Positions 1-64,000 of a stretch of 64,000 nt of DNA are shown here, one piece after another. The translations under genes and the position numbers were made by a program. The DNA comes from Lacinutrix sp. C3R15. Its GTDB lineage: Bacteria; Bacteroidota; Bacteroidia; Flavobacteriales; Flavobacteriaceae. The stretch spans positions 86,218 through 150,217 of the forward strand of contig NZ_JAHKPZ010000031.1 of NCBI RefSeq assembly GCF_018860825.1, given 5' to 3'. A model generated the notes under the pieces. The model was not told where the DNA came from, searched no databases, and worked only from the letters and a program-made list of their open reading frames with translations. Numbering within the stretch: position 1 is the first letter of the stretch; the number at the start of each line of letters is the position of its first letter.

Positions 1-601
1 CAAAGTTCATTACATATACCCAACCACCAGTGAAGTTGTTTTGTGTGGCAATCATTATTTTAGGACTAAAACCTTCTACGCCATAAGCTGTAAAAGGATT
101 GTCTTTAGTGTCAAAATTGGCACCAACATACACTGCTACTGCTGGAATTAAAGATTTCCATTTAAAGCTATGGTTTGCATTCCAGCTGTATAAATTTGGT
201 TTTTCTTCTCCTGCTTTTTTATAAGGATCATACACTAAATATTTAGCACCAATGGTTAATGTTTTAAAATTATTAAAAGACTCTTCATTAGCAACAGTAT
301 TTGTAAATGTTCTTTTTGTAGATTGAAAAGTCCCTTCAATATTAAGCTCTAAGGGTTCCCAAAGTAAGCCATATCTAGCTGTAAAATCTATACCATAGCT
401 TTTATCTTCACGATTTAAAGGCGTATGATTTTCATTTAACATATAAGGACCTGCTTCAAATTGAATTACGTTAGTACCTACAGAAAATGCACTTTTAGAT
501 ACACCAGGTCTGTTAGAGTTTATTACATCTGTGTATTGTGAGTAACCAGAAAAGGATACTGTAAAAGAAAAAATAGCTAAATAGAATTTAAAGAACTTCA
601 T
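1..601 (-). CDS. Outer-membrane transporter-like protein (partial, C-terminus off window)
   Basis: The reading frame is open from the ATG at 601 down to the window edge, giving about 200 residues without a stop. The N-terminus is a signal peptide ending near GYSQ, followed by a stretch like NSNRPGVSKSAFSVGTN and alternating aromatic beta-strand segments (for example YGIDFTARYGLLWEPLELN). This fits the Bacteroidota outer-membrane 'transporter' proteins related to the Phenol_MetA_deg family; the substrate is unknown. The family assignment is from memory of the N-terminal pattern. A TAnnTTTG box sits just upstream of the start. The gene diverges from the DUF4834 gene. Confidence 0.7.
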   Translation of the reverse strand, partial: MKFFKFYLAIFSFTVSFSGYSQYTDVINSNRPGVSKSAFSVGTNVIQFEAGPYMLNENHTPLNREDKSYGIDFTARYGLLWEPLELNIEGTFQSTKRTFTNTVANEESFNNFKTLTIGAKYLVYDPYKKAGEEKPNLYSWNANHSFKWKSLIPAVAVYVGANFDTKDNPFTAYGVEGFSPKIMIATQNNFTGGWVYVMNF

Positions 602-621
602 ATTTGTAGTTTTTTTGGGCT

Positions 622-629
622 CAAATATA
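622..629 (-). promoter_or_regulatory. -7 box TATATTTG for the partial outer-membrane gene
   Basis: On the minus strand TATATTTG matches the Bacteroidota -7 consensus TAnnTTTG exactly and lies 20 bases before the ATG at 601. No convincing -33 TTTG was seen. Confidence 0.6.
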
Positions 630-683
630 TAGATTTTAAATATTTTTTAAGGATTTAAACCATAAATTAAGATTTAAGAATTG

Positions 684-691
684 TATTTTTG
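684..691 (+). promoter_or_regulatory. -7 box TATTTTTG for the DUF4834 gene
   Basis: TATTTTTG matches TAnnTTTG. Transcription would begin near 698, so the upstream TTG at 689 lies inside the promoter and cannot be the translation start. This decides for the ATG at 707, with a leader of about 9 bases. Confidence 0.6.
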
Positions 692-706
692 TATAAAAAT
701 GATTTT

Positions 707-982
707 ATGTTGCAATTAGCATCTGTTACAGGAGTTGTAAAAGTTATCTTAATAATTTTATTAATTTATTACGGAATTAAGATTTTATCTAGAATTTTTG
801 CTCCTATTTTATTAAAGTTTTTAACTAAAAAAGCCGAACAACGTTTTGGCGAGCAATTTGGTGGGTACAGAAAACCTGAAAAACCAAAAAATGAAGGGGA
901 AATCACTATTGATAAAATGCCAGAAAATAAGTCTTCTAATAAAGATGTAGGCGAGTATGTAGATTATGAAGAAGTAGATTAA
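707..982 (+). CDS. DUF4834 family small membrane protein
   Basis: A 91-residue protein. It has one N-terminal transmembrane helix (VTGVVKVILIILLIYYGIKI, about residues 7-26), a second amphipathic stretch with FAPILLKFLTKKAEQRFGEQF, and an acidic, glutamate-rich tail ending VDYEEVD. This architecture matches the flavobacterial DUF4834 family, whose function is unknown. The start at 707 was chosen because the promoter box overlaps the alternative TTG. It lies upstream of, and on the same strand as, the YfhO-like gene with 150 bp between; shared transcription is possible but not shown. Confidence 0.8.
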   Translation: MLQLASVTGVVKVILIILLIYYGIKILSRIFAPILLKFLTKKAEQRFGEQFGGYRKPEKPKNEGEITIDKMPENKSSNKDVGEYVDYEEVD

Positions 983-1132
983 TATTGTTATTTCTATCTT
1001 TATATTACTAGTAAAAAAGAATTCTATAAATAATCACTATTTTTTAAAGTTTAAAATAATTAGCCTCATTTAAACATATTAAGTTTCAAAAATTATGATT
1101 ATTTTTCAGACTTATTGTTATCTATCTATTTC

Positions 1133-3562
1133 ATGCAATTTTCTATAAAAAAAGTACTTCCTCATTTTCTTGTTTTTGTTGGTTTTATCATACTTTCACT
1201 TGCTTATTTTAGCCCTGTTTTAAAAGGGAAACAGATTTACCAAAGTGATATTAAGCAATATATTGGTATGTCTAAACAACAAACCGATTTTAAAGCCGAA
1301 ACAGGAGAAGAAACCTATTGGACTAATAGTGCTTTTGGTGGTATGCCAACGTATCAATTAGGTGCAAGATATCCGCATAACTATATTAAAAAACTAGATC
1401 TAACCTTACGTTTTTTACCAAGACCTGCAGATTATTTGTTCTTATATTTTATAGGATTTTATATTCTTTTATTGGTTTTAAAAGTAGATTTTAAACTAGC
1501 AGCTCTTGGTGCCTTAGCCTTTGGTTTTTCAACCTATCTCATTATTATTCTTGGAGTTGGACATAATAGTAAAGCACATGCTATTGCCTATATGCCTTTG
1601 GTTTTAAGCGGAATTATTCTCACATTCAAACGCAAATATATTTTCGGGTTTTTACTAACCACTGTGGCAATGGCATTGCAGTTGGTGGCCAATCATCCGC
1701 AAATGACCTATTATTTAATGTTGTTAGTAATTGTTTTAGGAATTGCCTACCTAGTGGATGCATATAACAAAAAGGTGTTACCTCACTACTTTAAATCTGT
1801 TGGTATATTAGTATTTGCAGTAATTCTAGCTTTAGGGTTAAATGCAACAAGTATTATGGCTACCAAAGAGTATGCAAATGAGAGTACTAGAAGTAAAAGT
1901 GAATTAACAATTAATGCCGATGGTTCACCTAAAGAAGCTAGCTCTGGATTGAGTAAAGAATATATAACCGAGTATAGTTATGGTTTTTTTGAGAGCCTTA
2001 ATTTGTACATCTCTAGAATAGTAGGAGGAGGAAACCACGAAGATGTAGGTAAAGATTCTGCTTCTTACGAATTTTTTATACGTCAAGGTGTTCCTGCTTT
2101 ACAAGCTAAAGAATATACAAAACAAACTCCTACCTATTGGGGAGATCAACCTATAGTTGAAGCTCCTGCTTATGTTGGTGCTGTGGTTATTTTCTTGTTT
2201 GTTTTTGCATTATTTGTAGTAAAAGGAAGATTAAAATGGTGGCTTGTTGGAGGTACTGTCTTATCTTTATTACTTTCTTACGGAAAAAATCTAGGTTTTT
2301 TAACCGACTTTTTTATAGACTATGTACCTTTTTATAATAAATTTAGAGCAGTTTCTTCTATTCAGGTAATTTTAGAATTATGTATTCCGGTTTTAGCAAT
2401 ATTTGGTTTATCTCGTTTGTTTAATAATTTTGAAAAAGACGAAGAAAAGCTAAAAGCACTAAAATATACTGTTGGTATTACTGCTGGATTAGCAATTTTG
2501 TTATTGCTTTCTAAATCTGCTTTTAATTTTGCAGGTGTAAATGATGGGTATTTTAAACAAAATCACGGACAACAATTTATCGATGCTTTACGTGATGACA
2601 GAAAAGCTTTATATACCCAAGATATTCTAAGAACCCTTATTCTAGTACTACTTTCTGCAGGAGCAATATTTATGTTCTTAAAGAAAAAACTTTCTGAAAA
2701 CCTGCTTATTGTTGCTTTTGCAGTTTTAATTGTTTTTGATTTAGTTTCGGTAGATAGACGTTACGTCAATACAGATAATTTTGTTTCTGCTTTACAAGTA
2801 AAAAAGCCGTATAAAGCTAATGCTGCAGATATTGAAATACTAAAAGACACCACGCATTTTAGGGTTTTCGATATTACAGATGGTTCTGCAAGGGCTTCCT
2901 ATTTTCATAATTCTCTTGGTGGTTATCATGCTGCAAAACTGAAACGTTATGATGAGCTTTTCGACTTTCATATTGCTAGAAATAATATGAATGTAATAAA
3001 CATGCTAAATACTAAATATATTATAGCAGAAGAGGAAGGGAAAATATTTCCGTTTACTAATACAGATGCTAATGGTAATGCTTGGTTTATTGAAAATATA
3101 AAAAGAAAAGAAAGTGCAAATGCAGAAATTATAGCCTTAGATAGTTTAGATACTAAGAGAAGTGCTGTGCTTTCAAACAATCTATTAGATGAAAAGTATA
3201 TTAAAAATGTAGCATCTTTAAAAACGAATTATACAGTAGATTCTTTAGCTAATATTGCTTTAAAGGAATACAAACCAAACTATATAAAATACCAGTCTAA
3301 AAATAATAATCCTGGATTTGCTGTGTTTTCAGAAATCTATTATGCTAATGGGTGGCAGGCATATATTAACGGAAAACCAAAAGATCATTACCGAGTAGAT
3401 TATGTGTTACGTGGTATGGAAATTCCAGCAGGAGATAATACTATAGAATTTAAATTTGAACCTCGAGTAATACAAACAGGAAGTAGTATAGCGCTGGCAA
3501 GTTCCATACTTTTCGGATTAATACTTCTTGGTGGATTATATTTTGGGATAAAGAAAAAATAA
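1133..3562 (+). CDS. YfhO family membrane protein
   Basis: About 809 residues. A run of hydrophobic helices starts at residue 7 (LPHFLVFVGFIILSLAYF) and continues to about residue 480. A soluble C-terminal domain follows, with a final helix near the end (IALASSILFGLILLGGLYFG). The extracytoplasmic segment NSAFGGMPTYQ near residue 65 is the pattern seen in YfhO proteins, which resemble GT-C fold glycosyltransferases acting on lipid-linked sugars at the outer face of the inner membrane. The ATG at 1133 is preferred over the TTG at 1115. It precedes a cytoplasmic glycosyltransferase and a flippase, which suggests a role in envelope glycan modification; the sugar is unknown. Confidence 0.85.
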   Translation: MQFSIKKVLPHFLVFVGFIILSLAYFSPVLKGKQIYQSDIKQYIGMSKQQTDFKAETGEETYWTNSAFGGMPTYQLGARYPHNYIKKLDLTLRFLPRPADYLFLYFIGFYILLLVLKVDFKLAALGALAFGFSTYLIIILGVGHNSKAHAIAYMPLVLSGIILTFKRKYIFGFLLTTVAMALQLVANHPQMTYYLMLLVIVLGIAYLVDAYNKKVLPHYFKSVGILVFAVILALGLNATSIMATKEYANESTRSKSELTINADGSPKEASSGLSKEYITEYSYGFFESLNLYISRIVGGGNHEDVGKDSASYEFFIRQGVPALQAKEYTKQTPTYWGDQPIVEAPAYVGAVVIFLFVFALFVVKGRLKWWLVGGTVLSLLLSYGKNLGFLTDFFIDYVPFYNKFRAVSSIQVILELCIPVLAIFGLSRLFNNFEKDEEKLKALKYTVGITAGLAILLLLSKSAFNFAGVNDGYFKQNHGQQFIDALRDDRKALYTQDILRTLILVLLSAGAIFMFLKKKLSENLLIVAFAVLIVFDLVSVDRRYVNTDNFVSALQVKKPYKANAADIEILKDTTHFRVFDITDGSARASYFHNSLGGYHAAKLKRYDELFDFHIARNNMNVINMLNTKYIIAEEEGKIFPFTNTDANGNAWFIENIKRKESANAEIIALDSLDTKRSAVLSNNLLDEKYIKNVASLKTNYTVDSLANIALKEYKPNYIKYQSKNNNPGFAVFSEIYYANGWQAYINGKPKDHYRVDYVLRGMEIPAGDNTIEFKFEPRVIQTGSSIALASSILFGLILLGGLYFGIKKK

Positions 3563-3611
3563 TTGGTACTTCTGCTTTGTCAGTAAATTACAATAGATAT
3601 AATTTAATAGG

Positions 3612-3631
3612 ATTCCTGTCTTATCAGGAAT
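3612..3631. repeat. Short interspersed hairpin, ATTCCTG...CAGGAAT type
   Basis: ATTCCTG and CAGGAAT arms flank a 6-base loop between the YfhO-like gene and the glycosyltransferase. Related motifs occur at 39002-39071 and 63951-63978. It ends six bases before the next start codon, so it may affect translation of that gene. Confidence 0.6.
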
Positions 3632-3637
3632 ATAGTA

Positions 3638-4927
3638 ATGGAAAAAAAAAGGACACTTATTATAAGCTATTATTGGCCTCCAGCAGGAGGTCCAGGAGTA
3701 CAACGTTGGCTAAAATTTGTTAAGTATTTGCCAGAGTTTAATGTAGAACCTATTGTTTATATTCCATCAAACCCTAATTATCCATTAGTAGATGAAACCC
3801 TATTAAGCGAAGTTGCTACTGATTTAACTATTATTAAACAACCCATTAGTGAGCCGTATAAGTTTGCTTCTTTTCTTTCTAAAAAAAACACAAAATCTAT
3901 TAGTAAAGGCTTGATTACTGAGGCTAAAAAGCAAAGTTTAATAGAACGTTTGCTTTTACTTATTAGAGGTAATTTTTTTATTCCAGACGCTAGAAAAAGT
4001 TGGGTAAAGCCTTCTGTAAAATATCTTTCTACCTATATTCAAGATTTTAATATAGATACTATTATTACTACAGGACCTCCACATAGCTTGCATTTAATAG
4101 GTATGCAACTTAAAGCAAAACTAGGAGTGAAGTGGTTGGCTGATTTTAGAGATCCATGGACAACTATTGCATACCATAAAGAACTAAAACTAACCCAAAA
4201 AGCAAAGCAAAAACATATTACTTTAGAGCGTCAAGTATTACAAAATGCCGATCAAATTATTGTAACTAGTACCATAACAAAACAAGAGTTTCAAGAAAAA
4301 ACAAAACAACCAATAACCGTAATTACTAATGGTTATGATGTTGAAAAAACGGAAGTAATTTCTTTAGATAAAAAGTTTACTTTAGCGCATATTGGTTCTT
4401 TATTAGCAAAAAGAAACCCTGAAGTTTTATGGAATGTATTGCAGGAATTAACAGAAGAAAATCAAGAATTTGCAAAGTATTTTGAGTTGAAATTAGTAGG
4501 TGCTGTAAGTGAAAATATTCTTAAAAGCATAAAACTATATAGGTTAAGTGATTATTTAAATAAAGAGGGTTATGTGTCTCACAATAAAGCTATTGGTTTT
4601 CAAAAAAAAGCACAAGTATTGTTGTTGATTGAAATAGATTCTGAAGAAACTAAATGTATTATTCCTGGAAAATTATTTGAGTATATGGTATCTAACAGAC
4701 CAATTGTTGCATTAGGACCAAAGGGTTCTGATGTTGAAAAAATTATTGTAGAAACCAATACAGGTAACTATTTTAGTTATCAAGATTATGACAACTTAAA
4801 AAACATCCTATTAAAACATTTTAATGATTTTCAAGAAAATAAACTGCATACAAACGCTATAGGTTTGCAAAAGTATAGTAGAAAAGAATTAACAAGCGTA
4901 TTAGCAGATTTAATTCATTCTATTTAA
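3638..4927 (+). CDS. Glycosyltransferase, GT4-like (group 1)
   Basis: A 429-residue protein with no signal peptide. The N-terminal motif YYWPPAGGPGVQRWLKF (residues 10-26) is a glycine-rich donor-domain loop shared by a flavobacterial group 1 glycosyltransferase subfamily. The C-terminal half has a Rossmann-like nucleotide-sugar domain with CIIPGKLFEYMVSNRPIVAL, corresponding to the GT4 E-x7-E region that binds the donor phosphate. It is expected to transfer a nucleotide-activated sugar to a glycan acceptor at the cytoplasmic face. It sits between the YfhO-like protein and the flippase, consistent with one surface-polysaccharide pathway. Donor and acceptor cannot be told from sequence. Confidence 0.87.
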   Translation: MEKKRTLIISYYWPPAGGPGVQRWLKFVKYLPEFNVEPIVYIPSNPNYPLVDETLLSEVATDLTIIKQPISEPYKFASFLSKKNTKSISKGLITEAKKQSLIERLLLLIRGNFFIPDARKSWVKPSVKYLSTYIQDFNIDTIITTGPPHSLHLIGMQLKAKLGVKWLADFRDPWTTIAYHKELKLTQKAKQKHITLERQVLQNADQIIVTSTITKQEFQEKTKQPITVITNGYDVEKTEVISLDKKFTLAHIGSLLAKRNPEVLWNVLQELTEENQEFAKYFELKLVGAVSENILKSIKLYRLSDYLNKEGYVSHNKAIGFQKKAQVLLLIEIDSEETKCIIPGKLFEYMVSNRPIVALGPKGSDVEKIIVETNTGNYFSYQDYDNLKNILLKHFNDFQENKLHTNAIGLQKYSRKELTSVLADLIHSI

Positions 4928-5008
4928 CAGCATCTTGGTTACATTTTAAAAATTACTTGATTACTTATAGTACTTGCTAGTATTTAAAATTTATCTTTAT
5001 AAAAATTT

Positions 5009-6466
5009 ATGGGAATAATTGCTTCACAATCTATTAAAAACACCATTATTACCTACATTGGTTTTGGTATAGGAGCTATTAACACCCTATTTTTATATAC
5101 AGCATTTTTGTCTGCAGACTACTTTGGGTTAGTAGTCTTTGTGCTTTCTACTGCAAACTTAATGATGCCAATTCTAATTTTTGGTGTAAATAATACTTTA
5201 ATAAAGTTTTATTCATCTTACAAAACCAGAAGACTTCAAAACAGCTTTTTAACCTTTATGTTGTTTTTGCCTTTATTGTTTATAATTCCTGCAGGTTTAC
5301 TTGGTTCTTTTTTTTATGAAAGTATTGCAAATTGGCTTGCTAAAGAAAATCAAATTATAAAAGATTATACAGGGTTAATATATGTATTGGCTGTAGCATT
5401 TGCTTACTTTGAAATCTTTTTTTCCTGGAGTAAAATTCATTTTAAATCGGTATTTGGTAATTTCATGCGTGAAGCTTTTCATAGGTTAGGTACTATGGTT
5501 TTACTTTTTGCTGTATATTTTAAATTACTTACTGTAGAGTTTTTTATTTATGCAATAACTAGCATATACATTATACGTGTATTCATCATGATGATTTATG
5601 CTTTTAGTATACGTTTTCCTAAATTAAGCATCTCAAAATCTTTTGAGTATTTAAGGGTTTTAAAATACAGTTTCCTTATTATTATAGCAGGATCTGTTTC
5701 TATGGTGTTATTAGACTTAGATAAGTTTATGATTGGTGAGTTAATAGAAATAGAAAACATTGCCTATTACAGTGTTGCTATTTTTATTGCTACAGTAATT
5801 GCAGTACCATCAAGAGCGATGCAGCAAATTGTAAACCCTTTAACAGCTTCATATTTAAACAATAAAAATTATAAAGATTTAGCAAAGCTCTATAAAAAGA
5901 GTTCTATAAATTTATTTATTATAGGAGGTTTTATTTTTGTGCTTATTGTTATTAATATTAACGGATTATACGCGTTATTAAACCCTGAATATAGTAAAGG
6001 ATTGTTTATTGTAATTATAATTTCTATTGTTAAATTAATAGACAACCTATTGGGAAACAATAGTTCTATTATTTTTAATTCTGATTATTATAGAATAATA
6101 CTAACCTTTGGTTTTTGTATTGTTTTTCTAGCTATAGGGTTAAACTATGTGCTTATTCCTAAATATGGTATAGATGGCGCAGCTATAGCAAGCCTTATAT
6201 CCTTTTTTGTTTATGATACTTTAAAAATGTGGTATGTACATTTAAAATTTAAAATGCATCCATTTACTATAAAAACAGCTTATACTTTTTTAATTATTAC
6301 ACTATTATGCTTAGCTTTTTATTTCTGGGAATTCCCTTTTCATCCTATTCTTAATATAGCATTAAAAAGTTTTTTAGTAGCTTTATTGTATGCTATTGCT
6401 GTATTAAAATTTTCACTTTCTGATGAAATAACATCGCTAATTAAAAAGTTATTAAAGATCAATTGA
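5009..6466 (+). CDS. Polysaccharide flippase (Wzx/MOP-type)
   Basis: A 485-residue integral membrane protein with about 14 hydrophobic helices. It begins with the amphipathic SIKNTIITYIGFGIGAINTL typical of polysaccharide biosynthesis proteins in the MOP exporter superfamily. The segment MVLLDLDKFMIGELI near residue 232 is the family's helix-7 charge cluster (LDKFMIG). The expected job is to flip a lipid-linked oligosaccharide across the inner membrane. It follows the glycosyltransferase by 81 bp on the same strand. A strong hairpin lies 68 bp after the stop. Confidence 0.87.
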   Translation: MGIIASQSIKNTIITYIGFGIGAINTLFLYTAFLSADYFGLVVFVLSTANLMMPILIFGVNNTLIKFYSSYKTRRLQNSFLTFMLFLPLLFIIPAGLLGSFFYESIANWLAKENQIIKDYTGLIYVLAVAFAYFEIFFSWSKIHFKSVFGNFMREAFHRLGTMVLLFAVYFKLLTVEFFIYAITSIYIIRVFIMMIYAFSIRFPKLSISKSFEYLRVLKYSFLIIIAGSVSMVLLDLDKFMIGELIEIENIAYYSVAIFIATVIAVPSRAMQQIVNPLTASYLNNKNYKDLAKLYKKSSINLFIIGGFIFVLIVININGLYALLNPEYSKGLFIVIIISIVKLIDNLLGNNSSIIFNSDYYRIILTFGFCIVFLAIGLNYVLIPKYGIDGAAIASLISFFVYDTLKMWYVHLKFKMHPFTIKTAYTFLIITLLCLAFYFWEFPFHPILNIALKSFLVALLYAIAVLKFSLSDEITSLIKKLLKIN

Positions 6467-6534
6467 TTTATTTTATAGCATATTTTAGTTTAAATAAACA
6501 TAACATTTTTGATGTTTTTATAATAGTAAAAAGA

Positions 6535-6579
6535 AAAACCCTATCCAGTTGCTTTGGGGTAAACCAGGATAGGGTTTTT
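6535..6579. terminator. Bidirectional intrinsic terminator
   Basis: Arms AAAACCCTATCC and GGATAGGGTTTT flank a loop of about 20 bases, with T-runs outward on both strands. It lies between the convergent flippase and secreted-protein genes, so it probably serves both. Confidence 0.85.
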
Positions 6580-6596
6580 AACTAACTAATCAAATT

Positions 6597-7685
6597 TTAT
6601 CTTCTGCTACTTCTACTTGGTGAAGTTTTATTAGAATTAGAACTTCTAGTATTACTAGCAACCTGTCTGTTAGTTCTTGAACTTGTACTTGCAACTTGCG
6701 TGTTAGATCTTGATCTATTTGTAGATACTGTATTTCTATTTCTTGTTGGGCTTGTTACTCTTGGTGTAGTAGCTGTTCTATTTTTATTAGAAACTGTAGT
6801 TCTATTACTATTTGTTCTAGTACTGGTAACGTTATTATTTCTACTCTGTTGTCTATTTTTTTGTACTCTTGTGCTTGAAGTATTAGTTCTAGGCGTATTT
6901 GTAGTTCTTATAGTATTGTTTCTATTTACAGTAGTTGTAGTTCTGTTTCTAGATCTAATACTATTTGCAGTTACAGCGTTTCTTGGTCTATCATTTCCTC
7001 TAGTAGCCAATGATCTGTTTCTTGTAACTGTGTTTCCTCTTCTATTAGCAACAGCAGTTGTACGTCTATGGTTATTTACAAAAGGTCTTGTATATTGATA
7101 TCTAATAGGTGTGTAATGTTGTCTGTAAGGTCTGTTAAATACTACACAATGGTTAAAATGTGGTATTCTAAAGTTTGCATGCCAAGGTCTGTATACGTAA
7201 AAACGGTTGTAAACATTTATAAAACCAGTATAATGCGAAAAACGATTATATCTATTATAGTGTACATATAAGCCACCAACACGAGTAACTAAACCAAAAC
7301 TGTTGTAGTTTATAAATACATTACCTATTTGGCTAACACGACCATAATAATCGTAAAAAACAGGAATATGTTCAACTTGTACAATGGCTCCATAGGCATC
7401 ATATTGTACATAAGCATCATAATCATAACCAGAGTTAAAACTAATGCTTGTATTGCCATGATTTATGTTTACGTTTACATTTGGTCCGTAATTCATCATA
7501 TAAAAATCAAATTGTCCGTCAGGAAAAATTGAAAATTCAACACCTTGCTCTACAAAAATAAAGGAATTACCATATCCTCTTGTAGCTGTATTGCTGTTAG
7601 AATTATCTTGAGTAGTGCTTGTATTTGCTTGTGCAGTAAATCCAGAAAATAAGATTGCTGTAAAAATTGCGAGTATCTGTTTCAT
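6597..7685 (-). CDS. Secreted protein with aromatic domain and Arg/Asn/Thr/Ser-rich tail
   Basis: A 362-residue protein starting at the ATG at 7685 (MKQILAIFTAILFSGFTAQA, a clear signal peptide); frame upstream of this lacks a credible start. Residues of roughly 40-180 are rich in Tyr, Phe, Asn and Val with repeating turns such as GNVFINYNSFG and GGLYVHYNRYN, suggesting a small beta-rich domain. The last 150 or so residues are almost entirely R, N, T, S and V with almost no acidic residues, which predicts a disordered, strongly cationic tail that could bind polysaccharide, LPS or nucleic acid outside the cell. I do not recognise a named family beyond flavobacterial hypothetical proteins. Confidence 0.75.
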   Translation of the reverse strand: MKQILAIFTAILFSGFTAQANTSTTQDNSNSNTATRGYGNSFIFVEQGVEFSIFPDGQFDFYMMNYGPNVNVNINHGNTSISFNSGYDYDAYVQYDAYGAIVQVEHIPVFYDYYGRVSQIGNVFINYNSFGLVTRVGGLYVHYNRYNRFSHYTGFINVYNRFYVYRPWHANFRIPHFNHCVVFNRPYRQHYTPIRYQYTRPFVNNHRRTTAVANRRGNTVTRNRSLATRGNDRPRNAVTANSIRSRNRTTTTVNRNNTIRTTNTPRTNTSSTRVQKNRQQSRNNNVTSTRTNSNRTTVSNKNRTATTPRVTSPTRNRNTVSTNRSRSNTQVASTSSRTNRQVASNTRSSNSNKTSPSRSSRR

Positions 7686-7857
7686 AATACTAGGTTTTAA
7701 TGTTGAACTTATAAATTGAATTACAAGCATCGTGCCAAAAAGATATAAGTATTATAAAGAGCGCCTTTAATCAATTGTTGTTAAGTGGTTTACAGTTTTG
7801 TTTTTTTTTAGTAATGATCTAATTAAAAAGCTGCAATTCTTTAAAACAACTATCATC

Positions 7858-7944
7858 ATGAAAAAATTAGGTTTGTTATTTGGGCCTAGTAGTGGAGCAG
7901 TTGTTTGCCAGCAAACAAATAAGTTACAACTGTGGATTAAATAA
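7858..7944 (+). CDS. Possible 28-residue peptide
   Basis: An ATG-initiated small frame encodes MKKLGLLFGPSSGAVVCQQT followed by a short tail ending LQLWIK. The stop codon abuts a perfect 15-bp terminator stem. The MKK start and the placement before a terminator make it look like a short transcript on its own, but there is no clear promoter box and no homology I can name. It could equally be chance in a 340-bp gap. Confidence 0.25.
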   Translation: MKKLGLLFGPSSGAVVCQQTNKLQLWIK

Positions 7945-7981
7945 AAAAGCTGCTAGATATATAGTGTATCTAGCAGCTTTT
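7945..7981. terminator. Intrinsic terminator, perfect 15-bp stem
   Basis: AAAAGCTGCTAGATA and its exact complement flank a 7-base loop (TATAGTG), ending in T-run. It can act on the minus-strand ridA side or the plus-strand small frame. The rest of the 7686-8026 gap holds nothing else I can identify. Confidence 0.85.
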
Positions 7982-8026
7982 AAAACGTATGGTTTGTTTT
8001 TTGTTTAATGAAATTTTAATATAGTA

Positions 8027-8407
8027 TTATTGTATAGCAATACAGCTAATTTCTACATTTACAAATTTTGGTAGGTTAGCAACTTCCACAGTTTCTCTAG
8101 CAGGAGCAGAGCTATCATTAAAGTATTGACCATACACTTCATTTATTTGTGCAAAATTGTGCATATCACTAATAAAAATAGATGTTTTTACTACGTTTTC
8201 AAAAGTCATGTTTGCAGCAGCAAGAACAGCTTTCATGTTCTCCATAACTTGCTTGGTTTCGGTTTTAATATCATCTATAACTAGTTCTCCTGTTTCAGGA
8301 TGTAAAGCAATTTGTCCAGAAGTATATAAAGTGTTTCCAGATAGTACTGCTTGATTGTATGGCCCAATAGGAGCAGGAGCGTTTGGTGTGGTTATTATTT
8401 TTTTCAT
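8027..8407 (-). CDS. ridA: RidA family 2-iminobutanoate/2-iminopropanoate deaminase
   Basis: A 126-residue protein, the normal RidA length, starting at the ATG at 8407 (MKKIITTPNAPAPIGPYNQA). RidA hydrolyses reactive enamine/imine intermediates released by PLP-dependent threonine or serine dehydratases. Visible hallmarks are the GPYNQAV substrate loop, SGQIALHPETGEL, the segment SAPARETVEVANLP carrying the catalytic arginine, and VEISCIA at the C-terminus carrying the conserved glutamate. It acts as a cytoplasmic trimer in known cases. No operon partner is evident. Confidence 0.95.
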   Translation of the reverse strand: MKKIITTPNAPAPIGPYNQAVLSGNTLYTSGQIALHPETGELVIDDIKTETKQVMENMKAVLAAANMTFENVVKTSIFISDMHNFAQINEVYGQYFNDSSAPARETVEVANLPKFVNVEISCIAIQ

Positions 8408-8515
8408 AGAAAACTTATTTTTTATTATCACGAAGGTAGCTATTCCTTTTTTATTAAACTTTGATTATTTTGATTTTTCAATACGCCAAGATTAACAATC
8501 ATTTTTATAAGGTTT

Positions 8516-9016
8516 TTATTCATTAAGTAACTTTTCGGCTTTCCTGAAAATTTCAATATATTTAATTCGATTATAGGTAGCGTTTTTTTCTTCGGTTGGT
8601 TTTCCTGATACCATTAACTTTCTTTGTTTTTTATTCCAGTTGATTATGTATGCTATAGCTCTAAAGTTTTCCTCAATATCTATACTGTATCCTTTTATTT
8701 TTGCAATAGAGTCTGTAAGAAAAAAGTAGGTGCTTTCAGATTCCACTATTTTAATTGGTTTATTTGCTACTAAGTAGATTTTTGATTTTATTTCTCCGTA
8801 ATCCACATTTTTTACTTGCGCTATTTTAAAAATTTGTTTTTCCTTATGCCAAATTTTTAATTTACAGGACTCATTAATCAATTCAAAATTAGATTCAATT
8901 AGTTCGGTGTCAGTATCGATTGATTTTAATTGATTATCAATTTCAGTAATTTTGTTTTCTTGTCCAAAAACAAGAATTCCAATTAAGGTTAATAGTATTG
9001 TAAAAGTTTTTTTCAA
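8516..9016 (-). CDS. Secreted hypothetical protein (accessory)
   Basis: About 166 residues. I chose the TTG at 9016 because it gives a normal signal peptide, MKKTFTILLTLIGILVFGQ; a TTG four codons upstream is the alternative. The mature part has short beta-like segments (for example KSKIYLVANKPIKIVES) and a lysine-rich C-terminus (EIFRKAEKLLNE). I recognise no family. With the neighbouring DUF7000-like gene it forms a small accessory insertion whose flanks resemble the cassette ends at 42-50 kb. Confidence 0.7.
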   Translation of the reverse strand: MKKTFTILLTLIGILVFGQENKITEIDNQLKSIDTDTELIESNFELINESCKLKIWHKEKQIFKIAQVKNVDYGEIKSKIYLVANKPIKIVESESTYFFLTDSIAKIKGYSIDIEENFRAIAYIINWNKKQRKLMVSGKPTEEKNATYNRIKYIEIFRKAEKLLNE

Positions 9017-9159
9017 AATGTTGTACAACCTGTTTGTGTGTGAGTTCGTCGTGTATTTAGCAAACTAATTTAACAAAAAGAAACAAACTAGTTGAAAACC
9101 CAAAGTATTTTTAGAGTATATAAAAGTAAGAAGTGTTTTATATATGTTGTTAGGCGTTC

Positions 9160-9648
9160 TTAATCTAATGTTTTCAGATGGGTTAATATTTCATCTGAAA
9201 CTTGAATCATTTTGGTTTCTATTTGTTCTGTCAATTTACTCAGGTTATTGAAATCAGGGTTTTCAACTAACGTAGCTTCAAGAATAGAATATTTAGGCAT
9301 TTCGGTTTTTCCTTTATTCCATTTTGTGGTTTTTAACAATTCCCAATATTTCTTTTGATTCGGTATGGTATTTCCTAAAAGCCAAACCTCAAACCGCATT
9401 TCTAAGTGATTTAATACAAGTCCAAATTTTAGCTTTTTACTTTTTAATAAATCGTTAGTATAGTAAAAATAAGTATAGTCTAAATATCCATGAAGAATTC
9501 CTGCAAATGAATATTGGTGAGAAAGACTTTTAATGAAATCTGTTCTTAATTGCATAACAAATTTCACTAACTCGTTATAAGCGATTAATATGTCTCCTTT
9601 TTCTAATTGTTCTTTATAAATTGAAACATATTTATTCAAATCCTTCAT
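9160..9648 (-). CDS. DUF7000-like hypothetical protein
   Basis: A 162-residue cytoplasmic protein beginning MKDLNKYVSIYKEQLEKGDI. The central part contains GYLDYTYFYYTNDLLKSKKL, LVLNHLEMRFEVWLLG and a KYWELL segment followed by TKWNKG. This ordered pattern (YxxxFxF...H...R.E.WL.G...KYW) is what I recall for the DUF7000 family in Bacteroidota and Firmicutes; function unknown. The family name rests on memory of the pattern. The 3' flank (9131-9156) ends in TTTATATATGTTGTTAGGC, similar to the R1 repeat ends in the 42-50 kb region. Confidence 0.75.
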   Translation of the reverse strand: MKDLNKYVSIYKEQLEKGDILIAYNELVKFVMQLRTDFIKSLSHQYSFAGILHGYLDYTYFYYTNDLLKSKKLKFGLVLNHLEMRFEVWLLGNTIPNQKKYWELLKTTKWNKGKTEMPKYSILEATLVENPDFNNLSKLTEQIETKMIQVSDEILTHLKTLD

Positions 9649-9702
9649 TTATGTACTTATAAATTCTTTAACCAAGGGTTTAGTGCACTTACAAACAGTT
9701 AA

Positions 9703-12438
9703 CTAAAGTTGATCGTCTGATTGTTTACGTTTTTCGTATTTAATGTCTTGAAGAATACTTGATTTTATACCAATAAAGAAATTCCAAGAGCTTCTAGAAC
9801 TAAAAGGTACCCAAGAAAAATTCATTCGCCAGCTTAATAAATCACGTTCAAAACGCAATTGCGTATAGGTGAAACCTTGGTTTTTTAAATCGTAACCAGA
9901 AGAAGCTCCAACCGTCCAACGTGGTGCAAATTCTATATCACCAGAAAACATTAGGGAATGTGATGATATTTCGTTTTGCCTAGTAGAATTAGAGTAATTA
10001 ACAGCGTAGGCAAGACGTAAGCTCCAAGGTATTTTATAGTTGTATAAAGTACCTGATTCTTTTTGTTCGTCTTTGTTTTCTTGCTGGTTGTTATTTAGTC
10101 TTTGGTCTGCAAAATCTTCGGCTACACCAAATAAATCATCTGCACGTCCACCATTACGTAAGGTTTCATTTCTGCTATTTTCTCTACTTTCATCTTCAGC
10201 ACTAAATGATTTGCTACTTAAGGTGTAATTCATGGTTAAGTTTGCACTAGTAAGTCTAAATAAGCTTCCACCATTATTAATATTATAGGTATCTATTTTA
10301 GTGTTGTTATTATCTAAAGCATAAGGATCAAGAACAGCACCAAAATTTATAGACATTTTATCATCTAGTATTTGAGTACCACCACTAACTCGCAAAGGAC
10401 TCCATTGTAAAGAATCTCCAGCAAAATTATACGATGTAGAAAAGTTTAAATTATTTAGTAGTGTAATTTTTTTATCTTCAGTAGCAGTACTGTCTTTAGC
10501 GCGTACTTTGGCTTCTAGATTATTAGAAAGACTTAAACCTAAAGAACTAGAAAAGTTTTGATTTGGTGCACCATAAAGGCTTTCTTCAAAACGAGAAAAA
10601 TCTACTTCTTCTTCCACTTCACCATCTGCATTCACTACTTCATAAGAATCCCAATAGGTATCAAAAGCAGGATTTATATTATAACTTACCGATGGACGCA
10701 TAACATGCCTAATCGCTTTTATTTTAGGGTCTTTACCTTCTTTTTCAAAGTTAAACATACCATAAACTGTGGTTCCTAAACTTGTACTAAAATTATAAGT
10801 TCTATAGGCATCAAAACCATTTATGTCTTCAGTTATTTCTTCTTCTAAATCAGTATCGTAGTATTTGTTAACGGTATTAAACGTCCAGTTTTCTTCAAAA
10901 TTAGTACTGGCACTTAAACTAAAATACTTAAATAGTTTAAAGTTAGTAGATAAAGGTATACTGTGTTGTACACCCATTAAAGCATCATCCCACATTTCTT
11001 TTTTAAAGAACAGTGAATCTGTTGTAGTAATACTATTTTCTGCTGTTAAATTATATTGAAAATTAAGATTTTCTATTATACCATTATTGCTTCCTGTTTT
11101 ATTACCAAAAGGATAAATTCTACTAACACTAGCCTGAATTGTAGGTAGTGTCATGTTTATGGTTTCTGTATTTGTGTTTTGTGAGTGTGTTGCTGCTGCA
11201 CTAAAATTTACCTGTGGCTCTCCTTGAAAGGTTTTAGAGTATGAAACCGAAGAAGATAAGGTGTTATTTAAAAAACTAGAAACATTTGTTTGGTTAATAG
11301 AGGTTTGATAGTAAGAACTACTACCTAAGTTAACCGAAGCTGAAAAACGAGAGTTAGGACTCGATTTTGTGTCCTGACTATGTGACCAACGTATGTTGTA
11401 TATGGTGTTTTTAGCATAATCATCAAAACCACGCTCACTAGTAATTAGATTTTCATACCTAAAACTAACATTACCATTAAATTTATAACGTACATTATAT
11501 TTACTTTGAATGTTGGTACCATAACTACCATTGGTGTAATAATCCCCAAGAACGGCCAAGTCTAAATAATCATTAATAGCAAAATAGTAACCACCATTTT
11601 GTAAAAAATAACCTCTTTCGTTTTGTTCCCCAAAACTAGGAAAGATAACTCCAGAAGTTTGTTTTTTAGTTAACGGAAAATATGCAAAAGGCAAACCTAT
11701 AGGTGTAGGTACACCATAAATAAACATGTTAGTTAATCCTGTTGCTACTTTTTCATCTGGAACTACTTTGGCTTTACGTAGTAAAAAATAATATTCAGGA
11801 TCTTCTCTGTTTTCAGAAGTAGTATATTTTGCATTTTGTACAAAATAAACAGAGTCGTTTTCTTTTTTAGATATTTCACTATCAAAAAAACCACCTGCTT
11901 GTTCTGTTCTAGAGTTAAAAATTAAAGCTTTTTCAGTATCTATATTAAATCTAATAGAGTCTGGTTCTACTACTTGAGTCCCTTGTTTAAATACGGGATG
12001 TTGTGAGTATTCACCTAAAGAATCTTTTATTCTACCAGCATACACTTCGTTTTTACTATAATCTATAACAATAGTTCCTGCTTTAATTTCCATGTCACCA
12101 TAGATAATTTCGGCTTCGTTATATAAATATAGTTTTTGTTCTTTTCTATTAAAAGAAGTATAGTCTTTGGCTTTATAATTAACTATATCTGTTAAAAACT
12201 CTGGTTTAGGTTTTACAGAATCGTTTTTAGTAGAATCTTGTCCTTTTTCTGTAAGTTCTATTGTAGATGAAGGCTCTTTTGGCTTTAAAACATCGTTTAC
12301 ATTAATAGCAACAGAATCTCCCTTTTTTATAGGATGTATCTCTCCGCCAGAGTTTGGTCTGTCTTGAGCAAAGCTACACATGTTAATAAACATGGTAAAA
12401 CTTAGGGCAAAAAGTATTTGAAATTTATTTGTACGCAA
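9703..12438 (-). CDS. lptD: LptD-like LPS assembly outer-membrane protein
   Basis: About 911 residues. It inserts lipopolysaccharide into the outer membrane. After a signal peptide (ending MCSFAQ) comes an OstA/LptA-like beta-jellyroll region (YNEAEIIYGDMEIKAGTIVI, FKQGTQVVEPDSIRFN), then a long beta-barrel with repeating aromatic strands and the conserved pattern GVPTPIGLPFAYFPL / GVIFPSFGE. Both features fit the flavobacterial LptD family. The frame is open back to 12528, but the promoter box at 12486-12493 lies inside that extension, so I chose the TTG at 12438 (MRTNKFQILFALSF). It diverges from the cell-wall amidase gene. Confidence 0.88.
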   Translation of the reverse strand: MRTNKFQILFALSFTMFINMCSFAQDRPNSGGEIHPIKKGDSVAINVNDVLKPKEPSSTIELTEKGQDSTKNDSVKPKPEFLTDIVNYKAKDYTSFNRKEQKLYLYNEAEIIYGDMEIKAGTIVIDYSKNEVYAGRIKDSLGEYSQHPVFKQGTQVVEPDSIRFNIDTEKALIFNSRTEQAGGFFDSEISKKENDSVYFVQNAKYTTSENREDPEYYFLLRKAKVVPDEKVATGLTNMFIYGVPTPIGLPFAYFPLTKKQTSGVIFPSFGEQNERGYFLQNGGYYFAINDYLDLAVLGDYYTNGSYGTNIQSKYNVRYKFNGNVSFRYENLITSERGFDDYAKNTIYNIRWSHSQDTKSSPNSRFSASVNLGSSSYYQTSINQTNVSSFLNNTLSSSVSYSKTFQGEPQVNFSAAATHSQNTNTETINMTLPTIQASVSRIYPFGNKTGSNNGIIENLNFQYNLTAENSITTTDSLFFKKEMWDDALMGVQHSIPLSTNFKLFKYFSLSASTNFEENWTFNTVNKYYDTDLEEEITEDINGFDAYRTYNFSTSLGTTVYGMFNFEKEGKDPKIKAIRHVMRPSVSYNINPAFDTYWDSYEVVNADGEVEEEVDFSRFEESLYGAPNQNFSSSLGLSLSNNLEAKVRAKDSTATEDKKITLLNNLNFSTSYNFAGDSLQWSPLRVSGGTQILDDKMSINFGAVLDPYALDNNNTKIDTYNINNGGSLFRLTSANLTMNYTLSSKSFSAEDESRENSRNETLRNGGRADDLFGVAEDFADQRLNNNQQENKDEQKESGTLYNYKIPWSLRLAYAVNYSNSTRQNEISSHSLMFSGDIEFAPRWTVGASSGYDLKNQGFTYTQLRFERDLLSWRMNFSWVPFSSRSSWNFFIGIKSSILQDIKYEKRKQSDDQL

Positions 12439-12485
12439 CGCTTTTAATGTATTTTTGTAAAAGTATGGCTCGGTTTTTGAATTGC

Positions 12486-12493
12486 CAAAATTA
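12486..12493 (-). promoter_or_regulatory. -7 box TAATTTTG for lptD
   Basis: Minus-strand TAATTTTG matches TAnnTTTG and would start transcription near 12479, about 40 bases before the chosen TTG start. Confidence 0.55.
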
Positions 12494-12566
12494 CATATAT
12501 TTTTTATGATTAATTTAATATTAAGCAATTTAAAATAATTTAAGCCCTTAAATAGTTATTATCTGT

Positions 12567-13682
12567 ATGCAAACGAATAGATTATATTTTTTCTTATCTT
12601 TTATAATAGTATTAACGCTTTTTGTTAGTCCCTCTAATATTTATGCACAAAAATCAGACAAGTTTGTTGTGGTTTTAGACGCTGGACATGGTGGGCATGA
12701 CCCAGGAAATCTAGGAAATGGGTATAAAGAAAAAAGTATTGCCTTAAATATTGTACTTGCGGTTGGTAAAGAATTAGAGAAAAATTCAGACATTAAAGTA
12801 ATATATACACGTAAAACAGATGTATTTTTAGAGTTGCGTGAACGTGCAGCCATTGCAAATAATGCAGATGCAGATTTATTTGTTTCTGTACATTGTAATT
12901 CTTTTAGCAATCAAGCACACGGAACAGAAACCTTTGTTTTAGGTTTGCATGCTAGTGAAAGAAACTTTGAGGTAGCTAAAAAAGAAAACGAAGTTATTTA
13001 TTTAGAGGAAAACTATGATGTGCATTATGAAGGTTTTGATCCTAAAGCACCAGAGTCTTTAATAGGGCTTACCTTAATGCAAGAATCTTACTTAGATCAA
13101 AGTATTCAATTGGCACAATTAGTTGAAACTAATTTTGTAAATTCTTTAAAACGTAAGAGTAGAGGTGTTAAGCAAGCTGGTTTTTGGGTACTACACAATA
13201 CATACATGCCAAGTATTCTTATTGAAACAGGTTTTTTAACTTATAAAAGTGAAGGTGCGTATTTAAATTCTAATAAAGGACAAAAAGATATGGCTACAGC
13301 AATTAAAGAAGCCATATTAAAATATAAAAAGACATTAGACCAAAATGTAGGTGAGTTTGTTTTTACACCTCAAGAAGAATACCCTAGTGTTACTGATGAT
13401 TCTGAACAAATCATAAAAAATGTGGTTTTTAAAGTTCAAATTGCAGCTAGTTCCAGAAAACTAGAGCCAAAACCATATAATTTTAAAGGTTTGTCTAATG
13501 TTTCAAGAGAAAAAGAAGGAGGCCTTTATAAATATTTTTATGGCTACACATCAGATTATACCAAGGCTAAACAATTACAAGCCAATGCAAAAAGCAAAGG
13601 ATATAACAGTTGTTTTTTAGTCGCTTTTAAAGACGGAGAAAAAATAGCTCTAGACCAAGCCTTAAAAACAAGTGCTAATTAG
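12567..13682 (+). CDS. N-acetylmuramoyl-L-alanine amidase (Amidase_3)
   Basis: A 371-residue secreted enzyme that cleaves the amide bond between MurNAc and L-alanine in peptidoglycan. Residues 1-27 are a signal peptide. The Amidase_3 zinc site is visible: His41 in DAGHGGHDPG, Glu55 in GYKEKS, a His in SVHCNSF near residue 110, and the catalytic Glu in SILIETGFL near residue 216. After residue 290 a C-terminal region (VFKVQIAASS...YKYFYGYTSDYTKAKQ) resembles a SPOR-like peptidoglycan-binding domain. It is the first gene of the run leading to the MlaD protein. AmiA/B/C type cannot be assigned. Confidence 0.92.
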   Translation: MQTNRLYFFLSFIIVLTLFVSPSNIYAQKSDKFVVVLDAGHGGHDPGNLGNGYKEKSIALNIVLAVGKELEKNSDIKVIYTRKTDVFLELRERAAIANNADADLFVSVHCNSFSNQAHGTETFVLGLHASERNFEVAKKENEVIYLEENYDVHYEGFDPKAPESLIGLTLMQESYLDQSIQLAQLVETNFVNSLKRKSRGVKQAGFWVLHNTYMPSILIETGFLTYKSEGAYLNSNKGQKDMATAIKEAILKYKKTLDQNVGEFVFTPQEEYPSVTDDSEQIIKNVVFKVQIAASSRKLEPKPYNFKGLSNVSREKEGGLYKYFYGYTSDYTKAKQLQANAKSKGYNSCFLVAFKDGEKIALDQALKTSAN

Positions 13683-13706
13683 AGTCGTTCTTTGTAAATT
13701 TATTTC

Positions 13707-13714
13707 TAATTTTG
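13707..13714 (+). promoter_or_regulatory. -7 box TAATTTTG before the MlaD gene
   Basis: Exact TAnnTTTG match 23 bases before the TTG start at 13738; supports independent transcription of the MlaD gene and its TTG start. Confidence 0.5.
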
Positions 13715-13737
13715 TTTCATAACCAATCCAATTTACG

Positions 13738-14685
13738 TTGAAGTTATCCAGAGAAGTTAAAACTGCCATACTTGTTATATTAGGAATTGTTTTCCTTATA
13801 ATTGGTATTAATTATTTGAAAGGAATAAACATCTTTCAATCCAAAAACGAATTCTATACTGAATTTGACTACAATGCATTAACACCAGCATCTCCTGTTA
13901 CTATAAAAGGAAATATTGTAGGAAAAATTAACAATATTAAATATGATTTTGAAACTGGTAAAACACGAGTAGCTTTTACTATAGATAAAAATTTGAAATT
14001 TTCTAAAGACAGTAAAATGCGTCTTTATGAATTAGGACTAATGGGAGGAAATGGTATGGCTATTATTCCTGCAGAAGGTGGAGCTCCTGCAAAAAATGGA
14101 GATTTTATAAAATCAGAAGTAGAAGAAGGACTTGTTAAAAGCTTAACTTCTAATTTTTCAGGATTAAGTTCTGGATTAGATGAAACCCTAGAATCTGCAG
14201 ATTCGCTTTTAGTAAACCTAAACAAATTAGTAGAAGACGATTCTGATAAAGGACTAAAAAATGCAATAGGAGAATTAAACACTACTATTAAATCTTTTCA
14301 AACCTTATCCTATTCATTTAACTCTTTAATTGCAAAAAATGATGCAACACTTACTTCTATGCTTTCTAATTTTGATAAAGTAAGCAAAGACTTAGGAGCA
14401 CTTACCAATGATTTAAAAGATGTAGAAATATCTAAAACCGTAAAAACTTTAGACCAGACCTTATTAGAGGTAAATACACTTTTAACAGGTTTAGATCAAG
14501 GCAAAGGTACACTTGGTAAACTACTTACAGATGAAGAGTTGTATAATAACTTAGAAGTAGCATCACAACAACTACAAGAATTATTACAAGACTTTAAATT
14601 AAACCCAAGCAGATATGTAAAAGTATCTGTATTTGGTAAAAAAGATAAAGAAGGCTATATTAAACCAGAAGACGAAAGACAATAA
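13738..14685 (+). CDS. MlaD/MCE family lipid-transport protein
   Basis: A 315-residue protein with a TTG start (MKLSREVKTAILVILGIVFL). One N-terminal membrane helix anchors it in the inner membrane. An MCE domain follows at about residues 35-125 (ALTPASPVTIKGNIVGKINNI, LMGGNGMAIIP), then a long helical region to residue 285. MCE proteins form hexameric rings that move phospholipids between inner and outer membranes with an ABC transporter. No permease or ATPase gene lies beside it here; they are probably elsewhere. The gene is followed by the Fe-S protein gene after 12 bp, so they are likely cotranscribed. Confidence 0.88.
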   Translation: MKLSREVKTAILVILGIVFLIIGINYLKGINIFQSKNEFYTEFDYNALTPASPVTIKGNIVGKINNIKYDFETGKTRVAFTIDKNLKFSKDSKMRLYELGLMGGNGMAIIPAEGGAPAKNGDFIKSEVEEGLVKSLTSNFSGLSSGLDETLESADSLLVNLNKLVEDDSDKGLKNAIGELNTTIKSFQTLSYSFNSLIAKNDATLTSMLSNFDKVSKDLGALTNDLKDVEISKTVKTLDQTLLEVNTLLTGLDQGKGTLGKLLTDEELYNNLEVASQQLQELLQDFKLNPSRYVKVSVFGKKDKEGYIKPEDERQ

Positions 14686-14697
14686 ACTAACCATTAC

Positions 14698-16002
14698 ATG
14701 AACTATTTACCAAATATAATTTTTGCTATTGCGCTACTTTTAGGGCTTGGCTATTTTGCTAAAAATGTAAAAAAACTAGTACGTAATATTAAATTAGGTC
14801 AAGATGTAGACGTAAGCGACAATACCTCACAGCGTTGGAAAAACATGATCAATATTGCGTTAGGACAAAGTAAACTTGTTAAACGTCCAGTTTCAGGTTT
14901 CTTACATGTAGTAGTTTATGTTGGTTTTATCATCATAAATATTGAAGTTCTAGAAATTATTATTGACGGACTTTTTGGTACACATCGTATATTTTCTAGT
15001 GTATTACCAACATCTGTTTACGGATTTTTAATTGGTACTTTCGAGGTCTTAGCCTTTTTAGTATTAGTGGCTGTTACTGTTTTTTGGGTTAGAAGAAACC
15101 TAATAAAACTAGCTCGCTTCTGGAAAGACGAAATGAAAGGTTGGCCAAAAAACGATGGAAACTTCATTCTGTATTTTGAAATGGTTTTAATGACCTTATT
15201 CTTAGTAATGAACGCTACAGATGGTACTTTTCAAGAAATGCAATCCGGTAATATAATAAGTCAATATTTAGCACCTTTATTTTCTGATTCTATTGCTCCT
15301 GTTATTGAAAGAGTAGCTTGGTGGTTACACATTGTTGGTATTTTAATTTTCTTAAATTACCTATACTTTTCAAAGCATTTACACATCCTTTTAGCATTTC
15401 CAAATGTGTATTACGGACGTGTAAACAACAAGGGACAGTTAAACAACTTAGCCTCTGTAACAGCAGAAGTAAAAATGATGATGGATCCTAATGCAGATCC
15501 ATTTGCAGCAGCACCAGAAGGAGCAGAAGACGAAGTTCCTGCAAAATTTGGAGCTAGTGATGTACAAGATTTATCTTGGGTGCAATTACTAAATGCATAT
15601 ACTTGTACAGAATGTGGACGATGCACCAGCGAATGCCCTGCAAACCTAACAGGTAAAAAACTATCGCCTAGAAAAATCATGATGGACACTAGAGACCGTC
15701 TAGAAGAAGTAGGTAAAAATATAGATGCTAATAATGGCGAATTTAAAGACGATGGTAAACAATTATTAGGAGACTATATTACCAATGAAGAAATTTGGGC
15801 ATGTACCAGCTGTAACGCCTGTGTAGAAGCTTGTCCTGTAAGCATCGATCCGTTGTCTATTATTATAGAAATGCGTCGCTATTTGGTAATGGAACAAAGC
15901 GCAGCGCCATCAGAATTAAACAATATGATGACCAATATAGAAAATAACGGAGCACCTTGGCCGTACAACCAACAAGATAGATTAAACTGGAAAAACGAGT
16001 AA
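14698..16002 (+). CDS. Membrane-bound 4Fe-4S dicluster protein (HdrC/DsrK-like)
   Basis: A 434-residue protein. The N-terminal 240 residues contain about five membrane helices (for example VVVYVGFIIINIEVLEIII and IVGILIFLNYLYFS). The C-terminal half has two 4Fe-4S motifs, Cys303/306/309/313 (CTECGRCTSECP) and Cys369/372/375/379 (CTSCNACVEACPV). This resembles heterodisulfide-reductase-type electron-transfer subunits that link membrane quinones to a CCG-domain partner, and the partner is the next gene but one feature downstream. The physiological donor and acceptor are unknown. It follows the MlaD gene at 12 bp. Confidence 0.88.
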   Translation: MNYLPNIIFAIALLLGLGYFAKNVKKLVRNIKLGQDVDVSDNTSQRWKNMINIALGQSKLVKRPVSGFLHVVVYVGFIIINIEVLEIIIDGLFGTHRIFSSVLPTSVYGFLIGTFEVLAFLVLVAVTVFWVRRNLIKLARFWKDEMKGWPKNDGNFILYFEMVLMTLFLVMNATDGTFQEMQSGNIISQYLAPLFSDSIAPVIERVAWWLHIVGILIFLNYLYFSKHLHILLAFPNVYYGRVNNKGQLNNLASVTAEVKMMMDPNADPFAAAPEGAEDEVPAKFGASDVQDLSWVQLLNAYTCTECGRCTSECPANLTGKKLSPRKIMMDTRDRLEEVGKNIDANNGEFKDDGKQLLGDYITNEEIWACTSCNACVEACPVSIDPLSIIIEMRRYLVMEQSAAPSELNNMMTNIENNGAPWPYNQQDRLNWKNE

Positions 16003-16010
16003 ATTAATCT

Positions 16011-16100
16011 GGGCGTTACCACAAGGGTCGCGCTTTCGGCAGTCGCTTTTTTTGAGAAAAACAAAAAAGAGCTTCAACAAAGCCTCAATCGCTAACGCAG
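16011..16100. repeat. GC-rich interspersed repeat between the two Fe-S genes
   Basis: A block starting GGGCGTTACCACAAGGGTCG and ending in CGCTAACGCAG stands out as GC-rich against its AT-rich surroundings. It includes CGCTTTCGGCAGTCGC and then an A/T-rich centre. I recall closely similar blocks between genes in many Flavobacteriaceae genomes; only one copy is visible here. It splits what would otherwise be a tight operon. Confidence 0.65.
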
Positions 16101-16138
16101 TTAAAAACTAAAATTTAAATTTCGAAAATCACAACATA

Positions 16139-16930
16139 ATGAGTAAAGAACTTAACGTGCCAACAATGGCAGAGTGTATGGCAGAAGGTAAAACACCAGA
16201 TATTTTATTCTGGGTTGGTTCTGCAGGAAGTTATGATGATAGAGCAAAAAAAATAACCAAAGCATTTGTAAAAATACTAAACAAAGCAAACGTTAATTTT
16301 GCCGTTTTAGGCACCGAAGAAAGTGCTACAGGTGATTTAGCTAAAAGAGCAGGAAATGAATTCTTGTTTCAAATGCAAGCAATGATGAATATCGAGGTTT
16401 TAAATATGTATGAGGTAAAACGCATTGTAACCTGTGATCCGCATTCTTTTAACTGCCTAAAAAACGAATATCCAGGTTTAGGTGGTGTTTATGATGTAAT
16501 GCATCATACACAATTTATTAAAGAATTAATAAGCTCCGGAAAATTAGATATTAAAGAAAGTGATTATAAAGGCAAACAAATAACCTTTCATGATCCTTGT
16601 TATTTAGGTAGAGCAAACTCAGAATACAATGCACCAAGAGAAGTATTAAGTTCGTTACATGCTAACTTAGTAGAAATGAAACGTAGTAAGGCAACTGCTT
16701 TATGTTGTGGAGCAGGAGGAGCACAAATGTTTAAAGAACCAGAAAAAGGGAATAAAGACATTAATGAGCTTCGTACAGAAGATGCATTACAAACCAATCC
16801 AGAAATTATTGCAACTGCTTGTCCTTATTGCATGACTATGATGTCAGACGGCGTAAAAGTAAAAGAAAAAGAAGCACAAATAAAAGTATTAGATATTGCA
16901 GAACTTATAGCTAGTTCTCAAAATTTATAA
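16139..16930 (+). CDS. CCG-domain (Fe-S)-binding protein (HdrB-like)
   Basis: A 263-residue soluble protein. It has one complete cysteine-rich CCG motif, HDPCYLGR near residue 152 with ALCCGAGGAQMF near residue 190 and TACPYCMTMM near residue 225; the N-terminal counterpart is reduced to VTCDPHSFNC near residue 102. CCG domains bind a non-cubane or additional 4Fe-4S cluster in heterodisulfide reductase B and in lactate or glycolate oxidase subunits. Together with the membrane Fe-S gene upstream it should form a two-subunit redox complex. The gap between them is occupied by the GC-rich repeat. Confidence 0.87.
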   Translation: MSKELNVPTMAECMAEGKTPDILFWVGSAGSYDDRAKKITKAFVKILNKANVNFAVLGTEESATGDLAKRAGNEFLFQMQAMMNIEVLNMYEVKRIVTCDPHSFNCLKNEYPGLGGVYDVMHHTQFIKELISSGKLDIKESDYKGKQITFHDPCYLGRANSEYNAPREVLSSLHANLVEMKRSKATALCCGAGGAQMFKEPEKGNKDINELRTEDALQTNPEIIATACPYCMTMMSDGVKVKEKEAQIKVLDIAELIASSQNL

Positions 16931-17002
16931 ATCTTGTTAATTCATTTAAATAATGTCATGCCTAGCACTGTCGAAGCATCTTTACTATAATATAAATACT
17001 TA

Positions 17003-17488
17003 ATGTTAATTAATTTCAACGAATTACCAGAAGAATCTCGTGTTTGGATCTACCAAGCAAACCGTTCTTTTACAGAAAAAGAAATAGAAGAGATTTCAAA
17101 TAAGCTAAATATTTTTATTGAAAACTGGGCTGCTCATGGTAGCGATTTGCAAGCAGGCTACAAGGTTGTTTATAAGCGCTTTATTGTTATTGGGTTAAAC
17201 CAAAACATTAACAATGCAACAGGTTGTTCTATTGATGCTTCGGTGCAATTTATACAGCAATTAGAAAAAGATTACAATGTAGATTTAATGGATAAAATGA
17301 ATGTTTCTTACAAACAAGGAGAGTTCATTGCTTATAAATCATTAACTGATTTTAGAAAAATGGCTAAAGATAAAGCCGTTTCAAAAAACACAATTGTTTT
17401 TAATAATTTAGTGAATACAGTAGCAGAATTTAAAGAAAACTGGGAAGTACCTGCTAGTGAGAGCTGGCATAGTAGATTTTTAAATTAG
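17003..17488 (+). CDS. Conserved flavobacterial protein (often mislabelled 'ABC transporter ATPase')
   Basis: A 161-residue cytoplasmic protein. It begins FNELPEESRVWIYQANRSF and contains FIENWAAHGSDLQAGYKVVY, a glycine-free middle and a C-terminus ENWEVPASESWHSRFLN. I recall its homologues being annotated as ABC transporter ATPases, but no Walker A (GxxxxGKS/T), Walker B or signature motif is present, so that label is not supported. The fixed cysteine-poor, tryptophan-rich pattern suggests a structural or binding role. It lies between the Fe-S gene and serB on the same strand with small gaps. Confidence 0.8.
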   Translation: MLINFNELPEESRVWIYQANRSFTEKEIEEISNKLNIFIENWAAHGSDLQAGYKVVYKRFIVIGLNQNINNATGCSIDASVQFIQQLEKDYNVDLMDKMNVSYKQGEFIAYKSLTDFRKMAKDKAVSKNTIVFNNLVNTVAEFKENWEVPASESWHSRFLN

Positions 17489-17510
17489 TAGCTAGTAATT
17501 ATAAATACAT

Positions 17511-18734
17511 ATGACTAACGAGATTTTTTTATTAAACATTTCTGGACCAGATAAACCAGGATTAACTTCAAGTCTAACAGGTGTTTTAACAGATTATGGC
17601 GCTAAAATTCTTGATATAGGTCAAGCAAATATACACGATACACTTTCATTAGGTTTTTTGTTTGAAATAGGATCTAAAAAAAAATCTGCAGCAGTATTAA
17701 AAGACCTGCTTTTTAAAGCCTATGAGCTTGGTGTGAAAGCTAAATTTACGCCAATATCTTTAGAAGATTATGAAAACTGGGTAAATTTACAAGGTAAAGA
17801 CAGGTATATCATTACTATTTTAGGCGAAAAACTCTCTGCAGAACAGATATCTAAAGTAACTAAAGTACTTTCAGAAAAAAACCTAAATATTGATGCTATA
17901 AAAAGACTTACAGGTCGTATTTCTTTAGTAAAAGAAGACGAATATCCTAGAGCATCTATTCAATTATCTATAAGAGGGAAAATTGATAATAAAACAGAAC
18001 TAACAGAAAAATTCATGCAAATATCGCATGATTTAGATGTAGATATTTCTTTTCAAGAAGATAATATTTATAGACGTAACAGACGTTTGGTGTGTTTTGA
18101 TATGGATTCTACATTAATACAAACCGAAGTTATTGATGAGCTTGCAGAACTTGCAGGAGTAGGTGAGCAGGTAAAAGCCATAACAGAATCTGCTATGCAA
18201 GGTGAGATAGATTTTAATGAAAGCTTTAAAAAACGCATGAAGCTTTTAGAAGGTTTAAGCGAAGAAGTTTTACAAGAAGTTGCAGTTAATTTACCAATAA
18301 CAAAAGGAGCAAAAAGGCTTATTGATACCTTAAAAAAATACGGATTTAAAACAGCTATTCTCTCTGGTGGTTTTACTTATTTTGGTCATTATTTACAAAA
18401 AGAATTAGGCATAGATTATGTGTATGCCAATCAATTAGAAATAAAAGATGGTGTTTTAACAGGAGGATATCTTGGTGAAATTGTTGATGGAAACAAAAAA
18501 GCAGAATACCTAAAAGAAATTGCAAAAACAGAAGGTATTGATATTAGACAAACCATTGCTGTTGGTGATGGTGCAAATGATTTACCAATGCTTAGTTTGG
18601 CTGGCTTAGGTATTGCTTTTCATGCAAAGCCAACCGTAAAAGATAATGCGCAAAGCTCTATATCTAGTATAGGGTTAGATGGTGTTTTATATCTTTTAGG
18701 ATATCACGACAGGCATATTGATTTAATAGATTAA
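17511..18734 (+). CDS. serB: Phosphoserine phosphatase
   Basis: A 407-residue enzyme for the last step of serine biosynthesis, removing phosphate from O-phosphoserine. The N-terminal 180 residues carry two ACT-like regulatory segments (LLNISGPDKPGLTSSLTGVL and RYIITILGEKLS). The HAD phosphatase domain follows, with the nucleophile Asp197 and Asp199 in FDMDSTLIQTEV, motif II in ILSGGFTYF, and the metal-binding GDGANDLPML near residue 351. Length and order match long SerB proteins with an N-terminal ACT extension. It starts 22 bp after the preceding gene. Confidence 0.95.
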   Translation: MTNEIFLLNISGPDKPGLTSSLTGVLTDYGAKILDIGQANIHDTLSLGFLFEIGSKKKSAAVLKDLLFKAYELGVKAKFTPISLEDYENWVNLQGKDRYIITILGEKLSAEQISKVTKVLSEKNLNIDAIKRLTGRISLVKEDEYPRASIQLSIRGKIDNKTELTEKFMQISHDLDVDISFQEDNIYRRNRRLVCFDMDSTLIQTEVIDELAELAGVGEQVKAITESAMQGEIDFNESFKKRMKLLEGLSEEVLQEVAVNLPITKGAKRLIDTLKKYGFKTAILSGGFTYFGHYLQKELGIDYVYANQLEIKDGVLTGGYLGEIVDGNKKAEYLKEIAKTEGIDIRQTIAVGDGANDLPMLSLAGLGIAFHAKPTVKDNAQSSISSIGLDGVLYLLGYHDRHIDLID

Positions 18735-18817
18735 AGCCATTTTTTTATTGAGTATGTAACTATTGTTACCAAATATGTATTTACTTTTTTCGTCCTTTAC
18801 ATATTAAATTTACTTAC

Positions 18818-19249
18818 ATGAAAAAGATAATTGCTTTGGCTTTTATACTGTTCTTCTCAGTATCAAGCTTTGCTCAAGAATGGATTACAAATTTTGATGA
18901 TGCCAAGGAGTTAGCTACTCAATCTAATAAAAAAATAATTTTAGTGTTTCAAGGTTCAGATTGGTGTGCGCCTTGTATAAAGTTAGATAAAGAAATTTGG
19001 AGTACCGAAGAATTTCAAAAGCTAGCAGCCAACCATTTTATAATGCTACAGGCAGATTTTCCAAAAAGAAAAGGAAACAAATTATCTCCAGAACTACAAG
19101 AACATAATAATGCCTTAGCAGAAAAATATAACCCAAATGGTTATTTTCCGTTTGTTGTTGTTTTAAATCATAAAGGAGAAGTTATAGGAAATTTAGGTTA
19201 CGAAAAAACTACTCCAAAAAAATACTTTAACAAATTAAATAGTTTTTGA
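18818..19249 (+). CDS. Secreted thioredoxin-fold protein
   Basis: A 143-residue protein with a signal peptide (residues 1-19, ending SSFAQ). The active site Trp49-Cys50-Ala-Pro-Cys53 (SDWCAPCIKLD) and the cis-proline region GYFPFVVVL are the thioredoxin hallmarks. It should act as a periplasmic disulfide reductase or isomerase. Its stop overlaps the TTG start of the ApbE gene by four bases, so the two are translationally coupled; it probably keeps a cysteine-containing partner of this operon reduced. The cysteine-rich C-terminus of the DUF4266 lipoprotein is a candidate. Confidence 0.92.
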   Translation: MKKIIALAFILFFSVSSFAQEWITNFDDAKELATQSNKKIILVFQGSDWCAPCIKLDKEIWSTEEFQKLAANHFIMLQADFPKRKGNKLSPELQEHNNALAEKYNPNGYFPFVVVLNHKGEVIGNLGYEKTTPKKYFNKLNSF

Positions 19250-20235
19250 AAAAAACACTTTTCATATTAGCTTTTTTAGCATGTTTCAAAGGTTTTTCAC
19301 AAGAGGTTTTTAATAAAACCATAAAACTTATGGGAAGTCGTTTTGATATTTCTGTGGTGGCTACTTCTAAAACAGAAGGAGATGCTTTTATAGCCATAGC
19401 AATACAAGAAATTACAAGAATAGAAAAATTAATATCCTCTTGGGATGCAAATTCACAAACCTCTTTAATAAATAATCAAGCAGGTATTAAACCAGTTAAA
19501 GTAGATCTTGAATTGTTTCAACTCATAGAGCGTGCTTTGAAAATTTCAAAATTAACAAATGGAGCTTTTGATATTAGTTATGCCTCTATGGATGAAATTT
19601 GGAAATTTGATGGCTCTATGACAGCTATGCCTTCTTCTGAAGCAATAAAAAAATCTGTTGAAAAAGTAAACTACCAAAACGTTATTCTAAATAAAAAGGA
19701 ACAAACAGTTTATTTAAAACAAAAAGGAATGAAAATAGGTTTTGGAGCTATTGGTAAAGGTTACGCAGCAGATAAAGCAAAGCGCTTATTAAAAAGTAAA
19801 GGTGTAAAAGCAGGAATTATTAATGCTTCTGGCGATTTAAATGCTTGGGGAAAACAACCAAACCATGCAGATTGGATGGTTGCTATTGTAAACCCACTAA
19901 ATAAAGATAAAGTTTTTTCTTGGCTTCCTGTGCATAATAGTGCTGTGGTTACTTCTGGTAACTACGAAAAATATGTGCGTTTAAATGGTGAATTGTATTC
20001 ACATATTATTGACCCAAGAACTGGTTACCCAAGCAAAGGTATTTTAAGTGTGTCTGTTTTTACTAGCTCTGCAGAATTAGCAGACGCATTAGCAACTTCG
20101 GTTTTTGTAATGGGAAAAGATGTAGGATTAGATTTTATTAACCAGCTGAAAGATGTAGAGTGTATTATAGTGGATGGTAATAATCAAATTATTACATCAA
20201 ATAATATTGAACTTAAACAAAATAAAAATGATTAA
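19246..20235 (+). CDS. apbE: FAD:protein FMN transferase
   Basis: A 329-residue protein starting at a TTG that overlaps the previous stop, with a signal peptide (MKKTLFILAFLACFKGFSQ). ApbE covalently attaches FMN from FAD to a threonine in target proteins outside the cytoplasm. Seen in the sequence: LMGSRFDISV, the SWDANSQTSLINNQ region, GFGAIGKGYAADKAKRLL, INASGDLNAWG and the metal-binding YSHIIDPRTGYP. No protein with an FMN-attachment motif is evident nearby, so its target is either elsewhere or an unrecognised partner. The gene overlaps the next start by 8 bases. Confidence 0.95.
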   Translation: MKKTLFILAFLACFKGFSQEVFNKTIKLMGSRFDISVVATSKTEGDAFIAIAIQEITRIEKLISSWDANSQTSLINNQAGIKPVKVDLELFQLIERALKISKLTNGAFDISYASMDEIWKFDGSMTAMPSSEAIKKSVEKVNYQNVILNKKEQTVYLKQKGMKIGFGAIGKGYAADKAKRLLKSKGVKAGIINASGDLNAWGKQPNHADWMVAIVNPLNKDKVFSWLPVHNSAVVTSGNYEKYVRLNGELYSHIIDPRTGYPSKGILSVSVFTSSAELADALATSVFVMGKDVGLDFINQLKDVECIIVDGNNQIITSNNIELKQNKND

Positions 20236-20440
20236 AAAAGGATTATTAACAGTATTGGTAGTTGCAACATGTAGTTCATGTGTTGCAGTAAAAGAATATG
20301 AAAAAGTGTATATAAATGATCCTGATATGAATTTATCGCAAAAAAAAGTAGATCGTTTTGAAACTAATTTTCAAGTATATCGTGAAGCTGCTTCTGGGGC
20401 AAATGGAGGAAAATCTGGAGGTGGTTGTGGTTGTAATTAA
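20228..20440 (+). CDS. DUF4266 lipoprotein
   Basis: A 70-residue protein starting at the ATG at 20228, within the end of apbE. It has a lipoprotein signal (VLVVATCSSCVAVKEYEK). The conserved YEKVYINDPDMNLS core near residues 24-37 is the DUF4266 pattern. The tail ends in GGKSGGGCGCN, a glycine/cysteine-rich motif seen in the family. I infer an outer-membrane or periplasmic lipoprotein acting with ApbE and DUF3570; biochemical function is unknown. Confidence 0.85.
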   Translation: MIKKGLLTVLVVATCSSCVAVKEYEKVYINDPDMNLSQKKVDRFETNFQVYREAASGANGGKSGGGCGCN

Positions 20441-20524
20441 ATGAGGCCTTATTTTTTTAACTTATAAAATTTACAGGCTGAGTTTACTTCTTTTCAGAAC
20501 AATATTGTATCTAAAAAATTAAAA

Positions 20525-21901
20525 ATGAAAAATATTCTAATAATAGTGTTTCTATTTGTTATTAGTAATACTATAGCGCAACAAGATAGTACAACAGTCT
20601 ATAAAAAACGGGTTTTAGAAACTGCAGAAGTAGATTTCTTAACCAGTTACTATACGCAAGATGGAGACAACGCTGCAGTTACAGGAGGAATTGGTACCGA
20701 AAAATTAACAGATTTTACGCCAACTATTATTGTTAGTTTGCCCTTAAACGCAGATGATGTATTAACGGTTGATGCAGGAATCTCTACCTATAGTTCTGCT
20801 TCTTCAAGTAATTTAAATCCTTTTGATGGTTCTAAAGGAGCTAGCCCTTGGGTGGCTTCATCTGGTGCATCACAACAAGACACATGGGGAAATGTAAATG
20901 TTGGTTACGCACACAGTTCTGAGGATAGAAATGAAATTTGGAATGCTAATGTTTCTTTTGCTACAGAATATGATTATACCTCTGTTGGTTTTGGAGGAGG
21001 GTTTGCAAAACTTTTTAACCAAAAAAACACAGAAATAGGAGTAAAAGCTAATGTGTATTTAGATGCTTGGAGTCCAAAATACCCAACAGAATTAGATGCT
21101 TATGTGCAAACTAACGGAAACTTAAATCAAGGTTTTTTTCAAGATATAGAAATATTAGATCAAAATGGAAATGTGAGTACAGATTGGAGCCCTGTTACAG
21201 GTTTTGGATTAATTAAGGATAAATCTAGAAATTCATACTCGCTTTCTTTTATTTTTTCGCAAATATTAAGTAAAAAAGCGCAAATGTCTTTGTTTTTTGA
21301 TTTGGTAAAACAAGAAGGTTGGTTAGCAAACCCTATGCAGCGTGTGTATTTTGCAGATGTTGATAATTATTATGTTGGTAATGCAGATAATATTTCTAGT
21401 TATACATCTTCTAGTAATAGAGAGGTGTTTCAGTTAGCAGATGATATAGAAAGATTGCCAGATAGTAGGTTTAAAATTCCGTTAGGCTTACGTTTTAACT
21501 ATTACTTAAATGAAACGGTTTCTTTAAGAACTTATTATCGTTACTACTATGATGATTGGGGAATTAACTCACATACCCTTAATCTAGAAGTGCCTATTAA
21601 AATCACTTCAAAATTTACATTATATCCTTCGTACAGATTTTATAACCAAACAGAGGCTGATTATTTTGCTCCATATGAAGAAAACTTGTCTACTAGTGAA
21701 TTTTATACTTCTGATTATGATTTGTCTAAATTTTCAGCAAATCAATACGGTTTCGGTGTATCATACACAGATATTTTTACAAAATTTAATATCTGGAAAT
21801 TAGGATTAAAGAATGTAGATTTTAAATACAATAATTATAAACGTAACACAGGTTTGTCTGCAAACATTTTTGCAATAGCCTTTAAGTTTGTAATGTATTA
21901 G
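20525..21901 (+). CDS. DUF3570 outer-membrane beta-barrel protein
   Basis: A 458-residue protein with a signal peptide (MKNILIIVFLFVISNTIAQ). The rest alternates short hydrophobic strands with polar loops (EVDFLTSYYTQDGDNAAVTG, VSLRTYYRYYYDDWGI, LYPSYRFYNQTEAD) and ends with a terminal aromatic-rich strand, IFAIAFKFVMY. This is the DUF3570 family. It is the last gene of the thioredoxin-ApbE-DUF4266-DUF3570 set, which I recall recurring together in Bacteroidota and Proteobacteria, often linked to extracytoplasmic flavin electron transfer. It may be the outer-membrane port of that system. Confidence 0.88.
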   Translation: MKNILIIVFLFVISNTIAQQDSTTVYKKRVLETAEVDFLTSYYTQDGDNAAVTGGIGTEKLTDFTPTIIVSLPLNADDVLTVDAGISTYSSASSSNLNPFDGSKGASPWVASSGASQQDTWGNVNVGYAHSSEDRNEIWNANVSFATEYDYTSVGFGGGFAKLFNQKNTEIGVKANVYLDAWSPKYPTELDAYVQTNGNLNQGFFQDIEILDQNGNVSTDWSPVTGFGLIKDKSRNSYSLSFIFSQILSKKAQMSLFFDLVKQEGWLANPMQRVYFADVDNYYVGNADNISSYTSSSNREVFQLADDIERLPDSRFKIPLGLRFNYYLNETVSLRTYYRYYYDDWGINSHTLNLEVPIKITSKFTLYPSYRFYNQTEADYFAPYEENLSTSEFYTSDYDLSKFSANQYGFGVSYTDIFTKFNIWKLGLKNVDFKYNNYKRNTGLSANIFAIAFKFVMY

Positions 21902-22132
21902 TGCTTGTATAAGAGCGCTTGTTTTTTTATGTTCGGTTAGTAGGTGTGTTTTAATAATTGATTTTTAATTAATTGCTATCTGTTTTTTTACACTTCATTT
22001 TTACAGCAAACACCTAAAGTTATTAATAAACTCGTTAATAATTCTTCTAAAATCTATCATAAAGTCTGTAAAACTTCGTTTTAAAAATGTTATTTTGGCA
22101 TAGTTTTTATGCTATACTTTTAAAGCAATTTT

Positions 22133-25090
22133 ATGCGTCACTATTTCATATTATTTTTCATATTATTTTTCTCTAATTTTAATCATGCACAAGAAGTTAA
22201 TCCGCTTATAAAAGGCGATGGTGTTGCTCAAAAAAAATGGGTTGATAGCTTGTATAGCAGTTTAACACTTCAAGAAAAAATAGGCCAGCTTTTTATGGTT
22301 CAAGTTTTTTCTAATCAAGATGTAGCTAATAAAGCCAAGGTAGTAAACCTTATTAAAAGGCAAAAAATTGGTGGTGTAATCTATTCTAATGGAGGTCCTG
22401 TAAGACAAGCAAAATTAAATAATGAATTGCAAGCAGCCTCAAAAGTACCTCTATTGGTTGGCATGGATGCAGAATGGGGTTTAAGTATGCGTTTAGATTC
22501 TACTTATGCTTTTCCTTGGAACATGACACTTGGTGCTATTAAAGATAATAATTTGGTAGAACAGGCAGGAAAACATATTGGAGAACACTGTAAGCGTTTA
22601 GGTGTGCATTTTAATTTTGCTCCTGTTGTAGATATAAATACCAATCCTAAAAACCCAATTATTGGTAATCGTTCTTTTGGGGAAGATAGAGATAATGTTA
22701 CTGAAAAAGCATTGGCTTTTATGAAAGGTATGCAAAGTGCTGGCGTTTTGGCAAATGCAAAACATTTTCCAGGACATGGTGATACAGAAAGCGATTCGCA
22801 TAAAACCTTACCAACCGTTGATTTTAATGAAAAACGAATAGATTCTATAGAGTTATATCCTTATAGAAAATTAATACAAGAAGGCTTGTCAAGCGTAATG
22901 GTTGCGCATTTAAATGTGCCTAGTTTAGAATCTCGAGAAGGGTTTCCTTCCTCTTTATCAAAACATATAGTTACAAATATTTTAAAAGAACGTTTAGGTT
23001 TTAAAGGTTTAATCTTTACAGATGCTTTAACTATGAAAGGTGCGGCAGATTATATTGAAAAGTCTTTAGATGATACTACTGCAAACACAATAATTACTGG
23101 CGGAGAAATAGATTTAATGGCATTTTTAGCAGGAAACGATGTGATGCTAATGTCTGAAAATCCAGAGAAAGGAATCGCTAAATTTATGGATGCATTTAGT
23201 AAGGGAGTAATTACAGAAGAACGTTTAGCTCATTCGGTTAAAAAAATACTACAAGCAAAATATAAAGTAGGTTTAAATAATTACTCTCCTATAGGTACTA
23301 CTAATTTAATTACTGATTTAAACCGATTAAAAGATGATATTTTATATGAAGAGCTTTTAGAAAATGCAATTACTGTAGCAGAAAATAAAGCAGGTGTATT
23401 ACCATTACAAAACTTAGAAACTAAAAGTATTGCATATGTAAAGTTTGGTGATGCAGATGGTACTACTTTCTATAATGCCTTAAAAAAATACACACGTGTT
23501 CATGAAATTAAAGCAGATAACCTAGATGGTATTTTAGAAAAATTAAAACCTTATAATACGGTTATTGTAGGCTTGCACAGATCTAATGACAACCCATGGA
23601 AAAGCTATAAGTTTACAGAAGAAGAACTTACTTGGTTATATGAAATTGCAAAAAATAATACGGTTATACTAGATATATTTGTTAAGCCATATGCGCTTTT
23701 AGATTTAGACCCTATTAACAATATTAAAAGCGTTGTAGTTAGCTATCAAAACAGTGACATTGCCCAACAAAAATCTGCTCAGATTATTTTTGGAGCATTA
23801 CCAGCAAAAGGAAGATTACCTGTTTCTTCTGGTGTAGATTTTAGTGTTGGTCAAGGAGATTTATATAATGATATTAATCGTTTGTCTTATACTGTTCCAG
23901 AACGTGTTGGTATGAGTTCTAATAAATTAAAAAAGGTAGATTCTATAGCAAATTATGCTGTAAATGGTAAAATGACGCCAGGAATTCAATTACTTATTGC
24001 CCGAAAAGGAAAAGTAATTTACAATAAAAACTTTGGGACTCATACTTATGATAAAGGTGCAGAAAAAGTAAAGTTTAATGACATTTATGATGTGGCTTCC
24101 TTAACTAAAATATTAGCTACATTACCATTGTTAATGGAGTTAGAAGAGCAAGGTATTGTTTCTTTAGATAGCAAATTATCAGAAATGCTGCCAGAGTATA
24201 AAGACTCAAATAAAAAAGATATTACAATTAAGAGCATGCTTTCACATTATGCTAGATTAAAACCTTGGATTCCTTTTTATTATGCCACCTTAGATTCTGT
24301 AACAAAACGTCCAGATTCTAAATATTACAGGAAAAGTTTCGACCCAGAATTTAGTATAAAAATTGCAGATGAATTGTATATGCGTAAAGACTATAAAGAT
24401 TCCATTCAAAAAATAATTAAGGATACAGACCTACTAAGTAGACAGCGTTATCGCTATAGTGATTTACCTTATTACATTTTAAAGAAATTTATTGAGAAAC
24501 ATTACGACAAAGATTTAGATGAGCTTGTTAAAGATCGTTTTTATGAGTCCTTAGGTGCTAATTATACCATGTACAATCCTAATAATAAGGTGAGTAATAA
24601 AAACATTGTTCCTACAGAAGAAGATGATTATTATAGATTTCAAAAAATTCAAGGGTATGTGCATGATATGGGAGCAGCAATGCAAGGCGGAGTAGGTGGT
24701 CACGCAGGTATTTTTAGCAACGCTAATGATGTAGCTAAAATTATGCAAATGTATTTGCAAAAAGGGTTTTATGGCGGAAAACGTTATTTGCTACCAGAAA
24801 CTATTGATAAGTTTAATACTTGTTATTATTGTGATGATAATAACAGAAGAGGAATTGGTTTTGATAAACCGCAATTAGGAGAAGCAGGACCAACATGTGG
24901 TTGTATATCTATGACTAGTTTTGGGCATTCTGGTTTTACAGGAACCTATGCTTGGGCAGATCCTGAAGAAGAAATTGTATATATCTTTTTAGCAAACAGA
25001 ACTTACCCTGTAGCAGGAAAAAACTTGTTACTAAAAGAAGATATTAGAACCAATATTCAAGCTGCAATTTATGAAGCTATAATTGATTAA
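22133..25090 (+). CDS. GH3 beta-N-acetylglucosaminidase fused to a beta-lactamase-fold hydrolase
   Basis: A 985-residue secreted fusion. Residues 20-390 are a glycoside hydrolase 3 domain with the NagZ signature around His211 (KHFPGHGDTESDSH), which removes GlcNAc from peptidoglycan fragments; GLIFTDALTMKGA carries the Asp nucleophile. Residues 395-580 form the GH3 C-terminal domain. Residues 600-985 are a class C beta-lactamase or D-alanyl peptidase fold with Ser656-x-x-Lys659 (ASLTK), a tyrosine motif at RYSDLPYYIL and GHSGFTGTY as the third motif. The joined activities suggest one envelope enzyme recycling or trimming muropeptides. Fusions of this order are known in Bacteroidota. Confidence 0.93.
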   Translation: MRHYFILFFILFFSNFNHAQEVNPLIKGDGVAQKKWVDSLYSSLTLQEKIGQLFMVQVFSNQDVANKAKVVNLIKRQKIGGVIYSNGGPVRQAKLNNELQAASKVPLLVGMDAEWGLSMRLDSTYAFPWNMTLGAIKDNNLVEQAGKHIGEHCKRLGVHFNFAPVVDINTNPKNPIIGNRSFGEDRDNVTEKALAFMKGMQSAGVLANAKHFPGHGDTESDSHKTLPTVDFNEKRIDSIELYPYRKLIQEGLSSVMVAHLNVPSLESREGFPSSLSKHIVTNILKERLGFKGLIFTDALTMKGAADYIEKSLDDTTANTIITGGEIDLMAFLAGNDVMLMSENPEKGIAKFMDAFSKGVITEERLAHSVKKILQAKYKVGLNNYSPIGTTNLITDLNRLKDDILYEELLENAITVAENKAGVLPLQNLETKSIAYVKFGDADGTTFYNALKKYTRVHEIKADNLDGILEKLKPYNTVIVGLHRSNDNPWKSYKFTEEELTWLYEIAKNNTVILDIFVKPYALLDLDPINNIKSVVVSYQNSDIAQQKSAQIIFGALPAKGRLPVSSGVDFSVGQGDLYNDINRLSYTVPERVGMSSNKLKKVDSIANYAVNGKMTPGIQLLIARKGKVIYNKNFGTHTYDKGAEKVKFNDIYDVASLTKILATLPLLMELEEQGIVSLDSKLSEMLPEYKDSNKKDITIKSMLSHYARLKPWIPFYYATLDSVTKRPDSKYYRKSFDPEFSIKIADELYMRKDYKDSIQKIIKDTDLLSRQRYRYSDLPYYILKKFIEKHYDKDLDELVKDRFYESLGANYTMYNPNNKVSNKNIVPTEEDDYYRFQKIQGYVHDMGAAMQGGVGGHAGIFSNANDVAKIMQMYLQKGFYGGKRYLLPETIDKFNTCYYCDDNNRRGIGFDKPQLGEAGPTCGCISMTSFGHSGFTGTYAWADPEEEIVYIFLANRTYPVAGKNLLLKEDIRTNIQAAIYEAIID

Positions 25091-25122
25091 TTAAAAATTA
25101 TTAAAATAATACATACCAATTA

Positions 25123-26262
25123 ATGAAAATAGGAATTGTTTGTTACCCAACATTTGGAGGTAGTGGAGTAGTAGCCACAGAATTAGGTATAGAATTATCG
25201 AAACGTGGTCATGAAATTCATTTTATTACCTACAACCAACCAGTACGTTTAGAGTTGTTGAGTAACAATGTACATTATCATGAAGTAAATGTACCAGAGT
25301 ATCCTTTGTTTCATTACCAACCTTATGAGTTAGCATTGTCTAGTAAATTGGTAGATATGGTAAAGCTTCATAAAATTGAAGTGTTACATGTGCATTATGC
25401 TATTCCGCATGCTTATGCAGCGTATATGGCGCAAAAAATGTTGCAAGAAGAAAATATTTATGTACCTATAGTTACTACACTTCACGGTACAGATATTACT
25501 CTTGTAGGTTCGCATCCTTTTTACAAAACAGCAGTAACTTTTAGTATTAATAAATCAGACGCTGTAACTGCAGTTTCTCAGAGTTTAAAAGAAGATACTT
25601 TACGTTTGTTTGATATTAAAAACGAAATTGATGTAGTTACTAATTTTATTGATATTGGTAAATATAATCATGGTTTTACAGATTGTCAACGAGGTATGAT
25701 GGCAAAAGATGAAGAAAAAATAATTACACATATTAGTAATTTTAGACCAGTAAAACGAATTGAAGATATTGTAAAAGTATTTTATAACATACAAAAAGAA
25801 ATGCCTGCAAAATTAATGATGGTTGGTGAAGGTCCTGAAAAGGAAAAAGCAGAACTATTATGCGAAAAATTAGGTATTAATGAAAAAGTAATCTTTTTTG
25901 GGCAAAGTAATGAAATAGATAAAATTTTGTGTTTCAGTGATTTGTTTTTACTGCCTAGTGAAACCGAAAGTTTTGGTCTTGCAGCTTTAGAGGCAATGGT
26001 TTCTGGAGTTCCAGTTATATCCAGTAACACAGGAGGAATACCAGAAGTAAATAAACAAGGTGTTACAGGTTTTTTAAGCGATGTTGGTGATATAGAAGAA
26101 ATGTCTAAAAATGCCATTTACGTTTTAAGTGATATAGAAAGATTAAATACTTTTAAAGCAAATGCCAGAAAAGAATCAGAAAAATTTGATATACATAATA
26201 TTGTACCACAATACGAAGCTATTTACCAAAGAACTTTAAGTAGGTGTCTTATTAAAGATTAA
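25123..26262 (+). CDS. bshA: N-acetyl-alpha-D-glucosaminyl L-malate synthase
   Basis: A 379-residue GT4 enzyme for the first step of bacillithiol synthesis, joining UDP-GlcNAc and L-malate. The N-terminus MKIGIVCYPTFGGSGVVATE and EIHFITYNQPVRL are BshA hallmarks, as are the HGTDITLVG segment and the C-terminal LLPSETESFGLAALEAMV carrying the E-x7-E donor-binding motif. It starts 32 bp after the GH3 fusion gene. Its presence says that the main low-molecular-weight thiol is probably bacillithiol, which makes the GshB-like gene at 33.5 kb notable. A terminator follows. Confidence 0.95.
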   Translation: MKIGIVCYPTFGGSGVVATELGIELSKRGHEIHFITYNQPVRLELLSNNVHYHEVNVPEYPLFHYQPYELALSSKLVDMVKLHKIEVLHVHYAIPHAYAAYMAQKMLQEENIYVPIVTTLHGTDITLVGSHPFYKTAVTFSINKSDAVTAVSQSLKEDTLRLFDIKNEIDVVTNFIDIGKYNHGFTDCQRGMMAKDEEKIITHISNFRPVKRIEDIVKVFYNIQKEMPAKLMMVGEGPEKEKAELLCEKLGINEKVIFFGQSNEIDKILCFSDLFLLPSETESFGLAALEAMVSGVPVISSNTGGIPEVNKQGVTGFLSDVGDIEEMSKNAIYVLSDIERLNTFKANARKESEKFDIHNIVPQYEAIYQRTLSRCLIKD

Positions 26263-26287
26263 GTTTCTTACGATTATATATACGCAT

Positions 26288-26325
26288 AAAAAAAAGCCAC
26301 TTCTATTTGAAATGGCTTTTTTTTT
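26288..26325. terminator. Bidirectional intrinsic terminator after bshA
   Basis: AAAAAGCCACTTC and GAAATGGCTTTTT form a stem with one mismatch around a 5-base loop, with A- and T-runs outside. It lies between convergent bshA and the outer-membrane protein gene. Confidence 0.85.
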
Positions 26326-26338
26326 ATGTTAAAGGTGG

Positions 26339-26839
26339 TTAAAAAGTGTATCTGGCACCAACACCAACATCTAAATCTAAATCATTGTTGTCATACAAAT
26401 CATCACCTAAACCAAATTCTGGTCTAATATCTAAAGATAAAAGCAAAGGAAAATCAAACTTATATTCTACACCAACATCTCCAGAAAGGTATACAAAAGA
26501 ATCTCTATTGTAATTTCCATTGTTATTTTTAAATCGATAAGCACCAAAACCAATTCCTGGTCCTGCATACCAATTAAAATTACCTTCTATTTTCCAAATC
26601 CATTGAAAAATCCCTGTAAGTTTAACTCCATCATAGTTTTTTCCATCACTCCACCCAAAGTCTACTTCAACTCTATTTTTATCTAAAACAGCACGTTGGT
26701 ATGATATTTCTGCTCCAAAACCACGACTATCTCCTAAACGTAATCCTATAGCATTTTCTGCAATTTCCTGTGCAGTTGTTGTTAAAGCAAATCCGAATAA
26801 AGCAAATCCAATTAAAAATTTTGTTTTCATAAGTTTCAT
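26339..26839 (-). CDS. Small outer-membrane beta-barrel protein
   Basis: A 166-residue protein with a signal peptide (MKTKFLIGFALFGFALTTTAQ). It is followed by alternating strands such as AIGLRLGDSRGFGAEISYQRAV, WYAGPGIGFGAYRF, GDVGVEYKFDFPL and a closing strand VGVGARYTF. The terminal F at the last residue is the typical BAM-targeting end. It belongs to the OmpA-like or OmpW-like 8-strand barrel group; no substrate can be inferred. The start could be the ATG at 26839 or the one at 26830. Confidence 0.85.
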   Translation of the reverse strand: MKLMKTKFLIGFALFGFALTTTAQEIAENAIGLRLGDSRGFGAEISYQRAVLDKNRVEVDFGWSDGKNYDGVKLTGIFQWIWKIEGNFNWYAGPGIGFGAYRFKNNNGNYNRDSFVYLSGDVGVEYKFDFPLLLSLDIRPEFGLGDDLYDNNDLDLDVGVGARYTF

Positions 26840-26941
26840 TTTTTTTATTAAAATAATAACGTTTTAATTTAATAATTATTGGTAAACTAACCGTAAATTT
26901 AAGGCTTATTTAACTACCATTTCATTATTTAATATACTACA

Positions 26942-29857
26942 ATGAAAAATGCTTTAAAATCACTTCAAAGCCAGTTAATTGGCGACTTATATCATGATGA
27001 TTTAATGCGTTCTATATACGCAACAGACGCTTCGGTTTACAGAAGATTACCTCTAGCAGTCGCTTTTCCTAAAAACAAAAAGGATATAAAATTACTTATT
27101 GCTTTTGCAAAAAATAATAACACCTCTTTAATTCCTAGAACTGCAGGTACATCTCTGGCAGGACAATGTGTTGGTGAAGGCATTGTGGTAGATGTTTCTA
27201 AGTATTTTACTTCTATTTTAAGCCTTAATAAAGAAGAAAAAACAGTAACAGTACAGCCTGGAGTAGTGCGTGATGCACTTAATAATTACTTAAAGCCTTT
27301 TGGTTTGTTTTTTGGTCCAAATACTTCCACGTCTAATCGTTGTATGATTGGAGGAATGGTAGGTAATAATTCTTCAGGAACCACCTCTATTCAATATGGT
27401 GTAACCAGAGATAAGGTTTTAGAAATGCATACTATATTAAGTGATGGTAGTGATGTTGTCTTTACAGAATTATCTGCAGAAGCATTTAATGACAAAACAA
27501 AACTTGATACCTTAGAAGGAAAAATTTATAAAAGTATATTTTCAGAATTAGCTCTTGAAGCTGTTCAAGAACAAATAAAAAAAGAGTTTCCAAATCCAGA
27601 AATACATAGAAGAAATACAGGATATGCAATAGATGAGTTAATAAAAACAAGTGTTTTTTCAGAATCAGACTCTAATTTTAATATGTGTAAATTACTTTCT
27701 GGTAGTGAAGGTACACTTGCATTTACCACGCAAATTACATTAAAACTAGATACGCTTCCGCCAACAGAAAGTATTATGGTTGCTGCACATTTTAAGAGTA
27801 TTGCAGATTGCTTAAAAAGTGTAGAAAACGTGATGCAACATAATTTGCATACTTGTGAAATGATGGATAAAACTATTTTAGATTTAACCAAACACAATAA
27901 AACACAACAAGAAAACAGGCAGTTTATTCAAGGTGATCCGGAAGCCATATTAATGTGTGAAGTGCGAGGAAACACCATTGAAGAAGCTAAAAAACAAGCA
28001 GAAGCACTTGTAAAATCTATTAATAAACAAGGTTTAAGTTATGCAAACCCTTTATTAGTGGATAGCGCTATTAATAAAGCGGTAGAATTAAGAAAAGCAG
28101 GCTTAGGTTTGCTGGGTAATATGATTGGCGATAAAAAAACGGTTGCTTGTATAGAAGATACAGTAGTAGCTTTACCAGATTTAGCTAATTATATTGAAGC
28201 ATTTTCTGGGTTAATGAAAACCTACAATCAAAAAGCAGTATATTATGCGCATGCAGGTGCAGGAGAACTACATTTAAGACCTATTTTAAATTTAAAGAAA
28301 AAGGAAGATATTGTTTTGTTTAGAAAAATAACAACAGATGTAGCTAAGTTAGTAAAACAATACAATGGCTCTATGAGTGGTGAGCATGGTGATGGTATTG
28401 TTCGTGCAGAATTTATTCCGTTAATGATTGGTGCTGCTAATTATAAAATTATAAAACGCATAAAAGCTACTTTTGATGCTGCTAACATTTTTAATCCTGG
28501 TAAGATTGTAGATGCGTATGCTATGGATGAAAATTTACGCTACCAGGCAGATAGAGTAGAGCCACAAATAGAAACCTTATTAGATTTTTCAGAATCACAA
28601 GGTATTCTTCGTGCTACTGAAAAATGTAATGGTTCTGGTGATTGTAGAAAGCTTCCAGAATTTGGTGGTACCATGTGCCCAAGTTATAGAGCAACAAAAA
28701 ACGAGAAAGATACCACTAGAGCAAGAGCAAATGCCTTGCGTGAATTTTTAACAAACTCAGAGAAAGCTAATAAATTTAACCATCAAGAATTAAAACAGGT
28801 TTTTGATTTATGTTTAAGTTGTAAAGCGTGTTCTAGTGAGTGCCCAAGTAGTGTAGATGTTGCTAGTTTAAAAGCTGAGTTTTTATACCAATATCAAAAA
28901 GAAAATGGGGTTTCTTTACGTACCAAATTGTTTGCGTATAACAACCAATTAAATCAACTTGGTAGCGTTTTTCCGAAGCTTACCAATTTTATGTTTTCTA
29001 ATCAAATTACTGCTTCTATTTTAAAAAAATCTTTCGGAATTGCCAAAAAAAGAAACCTTCCTTTAATATCAAGTAAAAGTTTAAATAAACAATTTAAACA
29101 CGCTAAAAACAAGAGTATTACAAATAAATACATTAAAACAGTTTATTTGTTTAATGATGAATTTACAAACTTTTTAGACACACCCATTGGATTAGATGCT
29201 ATTCATCTTTTACAACAACTTAATTATAAAGTTTTACTTGTAAATCATGAAGAATCCGGACGTACGTTTTTGTCTAAGGGCTTATTAAAACAAGCTAAAA
29301 AAGTTGCTGTTAAAAATGTAGAAATATTCAAGGATTTAATTACAGAAGAAACACCACTAATAGGTATTGAGCCTTCAGCGATTTTAACGTTTAAAGATGA
29401 ATATATAAAACTTGTTTCAGATAAAGTTTCTGCTAAAAAAATTGCTAAAAACACTTTTTTAATTGAAGCTTTTCTTCAGCAAGAAATAGCCTTAGGAAAT
29501 ATAAGTGCTTCGCAGTTTACTAAAGAAGAAAAAACGATTAAGTTTCATGGGCATTGCCACCAAAAGGCACAAGATAATCAGTTGTCTAGTTTTACTATTT
29601 TAAATCTTCCAGAAAACTATAAAGTAACTATTATACCTAGTGGCTGTTGTGGTATGGCAGGAAGTTTTGGGTATGAAAAAGAGCATTTTGAGGTTAGTAT
29701 GCAAATTGGAGAACAAACATTATTTCCCGCAGTAAGAAAAGCAAGTAAAGAGACAATTATAGCTGCAAATGGTACAAGTTGTAGACACCAAATAAAAGAT
29801 GGTACTCAGCGTGAAGCAATGCATCCTGTTTCTATATTAAAAAATGCCTTATTATGA
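26942..29857 (+). CDS. FAD/Fe-S 2-hydroxyacid dehydrogenase (YdiJ/GlcD-GlcF type)
   Basis: A 971-residue protein combining a FAD_binding_4 domain (residues 30-210, PRTAGTSLAGQCVGEGIVVD and GGMVGNNSSGTTS), a FAD-oxidase C domain (to about 530, SGEHGDGIVRAEF and NPGKIVD), two Fe-S segments (Cys562 region GDCRKLPEFGG; Cys624/627/630/634) and a C-terminal CCG-type region (GHCHQKA, PSGCCGMAGSFGYE). The order matches E. coli YdiJ, a D-2-hydroxyglutarate dehydrogenase of about 1,018 residues, and D-lactate dehydrogenases. I infer oxidation of a D-2-hydroxyacid to the quinone pool or another acceptor. The last six bases overlap the convergent phosphoesterase gene. Confidence 0.9.
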   Translation: MKNALKSLQSQLIGDLYHDDLMRSIYATDASVYRRLPLAVAFPKNKKDIKLLIAFAKNNNTSLIPRTAGTSLAGQCVGEGIVVDVSKYFTSILSLNKEEKTVTVQPGVVRDALNNYLKPFGLFFGPNTSTSNRCMIGGMVGNNSSGTTSIQYGVTRDKVLEMHTILSDGSDVVFTELSAEAFNDKTKLDTLEGKIYKSIFSELALEAVQEQIKKEFPNPEIHRRNTGYAIDELIKTSVFSESDSNFNMCKLLSGSEGTLAFTTQITLKLDTLPPTESIMVAAHFKSIADCLKSVENVMQHNLHTCEMMDKTILDLTKHNKTQQENRQFIQGDPEAILMCEVRGNTIEEAKKQAEALVKSINKQGLSYANPLLVDSAINKAVELRKAGLGLLGNMIGDKKTVACIEDTVVALPDLANYIEAFSGLMKTYNQKAVYYAHAGAGELHLRPILNLKKKEDIVLFRKITTDVAKLVKQYNGSMSGEHGDGIVRAEFIPLMIGAANYKIIKRIKATFDAANIFNPGKIVDAYAMDENLRYQADRVEPQIETLLDFSESQGILRATEKCNGSGDCRKLPEFGGTMCPSYRATKNEKDTTRARANALREFLTNSEKANKFNHQELKQVFDLCLSCKACSSECPSSVDVASLKAEFLYQYQKENGVSLRTKLFAYNNQLNQLGSVFPKLTNFMFSNQITASILKKSFGIAKKRNLPLISSKSLNKQFKHAKNKSITNKYIKTVYLFNDEFTNFLDTPIGLDAIHLLQQLNYKVLLVNHEESGRTFLSKGLLKQAKKVAVKNVEIFKDLITEETPLIGIEPSAILTFKDEYIKLVSDKVSAKKIAKNTFLIEAFLQQEIALGNISASQFTKEEKTIKFHGHCHQKAQDNQLSSFTILNLPENYKVTIIPSGCCGMAGSFGYEKEHFEVSMQIGEQTLFPAVRKASKETIIAANGTSCRHQIKDGTQREAMHPVSILKNALL

Positions 29858-30697
29858 TTTTTTAGTGCTTTGGTCTACAATGGTTATTGCGGCAATTAAA
29901 TCTTTCATTTCCATTTCTTTAATGTCTTCATCGGCAAAAAAAGGAGATAGCTTGTCTTTGTTGTAATTGTATATTTTCCAACGTTTAAATTGATATTCTA
30001 ACGCTGTAAAATTTTCAACCCAATCGCCAGAATTTAAATAAGTAGTCTTACCGTTTTTGTTGGCTTTAACTATCATTTTTGGTTGGTGTATATGTCCGCA
30101 AATAACATAGTCATAACCATTTTCTATAGCTAAATCTGTTGCAACTTCTTCAAAATCATTGATGTATTTAACAGCACCTTTTACGCTGTTTTTTATTTTT
30201 TTGGAAAGCGAATAACGTTCTTTTCCTAAATTGATTAAGCACCAATTAATAAATCTGTTGATAACAATAAGTAAGTCATAACCATAACCACCAAGCTTTG
30301 CTAGCCATTTAGCGTTTTGAATAGATACATCAAAAACATCACCATGAAAAAACCATGCTTTTTTGCCATCTAGTTCGGTAATATATTTATCTACAATAGA
30401 AATTTTACCAATATGTGAGTTGCTAAACTTTCGTAGCATTTCATCATGGTTTCCTGTAATGTAAATTACTTCGGTACCATTAGAAGCCATGGTAATAATT
30501 TTTTTAATTACTTTTAAATGTGCAGAAGGAAAATAACGCTTGCTAAATTGCCAAATATCTATAATATCACCATTTAATATTAATTTTTTAGGCTCTATAC
30601 TGTTTAGGTATGTTAGTAGTTGTTTGGCATGACAACCAAAAGTTCCTAAATGTACATCAGATATTACAGCAATTTCAACTTTTCGTTTAATTTTCAA
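29852..30697 (-). CDS. LpxH-like UDP-2,3-diacylglucosamine diphosphatase
   Basis: A 281-residue calcineurin-type metallophosphoesterase. The metal ligands appear as SDVHLGTFGC, GDIIDIWQF, GNHDEML, HGDVFD and CGHIHQP. The catalytic step in lipid A synthesis is hydrolysis of UDP-2,3-diacylglucosamine; flavobacterial proteins of this type are annotated as that enzyme, sometimes as LpxH-like. The usual LpxH length is about 240, so the extra C-terminal segment (LEYQFKRWKIYNYNKDKLSP) is family-specific. It has no lipid A neighbour here. The 3' end overlaps the convergent dehydrogenase gene. Confidence 0.85.
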   Translation of the reverse strand: MKIKRKVEIAVISDVHLGTFGCHAKQLLTYLNSIEPKKLILNGDIIDIWQFSKRYFPSAHLKVIKKIITMASNGTEVIYITGNHDEMLRKFSNSHIGKISIVDKYITELDGKKAWFFHGDVFDVSIQNAKWLAKLGGYGYDLLIVINRFINWCLINLGKERYSLSKKIKNSVKGAVKYINDFEEVATDLAIENGYDYVICGHIHQPKMIVKANKNGKTTYLNSGDWVENFTALEYQFKRWKIYNYNKDKLSPFFADEDIKEMEMKDLIAAITIVDQSTKKS

Positions 30698-30891
30698 AAC
30701 AATAATGTTTTAGTTTATTAATATTACAAATTACACGATTATATGTTATTTAAATATTACCTATTAATTATATAATTAATAGCATATTGTAAAGTTTATG
30801 TTTCCAAATATTGCGCAATAATTTTAAATGCATTTTCATTTCTGTAATAATAGATTTACATTAGCAACAAATATTTAGTATATACATTATA

Positions 30892-31950
30892 ATGGCTGGA
30901 AATTCTATAGGAAATATATTTAAAGTTACCACTTTTGGGGAGTCTCACGGAATAGCAATTGGTGGAATAATTGATGGTTGTCCGTCAGGAATTACATTAG
31001 ATTTTGATGCTATTCAAAACGAATTAAACCGAAGAAAACCTGGTCAATCTGAAATCGTTACTCAGCGTAAAGAACCAGATACAGTAGAGTTTCTTTCAGG
31101 TATTTTTGAAGGTGTAACCACAGGAACATCTATAGGATTTACTATTAAAAATGCAAATCAAAAATCTAAAGATTATTCGCATATCAAAGATGTTTATCGT
31201 CCTAGTCATGCAGATTATACTTATGATAAAAAGTATGGCGTTCGTGACTATAGAGGAGGAGGACGAAGCTCTGCTAGGGAAACAGCTTGTAGAGTAGTTG
31301 CAGGAGCCATAGCAAAACAAGTGCTAAAAGAGGTGAAAATAAATGCATTTACCTCTTCTGTAGGTGAAATATTTATAGATAAACCATACCAGGATTTAGA
31401 TTTTTCTAAAACCGAAACAAATATAGTACGTTGTCCTGATGAAAAAATTGCAGAACAAATGATTGCTAGAATTAAAGAAATTAGAAAACAAGGAGATACT
31501 ATTGGTGGTACAGTAACTTGTGTATTACAAAACGTACCTGTTGGTTTAGGAGAACCTGTTTTTGATAGATTACATGCAGAACTTGGTAAGGCAATGTTGT
31601 CTATAAACGCAGTAAAAGGATTTGAATACGGAAGTGGTTTTTGTGGTGCTAAAATGAAAGGTAGTGAACACAATGATATTTTTAATGCAGACGGAAGTAC
31701 GAAAAGCAACCTTTCTGGTGGTATTCAAGGAGGAATAAGTAACGGAATGGACATTTATTTTCGTGTTGCCTTTAAACCTGTTGCAACCATCATGCAAAAA
31801 CAAGAAACAATAAATAGTGATGGCGAAATTGTAGAAATGCAAGGAAAAGGAAGACACGACCCTTGTGTTGTACCTCGAGCGATACCAATAGTAGAAGCAA
31901 TGGCTGCCATGGTTTTAGCAGATTATTATTTGTTAAATAAAATGCATTAA
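30892..31950 (+). CDS. aroC: Chorismate synthase
   Basis: A 352-residue enzyme converting 5-enolpyruvylshikimate 3-phosphate to chorismate with reduced FMN. Diagnostic segments are [21 protein letters not shown] at the N-terminus, [37 protein letters not shown] and [16 protein letters not shown], which together cover the three chorismate synthase signatures. Length is normal. No other aromatic pathway genes are nearby. The 194-bp upstream gap holds no recognised element beyond A/T-rich sequence. Confidence 0.98.
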
Positions 31951-32066
31951 TATATTTTATAAAACAACCAGCACAAAAAAGTGAATGGCTTGAATTTTAT
32001 ACAGAAGTATACATACATTTAATAAATAAAAAAGTTTAATATAACAGGTAATTACCTTGGCTTAAG

Positions 32067-33398
32067 ATGCTTATGAAGAAATTAGAACTACACTGGAAAA
32101 TATTAATAGGAATGCTACTTGGTTTAGTATTTGGTTTTATAATGTTGCAAATATCTTGGGGAAAAGACTTTACAACAGACTGGATAAAACCAATAGGAAC
32201 CATATTTGTAAAGCTTCTTAAACTTATTGCTGTTCCGTTAATTCTAGCTTCTCTTATTAAAGGTATTTCAGATTTAAAAGACATTTCAAAATTTAAAAAT
32301 ATTGGTATTCGTACTATAATAACCTATGTTTTAACTACTGTTATAGCTATTACTATTGGTTTATTATTAGTAAATATTATTGCTCCTGGAGATGGAATTT
32401 CTGAAGAAACCATTAATAAACTTACAGAAACATACTCTAATAATAGTAGTGTACAAGCAAAAATAGCAGAAGCTTCAAAACAAAAAGATAGTGGTCCTTT
32501 ACAGTTTTTAGAAGATATGGTTCCTGAAAATGCCTTTTCTGCAATGAGTAATAATAAGCTAATGTTGCAAGTTATTTTCTTTTCTATCTTTTTAGGAATA
32601 TCTATGTTGCTTATTGGTGAAAAGAGAGCAGAACCAATGAAAAATTTCTTCGACTCTTTAAATGATATCGTCCTTAAAATGGTAGACTTAATCATGCTAA
32701 CTGCTCCTATAGCTGTTTTTGCATTACTAGCAAATGTTGTAGTGTCTTCAGATGATCCTGACTTGTTATTGGCATTAGTAAAATATGCAGGTGTAGTTGT
32801 ACTTGGCTTAGCATTAATGGTTGTTTTTTATTGTGTTTTAGTAGCAACTGTAGCTAAGAAAAATCCGTTTTGGTTTTTAAAAGAAATTAGTCCAGCACAA
32901 TTATTAGCATTTTCTACAAGTAGTAGTGCAGCAACATTACCTGTAACTATGGAGCGTGTAGAAGAGCATATTGGTGTAGATAAAGAAGTATCTAGTTTTG
33001 TTTTGCCTGTAGGTGCTACCATAAATATGGATGGTACCAGTTTATATCAAGCTGTAGCAGCTGTTTTTATAGCGCAAGCTTTAGCCTTTGATTTAAGTTT
33101 TGCAGACCAATTAACAATTGTACTTACGGCATTATTAGCATCTATTGGTAGTGCAGCAGTTCCTGGAGCAGGAATGGTTATGTTAGTAATTGTACTTGAA
33201 TCTATTGGCTTTCCTGCAGATAAATTAGCCATTGGTTTAGCGCTTATTTTTGCTGTAGACAGACCTTTAGATATGTGCAGAACAGTAATAAATGTAACAG
33301 GAGACGCTGCAGTTTCAATGATAGTTGCTAAATCTGTGGGTAAACTAGGCGAACCAAAAGTTAAAAATTGGGACGATAACTATGAAGAAGTTAAGTAA
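32067..33398 (+). CDS. Dicarboxylate/amino acid:cation symporter (DAACS)
   Basis: A 443-residue transporter of the sodium:dicarboxylate symporter family. It has eight or more hydrophobic helices. The re-entrant serine-rich hairpin is AFSTSSSAATLPVT near residue 284, and the sodium and substrate site is NMDGTSLYQAVAAVFIAQAL near residue 318; VPGAGMVMLVIVLES and AVDRPLDMCRTVINVTGD follow as the HP2 and TM8 regions. The likely substrates are C4-dicarboxylates, glutamate or aspartate, taken up with sodium or protons. It stands alone between aroC and the GshB operon. Confidence 0.94.
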   Translation: MLMKKLELHWKILIGMLLGLVFGFIMLQISWGKDFTTDWIKPIGTIFVKLLKLIAVPLILASLIKGISDLKDISKFKNIGIRTIITYVLTTVIAITIGLLLVNIIAPGDGISEETINKLTETYSNNSSVQAKIAEASKQKDSGPLQFLEDMVPENAFSAMSNNKLMLQVIFFSIFLGISMLLIGEKRAEPMKNFFDSLNDIVLKMVDLIMLTAPIAVFALLANVVVSSDDPDLLLALVKYAGVVVLGLALMVVFYCVLVATVAKKNPFWFLKEISPAQLLAFSTSSSAATLPVTMERVEEHIGVDKEVSSFVLPVGATINMDGTSLYQAVAAVFIAQALAFDLSFADQLTIVLTALLASIGSAAVPGAGMVMLVIVLESIGFPADKLAIGLALIFAVDRPLDMCRTVINVTGDAAVSMIVAKSVGKLGEPKVKNWDDNYEEVK

Positions 33399-33486
33399 TA
33401 ATTTTTCTTTTTTCTTTTAATCCTTTTAGTTTTTAAACAGCCTTTGTTGCTCTATCTATAATTATTAGGTCTAAATATTTTTTATG

Positions 33487-33518
33487 TTTGTCTAGCGTAA
33501 AAATTATTTTTAAATTTA
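33487..33518 (+). promoter_or_regulatory. Promoter of the GshB operon
   Basis: A -33 TTTG (33487-33490) is followed after 20 bases by TAAATTTA (33511-33518), one base off the TAnnTTTG box. Spacing fits the Bacteroidota sigma factor and gives a leader of about 20 bases before the ATG at 33545. Confidence 0.5.
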
Positions 33519-33544
33519 GCTAAACTAACCTAAATATAAAAAAT

Positions 33545-34582
33545 ATGAATATTTGCTTTATAATGTATCCATGGAATGAGATTGATGCAGAAAACGATAC
33601 AAGTTTAGCTTTAATTAAAGAATGTGCTAAAAGAGGCCATGGTGTTGCCATGTGTACACCTGCAAACCTAACCATTAGAGATAGTGTTACCAGTGCTTTT
33701 TGTAATGTAATAGGAAGAATGGAAAAAGTACCCAATTCTTTAAAAGCTTTTTATAATAAAGTAAAGTTAAGAGAAGAAATGCTACCTCTAGCTGGTTTTG
33801 ATGCTATATTTTTTAGAGCAAACCCTCCTTTAGATCCAATCATGCTTAACTTTTTAGATTCTGTAAAAGATGATGTGTTTATTATAAATTCTATTGAAGG
33901 AATGCGTGAAGCAAACAATAAACTGTATACAGCAGCTTTTGGTGATGCACACAGTAATATTATACCCAATACACATGTGTCTAAAAACAAAAACTATTTG
34001 GTACAACAAATCAAAGAATCTAAAGCAGATAAAATGATTATTAAACCACTAAATGGTTTTGGTGGTTCTGGTGTAATTCTTATTGAAAAATCTGCAATGA
34101 GTAATATTAACTCTTTGCTAGATTTTTATATAAATAGTTCTGACGGAAGCTCTAACTACGTTATACTTCAAGATTATATTGAAGGAGCAGACCAAGGAGA
34201 TGTTCGTATTTTATTATTGAATGGAGAACCTGTTGGTGCTATGAAACGTATTCCTGGTGAAGAAGACCATCGTTCTAATGTATCTGCAGGTGGAAGCATT
34301 GCAAAACATACACTTACTAAAGAAGAAAAAGCATTGTGTAAACAAATAGGGCCTAAACTAGTAAAAGACGGACTTTACTTTGTTGGAATTGATGTTATTG
34401 GAGGGAAATTAGTAGAAGTAAATGTCATGTCACCAGGCGGAATTACCTATATTAATAAAGTATATAAAAGCAAAGTAAAAGTAGAAGAACGTGTTATTGA
34501 TTTTCTAGAAAGTAAAGTATTAGATAAGTTGCAGGCTTTTGACAGACGTTCGCGTTTACGTAAAACCGTTGAAGAAGCTTAA
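33545..34582 (+). CDS. Glutathione synthase-like ATP-grasp ligase
   Basis: A 345-residue ATP-grasp enzyme with the GshB layout: N-terminal RNLTIRD-like substrate region (ANLTIRDSVTSAF), LREEMLPLAGFDAIFFRANPPLDP, the ATP-binding MIIKPLNGFGGSGVILIE, LQDYIEGADQGDVRILLLNG and GLYFVGIDVIGGKLVEVNVMSPGGI with the metal ligands. GshB joins gamma-glutamylcysteine and glycine. I withhold the symbol: bshA shows this organism probably makes bacillithiol, no gshA is seen, and the gene heads an operon with a rhodanese, an N-formylglutamate amidohydrolase-like protein and a metallopeptidase, so the true substrate may be a different amino-acid or peptide conjugate. Confidence 0.88.
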   Translation: MNICFIMYPWNEIDAENDTSLALIKECAKRGHGVAMCTPANLTIRDSVTSAFCNVIGRMEKVPNSLKAFYNKVKLREEMLPLAGFDAIFFRANPPLDPIMLNFLDSVKDDVFIINSIEGMREANNKLYTAAFGDAHSNIIPNTHVSKNKNYLVQQIKESKADKMIIKPLNGFGGSGVILIEKSAMSNINSLLDFYINSSDGSSNYVILQDYIEGADQGDVRILLLNGEPVGAMKRIPGEEDHRSNVSAGGSIAKHTLTKEEKALCKQIGPKLVKDGLYFVGIDVIGGKLVEVNVMSPGGITYINKVYKSKVKVEERVIDFLESKVLDKLQAFDRRSRLRKTVEEA

Positions 34583-34616
34583 AAACAGTTTTCACAATTT
34601 AGTAATCTAAATAATT

Positions 34617-35783
34617 ATGTCTAATCTAAAACTAGATAGCTCTATAGTTTCTGTAAATTGGTTGCATAAAAACATACATGCACCTAATCTTATTATTTTA
34701 AATGCTACTATACCAAAAGTTACAGTTGCTAAGGATGCTACTTTAGAAGCGTTTCAAATACCAAATGCCATATTTTTTGATATTAAAAAGAAGTTTAGTA
34801 ATGTAGAAGATGCTTTTCCTAGTGCATTTCCTTCACAAGAAACTTTTACAAATTCTGCTCAAGAGTTAGGTATAAATAAGGATTCGGTAATTGTTGTGTA
34901 TGATGAAAAAGGAATTTATTCTAGCGCAAGAGCTTGGTGGTTATTTAAAGCCTTTGGTCATGATAATGTAGCTGTTTTAAACGGAGGTTTTCCAGAATGG
35001 AATAGAAAAAAATTACCTGTAGAAAACAAAAAAGAGCACAAAACAACAAATGGTAATTTTCAAGCAAAAGCTCAAGATGGCTACATGGTTTTTTTTGATA
35101 CTATTTTAAAAATTCAAGAAGACTCAAAATATACTATTTTAGATGCTAGATCTGCTCAAAGATTTAATGCAGAAGTACCTGAACCTAGAAAAGGATTACG
35201 CAGTGGCAACATACCCAATTCTAAAAATCTGCCATTTGAAAATCTTTTAGAAAACAACCAATTACGACCAAAAGAAGAAATACAAACTATTTTTAACCAA
35301 GTAACAAATCAACAAGAAAATCTGGTTTTTAGTTGTGGTTCTGGTATTACAGCCTGTGTTTTAGCACTAGCAGCAACAGAACTTGGTTATACAAACATTT
35401 GTGTTTATGATGGCTCATGGACAGAATACGGAAGTTTAATTACAAATAATAAAACCATGCATTGGACAAAAAATGAACTCATTGCTTATACTTTATTATA
35501 TGCTGCAAATTCAAACTTTGAAGAAGATAATAAAGAAAGAAACCTAATCATTGAAAAAGTAAACATGCAAACCTTTCAAAAAATTCATGATGAGTTTGAT
35601 GCAGATAATGATTACCAAAGTATACAGAAAATTCAAAAAGGGTTACAAGAGCATGATTTTACACAAAAAGATGTAAATAAGTTACTTTTAGAAATTAAAA
35701 ACATGTTTTTTGTCGATGGAAATTTTGATGTTTATGAACGTATTATGTACAGAAGTTTAAATAAATTATTATCTGTAGAATAA
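34617..35783 (+). CDS. Sulfurtransferase (tandem rhodanese) with C-terminal TerB-like extension
   Basis: A 388-residue protein. Two rhodanese domains span residues 5-130 and 150-285. The second carries the catalytic Cys240 in the loop SCGSGITACVLALAATELGY, matching thiosulfate or 3-mercaptopyruvate sulfurtransferases, which are about 280 residues. The extra 100 residues include HDEFDADNDYQSIQKIQKGL and MFFVDGNFDVYERIMYRSL, a pattern close to TerB-like helical domains (xxDGxxxxxE). That domain identity is inference. The stop overlaps the next start by one base (TAATG). It should move a sulfane sulfur for its operon. Confidence 0.87.
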   Translation: MSNLKLDSSIVSVNWLHKNIHAPNLIILNATIPKVTVAKDATLEAFQIPNAIFFDIKKKFSNVEDAFPSAFPSQETFTNSAQELGINKDSVIVVYDEKGIYSSARAWWLFKAFGHDNVAVLNGGFPEWNRKKLPVENKKEHKTTNGNFQAKAQDGYMVFFDTILKIQEDSKYTILDARSAQRFNAEVPEPRKGLRSGNIPNSKNLPFENLLENNQLRPKEEIQTIFNQVTNQQENLVFSCGSGITACVLALAATELGYTNICVYDGSWTEYGSLITNNKTMHWTKNELIAYTLLYAANSNFEEDNKERNLIIEKVNMQTFQKIHDEFDADNDYQSIQKIQKGLQEHDFTQKDVNKLLLEIKNMFFVDGNFDVYERIMYRSLNKLLSVE

Positions 35784-36610
35784 TGCAAAAACTTAGTGTA
35801 ACACAAATAGTTTCTAAAATAGAAGCAGAAGAATGTTTTCATGCAGTAGCATCAGATTACTCTTTTACCATTAAAATTGACACCTATACACACTATGTTT
35901 GTGGTGCTGTACACGATGGCCATCAATTTAGAAAAGAACTTTGGGATAATTGCTTACATAGTGAATATGAACGTTGGTATGAAGAAGATCCAGAAACCAA
36001 AAATATGGTGCAATCGCATCCTATAGTTATTGCAGGAATGGATTCTAGATTTGAATATGATTTAAATCGAGCTCCAGAAACAGCAATTTATACAGATGCT
36101 TGGGGAAAACAACTTTGGAAACAACAGCTGCCTGAAGCTATGATAGCTAAAAGCTTAGCTAAACACACTAATTTTTACCACGTAGTACATGCATTAATTA
36201 AAAAATTAGAAGAAAAATTTGGTGTTTGTATCGTGTATGATATGCATAGTTATAATTGGAAACGCTGGACAAGAGAAGTGCCAACCTGGAATTTAGGAAC
36301 CTCAAACCTAGATACGAATAGATTTGGTGAAACTATAGAATCTTGGAGAAACAGTTTGAGTAAAATGCAACTGCCAAACCATATAAAAAGTACTTCAAAA
36401 ATTAACGATACCTTTCAAGGCAACGGTTATTTCTTAAAATATATAACCAATAACTTTAAAAATACATTAGTTTTGGCAACAGAAATAGCCAAAGTATACT
36501 GTGATGAGTACGAGCAAATTCTATATCCAGAAGTGGTAGCTGCTGTTGAAAAAGAATTGCACAGCAAACTACCAGAACATGCAGCGGCATTTTACAAAAA
36601 GCACAGATAG
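35783..36610 (+). CDS. N-formylglutamate amidohydrolase-like (FGase) protein
   Basis: A 275-residue protein. The family zinc site is suggested by VYDMHSYNW, with flanking HYVCGAVHDGHQFRKELWDN near residue 30 and the C-terminal LATEIAKVYCDEYEQ. Classical N-formylglutamate amidohydrolases (HutG type) release glutamate from N-formylglutamate in histidine degradation. No histidine pathway genes are nearby, so a different N-acyl or peptide substrate is plausible. It begins on the last base of the sulfurtransferase stop codon and is followed by the QEGLA gene after 7 bp, so translation is coupled. Confidence 0.85.
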   Translation: MQKLSVTQIVSKIEAEECFHAVASDYSFTIKIDTYTHYVCGAVHDGHQFRKELWDNCLHSEYERWYEEDPETKNMVQSHPIVIAGMDSRFEYDLNRAPETAIYTDAWGKQLWKQQLPEAMIAKSLAKHTNFYHVVHALIKKLEEKFGVCIVYDMHSYNWKRWTREVPTWNLGTSNLDTNRFGETIESWRNSLSKMQLPNHIKSTSKINDTFQGNGYFLKYITNNFKNTLVLATEIAKVYCDEYEQILYPEVVAAVEKELHSKLPEHAAAFYKKHR

Positions 36611-36617
36611 TTTTTAT

Positions 36618-37775
36618 ATGAATGCAGTAAATTCAAGCACAAAGGCCTTACTAAAAATAGACAATCGTATTGACGAACTTGTTAAAAAAATTGAACTATT
36701 AAGCTATGTAAATCCTACAAATATTGAAGCAGAAAAAGAGCGGTTCTTTTCTAGCAAGTATTTAACAGATCCTGTGTTTACATACCCTTCTATAAATTTT
36801 GATCGTTTTAAATTACATCGCGAACTGTTTGCACAACCTATTGAGCAAATTGAAGATCTAGAAATTAGACAATTATATGAAGATATTGTTTATGCATATT
36901 CTGGGCTAATAGCGTGTATTGAAACCATTGGTGAAGGAAAAAAATTCTATTATAACTCGTTACATTCTTTTGGTACACCAACAGAAGACGATGTAGAAAA
37001 TGCTAAGTTTATTCTACATTTTAAAGGAGAAGATGCTAATAGTGCGCAATTTCTTCCAAAGTATTCAACCAAAGAAACCCAAGAAAGGTTTCGCGAGTAT
37101 TCTACGCGTTATGATTTTAGTTATAAGATACAATTATCAGATAAAATGAGCGCTATTGCTATGGTTTTAAATAATATTCAAACCTTAGTAATAAATAAAA
37201 ATCACACCTTTTCAGATAATGAAATTGAAGTATTAACCAATCATGAAATTGGTGTACACATGGTTACAGCCATTAATGGTATGTTACATCCTTTAAAGAT
37301 TTTTTCTCATGGTTTTCCTAATTATGAAGAAACACAAGAAGGCTTGGCTGTTTTTTCTGAGTATATGAGTAATAATCTTACTGTTAATAGATTAAAAGAA
37401 TTAGCATATCGTGTAATTGCTGTAGATGGTTTAGCTAAAGGATATTCGTTTTCAAGAACTTTTAGAGAACTACACAACCAATATGATTTAGACAGAGAAA
37501 CTGCTTTTTATATTACTGTTAGAGCGCATAGAGGAGGAGGTTTTACTAAAGATTACTTGTATTTATCTGGATTAAAAAAAGTATACAATTACTACAAACA
37601 AGGTAAAGATTTAAAGCTTTTACTTACCGGAAAAATATCTTTATCTTATTTAAACTCTATAGAATCTCTTTACAATAAAGGGCTTTCGGTTCCAGCAAAA
37701 CACATTACAGATTCTTATTTTAAAAACAAGAATACTAATAAAACGGTAGACTTTATTTTAGATAGTTTAAAATAA
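36618..37775 (+). CDS. QEGLA-motif (DUF1704/MATCAP-like) metallopeptidase
   Basis: A 385-residue protein starting at the ATG at 36618; the frame is open upstream inside the previous gene but that part is not family sequence. The zinc motif His209-Glu-Ile-Gly-Val-His214 (NHEIGVH) is followed by the family-naming Q240-E-G-L-A (ETQEGLAVFSEY). The family is called flavohemoglobin expression-modulating QEGLA motif protein; the related animal MATCAP removes C-terminal tyrosine from tubulin, so a carboxypeptidase activity is a fair guess. Last gene of the four-gene operon. Confidence 0.9.
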   Translation: MNAVNSSTKALLKIDNRIDELVKKIELLSYVNPTNIEAEKERFFSSKYLTDPVFTYPSINFDRFKLHRELFAQPIEQIEDLEIRQLYEDIVYAYSGLIACIETIGEGKKFYYNSLHSFGTPTEDDVENAKFILHFKGEDANSAQFLPKYSTKETQERFREYSTRYDFSYKIQLSDKMSAIAMVLNNIQTLVINKNHTFSDNEIEVLTNHEIGVHMVTAINGMLHPLKIFSHGFPNYEETQEGLAVFSEYMSNNLTVNRLKELAYRVIAVDGLAKGYSFSRTFRELHNQYDLDRETAFYITVRAHRGGGFTKDYLYLSGLKKVYNYYKQGKDLKLLLTGKISLSYLNSIESLYNKGLSVPAKHITDSYFKNKNTNKTVDFILDSLK

Positions 37776-37870
37776 CCTTGTAGTTCAACCGATTTTTTTA
37801 CACCCAATTATTACTTATCTAGTTTTATGGTTGTATACCGAATTAATTTCAGTGCCTTAAATGCTACCTA

Positions 37871-37878
37871 TATCTTTG
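37871..37878 (+). promoter_or_regulatory. -7 box TATCTTTG before the small secreted protein gene
   Basis: Exact TAnnTTTG match 22 bases before the ATG at 37901; it supports that start and separates the gene from the QEGLA operon. Confidence 0.6.
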
Positions 37879-37900
37879 TAGTGTTAATAATATTAGTCAC

Positions 37901-38167
37901 ATGAAATTAGTACCATTTTTATCTTTATTTGTTTTTTCAATCTTTTCAGTATCTGCTCAAGATTTAAAAATAGATAGTACTTTACAAGAAGTTTCTTTAC
38001 CTACTGAAATTACTTCTGTTTCTTTAGTAAATGAGATTGAAATACCTGTTCTTTTTGACGAAAATACTATAGCAAGAAAAAAATCTTACAAGTATATTAT
38101 TGAAAATACACTTTCTGGAAGAAAAAACTTAATTTTTAAAACCAGAAAGAGCAATAATATATGTTAA
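37901..38167 (+). CDS. Small secreted protein of unknown function
   Basis: An 88-residue protein with a signal peptide (MKLVPFLSLFVFSIFSVSAQ) and about 68 mature residues, lysine- and arginine-rich at the end (KTRKSNNIC). No family recognised. Its own promoter box and signal peptide make it credible. The next lipoprotein gene starts 30 bp downstream, so they may share a transcript. Confidence 0.7.
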   Translation: MKLVPFLSLFVFSIFSVSAQDLKIDSTLQEVSLPTEITSVSLVNEIEIPVLFDENTIARKKSYKYIIENTLSGRKNLIFKTRKSNNIC

Positions 38168-38197
38168 TAAAACCTACCTACGTTAAAACAAATTAAC

Positions 38198-38575
38198 ATG
38201 CAAAAGCCCTTTAAATCTAGCCTTATAATTCTTTTTACTTTACTATCTACATTGTTTTCTTGTAGTTCAGATGCTGATGATGTTGAAAATACTAACAATG
38301 CATTAGTTGGTGTTTGGCAACGTATAGATTCTACTACTAATTTTGAAAATAAATTTGTTTTTAACGCGGATAATTCTGGAATAAAAATTTCATCAGAAAC
38401 CAATACAGATGAAACAGCAATCTCTAACGCAATTTCTTTAGAGTGGATTTCTGCTAATAACCATTTACAGTTACTAATAAACGAAGTCATTGATACTCCT
38501 TATTATTTTAATGAAGAAGGGCAGCTTGTTTTAAGTGCAATTTCAGAGATTCCTTTTACTAAAATAGAAGAATAA
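38198..38575 (+). CDS. Lipocalin-like lipoprotein
   Basis: A 125-residue protein. The lipobox is LFSCSS (Cys near residue 23), after a hydrophobic signal. The opening LVGVWQRIDSTTNFENKFVF and the strand-rich remainder are typical of small lipocalin-like Bacteroidota lipoproteins, but no ligand is inferable. It is convergent with the DCC protein gene, whose stop lies 6 bases beyond. Confidence 0.75.
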   Translation: MQKPFKSSLIILFTLLSTLFSCSSDADDVENTNNALVGVWQRIDSTTNFENKFVFNADNSGIKISSETNTDETAISNAISLEWISANNHLQLLINEVIDTPYYFNEEGQLVLSAISEIPFTKIEE

Positions 38576-38581
38576 TAAAGC

Positions 38582-38998
38582 TTATTCTAAAAACTTAGCT
38601 TTTAATTCTGGAGTTGGTATCATACAAGCTTCTTTTTTACCATACCAAGTATATCTGTTTTTTGCTATGTAATCATATACCCAATTACGTATAAAAGCTG
38701 GTATTAATAAAAACACTGTCATTACATTAATAGGAAATCCTAAATACCTAGCAATTTGTAAGGCAGCAGTAGATTTTACTTGTAAACCATTTTTACTAGA
38801 ATAGAGTAGTATAGAGTCTGTTTTTACAGGATCTATATTATAGGTATGTATCACACTTTTACCAATTTCACTTTGTAAAGGAGCAAAACGAAATATATCT
38901 TTTTTATCGTGCTTAATTACATACTGTACAGTGCTATTGCATAAATTACATACACCATCAAACAAAATAAGTTTTTTATGTTTTGGTAATTGGTTCAT
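38582..38998 (-). CDS. DCC family (DUF393) thiol-disulfide oxidoreductase-like protein
   Basis: A 138-residue protein with the motif LILFDGVCNLCNSTVQYVIK at residues 11-30. The two cysteines in CNLC and the preceding DG give the family name DCC. The thioredoxin-like fold includes FRFAPLQSEIGK. The C-terminal part has a hydrophobic stretch (YLGFPINVMTVFLLIPAFIR) that may contact a membrane. Redox function is assumed from the family, not proven. Confidence 0.9.
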   Translation of the reverse strand: MNQLPKHKKLILFDGVCNLCNSTVQYVIKHDKKDIFRFAPLQSEIGKSVIHTYNIDPVKTDSILLYSSKNGLQVKSTAALQIARYLGFPINVMTVFLLIPAFIRNWVYDYIAKNRYTWYGKKEACMIPTPELKAKFLE

Positions 38999-39001
38999 GT
39001 T

Positions 39002-39071
39002 GTCATTACTGCCTAAGCAGGAATTTACTATTTAAATTAATTATACAAATGTATTCCTGTTTGTTCAGGAA
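39002..39071. repeat. Pair of short interspersed hairpins between DCC gene and mutS2
   Basis: GTCATTACTGCCTAAGCAGG (39002-39021) and ATTCCTGTTTGTTCAGGAA (39053-39071) lie in the same intergenic gap. Both are imperfect versions of the CCTGC...GCAGG motif seen again at 63951-63978 and in reduced form at 16955-16980. Confidence 0.6.
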
Positions 39072-39083
39072 ATACAAAATACG

Positions 39084-41249
39084 CTATTTCACTGCTTCTA
39101 CAAGTTCTAGCATATCTATATTTACGTTAGTTGTAAAAATACCATAATTAACAACGGCTTTATTTTTTTCAATAGTATCAATACTACCAACAGCACGACC
39201 ATCTTGCATACGTACACGATCACCAACTTTTAAAATTGGTTTTGGTTTTTCTGGAACGATGGCTTTTTTCTTGGCTTCCTTTTTCTTTTTACGTATAACT
39301 TCTACTTTCTTTTCGGCTTCTTTTTTTACTTTGGTTTCTTTCGCTTTTATTGCTTTTTTCTGTTTCGCAGAAACTTTTTTACGTTTAGAATTTTCAATCT
39401 GAACCAGTTTAAATAATTCAGACATTAATGCCTTTTTTTGTTTATTATCGAAGAATTTTTCGGCTAAATCATTTACTTTTTGTCCTAAATAAATTAAACG
39501 TTGGTTACTATCATACAATTCTTGATAGCTTTCTAGTTTTTTTTGAATCTTCGCATTAATTTCTTCTAATCTATCTGCTTCCGCAATTTTTTTCTTTTCG
39601 TTTTGCTTTAAAGATTGTCCTGTTTTTTCTAGTTTACTTCTCTCTTTTTGAAGCTTAGCAATAGTAGCATCAAAACGTACTTTACCACGTTCAATTTTCT
39701 TTTTAGATCTGTTTATTAAGCTGTAAGGTATTCCGTTTTTTTGTGCAACCTCAAAAGTAAAAGAGCTTCCTGCATTACCAATTACCAGTTTGTAAATAGG
39801 TTCTAAACTTTTTTCATCAAAAAGCATGTTTGCATTTTGCATATATGGCATTTCGTTTGCCAAAAGTTTTAAGTTAGAGTAGTGGGTAGTTATAATACCA
39901 AAAGCTTCTCTATGGTAAAACTCTTCTAAAAAAGTTTCTGCCAAAGCGCCACCAAGTTCAGGGTCTGATCCTGTACCAAATTCATCAATTAAGAAAAGCG
40001 TGTTTTTATTACATTTTCTTAAAAAGTAATTCATTTGTTTTAATCGGTAGCTATAGGTACTTAAGTGGTTTTCTATAGATTGGTTGTCACCAATATCACT
40101 TAAAACCCTGTCAAATAAACAAATAGAACTACGTTCATGCACAGGAATTAGCATACCACTTTGTAGCATAACCTGTAGTAATCCTACCGTTTTTAACGTA
40201 ATACTTTTTCCTCCTGCATTCGGACCAGAAATAACAATAATTCTACTATCCTGTTTTAATTCTATGGTTTGCGGAAACGTTTTTTCTTTCTTTTCCTTAT
40301 TGTTTAAATACAATAATGGATGAAAGGCATCACGCAAAAACATGCGTCTATCTTCATTTATTTCCGGAAGAATAGCATCCATAGATCTTGCATATTTGGC
40401 TTTAGCCGAAATAACATCTATGGCAATTAAAAAATCTTGATATTTTTCTAATAAAGGTAAAAACGGTCTAATAAAATTAGTAATTTCCTTTAAAATTCTA
40501 ACAATTTCTTCAGCTTCTTCAAACTCTAAATTATTAAGTTCTCTGGTGTGTCTTAAGGTAGCTTCTGGTTCAATATATACAATACTTCCCGTTTTGCTAC
40601 TTCCCATGATAGCGCCTTTAACCTTACGTCTGTACATGGCTTTTACAGCAAGTACTCGTTTGTTATCTACTACAGATTCGCGTATATCATCTAAATACTC
40701 TAATTGGTGGTAGGTGTTTAAAGCAGATGTAAAACTTGCATTAATTTTACCTTTAAGGTTGTTTATGCTTTGTCTAATTTCAAAAAGTAGCGGAGAAGCA
40801 TTGTTTTTAATATCTCCAAACCGATCTACATTGGCATCTACCTTTTCAATAATTTCTTTTGTTACTTCAATGTAAAAAGCAAAATCGTTTAGTTTTGGGT
40901 AATACTCTTTAAACTTTTTAAGAAAGGTTACAATCTCATTACATGTTAATGAAATAGAAACCAATTTTTTTAAGCTGTGTATTTCTAAAAAAGTATTTTC
41001 AATTTTTAGCAGTTTTAATTCTTTAGAAATCGTATCAAAACCATGATTCGGAATTCTATTATCATTATGAAAAGAAGAAAGGTACTCGTCTACATGCTGT
41101 AATGCTAGTTGTAAGTCTTCTTTGGTTTTATATGGCGCAATTTGCAAAGCTTTTGCGTTTCCTAAAGGCGTTATGCAACGTTCGCTTACTTGCTGTAATA
41201 CGGTAGAAAACTCTAAATCTTGTAATGTTTTTTCGTGAATATGAATCAT
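39084..41249 (-). CDS. mutS2: MutS2 family protein lacking the Smr domain
   Basis: A 721-residue MutS2. The ATPase is in the middle: Walker A GPNAGGKSITLKTVG near residue 340, Walker B TLFLIDEFGTGSDPELGG and the H-motif TTHYSNLKLLA. The lever and clamp helices lie before it, and a lysine-rich coiled coil (about residues 530-670) after it. The end is a KOW-like segment (VGDRVRMQDGRAVGSIDTI). The roughly 70-residue Smr nuclease domain that ends most MutS2 proteins is missing. It is therefore more likely to act in ribosome-collision or recombination control without endonuclease activity. Confidence 0.92.
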   Translation of the reverse strand: MIHIHEKTLQDLEFSTVLQQVSERCITPLGNAKALQIAPYKTKEDLQLALQHVDEYLSSFHNDNRIPNHGFDTISKELKLLKIENTFLEIHSLKKLVSISLTCNEIVTFLKKFKEYYPKLNDFAFYIEVTKEIIEKVDANVDRFGDIKNNASPLLFEIRQSINNLKGKINASFTSALNTYHQLEYLDDIRESVVDNKRVLAVKAMYRRKVKGAIMGSSKTGSIVYIEPEATLRHTRELNNLEFEEAEEIVRILKEITNFIRPFLPLLEKYQDFLIAIDVISAKAKYARSMDAILPEINEDRRMFLRDAFHPLLYLNNKEKKEKTFPQTIELKQDSRIIVISGPNAGGKSITLKTVGLLQVMLQSGMLIPVHERSSICLFDRVLSDIGDNQSIENHLSTYSYRLKQMNYFLRKCNKNTLFLIDEFGTGSDPELGGALAETFLEEFYHREAFGIITTHYSNLKLLANEMPYMQNANMLFDEKSLEPIYKLVIGNAGSSFTFEVAQKNGIPYSLINRSKKKIERGKVRFDATIAKLQKERSKLEKTGQSLKQNEKKKIAEADRLEEINAKIQKKLESYQELYDSNQRLIYLGQKVNDLAEKFFDNKQKKALMSELFKLVQIENSKRKKVSAKQKKAIKAKETKVKKEAEKKVEVIRKKKKEAKKKAIVPEKPKPILKVGDRVRMQDGRAVGSIDTIEKNKAVVNYGIFTTNVNIDMLELVEAVK

Positions 41250-41371
41250 ATTATTTTCCAGGAAAGTGGAAATCTGCTTTGAATTTAATAAATGCTTTTA
41301 TAAACAAACAAAGTTAAGTATAATGTTTTAAAATCACACACTAACTAGCTAATGTTACTTGTAATTATGCG

Positions 41372-41379
41372 TAGATTTG
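41372..41379 (+). promoter_or_regulatory. -7 box TAGATTTG before the alpha/beta hydrolase gene
   Basis: Exact TAnnTTTG match. The in-frame TTG at 41377 lies within it, so translation must start at the ATG at 41401, giving the lipoprotein signal. Confidence 0.6.
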
Positions 41380-41400
41380 CAGGAACGAATACATACCTAT

Positions 41401-42339
41401 ATGCGAATATTTTTAGTACTTGCACTTTCTACTTTGTTATTAAGTTGCAATGATCCTTATAAAAAGTTTAAGAAAACCCCGGATTATATTACCAATGCCA
41501 GTGGAATTGACCAATCTTATTTGGAAGCTTATGACGAAACTTTAAAGTTATGGAATGTCACGTATGAAGCATTATACATTCCTACCACACATGGTATTGC
41601 ACATGTATTGGTTAGCGGACCAGCAGATGCAGCGCCTGTAGTATTGTTACATGGCATGGATGCCAGTTCTACCATGTGGTATCCTAATATAGAAGCGCTT
41701 TCTAAAAACCATCGTGTATTTGCTATTGATTTTCTATTAGAAGCAGGAAAATCACATGTGTATGATAAAATGGATAATAAAGAAGAAGTTACCAAATGGT
41801 ACCAGGAAGTATTATTTGCGTTGCAATTAGAAAACTACCATTTAATTGGTGCTTCTCGTGGTGGTTGGTTAGCAGTAAACCTTGCTTTAAACAACCAAAA
41901 AAGTATTAAAAGCATGGTTTTATTGAGTCCTGCGCAAACCTTTACGTGGATTAAACCGAGTACAGATTTATTTAAAAATATTGTTTCGTTGCTTTCTTCT
42001 AAAGAAAAACAAATGGAACAAAGCCTAGAAAGCATGTCTACCAATGTCGCTAATATTAGCGATGCGTATTTAGCGCAGTATGCTATTGCTTTAAAAAAGG
42101 AATCGGAAAACCAATTTGTAGCTAGTATGCAGCCTTTTTCTAATTCTGAATTAAAATCATTACAAATGCCTGTATTGGTTTTAATTGGCGATGACGATAT
42201 GATTAATGAAAAACGAACCATAGAAATAGCCAAAATGCTACCGCAAGGAAAAGGAGAAGTGATACGCAATGCAGGACATTTCTTGTCTATCGATCAAGCG
42301 GAAATAGTGAATGCCAAGATGTTGGGGTTTTTGGAGTAA
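41401..42339 (+). CDS. Alpha/beta hydrolase lipoprotein
   Basis: A 312-residue protein from the ATG at 41401, with a lipobox LLLSCN (cysteine near residue 16). It has an alpha/beta-hydrolase fold with the oxyanion loop LLHGMDASSTMWYPN, the nucleophile elbow GASRGGW (Ser in GxSxG), an acidic residue in IGDDDMINEK and the catalytic His in NAGHFLS near the end. The substrate is probably a small ester, amide or lactone at the cell envelope. It sits immediately before the first R1 repeat of the accessory region. Confidence 0.88.
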   Translation: MRIFLVLALSTLLLSCNDPYKKFKKTPDYITNASGIDQSYLEAYDETLKLWNVTYEALYIPTTHGIAHVLVSGPADAAPVVLLHGMDASSTMWYPNIEALSKNHRVFAIDFLLEAGKSHVYDKMDNKEEVTKWYQEVLFALQLENYHLIGASRGGWLAVNLALNNQKSIKSMVLLSPAQTFTWIKPSTDLFKNIVSLLSSKEKQMEQSLESMSTNVANISDAYLAQYAIALKKESENQFVASMQPFSNSELKSLQMPVLVLIGDDDMINEKRTIEIAKMLPQGKGEVIRNAGHFLSIDQAEIVNAKMLGFLE

Positions 42340-42388
42340 TCATGGGGTTTCGTTGCGTGGTTTAAGCACCTAATTTAGCAAATACAAG

Positions 42389-42464
42389 CGGAATAGAAAA
42401 TACAATAAGATTTACGAAAGTAGACTAGGACTAGCAATAAATTTTATACGATGTTGTATGCTGT
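42389..42464 (-). repeat. R1 repeat, copy 1 (cassette 3' end)
   Basis: Plus-strand features: GGAATAGAAAATACAATAAG, then a GTAGACTAGGACTAGCAATA block and ATACGATGTTGTATGC. It follows the stop of the minus-strand AAA gene. The family consensus by eye is GTAAGTAGGCTAG, then about 10 bases, then AATAAATTTTATACG and ATGTTGTGC. Confidence 0.75.
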
Positions 42465-42469
42465 ACTTT

Positions 42470-43918
42470 TTAATCATATTTTAATTTCCGTAATATTTTA
42501 ATCGACTTTTTTAATTGAGCTTCTGTAAATTTTCTATTTAATGTGTTTTCAGGATGATGAATTGAATGCCTAATATATTTTGGCAGAGAAACGTTGTAAG
42601 TGTTATTATTTCTTGAATCAATCCATTGTTTGTCTTGGTCAAGTCCTTGAAGTTTAGCATTTTCTACTTCTTCTAGATAACCATATAACTCATTATGATA
42701 ATCAGTAGTTGGAATGTCAAAAACTTCAAAATTTACCTCTGAATATGAACTTGATGTTCTTTCAATTCTTTCAACTTTAGTTTTTTCATTATTCTCTTTA
42801 AAAACCTTAAAATTTCTATTGAGATTACTTTTGTCAATCAAATAATTTGAATGAGTTGCATAAATAACATAGGTTGAATTTTGTCTAGATGTTATTTTAT
42901 TTAGCTCTTTTCTCAAATTCAATTGAGCTTGTGGATGTAAATGAGTTTCTGGCTCATCCATTAGCAGAATTTTACTATTTAGAGATTCTGTTTTGTCATC
43001 AGCAGAAATTGTTAAAAGGAAACTAATAAACTGCTTAAAATCATCAGACCTTTGTGATGTGTTTTTAGCTTTATCATGTACATCTTTGTCTTCTATCAGA
43101 AGTGATATTTTATCACTATCTATTTCAAAAAGAATTGAAATTGGGTGATTTTCCCAAATAGTATTTATATGTTCAGTTACTTTTCTACTCAATAATGATT
43201 CTAGGTTTCTTATCCTAGCATGACTAGTTAAACTACTTATTTTTTTTGCTATTTCTTTTGTGGTCTTAATACCTGCAAGTTTAAAACAGTTATAAAGTGG
43301 TATTGAAATACTACTTGGTTTTGCTGAAAAGTCTGTTAAACTTATTTCGTCCAAAATCAAATACTTTGAAGTAGACTCCCAAAAGACTACAGTATGTGAG
43401 TAGCCATAAAAGAAATCAGGATAATTGCTTTTTATGAAAGAAGTAAGATTAAAGTCTTCTTCTGTACTTTCTTTCTCTTTTTTAGTAATGGTTTTAGCAT
43501 TACTCGAATATCCTTTGAAAATATTTGTTTTAAAGTTTACTTCTTCAGTTATTTCCCGTTCAATTTCCGTGTCATTATTAAAAACAATTTTGATAATTAC
43601 ATCTGTTGCAGAAATTTTGCTTGTAATTTCTTTCGGGCATTTGTTATCCTTGATTAATTGTTCTCGTAATTCTTTGATAATATTTTGACTAATTGAGTAA
43701 TGAAAACTAATTTCTACATTTTTAGTTTCGTCAAAATAATCTTCTGGATAGGTTAGATTTTCTTCGTCATATAGTGAAATTGCTTTGAGAATACTACTTT
43801 TTCCAGATTCGTTTATACCAAATAAACAATAAGTATAATTGTCACCTATTTTTTTTAATTCCAACTCTACATGTTCGATGCTTTTAAAGTTATGAATTTC
43901 AAGTTTGTTTAATTTCAT
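42470..43918 (-). CDS. AAA family ATPase (AAA_15/OLD-like) with C-terminal RxxxxH motif
   Basis: A 482-residue standalone ATPase. The N-terminal LEIHNFKSIEHVELEL is the SMC/Rad50-like RecF-type start. Walker A is Gly34-I-N-E-S-G-Lys40-Ser41, and Walker B plus D-loop is LLMDEPETHLHPQ. There is no TOPRIM domain, so it is not a complete OLD nuclease. The last 34 residues contain Arg450-HSIH-His455 (IRHSIHHPENTLN). RxxxxH is the HEPN ribonuclease signature, so an RNA-cleaving C-terminus is possible but unproven. The gene is bounded by a 9-bp perfect inverted repeat. A defence role is a reasonable guess. Confidence 0.8.
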   Translation of the reverse strand: MKLNKLEIHNFKSIEHVELELKKIGDNYTYCLFGINESGKSSILKAISLYDEENLTYPEDYFDETKNVEISFHYSISQNIIKELREQLIKDNKCPKEITSKISATDVIIKIVFNNDTEIEREITEEVNFKTNIFKGYSSNAKTITKKEKESTEEDFNLTSFIKSNYPDFFYGYSHTVVFWESTSKYLILDEISLTDFSAKPSSISIPLYNCFKLAGIKTTKEIAKKISSLTSHARIRNLESLLSRKVTEHINTIWENHPISILFEIDSDKISLLIEDKDVHDKAKNTSQRSDDFKQFISFLLTISADDKTESLNSKILLMDEPETHLHPQAQLNLRKELNKITSRQNSTYVIYATHSNYLIDKSNLNRNFKVFKENNEKTKVERIERTSSSYSEVNFEVFDIPTTDYHNELYGYLEEVENAKLQGLDQDKQWIDSRNNNTYNVSLPKYIRHSIHHPENTLNRKFTEAQLKKSIKILRKLKYD

Positions 43919-43941
43919 TTAGAATCTATGTTTTTCGTATT

Positions 43942-43950
43942 GCATACAAC
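43942..43950. repeat. Right arm of 9-bp inverted repeat bounding the AAA gene
   Basis: GCATACAAC here is the exact reverse complement of GTTGTATGC at 42453-42461, the end of R1 copy 1. The pair encloses the AAA gene and suggests the boundaries of a mobilised unit. Confidence 0.5.
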
Positions 43951-44030
43951 TCGTTATATAATAACTAAAGTCCCTTTTATTCATTAATAAAACACTTTTA
44001 GTCCAAAAGTTAGTAAAACGAAACTAGCCA

Positions 44031-44144
44031 TTAACACTTTAATGTACAATACGTAGTACTACGTATTTTTAGTAAAGTTATTTACAGTACTTTGCTACTC
44101 GAAGATAGAACAAGGTTTTGAAATCTCTTTACGGGAAACCGTAT
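44031..44144. repeat. R2 repeat, copy 1 with 20-bp palindrome
   Basis: A 114-bp block aligning ungapped with 44933-45046, with about 11 mismatches by eye. It contains the perfect palindrome AATACGTAGTACTACGTATT (44048-44067) and ends ACGGGAAACCGTAT. It fills most of the 321-bp gap 43919-44239, which holds no gene. Confidence 0.85.
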
Positions 44145-44169
44145 TTAGATTTAGTATTTAAAAATAAAA

Positions 44170-44232
44170 CACAAACGTAGGTTTGTGCTGTAGTAGGAGT
44201 GAACCAACAATATATTAAATATAGTGTTGGCT
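44170..44232 (-). repeat. R1-like end, divergent copy
   Basis: GTAGGTTTGTGCTGTAGTAGGAG and TAAATATAGTGTTGGC occupy the position and spacing of an R1 end, downstream of the minus-strand DUF4468-like gene. It is the weakest of the copies. Confidence 0.4.
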
Positions 44233-44239
44233 AAAGTTT

Positions 44240-44851
44240 TTACCATTTGTCTTTTTCTAATTCCTTAGATGTATTTCCTTCTTTTATTGCTTTTTCTAAA
44301 GCATCTAAAGTTGCAATTGCTGAAAGGTGTGATTTATAAAATGCTTTTCCCATAACTGTTCTTTGATATGCTTTTGGATTGATTGGAAATGATTCTTCAA
44401 CTTTCAACGATGAATGTGAATCTGACGTATTACCACTAACAATTTTTTTGTCATACTCTGTCAACGTTAAAATTATTCTAGCTCGACCTTCTTTAACATC
44501 AACTCTAACAATATGCCAACAATCAACATAAGTCGTAATTAATGAAACTCCAACATGAACATCTTTGTAAAGACCTTTACCAACAATACGTCCTAAATCT
44601 TTGTCTTGTGTTTGAATTACTGATTTTCCACTCCCATAATTATAGACAAAATAGTTTAGTGACCTGTTATATATTTCGTCTTTAGATTTTATTTCAGGAA
44701 CTTCAATAATTCTTGTGTATGAAACGTTTCCGTTGTCATCAAGTTCCCATTGACCTTCAATTTCAGCCAACATCTTCCTTGTTGTTTTGTTTTGCGAATA
44801 AGTTACAGATGTAACTAAAACCACTAATAATAATAGCGTAATTTTTTTCAT
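44240..44851 (-). CDS. DUF4468-like secreted protein
   Basis: A 203-residue protein with a signal peptide (MKKITLLLLVVLVTSVTYSQ). The mature part begins with a QWELDDNGNVSYTRIIEVPE stretch, then KSKDEIYNRSLNYFVYNYGSG and KDLGRIVGKGLY. This is the DUF4468 pattern of TBP-like fold secreted proteins in Bacteroidota, identified from memory. Function unknown. It is one of the five accessory genes and is flanked by R2 copies on both sides. Confidence 0.7.
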   Translation of the reverse strand: MKKITLLLLVVLVTSVTYSQNKTTRKMLAEIEGQWELDDNGNVSYTRIIEVPEIKSKDEIYNRSLNYFVYNYGSGKSVIQTQDKDLGRIVGKGLYKDVHVGVSLITTYVDCWHIVRVDVKEGRARIILTLTEYDKKIVSGNTSDSHSSLKVEESFPINPKAYQRTVMGKAFYKSHLSAIATLDALEKAIKEGNTSKELEKDKW

Positions 44852-44932
44852 ATTCTCGTTTGGTTTTTAATTTGTCAAATATCTTCTAATGTAAGTACTT
44901 CCAGTTATAAAGCAGTATTACAAAATCAATAA

Positions 44933-45046
44933 TTAACGCTTTAATGTACAATACGTAGTACTACGTATTTTTTGTAAAGGTATTGACAGTACTTTGCTTG
45001 ACGAAGATAGAACAAGACTTTGTAATCTCCTTACGGGAAACCGTAT
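44933..45046. repeat. R2 repeat, copy 2 with 20-bp palindrome
   Basis: Second copy of the 114-bp block, with the same palindrome at 44950-44969. It lies between the DUF4468-like gene and the cupin gene and runs directly into an R1 end. Confidence 0.85.
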
Positions 45047-45059
45047 AGCTAGTCTAAAA

Positions 45060-45120
45060 ATCTAAGAAGCCTTTTGTAAGTAGGCGAGAGGTTGGTAATT
45101 AATTTATATGTTGTTGGTAA
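45060..45120 (-). repeat. R1 repeat, copy 2 (3' end of the cupin gene)
   Basis: TTTTGTAAGTAGGCGAGAGG is followed by AATTAATTTATATGTTGTTG, matching the R1 consensus GTAAGTAGG...TTTATA.ATGTTGT. The cupin gene's stop lies 13 bases further on. Confidence 0.6.
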
Positions 45121-45132
45121 CTGTCTTTTTAG

Positions 45133-45705
45133 TTAAACGAATTTCAAATTATACTTTCCACAAATTGCGCTTACCTTTTCCATGTCAGGTGGTCCTGCAG
45201 GTAATTCCGCTAATTCCTTAAACATGTCTTCTAAACCAGCAGGAAAAATGCTTAACATGGCTCGGGATTTTTCTTCTCCCACAACTTTCCATGAATGTGG
45301 AACTCCTTTTGGGCAGAAAATCAAGTCACCTGCTTGTAGAATTGTGGTTTTATCCCCAACGAGCATTTCCACTTGGCCAGACAATACTTGAAAAACTTCA
45401 TCCTCATTATCATGAACATGTGGCGGAATTCCAACTCCTGGTTCATTATTCTGTTCAATTAAAGTGTACTGCCCATTGGTGTCTTTACCAGATAACTTGA
45501 TGTTTTGATTATCTCCCAAAACATTTAATTTGTTTCCCTCGTTCGCTTTAACAATTTTGGGATTTTGTAATTCTGTAACTGCTGCTTTTGAAGTTTCGTT
45601 GCTATTCTCCTTCTTTGTTTCGGATTTGCAAGCATTAATACTAGGAATAATGGATAGTGCTCCAATTCCCATTACTGACTTTTTTAAGAAATCTTTTCGT
45701 TCCAT
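45133..45705 (-). CDS. Secreted cupin-domain lipoprotein
   Basis: A 190-residue protein. The N-terminus MERKDFLKKSVMGIGALSII resembles a Tat signal (RKDFLKK, lacking the second Arg), with INACKS as a possible lipobox. The cupin core has GVGIPPHVHDNEDEVFQVLS (metal ligands His, His, Glu) and FCPKGVPHSWKVVG (final His). Such cupins bind a metal and act as enzymes or sensors; the substrate is unknown. A serine/glutamate/lysine linker follows the signal, as for a lipid-anchored protein. Confidence 0.85.
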   Translation of the reverse strand: MERKDFLKKSVMGIGALSIIPSINACKSETKKENSNETSKAAVTELQNPKIVKANEGNKLNVLGDNQNIKLSGKDTNGQYTLIEQNNEPGVGIPPHVHDNEDEVFQVLSGQVEMLVGDKTTILQAGDLIFCPKGVPHSWKVVGEEKSRAMLSIFPAGLEDMFKELAELPAGPPDMEKVSAICGKYNLKFV

Positions 45706-45785
45706 ATTATTGCGTTTTGATTGGTTTAACTATATTGTTATTAACGTATTTGTATACGATTTGGAGCGTGTTTAAGTTACTAAAA

Positions 45786-45860
45786 CCGAATAGAATATTC
45801 CTGCGGAATAATCGTAAGTAGGCTAGATCTAGCACTTAATTTATATGATGTTTTGCATAG
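45786..45860 (-). repeat. R1 repeat, copy 3 (3' end of the CocE/NonD gene)
   Basis: CCGAATAGAATATTCC, CGTAAGTAGGCTAGATCTAGC (a 12-bp palindrome GCTAGATCTAGC lies inside) and TTTATATGATGTTTTGC. It is the clearest match to copy 1. Confidence 0.75.
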
Positions 45861-45863
45861 TTT

Positions 45864-47624
45864 TTATTTTACAATTGGTAATTCTAAAAAAGATTTATTT
45901 GTTTTATTCCTATATATGTTCAAAGTTGGTATTCCTTCTTTCGGAACTTTGTCAAAGGTGTCTTTATCTGCCCCAGAAATTGCTATTCTAATAGAATGCC
46001 CTTTCTTTATGAGAATAGATGTTGGGTGTAACTTAAAGCTGATTTCTTCTATTGTATCCGTTGGCATAGGGGATGCATCTAATTTTTTAAAGGAATGATA
46101 CGGTATCGTATTAAACATAACATTCTTAGATAATTTTCGGTGTTGAAGCAAAAGGCCTCCTTCTGTAATATACCTGCTTTTTCCACTTGGATCTACATCT
46201 TCTAAGTAGACAAAAATGGCACCTTCTTTGTGTGTAGACGACAGGCTGAGAGAAATTACGGGAACTCCTGTAATTTGAAGCGGCTCTTCAAGTGGTGCGG
46301 TGGTATACGTTAGCATTAAGGAATCGGCAGCATTGCGATTATTAAGGTTAAGAATGTGTTTTCCCATTTGGGTTGTCCATCGATTGTTTGTACCAGTACT
46401 TACAGAAAAGTCCACTAGATATGCATCCATACCTTGTGGTGCTTCTGATGCTGAAGCATTTAATTTTCCGTTGGCATCTAAATAATAGGTAATTCTTTCT
46501 TGCCCTTTGGGTGGCCAAACATCAGATTGTTTAAATGATTCTTCTCCAAAATTATAGTACTTAATTGTTGGCCAATCTTCAACGTTTTTATTTTCCCCTT
46601 TTATATAATGGTCAAAGAAGTTACGTTGCAGTATAAGCTGTTCCGCTACCGATGGAACAGGTGCAACAATACTATCAGAAACAACAAATGGGCTGGCATG
46701 AGAACGTCCGCCATGTGAAGTTGGCATCATGACAACCTTCTGCGGATTGGTAAAATGCTGTAACCTTAATAAAGTACCTTCTGCTGTTCCAGCATCAAGC
46801 CAACTTGTAAGAACTAGCATGGGTATATTGGATTCCGAAATTTCCTTTTTCCAATGCAAGGGGTCAAGTTCTTCGAATTTGAAATCCCCAAATTTGGAAT
46901 CTTTGAATGGTGATGCAGTTAGGGCTTCCAATACGTTTGGATTGTTTTTGTGTGCTTTGATTGCTTCTGTTGGAATAGCTTCCTCCACACGCCTCACACT
47001 TACGCCCAGATGCTCCACTGAATTTTGGTCTAACCAATCAACATATTGACTCCATGGCGCTATAAAACTAGTTGCAAGCATTCCATAAGGACGACTAGGA
47101 CTCTCATATACATCAAAATCGGACCAACCAGGAATAACCGCTTTAATGGCTGGATGTTGCGTTGCACATAAAAGCTCTGCTGTTGTTCCAGAGTAAGAGG
47201 TACCATAGGCTCCCACCTTACCATCAGACCAGGGTTGGTTTACCATCCAATCCACAAGATACCAAGCATCTTTTACTTCCGTAGGCGTGTATTCTCCTAA
47301 ACGTACTCCATAAGAAGCACCAGTTCCCCTGACATCCACTTTTGCAAGGATATAATCATGGTCAAGAAAATACTTATCGCGTTTACTGAGTGCGGCAATT
47401 CGCTTTCCTGTTTTCGCGTCTTCTTTGCCTCTCCAGTATCGGGTAAATTCAAAGAGCACAGGAAGTTTTTGATTTTTGTATTTTTCTGGAAAGTAAACAT
47501 CCACAGCTAACTTTGTTCCATTTACAGCAGGGACATAATAAGACGCAACGTTGTTTTCTTGCGAAAAGCTGAATGGATAAATGGAAACAAAAAGGAGTAT
47601 AAATAATAATCTTTTAGCAGTCAT
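45864..47624 (-). CDS. CocE/NonD family hydrolase (S15-like)
   Basis: A 586-residue secreted enzyme with a signal peptide ending PFSFSQ. Residues 25-300 are an alpha/beta-hydrolase with the nucleophile in YGTSYSGTTAELL and VRGTGASYG, and a later segment MLVLTSWLDAGTAEGTLLRL. The C-terminal jelly-roll of X-Pro dipeptidyl peptidase type follows (EPLQITGVPVISLSLS, YSGKSRYITEG-like region DPSGKSRYITEGGLLLQHR). Members cleave proline peptides, cocaine esters or glutaryl amides; specificity here is open. Accessory gene bounded by R1 copies. Confidence 0.88.
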   Translation of the reverse strand: MTAKRLLFILLFVSIYPFSFSQENNVASYYVPAVNGTKLAVDVYFPEKYKNQKLPVLFEFTRYWRGKEDAKTGKRIAALSKRDKYFLDHDYILAKVDVRGTGASYGVRLGEYTPTEVKDAWYLVDWMVNQPWSDGKVGAYGTSYSGTTAELLCATQHPAIKAVIPGWSDFDVYESPSRPYGMLATSFIAPWSQYVDWLDQNSVEHLGVSVRRVEEAIPTEAIKAHKNNPNVLEALTASPFKDSKFGDFKFEELDPLHWKKEISESNIPMLVLTSWLDAGTAEGTLLRLQHFTNPQKVVMMPTSHGGRSHASPFVVSDSIVAPVPSVAEQLILQRNFFDHYIKGENKNVEDWPTIKYYNFGEESFKQSDVWPPKGQERITYYLDANGKLNASASEAPQGMDAYLVDFSVSTGTNNRWTTQMGKHILNLNNRNAADSLMLTYTTAPLEEPLQITGVPVISLSLSSTHKEGAIFVYLEDVDPSGKSRYITEGGLLLQHRKLSKNVMFNTIPYHSFKKLDASPMPTDTIEEISFKLHPTSILIKKGHSIRIAISGADKDTFDKVPKEGIPTLNIYRNKTNKSFLELPIVK

Positions 47625-47702
47625 TTTCTGGTATGTTAAATTATACGTAACGTACTTGTATGTTACTAGTTACGAGTTTAAATAACTAATTTAATAAATA
47701 AA

Positions 47703-47778
47703 AACGAAATAGAATATTCCGTAAGAATATTCGTAATTAGGTTAGGGTTAGGAATAAATTGTATACGTTGTTGTGCCT
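47703..47778 (-). repeat. R1 repeat, copy 4 (3' end of the amidohydrolase gene)
   Basis: ACGAAATAGAATATTCC, TTCGTAATTAGGTTAGGG, then AATAAATTGTATACGTTGTTG and TGCC. Same element order as copies 1 and 3. Confidence 0.7.
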
Positions 47779-47780
47779 CG

Positions 47781-49505
47781 TTATTTTGTTTCTTTCCTAT
47801 AAACCACTTCACCATTAAAAATAGTCATGTCGATTTCTGTATTTAAAATCTGATTTTCTTCTACAGTCATTAAATCTTGATTGTAAATGGTAAAATCCGC
47901 AAGCTTACCACTGGTAATAGAACCTTTAATATCTTCTTCAAAGGCACCATAAGCAGCATCTAAGGTGTAGGATTTTAACGCTTGCATTCGTGTCATTTTT
48001 TGTTCTGGCTCATAACCACCTTCAGGAGTTCCTTTCAGGGTTTTTCGGCTTACACTCGCATAAAAACTAGCAATAGGATTAAGAGGTTCTACAGGCACAT
48101 CTGTTCCATTTACAATAGGAACACCACTCTGTAATAATGCTTGCCACATGTAAGCACCTTCTTTGATACGTTTTTCACCCAAACGGTCAATAGCCCAAGG
48201 TCTATCGGAAGACAAGTGTATGGCTTGCATTGCTGGAATTACATGCAATGCAGCAAAACGAGGAATATCATCAGGATGTAGATGTTGCGCATGTTCAATA
48301 CGGAATCGATGATCGGCATCTAACATGTTTAATTCTTTTAACGCCAATTCATATTGATTCAGAATTTCTCTATTGGCACGATCTCCAATGGCATGCGAGC
48401 AGATTTGAAAATTGTTTTGCAGTCCTTTTATTGCGACTTCTTTTACTATATCCATTGGAAGCGTTTCATGGCCATAGTGCCCTTGGCGATCTGTGTACGG
48501 TTCTAAAAGCCAAGCACCTCTAGAGCCTAAAGCACCATCACAACTTAATTTTATAGAACGTATTGTTAACCGATGGTCTGGATCTATTCTTGGACCTTTT
48601 TCAAACCATTCTTCAAGTAATTCTTCACCACCTCTTAACATGGCATACATTCTAACATTCATTTTTCCAGCAGATTTCATGTCATCAAATAGTTCTATAA
48701 TATCTTTTGAAATACCTGCGTCATGAAAACTAGTGATACCATTTTTATGGCATGCTTCCATAGCAAGATGAAACGCTTTAATGTTTGTTTCTGGCGTTTC
48801 TTCAGGGATATGCTTGTAAATCATAGATATTGCATGTTCATTGAAAATACCTGTTGGCATACCAGATGCGTCTACAATAACTTCTCCTCCTTCCACAGCA
48901 TACGACTGGATTCCTTCTTTACGTAAGCCTTTTAATCCTGCAATTTCCATAGCTTTAGCATTTGCGAATCCTGCGTGACCACTTGCATGAAATAAAAAAA
49001 CAGGATTATCTGGAGATACTTCGCTGAGTAAATGATGCGTTTGAAATCCTTTAACGGTGTTTGCAGGCATACTGTCCCATTTGCTTTGGTGCCAACCGCT
49101 ACCTATGATCCATTCGCCTGGTTTAGACGTTTTCACTTTCGTAGCAACAGCGTCAACAATATCTTGATAGCTAGTGGTATGCATAAGATCAAGCTCTAAT
49201 TCATTATAGCCTAAGCCCATAAAATGACCATGCCCTTCAATTAAGCCTGGTGTCATTGTCTTTCCTTCTAAATTTATAAGTTCCGTTTGTTCATTTTGAT
49301 AGTTTTTGGCTTCTTCAAAACTTCCAGCAAAGAGAATTTTATCCTTTTTTGTTACCACAGCCTCCACTGTTGTTTGTGTAGAGTCTACTGTATAAATAGT
49401 TCCGCCATGAATAATCATGGTGCCATATTCTTTTTTATTATTAACACAGGAACTTAAAAAAAGGCAGGCTATTATTATGTTTAATTTAAAAAATCGTAGT
49501 GTCAT
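47781..49505 (-). CDS. Amidohydrolase family lipoprotein (YtcJ-like)
   Basis: A 574-residue protein with a lipobox (FLSSCVNNK). It has the metal-dependent amidohydrolase fold of the amidohydrolase_3/YtcJ type: GLIEGHGHFMGLG (HxH motif), CKNGITSFHDAGIS, the Lys or SLC region IRSIKLSCDGALGSRGAWLL, CSHAIGDRANREIL, RIEHAQHLHPDDIPRF and NGTDVPVEPLNPIASFY. Members hydrolyse amides or cyclic amides; natural substrates are mostly unknown. It ends the run of repeat-bounded minus-strand genes. Confidence 0.92.
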   Translation of the reverse strand: MTLRFFKLNIIIACLFLSSCVNNKKEYGTMIIHGGTIYTVDSTQTTVEAVVTKKDKILFAGSFEEAKNYQNEQTELINLEGKTMTPGLIEGHGHFMGLGYNELELDLMHTTSYQDIVDAVATKVKTSKPGEWIIGSGWHQSKWDSMPANTVKGFQTHHLLSEVSPDNPVFLFHASGHAGFANAKAMEIAGLKGLRKEGIQSYAVEGGEVIVDASGMPTGIFNEHAISMIYKHIPEETPETNIKAFHLAMEACHKNGITSFHDAGISKDIIELFDDMKSAGKMNVRMYAMLRGGEELLEEWFEKGPRIDPDHRLTIRSIKLSCDGALGSRGAWLLEPYTDRQGHYGHETLPMDIVKEVAIKGLQNNFQICSHAIGDRANREILNQYELALKELNMLDADHRFRIEHAQHLHPDDIPRFAALHVIPAMQAIHLSSDRPWAIDRLGEKRIKEGAYMWQALLQSGVPIVNGTDVPVEPLNPIASFYASVSRKTLKGTPEGGYEPEQKMTRMQALKSYTLDAAYGAFEEDIKGSITSGKLADFTIYNQDLMTVEENQILNTEIDMTIFNGEVVYRKETK

Positions 49506-49946
49506 AATAGTTGTAATTTGTTTTAGTTGATTAATTAATAATTTGCTAGTTTAATATAGAATCTGTTGTTTATTCATTTTAGCATTGGTTAGTGGTTATG
49601 TAACAAAATATATTACATAATAACTAAAGGTATTATTTTTTTTATGAATAAAACGCTTATAATCATGTAATTAAAGGGGGTAAATTACCATTTAAAATCC
49701 CTTTTTGCAATACGTATTTCTACGTGTATTTAATAATGTGAACGACAGTATTTTTTCAATGAAAAGTATAGCTATTTTTCTAACACAATTTTGGATTGTA
49801 TTGCATATAAAGTACAGCGATATTATTTGCTTTCACAAGATGGAGCGCATTAAAAGTATTTACAAAGTTATTCCTTTTAGTGTACAAATTAGTCGTGAAA
49901 GCCATTTCATCCTATGAAACTGCAGTATAAAAACCAGGGTAGCAAC

Positions 49947-49967
49947 TAGGAAATAGGAAATAGGAAA
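49947..49967. repeat. Heptanucleotide microsatellite (TAGGAAA)x3
   Basis: Three perfect tandem copies of TAGGAAA, not in a gene. A possible slippage site with no evident consequence. Confidence 0.85.
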
Positions 49968-49991
49968 ATATTAAACTCGTTTTATGCTAAC

Positions 49992-50012
49992 GGAATCTAT
50001 TCCGCGAAAGCG
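49992..50012. repeat. Hairpin at the 3' end of the YfcC-family gene
   Basis: GGAATCTATTCC is an inverted repeat, directly followed by CGC-GAAA-GCG, a stem with a GNRA loop. It lies just after the stop of the minus-strand transporter gene. The CGCTTTCGCGGAAT string is a common flavobacterial intergenic motif in my experience. Confidence 0.55.
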
Positions 50013-50016
50013 TAAA

Positions 50017-51510
50017 TTATATATAACTAGAAACAGTCATTACAATTAAAGTAAAGATTATGAGTATAATAAATAGTGGCATTACAAATTTTAGCCATTT
50101 ATTAAAACCTACTTTTACTACTGCTAAAGAAGCAAGTATGAGTCCTGTAGGATTAATAAAATAGAAAAGTCCCATACCATATTGATAAGCATTGACTACA
50201 ATTTCTCTACCAATACCAACGCTATCTGCTAGAGGAGACATGATAGGCATGGTAAGTACTGCCATACCAGAACTACTAGGTATAAAAAAGGAAAGTCCTG
50301 CGTAAACAGCTGTCATTGTGCTTGCAAACACCCCTTTATTCATGTCTTGGGTTATAGAACTTGCATAATATAAAAGGGTATCGCTAATTAAACCATCTGC
50401 CATGATAACGGTTACACCACGAGCAATACCAATAATTAATGCAACACCAAGTAAATCTCCTGCACCTTTTACAAAAGTATCTATAAAGTCGGTTTCTTTA
50501 ATTTTGGCTATAAAACCAATAAGTATAGCGCCTACTAAAAAGGTAGCTGTCATTTCTACAAACCACCATTCTAGTGCAACTACACCATAAATCATGACAA
50601 TAAAACTTAAAGCAAATACCATTAAAGATAAGCGTAAACGGGTTGTAAAAGTTACTGTTTTTGTGTTTGTATTTGTAAATAAAGCTGCTATTTGTTTTTG
50701 TTGGTCATACACAATAGATTTTGTAGGATCTTTTTGTACGCGTTTACCATAACGTATAATGTAAACTAAGGCAATAGTTAAACAGGAAAAAAGCATAAAA
50801 AGTCTTCCTGCAAGACCAGTGGTCCAGCTTATTCCTGCAGAATCACTTGCAATAATTGTACTAAAAGGGTTTATGGTAGAACACATGGTACCAATAGAGC
50901 TACCTAAAAAAATACAGGCAATACCAACCATAGCATCATATTTTGCAGCTAAAAAAACAGGAATTAAAATAGGGAAGAAGGCAATGGTTTCTTCTGCAAA
51001 ACCAAAGGTGGTTCCTCCTGCAGCTACTAAAGTAGTTACTAAAATAATAAGTATAAACTCACGGCCTTTTAGTGCATTTGCAAGCCAACTTATACCAGCA
51101 TCAAAAGCTCCTGTACTATTAATAATACCTATTAATCCGCCAATTATTAGGACTAGAAAAATAATATCTGCTGCTTCAATAATACCTTTAACAGGAGATT
51201 TTATAAATTCTAAAACACCTTGTGGTTGTGCTTCTAATTTTTGGTAGGTGTTTGGTATATTTATGGGTTTATAAATATCGCCATTTGTAAATTTTTCTAG
51301 GGGAATCTTTATGTTTAGTGTTTCTAAATTTTCTTGTGTTGCAGCTATTGTTTCGGTTTTTTCTAAGCCAATTCTAGAAAAGGTATTGTCTGCATTATTG
51401 TATGCTAGTGTTTCATATTTACCAGCAGGAACAATCCATGTTAATAAAGTAACCAATCCTGCTATGATAAGTAAAATGGTTTGTGCAGAAGGAAATTTAA
51501 TTTTTTTCAT
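50017..51510 (-). CDS. YfcC family (DcuC superfamily) transporter
   Basis: A 497-residue membrane protein starting at the ATG at 51510 (MKKIKFPSAQTILLIIAGLV); the 29-residue upstream extension is unlikely. It has 12 or more helices. Family hallmarks are TWIVPAGKYE near the start, TTFGFAEETIAFFPILIPVFL, ACIFLGSSIGTMCSTINPFSTIIASDSAGI and FFIPSSSGMAVLTMPIMSPLAD. YfcC-type transporters are thought to move basic amino acids or peptides; the substrate is not deducible. Divergent from ung with an 80-bp gap. Confidence 0.9.
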   Translation of the reverse strand: MKKIKFPSAQTILLIIAGLVTLLTWIVPAGKYETLAYNNADNTFSRIGLEKTETIAATQENLETLNIKIPLEKFTNGDIYKPINIPNTYQKLEAQPQGVLEFIKSPVKGIIEAADIIFLVLIIGGLIGIINSTGAFDAGISWLANALKGREFILIILVTTLVAAGGTTFGFAEETIAFFPILIPVFLAAKYDAMVGIACIFLGSSIGTMCSTINPFSTIIASDSAGISWTTGLAGRLFMLFSCLTIALVYIIRYGKRVQKDPTKSIVYDQQKQIAALFTNTNTKTVTFTTRLRLSLMVFALSFIVMIYGVVALEWWFVEMTATFLVGAILIGFIAKIKETDFIDTFVKGAGDLLGVALIIGIARGVTVIMADGLISDTLLYYASSITQDMNKGVFASTMTAVYAGLSFFIPSSSGMAVLTMPIMSPLADSVGIGREIVVNAYQYGMGLFYFINPTGLILASLAVVKVGFNKWLKFVMPLFIILIIFTLIVMTVSSYI

Positions 51511-51589
51511 ATTATAATTAAGTACTGAAAATTTTATCAAGTTTAAAGATAGTATTATTTTAGACTTCCATAAATAAGTAACAAAAGAA

Positions 51590-52255
51590 ATGCACATTAA
51601 TATTGATAGTAGTTGGCAAAAATATTTAAAGGAAGAGTTTGATAAACCTTATTTTGCTTCGTTGTTAAAATTTGTAGAAGAGGAGTATGCAAGCAATACT
51701 TGTTTTCCTGAAAAAGAACTTATTTTTAATGCTTTTAATTTATGTGCTTTTGAAGATGTAAAGGTTGTAATTATAGGGCAAGATCCTTATCATGATTACG
51801 GACAAGCTAACGGATTATGTTTTAGTGTAAATGACGGCATTGCATTTCCGCCATCATTAAAAAATATTTTTAAAGAATTAAATAACGATATAAACAAAAC
51901 CATTCCTGAAAGTGGCAATTTAGAATCTTGGGCTAAGCAAGGGGTTTTATTGTTAAATGCAACTTTAACAGTACGTGCGCATCAAGCAGGAAGTCATCAA
52001 AAAAAAGGTTGGGAAACTTTTACAGATGCTGTTATTAAATTGATAAGTGATAAAAAAGAGAATGTGATTTTTTTACTTTGGGGAGGATATGCTAAAAAGA
52101 AAGCCAAATTAATTAACACTAATAAACATCAAATTTTAAGCGCAGGTCATCCATCTCCATTAAGTGCTAATAGAGGGTATTGGTTTGGAAATAAACACTT
52201 TAGTAAAGTTAACTTCCTGTTGGAGCAAGATGGGTTTCGGCCTCTGGTTTGGTAG
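51590..52255 (+). CDS. ung: Uracil-DNA glycosylase
   Basis: A 221-residue family 1 uracil-DNA glycosylase. It carries the catalytic motif GQDPYHDYGQANGLCFSV near residue 63 (the water-activating Asp in DPYH) and the C-terminal HPSPLSANRGYWFGNKHF minor-groove motif with the catalytic His. Cytoplasmic; removes uracil from DNA as the first step of base excision repair. Its last 47 bases overlap the small membrane protein gene on the opposite strand. Confidence 0.97.
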   Translation: MHINIDSSWQKYLKEEFDKPYFASLLKFVEEEYASNTCFPEKELIFNAFNLCAFEDVKVVIIGQDPYHDYGQANGLCFSVNDGIAFPPSLKNIFKELNNDINKTIPESGNLESWAKQGVLLLNATLTVRAHQAGSHQKKGWETFTDAVIKLISDKKENVIFLLWGGYAKKKAKLINTNKHQILSAGHPSPLSANRGYWFGNKHFSKVNFLLEQDGFRPLVW

Positions 52256-52379
52256 ACCTAACGCTAACTACTCCTTTGTTTTTATTTAATTTTTTTCTTG
52301 TTTTGTTACAACTAAACGCTAGTAATATAAAGTTGATTGCAACTAAAGAAACGATGGTAAAAGTAATGATTAATAGCAT
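52209..52379 (-). CDS. Small single-pass membrane protein
   Basis: A 56-residue frame from the ATG at 52379. A single helix (MLLIITFTIVSLVAINFILL) is followed by a positively charged cytoplasmic tail and a C-terminus ending LAPTGS. A TAnnTTTG box lies 34 bases upstream, which supports it. Its end overlaps the 3' end of ung. No function is known. Confidence 0.5.
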   Translation of the reverse strand: MLLIITFTIVSLVAINFILLAFSCNKTRKKLNKNKGVVSVRSTKPEAETHLAPTGS

Positions 52380-52412
52380 AAGCACTAATTTAGTATTTGT
52401 AGTTTTGGTATA

Positions 52413-52420
52413 CAAATATA
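52413..52420 (-). promoter_or_regulatory. -7 box TATATTTG for the small membrane protein gene
   Basis: Minus-strand TATATTTG matches TAnnTTTG exactly and lies about 34 bases before the ATG at 52379. Confidence 0.5.
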
Positions 52421-52529
52421 TGTTTTTAGTTTACTAAATTTAAATAAAAATTAACAAAATTTAATAATTAAGTAGTTAAAATGCAATTAATTACGGTTGA
52501 AACGCAGTTGTTATCTAGGTTTTGAAGGG

Positions 52530-53384
52530 TTATAGTTTTGTTACTAACTTATTATAATCCCATTTTTCAGGAATTATGTCTAAATCAAATAATGTTTCTT
52601 GCACATTAGCAATAGTTTTTTCACTTATTACTTCTTGTGACCATTCTGTTAAGCTTAACCATTCTTCTACATCTTCTAATTTTTGATCATATCTATTAGC
52701 AATGGTAGTATCAATGCATGGTATGTCTTTAAAATCTTTTGTGGTACCGTTTATAATGTTTAAAATAGTTTTAATATCTTCTTTATTATTTTCTAAAAAC
52801 TCTGTTCTTACTGCAATAACAAAACATGGCCAAGGAGAAGGGCAGTTGTCTATACGTCTAAAAGTACCATTATCTACTAAAGGTTTAGTTGTGAATTTTT
52901 CCCACATAAAATAGTCTGCATCACCATTGGTTAAACCTTCAACAGCACCATCTAGGTTTTTAATGACTTCAAAGTTTAGGTCTTTACCTAAATTCCAATG
53001 ATTGTTTTGTGCATTAACATATGCCATTAAATGCGAACCAGAACCATATCTGCTAATGGCAGCTTTTGTTCCTTTTAGGTCTTCAATTTTATTATAACTA
53101 GCGTTATTGGCAACATGAATTCCCCAAATTAAAGGAGATGCAACAAAGGTTTGCACAATAGTACTTGGGTTACCATCTATAATGTCTTTAACAATGCCTT
53201 CGGTAAGTATAACTGCTAAATCTATTTCGCCTTCTCTTAGTGCTGTACACATTTCTCCTGTACCACCAAAATAATCTTTCCAACGTAGGTTTATTCCTTC
53301 GTCTTTGTATTCGCCATTTTTAAGGGTTAAATACCAAGCTAGATTAAAATGCTCTGGTACACCACCAATATTTACTTTTTTCAT
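52530..53384 (-). CDS. Cytoplasmic solute-binding-fold protein (SsuA/THI5/Ca3427-like)
   Basis: About 284 residues, starting at the ATG at 53384 (MKKVNIGGVPEHFNLAWYLT). It has the two-domain periplasmic-binding fold: FNLAWYLTLKNGEYKDEGIN, GTGEMCTALREGEIDLAVIL, LKGTKAAISRYGSGSHLMAY and GDADYFMWEKF. Notably there is no signal peptide or lipobox, unlike transporter binding proteins, and no ABC permease nearby. It resembles the Candida Ca3427 family and bacterial relatives that also lack export signals. A metabolic sensor or thiamine-precursor role is possible. It lies downstream of the nucleoside phosphorylase gene with a 78-bp gap. Confidence 0.75.
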   Translation of the reverse strand: MKKVNIGGVPEHFNLAWYLTLKNGEYKDEGINLRWKDYFGGTGEMCTALREGEIDLAVILTEGIVKDIIDGNPSTIVQTFVASPLIWGIHVANNASYNKIEDLKGTKAAISRYGSGSHLMAYVNAQNNHWNLGKDLNFEVIKNLDGAVEGLTNGDADYFMWEKFTTKPLVDNGTFRRIDNCPSPWPCFVIAVRTEFLENNKEDIKTILNIINGTTKDFKDIPCIDTTIANRYDQKLEDVEEWLSLTEWSQEVISEKTIANVQETLFDLDIIPEKWDYNKLVTKL

Positions 53385-53462
53385 ATTTATGGGCATTTCG
53401 ACTTTGTTTCAATTAAACTCCATCTGTAATGCTATGTTTTTCTTTCCACGTAAGTGAAAAAA

Positions 53463-54332
53463 TTATTCTACTAATTTATCTAAGGTGTATTGTATTAAAT
53501 TATTTACAGCAGCTTTAGGGTCTTTACTAAAATTTCCTGTTGCTCTGTTGGCTATAATGGCATTCATGGAGAGTGCGTGGTGTCCTAATAATTTAGATAA
53601 ACCATATATAGCAGAAGTTTCCATTTCAAGATTTGTAATTCTAAAGTCTTTAAAGTAAAAAGAATCCATTTTACTATTTAACGTAGCATCTTCTAATGCT
53701 AAACGTAAAACACGTCCTTGTGGGCCGTAAAAACCTCCTGCAGTGGCAGTCATTCCTTTATGTATCTTATCACTATCTAGTAAGGTTTCTAATTTTTCAC
53801 TATTACTAATAACTATAGGTCTTGCTTTATTTTTGCTCCAATTTGTAAAGGCAATAAAGGCATCTTCAATTTCTGGGTTAGAAACACTATTTATTTGGTA
53901 AAAATGTAGCATACCATTTAAATCTAAACCATGTGTACTCATAACAAAAGAGTCTACAGGAATATCTTTATGTAGCGAACCAGAAGTACCAACACGTACT
54001 ATATTTAAACTGGTTAGGGTTTCTTTTTGCTTTCTTGTTTGTAAATCTATATTTACTAAGGCATCTAATTCATTAATTACTATATCAATATTATCAGGTC
54101 CTATTCCTGTAGAAAGTACCGTAAGTCTTTTTCCTTTGTATAAACCAGTTTGTGTTTTAAACTCTCTTTTTTGAGTTGAAAATTCAATACTATCAAAGTA
54201 TTTAGTAATTTTTTCTACACGATCTTGATCACCAACAAAAATAATATCTTTTGCAATATTTTCTGGTTTTAAGTTAAGGTGATATACGCTTCCGTCAGGA
54301 TTTAATATAAGTTCAGATTCTTTAATCGCCAT
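53463..54332 (-). CDS. Nucleoside phosphorylase (uridine/purine type)
   Basis: A 289-residue member of the PNP_UDP_1 family. It has DIIFVGDQDRVEKITKYFD near residue 28, LSTGIGPDNIDIVINELDAL (phosphate and nucleoside site) and NLEMETSAIYGLSKLLGHHAL (the acidic MET motif binding ribose). Phosphorolysis of a nucleoside to base and ribose-1-phosphate is expected; substrate uncertain. The start overlaps the stop of DUF1835 by 11 bases, so translation is coupled. Confidence 0.9.
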   Translation of the reverse strand: MAIKESELILNPDGSVYHLNLKPENIAKDIIFVGDQDRVEKITKYFDSIEFSTQKREFKTQTGLYKGKRLTVLSTGIGPDNIDIVINELDALVNIDLQTRKQKETLTSLNIVRVGTSGSLHKDIPVDSFVMSTHGLDLNGMLHFYQINSVSNPEIEDAFIAFTNWSKNKARPIVISNSEKLETLLDSDKIHKGMTATAGGFYGPQGRVLRLALEDATLNSKMDSFYFKDFRITNLEMETSAIYGLSKLLGHHALSMNAIIANRATGNFSKDPKAAVNNLIQYTLDKLVE

Positions 54333-55263
54333 GCAATATTGTTTTTATAAGTTTATTTTCTTGTTTGTTAAACTGAAAGTCTAAACGGTTTATGTTTCCA
54401 TAAATCATATCATCATTTACTTCTGAAGCATAGTTGTGGTGGTTTAACAATACTTCATGTCCTTTTCTGTTTAACGTAATACTATCTTTTTCTTCATTAT
54501 AAAATATAGCAAGATTATCTATAATGCGCATGAGCTGTATATCGCCAAAACCATAATAACCTTGGTAATTTAAAGCGTATCCTAGTAAGTGATGTTTTGA
54601 CTTAATATCATACGTATCTATTAAGGTTAAAATGTTTTGCTCTAATGCACTTAGGCCGTTTTTAGAATCTGGAAAGCGTTCTAAATGGGCTTTTAAGCAA
54701 CATCCTAAATATTCAAAAGATGATTTTTTAGTAATATATTTCTTTAATAAATTGTGGTCTTTACCACAATAAATTTGCCATATATTAACAGCAATTTCTA
54801 TATCTTTTTTTGTTAAAGGTATTCTATTTTTATAGTGCGTGTCTAGTTGTTCTGGTGTTAGCTCACTTAATCCTTTTAAGTTTTCTTCATGTGCTATTCT
54901 ACCACTACATACTAAAGATATTGGTAGTGTTATTTTCTTTTCGTTTAATAGGCTAATTACAGCCATCATGTTTAAATGACAAAACAAATCATATTCAAAC
55001 CATAAAATAATTTCGGAATAGGTATCTATAGCGTCAAGCTTTTGTAGTTCATTTTTGTATTCCTGCTCATTAATTTCAATATTATAAAATTCGTTTAAAA
55101 AGTCTTTTCTAACTTTTATAAACGCATCTGTATTAATAAGTCTGTTAGCAGGACCTTCGCATAGCATTTCATGCCAAGTTAAAAAATCTCCTTTATAGGT
55201 TAAATCGATTAAATAGTTTGTTAAATTACTACCATTGGTAATATGAAGTATTTTTTTGTCCAT
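54322..55263 (-). CDS. DUF1835 domain protein
   Basis: A 313-residue protein from the ATG at 55263. The N-terminal ILHITNGSNLTNYLIDLTYK and DFLTWHEMLCEGPANRLI are the DUF1835 pattern, with the WFEYDLFCHLNMMAVISLLN segment near residue 110. The C-terminal half (about 170-313) is helical and ends close to a winged-helix-like region. The function of the domain is unknown. It starts one codon after the SUI1 stop and overlaps the phosphorylase gene, so the three form one operon. Confidence 0.85.
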   Translation of the reverse strand: MDKKILHITNGSNLTNYLIDLTYKGDFLTWHEMLCEGPANRLINTDAFIKVRKDFLNEFYNIEINEQEYKNELQKLDAIDTYSEIILWFEYDLFCHLNMMAVISLLNEKKITLPISLVCSGRIAHEENLKGLSELTPEQLDTHYKNRIPLTKKDIEIAVNIWQIYCGKDHNLLKKYITKKSSFEYLGCCLKAHLERFPDSKNGLSALEQNILTLIDTYDIKSKHHLLGYALNYQGYYGFGDIQLMRIIDNLAIFYNEEKDSITLNRKGHEVLLNHHNYASEVNDDMIYGNINRLDFQFNKQENKLIKTILHGD

Positions 55264-55264
55264 A

Positions 55265-55594
55265 TTAACCACCAACTCGTTTTACATTAAATCCTTTTTC
55301 TTTAAGCATTTCCATGATTTTATCTCTATAATCTCCTTGAATGATAATTTTATCGTCTTTAAAACTTCCTCCAACACTTAATTTGGTTTTTAGTTCTTTT
55401 GCTAAAGCTTTAAAGTCTTCTGTAGCACCAGTATAACCATCTAAAATAGTAATGGGTTTCCCTTTACGTTTTTCGTATTTACAGAGAATAGGTTCCTCTT
55501 GTAACCAGATTCCTTTTTCAGTAGAGGTTTCCGCTTCTGTAGTTTCATTTACATGATCTGGAAACAAATTTTTAAGTTGGTCTTGTAAGTCCAT
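55265..55594 (-). CDS. SUI1/YciH-like translation factor
   Basis: A 109-residue protein of the eIF1/SUI1 family. The C-terminal domain has RKGKPITILDGYTGATEDFK, AKELKTKLSVGGSFKDDKII and IQGDYRDKIMEMLKEKGFNV, which match SUI1's KxVTxIxGL and GxGGxxK-type motif in degenerate form. It could bind the ribosome and influence start selection or recycling; the bacterial role is not settled. First gene of the operon with DUF1835 and the nucleoside phosphorylase. Confidence 0.9.
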   Translation of the reverse strand: MDLQDQLKNLFPDHVNETTEAETSTEKGIWLQEEPILCKYEKRKGKPITILDGYTGATEDFKALAKELKTKLSVGGSFKDDKIIIQGDYRDKIMEMLKEKGFNVKRVGG

Positions 55595-55651
55595 TTTTTT
55601 AGTTTACAATTTCCGTTTGTAATTACAATAAGCTGTAATTACAATCTATTA

Positions 55652-56602
55652 CTATTTTTTAATAAGCCCTAATTCTACAAGACGTTCGTGTAAAAATTCA
55701 CCAGCAGTAATATCTTCAAATTGTTTAGGGTTTTCTTCGTCAATACAACTTTCTAATACATCTAATTTCATATCACTTATAGGATGCATAAAAAACGGCA
55801 TAGAATAACGCGAAGTTCCCCAAAGTTCTCTTGGCGGATTAATTACTCTGTGTATAGTAGATTTTAACTTGTTGTTAGTATGGCGAGAAAGCATATCACC
55901 AACATTAATCATTAATTCATCTGGTTCTGCAATGGCATCAATCCATTCCCCATCATGTTTTTGTACTTGTAAACCTCTACCTTGAGCTCCCATTAAAAGG
56001 GTGATTAAATTAATATCACCATGCGCAGCTGCACGAACAGCGTTTTTAGGTTCATCAAGAATAGGAGGATAGTGTATTGGTCTTAAAATAGAATTTCCGT
56101 TATGTATATATTGGTCAAAATAGGTTTCTTCTAAGTTTAAGTATAAAGCTAAAGCACGTAAAACGTATTTAGCCGTTTTTTCTAACATTCTATAGGTTTG
56201 CTTACCAATTTTATTAAACTCTGGTAATTCATTTACAGTTACATTTGCAGGATATTCGGCTTCTAGTTTAGGATCGTTTTCTACAAATTGACCAAAGTGC
56301 CAAAACTCTTTTAAATCTCCTTCTTTTTTTCCTTTTGCACTTTCTTTACCAAAAGAAATATAACCACGTTGCCCACCAATTCCTGGTATTTCGTAATTGC
56401 GTTTTGTTTCTACAGGAAGGTCAAAGAAGTTCTTTACTTCGCCATATAAATTATCTACTAAAGTATCGTCTAAAAAATGTCCTTTAAGCGCAACAAACCC
56501 TATATCTTCATAGGCTTTACCAATTTCATCTACAAATTTTTGCTTTCTAACTGGGTCACCAGAAATAAAATCATTCAGGTTTACACTAGGTATTCTGTCC
56601 AT
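55652..56602 (-). CDS. 2-oxoglutarate/Fe(II)-dependent oxygenase (IPNS family)
   Basis: A 316-residue cytoplasmic protein of the isopenicillin N synthase-like family. The iron ligands are His and Asp in AAHGDINLITLLMGAQGRGL and the distal His in KSTIHRVINPPRELWG; the Arg-x-Ser in TSRYSMPFF binds 2-oxoglutarate. The N-terminal DIGFVALKGHFLDDTLVD region is the DIOX_N domain. Substrate unknown; gibberellin-type hydroxylation or amino acid modification are possibilities only. It diverges from the E1 dehydrogenase gene; each has its own -7 box. Confidence 0.9.
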   Translation of the reverse strand: MDRIPSVNLNDFISGDPVRKQKFVDEIGKAYEDIGFVALKGHFLDDTLVDNLYGEVKNFFDLPVETKRNYEIPGIGGQRGYISFGKESAKGKKEGDLKEFWHFGQFVENDPKLEAEYPANVTVNELPEFNKIGKQTYRMLEKTAKYVLRALALYLNLEETYFDQYIHNGNSILRPIHYPPILDEPKNAVRAAAHGDINLITLLMGAQGRGLQVQKHDGEWIDAIAEPDELMINVGDMLSRHTNNKLKSTIHRVINPPRELWGTSRYSMPFFMHPISDMKLDVLESCIDEENPKQFEDITAGEFLHERLVELGLIKK

Positions 56603-56628
56603 ATTCTTTATTTTAAAAGTCGAATTAC

Positions 56629-56636
56629 AAATGTAA
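56629..56636 (-). promoter_or_regulatory. -7 box TACATTTG for the 2-oxoglutarate oxygenase gene
   Basis: Minus-strand TACATTTG, an exact TAnnTTTG match, 26 bases before the ATG at 56602. Confidence 0.6.
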
Positions 56637-56689
56637 CGAAAATCTTGAGTAAAATTAAACTTAATGAAGTCATAACATGAAAAATTACT

Positions 56690-56697
56690 TACATTTG
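56690..56697 (+). promoter_or_regulatory. -7 box TACATTTG for the E1 dehydrogenase gene
   Basis: Plus-strand TACATTTG with the same octamer as the divergent promoter. It gives a start near 56704, which favours the ATG at 56738 over the TTG at 56717. Confidence 0.6.
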
Positions 56698-56737
56698 ATT
56701 TATAAATATAAAGGTATTGGAAACGATTTTTAAACTT

Positions 56738-58717
56738 ATGATTAACTACAATAAAGAAGGTTTAAACAATGAAACCTTAATCGATTTATACAAGAGTATG
56801 CTGAAACCTAGATTGATAGAGGAGAAGATGCTCATTTTATTAAGACAAGGAAAAATATCAAAATGGTTTTCTGGTATTGGTCAAGAAGCCATTTCTGTAG
56901 GTGTTACTAAAGCACTGCAAAGCAATGAATATATTTTACCTATGCACAGAAATCTTGGCGTTTTTACTTCTCGTGAAATTCCGTTATACAGACTTTTTAG
57001 TCAATGGCAAGGTAAAGCCAGCGGATTTACAAAAGGAAGAGATAGAAGTTTTCATTTTGGAACCCAAGAATATCATATTGTAGGTATGATATCACACCTT
57101 GGACCACAACTAGGTGTAGCAGATGGTATTGCATTAGCAAGTAAGTTAAAAAATAAAAACCAAGTTACTGCTGTTTTTTCTGGTGAAGGAGGAACTAGTG
57201 AAGGTGATTTTCATGAGGCTTTAAATGTTGCTTCTGTTTGGCAACTTCCTGTTTTGTTTTGTATAGAAAATAATGGTTACGGACTTTCAACACCTACCAA
57301 TGAGCAATATAACTGTAAAGACATTGCTGATAGAGCTTTAGGTTATGGTATGGAAAGCCACATTATTGATGGTAATAATATTTTAGAAGTGTATACTAAA
57401 GTGAATGCTTTAGCAGAAGATATTAGAAAAAATCCACATCCTGTTTTACTAGAATTTAAAACGTTTAGAATGCGTGGCCATGAAGAAGCTAGTGGTACAA
57501 AATACGTCCCTCAAGACTTATTAGATACTTGGGCTGCTAAAGATCCTTTAGAAAATTATCAAGAATTTTTAAAAAATGAAGGCATTATAGACGAAGCTTT
57601 TGAGGTTACTATAAAAAAAGAAATAGCTCATGAAATTAATACTCATTTAGAGCAAGCTAGTGCTGAAAAAGCAATAATCCCTTCTGAAAGTGAAGAATTA
57701 AGTGATGTACACCAAGAGTTTGCATATCAAGAGTTTACAAAAAACAATAAAACAGAAGAATTGCGTTTTATTGATGCTATTTCTCAAGGCTTAAAACAAA
57801 GTATGGAGCGTCATGATGATTTAGTAATCATGGGGCAAGATGTTGCAGAATATGGAGGTGTTTTTAAAATTACAGATGGTTTTGTAGAAGCCTTTGGAAA
57901 AGACAGAGTACGCAATACACCAATTTGTGAGTCTGCAATTGTAGAAGCAGGAATGGGACTTTCAATTGCAGGAATAAAATCTGTAGTTGAAATGCAATTT
58001 GCAGATTTTGTGACTTCTGGTTTTAACCCTGTGGTAAATTATTTGGCAAAAAGCCATTATAGATGGAACCAAAATGCTGATGTAGTTGTAAGAATGCCTT
58101 GTGGAGCAGGAGTAGCTGCAGGACCTTTTCATAGCCAGACTAACGAAGCTTGGTTTACTAAAACACCAGGTTTAAAAGTGGTTTATCCTGCATTTCCTTA
58201 TGATGCTAAAGGGCTTTTAGCAACAGCAATTAATGATCCTAACCCTGTATTATTCTTTGAGCACAAAGCATTATATAGAAGTATACGTCAAGAAGTGCCA
58301 ACAGATTATTTTACATTACCTCTTGGTAAAGCCTCTCTTTTAAGAACCGGAAATAACATTACAGTTATTGCATATGGTGCAGCAGTGCATTGGGCTTTAA
58401 ACACTTTAGATAAGCATACCAATATACAGGCAGATGTTATAGATTTACGTTCTTTACAGCCTTTAGATACCGATGCTATTTATGCTTCTGTTAAAAAAAC
58501 AGGAAAAGCAATTATCTTACAAGAAGATTCCCTTTTTGGAGGAATAGCAAGTGATATTTCAGCTTTAATTATGGAAAACTGTTTTGAGCAATTAGACGCT
58601 CCTGTAAAACGAGTAGCAAGTATGGAAACGCCAATTCCGTTTATTAATCAATTAGAAGATCAATATTTATCAAGAGATAAGTTTGAAAATGAATTATTAC
58701 AGTTGCTTCAATATTAA
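56738..58717 (+). CDS. Branched-chain 2-oxoacid dehydrogenase E1 (alpha and beta fused)
   Basis: A 659-residue one-chain E1 component. Residues 1-310 are the alpha half with the thiamine diphosphate motif FSGEGGTSEGDFHEALNVAS...ENNGYGLST. Residues 345-659 are the beta half (MGQDVAEYGGVFKITDGFVE, NTPICESAIVEAGMGLSIAG, VVRMPCGAGVAAGPFHSQTN). The family decarboxylates 2-oxoisovalerate-type or pyruvate-type acids and passes the acyl group to an E2 lipoyl protein. I prefer the branched-chain type by overall pattern, without proof. The E2 and E3 genes are not adjacent. A terminator follows. Confidence 0.92.
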   Translation: MINYNKEGLNNETLIDLYKSMLKPRLIEEKMLILLRQGKISKWFSGIGQEAISVGVTKALQSNEYILPMHRNLGVFTSREIPLYRLFSQWQGKASGFTKGRDRSFHFGTQEYHIVGMISHLGPQLGVADGIALASKLKNKNQVTAVFSGEGGTSEGDFHEALNVASVWQLPVLFCIENNGYGLSTPTNEQYNCKDIADRALGYGMESHIIDGNNILEVYTKVNALAEDIRKNPHPVLLEFKTFRMRGHEEASGTKYVPQDLLDTWAAKDPLENYQEFLKNEGIIDEAFEVTIKKEIAHEINTHLEQASAEKAIIPSESEELSDVHQEFAYQEFTKNNKTEELRFIDAISQGLKQSMERHDDLVIMGQDVAEYGGVFKITDGFVEAFGKDRVRNTPICESAIVEAGMGLSIAGIKSVVEMQFADFVTSGFNPVVNYLAKSHYRWNQNADVVVRMPCGAGVAAGPFHSQTNEAWFTKTPGLKVVYPAFPYDAKGLLATAINDPNPVLFFEHKALYRSIRQEVPTDYFTLPLGKASLLRTGNNITVIAYGAAVHWALNTLDKHTNIQADVIDLRSLQPLDTDAIYASVKKTGKAIILQEDSLFGGIASDISALIMENCFEQLDAPVKRVASMETPIPFINQLEDQYLSRDKFENELLQLLQY

Positions 58718-58738
58718 CCAAAAAGGGGTTAACATATT

Positions 58739-58780
58739 AAAAAACAGGTAATTGCATTGTTGTAGTTATCTGTTTTTTTT
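58739..58780 (+). terminator. Intrinsic terminator after the E1 gene
   Basis: AAAAACAGGTAA and TTATCTGTTTTT pair with one G-T wobble around a 14-base loop, followed by a T-run. Confidence 0.8.
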
Positions 58781-58813
58781 GTTACTTTAGGTATTAATTA
58801 ATTCAACAACCAC

Positions 58814-60976
58814 ATGAAAAAATCTATCCACTATGTATTTGCTTTTTTGTTTTTTTTTGCTGTAGGCATCACAAACAACATGCTTTTAGCACAAAGTAAC
58901 ATTCAAGCTCCTATTGCTAAAAAAATACCTAAAGAAATTATTACACATGGCGATTCTAGAATAGATAACTATTTCTGGATGCGCTTAAGTGATAAACAAA
59001 AAAATGCAGAAACTCCAGATAAACAAACGCAAGATGTTTTAGACTATCTGCATCAAGAAAACGAATATACAGCTAAAACCATGGAGCATACCAATGCTTT
59101 ACAAGAAAAGCTTTATACAGAAATGGTTAGCCGAATTAAAAAAGACGATGCTTCTGTACCTGTGTTAGATAATGGCTATTCTTATTACACACGCTTTGAA
59201 GAAGATGGTGATTACGCATTGTACTGCCGAAAAAAAGTGGAAGAAAATGCAACAGAAGAAATTATTCTTAATGGTCCAGAAATGGCAAAAGGTTTTGCTT
59301 ATTATGGTATTGGTTCACGTGCTGTGAGTACTAATAATGAGCTAGTAGCATTTGGAATAGATACCATATCTAGACGTCAGTATACCATTTATTTTAAAGA
59401 TTTAAACACCGGAAAACTTCTAGATGATAAACTTAGTAATACTAGCGGAAACGCAACTTGGGCTAATGATAATAAAACTGTTTTTTATGCTACTAAAGAT
59501 CCCGAAACATTAAGACAAGATAAAATTTATAAGCATATTTTAGGAACCGATCAAGCAGAAGATATATTGGTTTATGAAGAAAAGGATGACACGTATAGAT
59601 GTGCTGTATGGAAGTCTAAATCTAAAGCCTACTTGTTTATTGGTAGTTTTCAAACACTTTCTACCGAAATGCAATACCTAGACGCCAATACACCAAATGG
59701 CAATTGGAAACTAGTGCAATCTAGAGAAAGTGATTTAGAATACCAGGTAGATCATTTTGAGGATCATTTTTACATTCGTACTAATTTAGATGCCAAAAAT
59801 TTCCGATTAGTAAAAACACCAATCACAAAAACTACAAAAGAAAATTGGGTAGATGTTATTCCGCATCGTAAAGATGTATATTTTCAAAGTTTTGATTTAT
59901 TCAAAAATCATTTAGTGGTAAAAGAACGCAAAGCAGGATTAATTAATATTAGAGTAAAAAAATGGAAAGGAGCAGAGTATTACATTCCTTTTAATGATCC
60001 TGCATACCTTGCATATACAACAGCAAATATAGATTTTGACACCAATAAATTACGCTATAAATATTCCTCTTTAACCACTCCTGATACCGATTATGAATAC
60101 AATATGGATACCAAAACTTCTAAAATATTAAAACAAGAAGAAGTTTTAGATCCTAATTTTTCGATTACTAATTATGTTTCCGAACGTCATTTTGCAACAG
60201 CTAAAGATGGTACTCAAATACCAATATCTATTGTATATAAAAAAGGATTCATTAAAAATGGAAATAACCCTCTATTGCTATATGCTTACGGTTCTTACGG
60301 AAACAGTATAGATCCAGGATTTAATGCTACACGCTTAAGTTTATTAGATCGAGGATTTGTGTACGCCATTGCGCATGTACGTGGTGGACAAGAAATGGGA
60401 CGTGATTGGTATGAAAACGGAAAGCTATTAAAAAAGAAAAATACTTTTACAGATTTTATAGATTGTGGTGAACATTTAATTAAAGAAGGATTTACAAGTA
60501 GCAACCATTTATATGCTCTTGGCGGAAGTGCAGGAGGATTACTTATGGGAGCAATAGTAAATATGAAACCCGAATTGTGGAATGGTGTTGTTGCTGCAGT
60601 TCCTTTTGTAGATATTGTATCTACTATGCTAGATGAAAGTATTCCTTTAACTACTTTTGAGTTTGATGAATGGGGAAATCCTAAAATAAAAGCCTATTAT
60701 GATTATATGAAGTCTTATTCGCCTTATGATAATGTAGAAACTAAAAACTACCCAAATATACTAATTACTACTGGCTATTGGGATAGCCAAGTGCAATATT
60801 GGGAACCTGCAAAATGGATAGCTAAATTAAGAGACTTAAAAACAGATGACAACCTCTTACTTTTAGATTGTAATATGGATAATGGTCATGGTGGAGCTTC
60901 TGGTAGGTTTGAACGCTATAAGCAAAGCGCTTTAATGTATAGTTTTTTCTTAAATTTAGAAGGTATTACAGAATAA
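58814..60976 (+). CDS. Oligopeptidase B-like S9 peptidase, exported
   Basis: A 720-residue serine peptidase cleaving after basic residues in short peptides. The beta-propeller domain spans residues 30-440 and the alpha/beta-hydrolase domain 450-720. Motifs: YALGGSAGGLLMGAIVNM (nucleophile Ser), TGYWDSQVQYWEPAKW (Asp) and NGHGGASGRFERYK (His). The N-terminus (MKKSIHYVFAFLFFFAVGIT ... LLAQ) is a signal peptide, unlike cytoplasmic oligopeptidase B of E. coli, so it is probably periplasmic and used in peptide nutrition. Confidence 0.92.
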   Translation: MKKSIHYVFAFLFFFAVGITNNMLLAQSNIQAPIAKKIPKEIITHGDSRIDNYFWMRLSDKQKNAETPDKQTQDVLDYLHQENEYTAKTMEHTNALQEKLYTEMVSRIKKDDASVPVLDNGYSYYTRFEEDGDYALYCRKKVEENATEEIILNGPEMAKGFAYYGIGSRAVSTNNELVAFGIDTISRRQYTIYFKDLNTGKLLDDKLSNTSGNATWANDNKTVFYATKDPETLRQDKIYKHILGTDQAEDILVYEEKDDTYRCAVWKSKSKAYLFIGSFQTLSTEMQYLDANTPNGNWKLVQSRESDLEYQVDHFEDHFYIRTNLDAKNFRLVKTPITKTTKENWVDVIPHRKDVYFQSFDLFKNHLVVKERKAGLINIRVKKWKGAEYYIPFNDPAYLAYTTANIDFDTNKLRYKYSSLTTPDTDYEYNMDTKTSKILKQEEVLDPNFSITNYVSERHFATAKDGTQIPISIVYKKGFIKNGNNPLLLYAYGSYGNSIDPGFNATRLSLLDRGFVYAIAHVRGGQEMGRDWYENGKLLKKKNTFTDFIDCGEHLIKEGFTSSNHLYALGGSAGGLLMGAIVNMKPELWNGVVAAVPFVDIVSTMLDESIPLTTFEFDEWGNPKIKAYYDYMKSYSPYDNVETKNYPNILITTGYWDSQVQYWEPAKWIAKLRDLKTDDNLLLLDCNMDNGHGGASGRFERYKQSALMYSFFLNLEGITE

Positions 60977-61005
60977 AGCCATTTATTTTATTCTAATTAA
61001 AATAC

Positions 61006-61047
61006 AAAAAAGCCAGTTAGCTGTTTTATGCTTCCTGGCTTTTTTTT
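61006..61047. terminator. Bidirectional intrinsic terminator
   Basis: AAAAAAGCCAG and CTGGCTTTTTT flank an 18-base loop, with T-run. It closes the oligopeptidase transcript and would also stop a minus-strand transcript from the small frames upstream (61073-61338). Confidence 0.85.
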
Positions 61048-61072
61048 AGGACTAATTTTTAATGAATAAATC

Positions 61073-61207
61073 TCAATGTGCAAACCTTTTAGTTCCTTTC
61101 CAAAGGGTAGTATTTGTATTACAAAAACGAATAACATGTCTATTTATAAGGTTTTGCTCTTCTACAATACCACTTACTTTTTTAGATAATTTTGCTAATG
61201 TTCTCAT
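61073..61207 (-). CDS. Possible 44-residue basic peptide (MRTL peptide 2)
   Basis: The minus-strand frame MRTLAKLSKKVSGIVEEQNL followed by a basic tail ending TLWKGTKRFAH. It begins 44 bases after the stop of the first MRTL frame. It is ATG-initiated, lysine/arginine-rich and ends just before the bidirectional terminator. No homologue is recognised. Confidence 0.4.
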   Translation of the reverse strand: MRTLAKLSKKVSGIVEEQNLINRHVIRFCNTNTTLWKGTKRFAH

Positions 61208-61251
61208 AATCTTTTGGTTTTTTTTGATGAATTTTGATTGCTACTTGTTAC

Positions 61252-61338
61252 TTATCTGTATCGTCTTTTACTATTCCAAGTGTGACTTTTTGTGTTAGTT
61301 AAAGTTCCTGATAATTGATTGTTGTTTAAAGTTCTCAT
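61252..61338 (-). CDS. Possible 28-residue basic peptide (MRTL peptide 1)
   Basis: Minus-strand frame MRTLNNNQLSGTLTNTKSHT followed by WNSKRRYR. Its start region (AAAAATC-ATGAGAACTTTA) resembles that of the next frame (AAAAGATT-ATGAGAACATTA), as if one arose by local duplication. A very basic peptide without a hydrophobic segment. The rest of the gap, 61339-61592, holds nothing I can identify. Confidence 0.4.
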   Translation of the reverse strand: MRTLNNNQLSGTLTNTKSHTWNSKRRYR

Positions 61339-61592
61339 GATTTTTGTTTTTTGATTGTTATACTAGATAGACGACACAAAAACAAAATTGTTACAGTACT
61401 ATGTTATACATATTAGCAAATTAACTATTTTTAACAGTTTTATCTCTTTTTAGGATGCAAAAAAAAAGAGTAGGAGTGTACGTTAATTAAAAGAATTGCG
61501 TTAAATAAATTAAAAAACTGTAATTAAAATTGGTTTTTAATACCATAGGTACGATTTTTGAATACAGAGAATATAATTTTTTCTAATACACT

Positions 61593-62282
61593 ATGCGATT
61601 ACTTTTATTTATTATTTTAAGCTTTTTCACCTACACTATACAAGCACAAGTAGATAGTGAGCAAAAATCTGTTGAAATTCCTGTAATAGAAAGTGAAGAA
61701 GGAGATATAGAACAAGAAGTAGAAGAAGAAGGGAAACCTATAAACAACCAAGGTTTTATTATTCCTAAAGACGATAATATAAATGGTTTAACAGTACCAA
61801 AACAATACCAACCTACAGATTTACCAAAAGAAGAATTTTCTATGTTTAACAAAGAGAAATTTGGTAATCCTGGAGAGTTATATGAAGATAGAATAAAAAA
61901 GCACGCTAGTTATACCGAAATAAGAAAAGAACAACAATACCGAGGAAACACCACAACGCAATTTTTTGGTGATCATAAAACCACTTCAGAAAATATAAAT
62001 ATTGTTTACAGAGATTATGGTGCTTTTGATGGTGATCACATTAGAGTATTTATAAATGGTGATGTTGTAAAAGCTACGGTTTTATTAACACCAGATTATA
62101 CAGGTTTTAAATTTAAGTTGGTAGAAGGTATTAACAAAATAGACTTTTATGCCTTAGATACAGGACAAGTTTCTCCTAACACTGCAGAGTTTCAAATTTT
62201 AGACGATGATGGTAGTGTAATATCAGGTAATCAATGGAATTTAGCAAAAGGAGTAAAGGCTTCTATCATCATTGTTAAATAG
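61593..62282 (+). CDS. Secreted acidic protein with C-terminal beta domain
   Basis: A 229-residue protein with a signal peptide (MRLLLFIILSFFTYTIQAQ). Residues 22-50 are glutamate-rich (EEGDIEQEVEEEGK). A proline-containing linker follows (TVPKQYQPTDLPK), and the last 90 residues look like a beta-sandwich (INIVYRDYGAFDGDHIRVFI, TGFKFKLVEGINKIDFYALD). It may be surface-bound or extracellular. I recall related proteins only in Flavobacteriia; no function known. Confidence 0.75.
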   Translation: MRLLLFIILSFFTYTIQAQVDSEQKSVEIPVIESEEGDIEQEVEEEGKPINNQGFIIPKDDNINGLTVPKQYQPTDLPKEEFSMFNKEKFGNPGELYEDRIKKHASYTEIRKEQQYRGNTTTQFFGDHKTTSENINIVYRDYGAFDGDHIRVFINGDVVKATVLLTPDYTGFKFKLVEGINKIDFYALDTGQVSPNTAEFQILDDDGSVISGNQWNLAKGVKASIIIVK

Positions 62283-62343
62283 GTTTTAACATAATTTTTA
62301 AAATTTTCTTTCCAAATTCCCTTTAAAAACTGCAAAAAGGTGT

Positions 62344-62351
62344 TATTTTTG
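62344..62351 (+). promoter_or_regulatory. -7 box TATTTTTG for the helicase gene
   Basis: Exact TAnnTTTG match ending 15 bases before the ATG at 62367, so the transcript leader is very short. Confidence 0.6.
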
Positions 62352-62366
62352 CACATCTAAAAAATT

Positions 62367-63923
62367 ATGGGGAACGTTATTACTACTACAGAACAAGAAG
62401 AAAGAAATGCTGGTAAAAATCTTTACAGTTACCAACGAGGAGCTATTAATAGAATTTTTAAAGCCTTTGAAGATGCTCCAGAAGATTACCACCTTTTATA
62501 CCAATTACCAACAGGAGGAGGGAAAACAGTAATTTTTTCTGAAATTGTTAGACAATATTTAAAACATCACAAAAAGAAAGTTTTAGTGATGACACATAGA
62601 ATTGAGTTGTGTAAGCAAACTTCTTATATGCTTACAGAATTTGGTGTAGAAAATAAAATTGTAAGTAGTAAGGCTAATCTTGACGACCAAGCAAAATATA
62701 GTTGTTTTGTTGCCATGGTTGAAACCTTAAACAATAGATTACAAGAAAATAAATTAGATATTTCTGATATTGGATTAGTAATTATTGATGAGGCTCACTA
62801 TAACTCATTCACTAAACTATTTAAGTTTTTTGAAAAATCTTTTATTTTAGGTGTTACAGCAACCCCTTTAAGTTCTAATATTAAACTTCCTATGAATGAC
62901 AACTATAACGAGCTTATAGTTGGTGAAACCATAGAACACCTTATTGAAAACGAATTTTTAGCACGTGCTGAAATCTATTCGTATAATGTAGGTTTAACCT
63001 CATTAATTGTAGGTGCAAACGGAGATTATACGGTAAAATCTTCAGAAGATTTATATACTAATACAGACATGCTTTCTAAGCTTATACAAGCTTATGAAGA
63101 AAGATGTAAAGGTAAAAAAACCCTTATTTTTAATAATGGTATTAACACGTCTTTACACGTGTACGACACCTTTAGAAGAGCTGGTTACCCTGTAGCACAC
63201 TTAGACAATACCAATACTAAAAAAGAACGTAAAGCTATATTAAAATGGTTTCATGAAACACCAGATGCCATATTGACTTCTGTTAGTATTTTAACTACTG
63301 GTTTTGATGAGCCATCTGTAGAAGCTATTATTTTAAATAGAGCTACAAAATCATTAACACTGTATTACCAAATGATTGGTAGAGGGTCTCGTGTACTAAA
63401 GAATAAAACTACTTTTCAGGTTATTGATTTAGGAAATAATTTACATCGTTTTGGTCCTTGGGGAGCAGATTTAGATTGGCAACGTATTTTTAGAACGCCT
63501 AATTTTTATCTTGACGGACTAATAAACGATGAAGACATTGAAGAGAATTTTAGATACGAAATGCCTGAAGAACTTCGAGCTGAGTTTTCTAATTCTGAAG
63601 ATGTGTATTTTGATATTAAGAAAACCTATATTAATTCTATAAAAGCTGGTGAATCTTCAAAAGTTGTTCTTGAACGCTCTATTAAACATCATGCTAAAAT
63701 ATGTATTGAAAATTCTGAAGATGTATATGATGCCTTAGGATTAGCTAAAATGCTAGGGGATGATATTGATTACAGAATAGGAAGATATACCAAGTGTATT
63801 AGTAAAAGTACGTTTAATTTTGTGGAATGGTTGAAAAACGATTACAGATTAAAACTTCGTGCGTATTTACGTGATAATTTTGATACCGATTTTGAGGAAA
63901 TTCACGGTAGAAAACCAGAATAA
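62367..63923 (+). CDS. DEAD/DEAH-box helicase (RadD-like SF2)
   Basis: A 518-residue superfamily 2 helicase. Motif I (Walker A) is YQLPTGGGKTVIFSEIV near residue 50, motif Ia VLVMTHRIELCKQT, motif II VIIDEAHYN, motif III GVTATPLSSN, motif V SILTTGFDEPSVEAII and motif VI YYQMIGRGSRV. The C-terminal 140 residues are alpha-helical. This arrangement resembles RadD-type proteins, which help in DNA repair, but the role here is not established. Confidence 0.9.
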   Translation: MGNVITTTEQEERNAGKNLYSYQRGAINRIFKAFEDAPEDYHLLYQLPTGGGKTVIFSEIVRQYLKHHKKKVLVMTHRIELCKQTSYMLTEFGVENKIVSSKANLDDQAKYSCFVAMVETLNNRLQENKLDISDIGLVIIDEAHYNSFTKLFKFFEKSFILGVTATPLSSNIKLPMNDNYNELIVGETIEHLIENEFLARAEIYSYNVGLTSLIVGANGDYTVKSSEDLYTNTDMLSKLIQAYEERCKGKKTLIFNNGINTSLHVYDTFRRAGYPVAHLDNTNTKKERKAILKWFHETPDAILTSVSILTTGFDEPSVEAIILNRATKSLTLYYQMIGRGSRVLKNKTTFQVIDLGNNLHRFGPWGADLDWQRIFRTPNFYLDGLINDEDIEENFRYEMPEELRAEFSNSEDVYFDIKKTYINSIKAGESSKVVLERSIKHHAKICIENSEDVYDALGLAKMLGDDIDYRIGRYTKCISKSTFNFVEWLKNDYRLKLRAYLRDNFDTDFEEIHGRKPE

Positions 63924-63950
63924 GACTTTTTATATTACAGTTTAATTATT

Positions 63951-63978
63951 GTCATTCCTGCGTAGGCAGGTGTTTTTT
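63951..63978. repeat. Short interspersed hairpin, CCTGC...GCAGG type
   Basis: GTCATTCCTGCGTAGGCAGG at 63951-63970, then TGTTTTTT. The stem is CCTGC and GCAGG with a 4-base loop. It may terminate the helicase transcript and is the most complete copy of the small repeat family in this window. Confidence 0.65.
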
Positions 63979-64000
63979 GTAATATTCGTTATGTACTGTC

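Follow-up and report, generated by a model that had tools for sequence, protein, structure and literature searches.

Introduction

Integrons are the textbook platform for gene capture and shuffling, and their canonical integrase gene, intI, mostly reads away from the array of cassettes. The added domain of IntI is held to be necessary in the literature (PMC9668308; PMC8138268; PMC4792948). Clusters of attC sites that lack an integrase are called CALIN, a term of IntegronFinder (PMC9024848). Here we compare with these systems a locus of Lacinutrix sp. C3R15 (Flavobacteriaceae), which lies within the stretch of 64,000 nucleotides that was analysed (the window; contig NZ_JAHKPZ010000031.1, positions 86,218 to 150,217). 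A first-pass annotation of this window had described five unrelated minus-strand genes with long gaps, each ending in a related 3' repeat, and had suggested an integron-like gene-capture locus specific to flavobacteria.

Results

The five minus-strand genes and the long gaps between them were confirmed. All five repeats were recovered by an independent profile, for which 128 of the 164 copies served as training set and this genome supplied no copy; they scored 13.6 to 78.5 bits, on the minus strand throughout, against a best background score of 6.6 bits across 20 Markov-shuffled windows. Unless noted otherwise, every feature of the cluster and its flanks lies on the minus strand. The highest scoring site (42355-42487, 78.5 bits) is found 3' of a gene for an AAA ATPase (42470-43918, Pfam AAA_15/AAA_21). 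A site of 13.6 bits (44192-44260) follows a DUF4468 protein gene (44240-44851, Pfam DUF4468); this is the lowest score of the five, and the same repeat, placed at 44170, had been called weak in the first-pass annotation. The remaining sites are 3' of a cupin gene (site 45056-45151, 23.3 bits; gene 45133-45705, Pfam Cupin_2), a CocE/PepX-type hydrolase gene (site 45766-45880, 30.5 bits; gene 45864-47624, Pfam Peptidase_S15/PepX_C) and an amidohydrolase gene (site 47673-47809, 67.6 bits; gene 47781-49505, Pfam Amidohydro_3). The cluster is flanked by conserved genes for an alpha/beta hydrolase (41377-42339, plus strand) and a DcuC-type carrier (50017-51597), and one extra attC-type site lies outside it (9050-9169, 20.6 bits). 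No Rfam family scored above its gathering score in the window and an integron-integrase profile search of the window returned no match, in agreement with the earlier remark that no integrase was in view.

A pair of leader-like repeats of 133 bp had escaped the first-pass list. One copy lies upstream of the AAA-ATPase gene (44012-44144) and contains the palindrome TACGTAGTACTACGTA; the second, with 86% identity, lies upstream of the DUF4468 gene (44914-45046).

The repeats are likely to be attC-type recombination sites of gene cassettes. The AAC and GTT of these sites are conserved, but the R' core is mostly not GTTRRRY, a motif satisfied by just 3 of the 33 distinct R' heptamers, or 9 out of the 139 heptamers called; that the core does not follow GTTRRRY strictly had been observed from the start. 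When joined attC sites were folded in silico, the bottom strand was predicted to fold better in 78 of 79. In the wider search that the first-pass annotation had proposed, the model found many more copies, on one strand per array; one complete relative carries two such arrays, with 47 and 56 sites (E <= 1e-3). The exact attC consensus pattern had 0 matches in viral_contigs. In Polaribacter phage P12002L, which is reported to carry attC sites (PMC9892861), the model gave partial matches only, of 34-71 bases, some of them perhaps to its A-rich flank.

The left end of a cassette, comprising the 6-7 variable bases after GTT, complements the cassette's own right end before AAC. Within one cassette complementarity averaged 6.22 of 8 positions (132 of 161 pairs usable) vs 3.03 of 8 across the gap (n = 129), and none of 2000 permutations was as high. 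This was replicated in 32 further named loci (6.12 vs 2.65; 113 of 148 pairs usable; 0 of 2000 permutations). The 77 pairs of duplicated cassettes, which fall into 8 families, delimit the same unit, with an identity at the right edge of 1.00 through G|TT and of 0.09-0.51 beyond it. A cassette consists of a gene plus an attC, with G|TT edges and ends that are complementary within the cassette. The duplicated unit is asymmetric, with the gene and the repeat on its right, and identity to its left is no higher than the shared attC consensus gives, which together rule out a transposon flanked by terminal inverted repeats around each gene.

A tyrosine recombinase, which had been named as something to look for near such arrays, heads the arrays in 19 of 42 loci of relatives, with 12 more interrupted by a contig end, and in 50 of 80 named loci, with a further 20 interrupted in the same way. 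Sites around the named recombinase loci are distributed almost entirely to one side (206 downstream on the same strand, 1 downstream on the opposite strand and 1 upstream), and the integrase mostly reads toward its array. No attC-type site was detected, despite remaining contig, at 10 of the 80 named loci, and the same was true of 5 of the 42 in relatives. An attI-type site adjoins the integrase at the array head: an attI-like array start, with the left end that the right end predicts, was found in 15 of 19 loci at 27-111 bp behind the recombinase, and an attI-like site lies within 200 bp in 34 of 46 named loci vs 3.5% in the control. Its sequence is ATATAACnn|GTT. A recombinase of this kind, together with an attI-like junction, is encoded in this genome too, 115 bp from the end of a contig; the right end of the first cassette behind it was not found in this genome, where 17 places fit with 1-2 mismatches vs 20 for the reversed control pattern. 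Together, the end complementarity, the G|TT edges of duplicates and the attI-like array starts amount to an integron geometry.

Matches to the array-recombinase profile were present in 137 of 247 sampled Bacteroidia genomes, not all of which need be array-linked, while canonical IntI was present in 1 of the 247. Twenty class-wide integrase loci were picked by hand, in six of which the contig downstream is shorter than 3.3 kb. Of the 20, 5 had chained exact cassette pairs and 6 had weak model matches, three loci showing both. A chained pair arose in 14 of 400 shuffled loci. A count on the other strand is no control here, since the pattern reads identically on both strands. The restriction to flavobacteria suggested earlier does not hold for the recombinase family, which extends across the class, although few of the loci examined outside the bacterial family of this genome, a minority, had arrays. 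Of the 102 cassette proteins that were examined, some match models of defence genes, including HerA, HamB and a methyl-directed restriction enzyme.

Discussion

The locus is, with high probability, an integrase-less gene-cassette cluster of a flavobacterial integron-like system, in which an attC-type site at the end of each cassette would be cut and joined at G|TT by a tyrosine recombinase that lacks the insert specific to IntI. The gene-capture reading of the first-pass annotation is supported by the checks it had itself proposed: many further copies on one strand per array, gene content between sites that varies among congeners at the same locus, and a tyrosine recombinase of the expected kind heading arrays in relatives. 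The array-head recombinase likely moves the cassettes, a movement that we infer from sequence. The bottom strand of an attC would fold into a hairpin, which the recombinase would join at GTT to attI in double-stranded form; new cassettes would thereby enter behind attI. The N-terminal domain found in most of the enzymes, with its weak resemblance to the HARP/XPB DNA-recognition domains, may read the hairpin in place of the I2 insert, which has this role in canonical IntI.

Within the window itself, the array is an integrase-less cluster with mostly decayed cassette ends. The AAA-ATPase cassette is the only one with convincing matching ends: its R'' end (GCATACAAC, 42453-42461) is the exact complement of its own left R' end (GTTGTATGC, 43942-43950) over 9 nt, and the left end runs into an attI-like junction, ATATAACGAGTT (43948-43959), the sole match to ATATAACnnGTT when both strands of the window are searched; this motif is also found behind integrases elsewhere. 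Of the 7 end bases at the site AAC, the other four cassettes match in 2 to 4. A free search did produce matches of 6-7 of 7 for the cupin, CocE and amidohydrolase genes, which were set aside because they lie at AAC triplets outside the sites; since unrelated AAC triplets give such values for three genes, a match of 6 of 7 alone is not striking.

There is about an even chance that the window cluster is a mere fossil, its genes fixed and its sites past recombining. The poorly matching ends of four of the five genes, the local absence of an integrase and the retention of the amidohydrolase in five of six congeners all fit this, and the amidohydrolase is likely a resident gene rather than a mobile one. 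The intact ends and junction of the AAA-ATPase cassette speak against it, as does the gene content at this locus, which, as the gene-capture proposal had anticipated, differs between congeners: three of the genes are missing there from each of the five congeners, and a fourth, the CocE/PepX-type hydrolase gene, is shared only with G002. One congener has an empty site. On the cassette reading, the cluster would be an old offshoot of the system that has mostly decayed.

It is unlikely that the system is simply an ordinary canonical integron of the IntI type that has diverged. Both have the same integrase/attI/attC layout, AAC/GTT ends and a better-folding bottom strand, and by eye the enzyme's C-terminus resembles that of IntI. 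However, the array recombinase scores 191.5 and 197.2 bits with TIGR02249, below the IntI cut-off of 265, and lacks the insert of approximately 42 residues of canonical IntI, with no counterpart to residues 202-247 of IntI4. The spacing from KGxKDR to HxLRH is 57-59 residues in 73 of 74 named integrases parsed, and in 7 of 7 and 6 of 6 others, as opposed to 100 residues in 11 of 12 canonical IntI loci parsed. The rarity of GTTRRRY among the distinct R' heptamers is a further point against divergence, as is a tree of 51 integrases in which the 11 IntI group as a single clade that excludes the flavobacterial enzymes, a join made unsure by long branches. That the repeats are intergenic elements of MITE, REP or terminator type, dispersed at the 3' ends of immobile genes, is most improbable, and for the arrays this is refuted by the end complementarity and duplicate edges. 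The sites do sit behind stop codons with a central hairpin, and the window copies mostly lack matching ends. Such an element, however, predicts neither variable bases before a gene that match those behind the same gene, nor duplicated units of gene and repeat with G|TT edges, nor array heads that bear a recombinase and an attI-like junction.

More tentatively, with the chances somewhat below even, the cassette system could be a separately evolved second integron lineage, in which a Xer-like recombinase moves folded single-strand attC without I2, mostly with an N-terminal HARP/XPB-like domain reading structured DNA instead; in the class Bacteroidia it would be the principal integron system, overlooked because surveys seek IntI with I2 and canonical attC. 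Most array recombinases carry this extra domain, and two array-linked enzymes are without it. Its resemblance to HARP/XPB is weak throughout: Pfam HARP matched weakly in 3 of 40 members, 4o66 ranked second when PDB sequences were searched with a profile and 2-3 in Foldseek, each with a weak score, and XPB was among the best VIA rows, also with a weak score.

Literature searches of mainly open journal papers, most of them aimed at integrons of flavobacteria or Bacteroidetes, yielded no report of such a system among the best 12 to 25 papers listed for each, out of up to 312. The system combines an integrase, an attI and arrays of dozens of cassettes without the supposedly necessary domain. If recombination runs as the sequences suggest, the need for I2 in handling folded single-strand DNA and the origin of integrons would become directly testable, and the distribution of the recombinase points to a large unread cassette pool in Bacteroidia.

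Of the known systems, the sedentary chromosomal superintegrons of the Vibrio type (PMC2727003) share with the present one a tyrosine recombinase with attI beside it, long arrays on one strand whose cassettes mostly hold a single gene, and attC sites with AAC/GTT ends, 9-10 complementary end bases and a better-folding bottom strand. Unlike the IntI of superintegrons, the present integrase has no I2 insert, falls below the IntI cut-off, mostly has an extra N-terminal domain and mostly reads toward the array, and its sites differ in an R' core that is not GTTRRRY and in the attI ATATAACnn|GTT. The closest relatives of the catalytic part, by both profile and structure, are the simple tyrosine recombinases of the XerA type (NF040815; PDB 5hxy, 4a8e); in contrast to these, the present enzyme scores slightly below the NF040815 cut-off (208.2 and 214.1 vs 220 bits), has the extra N-terminal domain and adjoins an array and attI. 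That domain weakly resembles the SMARCAL1 HARP domain and the archaeal XPB N-terminal domain, but sits on a tyrosine recombinase rather than a helicase. Lastly, the window cluster shares with CALIN several attC-type sites on one strand (five, where at least two define the class) and no adjoining integrase, and differs in that its sites are of the present type and its cassette ends mostly decayed.

Cassette-like genes in the window

The first-pass annotation had described five minus-strand genes in the window, separated by long gaps and each ending in a related block, and this was confirmed, with the genes placed at 42470-49505. By Pfam they belong to AAA_15/AAA_21, DUF4468, Cupin_2, S15/PepX_C and Amidohydro_3. 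An nhmmer profile of the repeat, trained on 128 of 164 copies with those from Lacinutrix sp. C3R15 (G000) excluded, recovered all five sites, with scores of 13.6 to 78.5 bits; the top score among 20 Markov shuffles of the window was 6.6 bits. The same profile detected a sixth attC-type site on the minus strand at 9050-9169 (20.6 bits), which lies between two small minus-strand genes (9160-9648 and 8516-9028) and therefore marks a second mini-cluster. On either side of these genes stand a RidA-like ORF (8027-8431) and a large ORF of outer-membrane type (9703-12528), both named by eye. Leader-like blocks of 133 bp at 44012-44144 and 44914-45046, upstream of genes, carry palindromes of the TACGTAGTACTACGTA kind and perhaps represent a putative shared promoter. 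Such palindromes recur in the congeners' copies of the locus (L167, L168, L169, L170, L171), and none was seen in the other array stretches scanned.

The locus had been proposed to capture genes, and the gene content between its sites was indeed found to vary among six congeneric genomes, in which it is either occupied or empty. The conserved flanking genes stand 2 bp apart in G006, with nothing between them, while the other five carry site matches on one strand between the same flanks (E ≤ 0.1; five in G000, five in G001, six in G002, six in G005 and 11 in G003). The amidohydrolase gene is common to five of the six loci and the CocE gene is found in G002 as well as G000; for the ATPase, DUF4468 and cupin genes, a search at E 1e-6 gave no counterpart in the five loci other than that of G000.

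Arrays and their recombinase

Searches of the genome and its relatives with a repeat model, as the first-pass annotation had suggested, revealed many further copies, with a single orientation in each array. BLAST with one copy as query gave 23 places in G000 at E ≤ 0.032, counting the query itself; several lie close to contig ends or on small contigs. The profile gave 41 matches at E ≤ 1 (36 at E ≤ 1e-3) in the G000 stretches analysed, uniform in strand within each array. The repeat was present in 22 of 60 genomes searched, G000 included, and two complete genomes hold long arrays. G020, judged by protein identity to be Formosa sediminum, has arrays of 50 and 57 matches at E ≤ 1 (47 and 56 at 1e-3), and the analysed stretches of G001, of the same genus as G000, have 21 and 15 (20 and 14); every site within one array is on the same strand.

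A tyrosine recombinase near the arrays, also suggested as a search target, was found. In G000 the integron-integrase profile scores highest against a tyrosine recombinase of 381 aa, encoded 115 bp short of a contig end (C35); one opposite-strand site lies 5.1 kb upstream of it. Its 42 best relatives in 60 genomes (E ≤ 3.5e-59, G000 included) head arrays of same-strand downstream sites at 19 loci; 12 loci, G000 included, lack downstream sites and have a contig break 0.1-1 kb downstream, and five lack any site. Three have upstream sites in opposite orientation (L133 of G007, L145 of G035 and L143 of G012:C7), and three encode short forms without sites, the contig ending 238-285 bp upstream. The sites at the three opposite-orientation loci fit the same attC model, and two of the recombinases there, of 272 and 277 aa, are likewise short forms that lack the N-terminal domain.

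Among named genomes, at least 575 stretches encode a relative, and the best 80 were examined; because these are the most similar, close relatives are overrepresented, and at least four of the 80 were judged to come from contigs already present in the first set. A downstream same-strand site was found at 50 of the 80, while 20 were siteless with less than 1.2 kb of contig left and 10 were siteless despite more. The sequence covered, 335 kb on the downstream side and 715 kb on the upstream side, contained 206 sites downstream on the same strand, one downstream on the opposite strand and one upstream.

Cassette ends, attC-type and attI-like sites

When an integron cassette is excised as a circle, its two ends together form one attC (compare PMC2727003). 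Since left and right end build one site, the variable bases flanking a given gene are expected to be complementary, more so than pairs across a gap. From 161 consecutive site pairs in stretches of G000, G001 and G020, 29 were discarded (GTT or AAC missing, L' box weak, or distance too short). Same-cassette ends matched on average at 6.22/8 (n = 132), compared with 3.03/8 across gaps (n = 129) and 2.65 at random, and none of 2000 permutations equalled the same-cassette value. At least 6/8 was reached by 82/86 pairs in G020, 21/27 in G001 and 13/19 in G000 (79/95 distinct pairs). A repeat with 32 named loci (113 of 148 pairs usable) gave 6.12 against 2.65 across gaps (n = 111), with at least six matches in 95/113 pairs and again 0/2000 permutations equalling the mean.

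By position, agreement was 0.91-0.92 for the first six bases, 0.73 for the seventh and 0.01 for the eighth. At the eighth base from GTT, 69 of 79 joined attC sites have C opposite A on the top strand, which corresponds to a G.T wobble in the bottom strand; this conserved mismatch may help strand choice, replacing or alongside extrahelical bases. Predicted folding with DNA parameters favoured the bottom strand in 78/79 (means -26.7 vs -21.9 kcal/mol).

Both ends were called for 103 cassettes, and comparison of these gave 77 full-length pairs, falling into eight families, with at least 90% identity, most contributed by one 558-bp G020 cassette with 12 near-identical copies scattered across both arrays (L072-L078; two pairs of copies adjacent). 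On the right side, family-averaged identity stays at 1.00 up to and including G|TT and is then 0.35, 0.51, 0.45, 0.20, 0.12, 0.09 and 0.27, followed by a conserved A. Beyond the left edge it varies from 0.27 to 1.00, which fits the presence there of the neighbour's attC consensus. Identity that ends at G|TT shows the copied unit to be TT-gene-attC-G, as in integrons.

From the first cassette's right end a left end (GTT plus seven bases, 8-10/10 matched) could also be predicted at all 19 array-heading loci of the first set, a prediction run without its own control; the match lies after the integrase and ahead of the first site, in 15/19 at +27 to +111 bp. At the named loci, a match of at least 9/10 lies no more than 200 bp from the stop codon of the integrase in 34/46 (random ends, 3.5%). 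ATATAACnn precedes many predicted junctions; at some loci of the first set an inverted repeat takes its place. Contig C35 terminates in an attI-like junction, TATATAAACTA / GTTACCAAAAATA.

In the window, the ends of the ATPase cassette agree at 6/7 at the site's AAC (GTTGTATGC and GCATACAAC, 9/9 counting GTT and leaving out the seventh base), and the attI-like ATATAACnnGTT occurs only at its left junction. An unrestricted search of the window also yields 6-7/7 at other AAC triplets, so such agreement alone is no proof. Agreement is 4/7 each for cupin, CocE and amidohydrolase and 2/7 for DUF4468; the locus is thus a mostly decayed cluster without integrase.

Cassette content

The longest ORFs between sites (102 non-redundant, median 265 aa) matched 120 Pfam families, none in more than four members, and 59 PADLOC models at E ≤ 1e-5. 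One two-gene cassette of the Formosa array (L078:436-1024, minus strand) resembles, by eye, a HigBA-like toxin-antitoxin pair.

Comparison with known integrons

Passages in earlier papers record integrons from the phylum Bacteroidota (PMC8618304) and the Bacteroidetes-Chlorobi group (PMC2426708), and attC sites predicted in a Polaribacter phage, one functional with IntI1 (PMC9892861). The relevant passage on IntegronFinder 2.0 gives Bacteroidetes as previously having integrase-alone elements only, and reports one complete integron, in Salinibacter ruber (PMC9024848). The additional domain of IntI is treated as defining in part of the archaeal-integron paper (PMC9668308), and Escudero and colleagues suggest that acquiring an I2-like domain opened the way to new single-strand substrates (PMC4792948). 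A section of a tyrosine-recombinase survey calls the insertion essential for integron function and incompletely conserved in an integron-like subgroup (PMC8138268); relatives without it had therefore already been noticed as sequences. No report of the present integron-like system was found among the top-ranked published papers that the literature searches listed.

Canonical IntI above cut-off was found in one of 247 sampled genomes of the class, and a profile built from the present integrase matched, at E ≤ 1e-50, 137 of 247 class genomes drawn likewise, G000 included, not all necessarily array-linked. Across a phylum-wide sample, canonical IntI above cut-off occurred in 85/296, only one of them in this class. 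Residues R229, K254, H318, R321, H344 and Y353 of the Formosa integrase P0001, which we take to be catalytic, are invariant across 32 aligned relatives. Some of these enzymes carry the NCBI name 'site-specific tyrosine recombinase/integron integrase', the product name of XerA-type NF040815.

The present integrase is not IntI as defined. It scores 191.5 and 197.2 bits against TIGR02249 (IntI), where the cut-off is 265, and skips profile positions 180-243; IntI4 (2a3v) aligns to it in two pieces, leaving chain residues 202-247 unmatched. The spacing from KGxKDR to HxLRH is 100 residues in the 11 canonical IntI parsed from 12 loci, whereas it is 57-59 in the present integrases (73 of 74 named, one unparsed, and 7/7 and 6/6 others).
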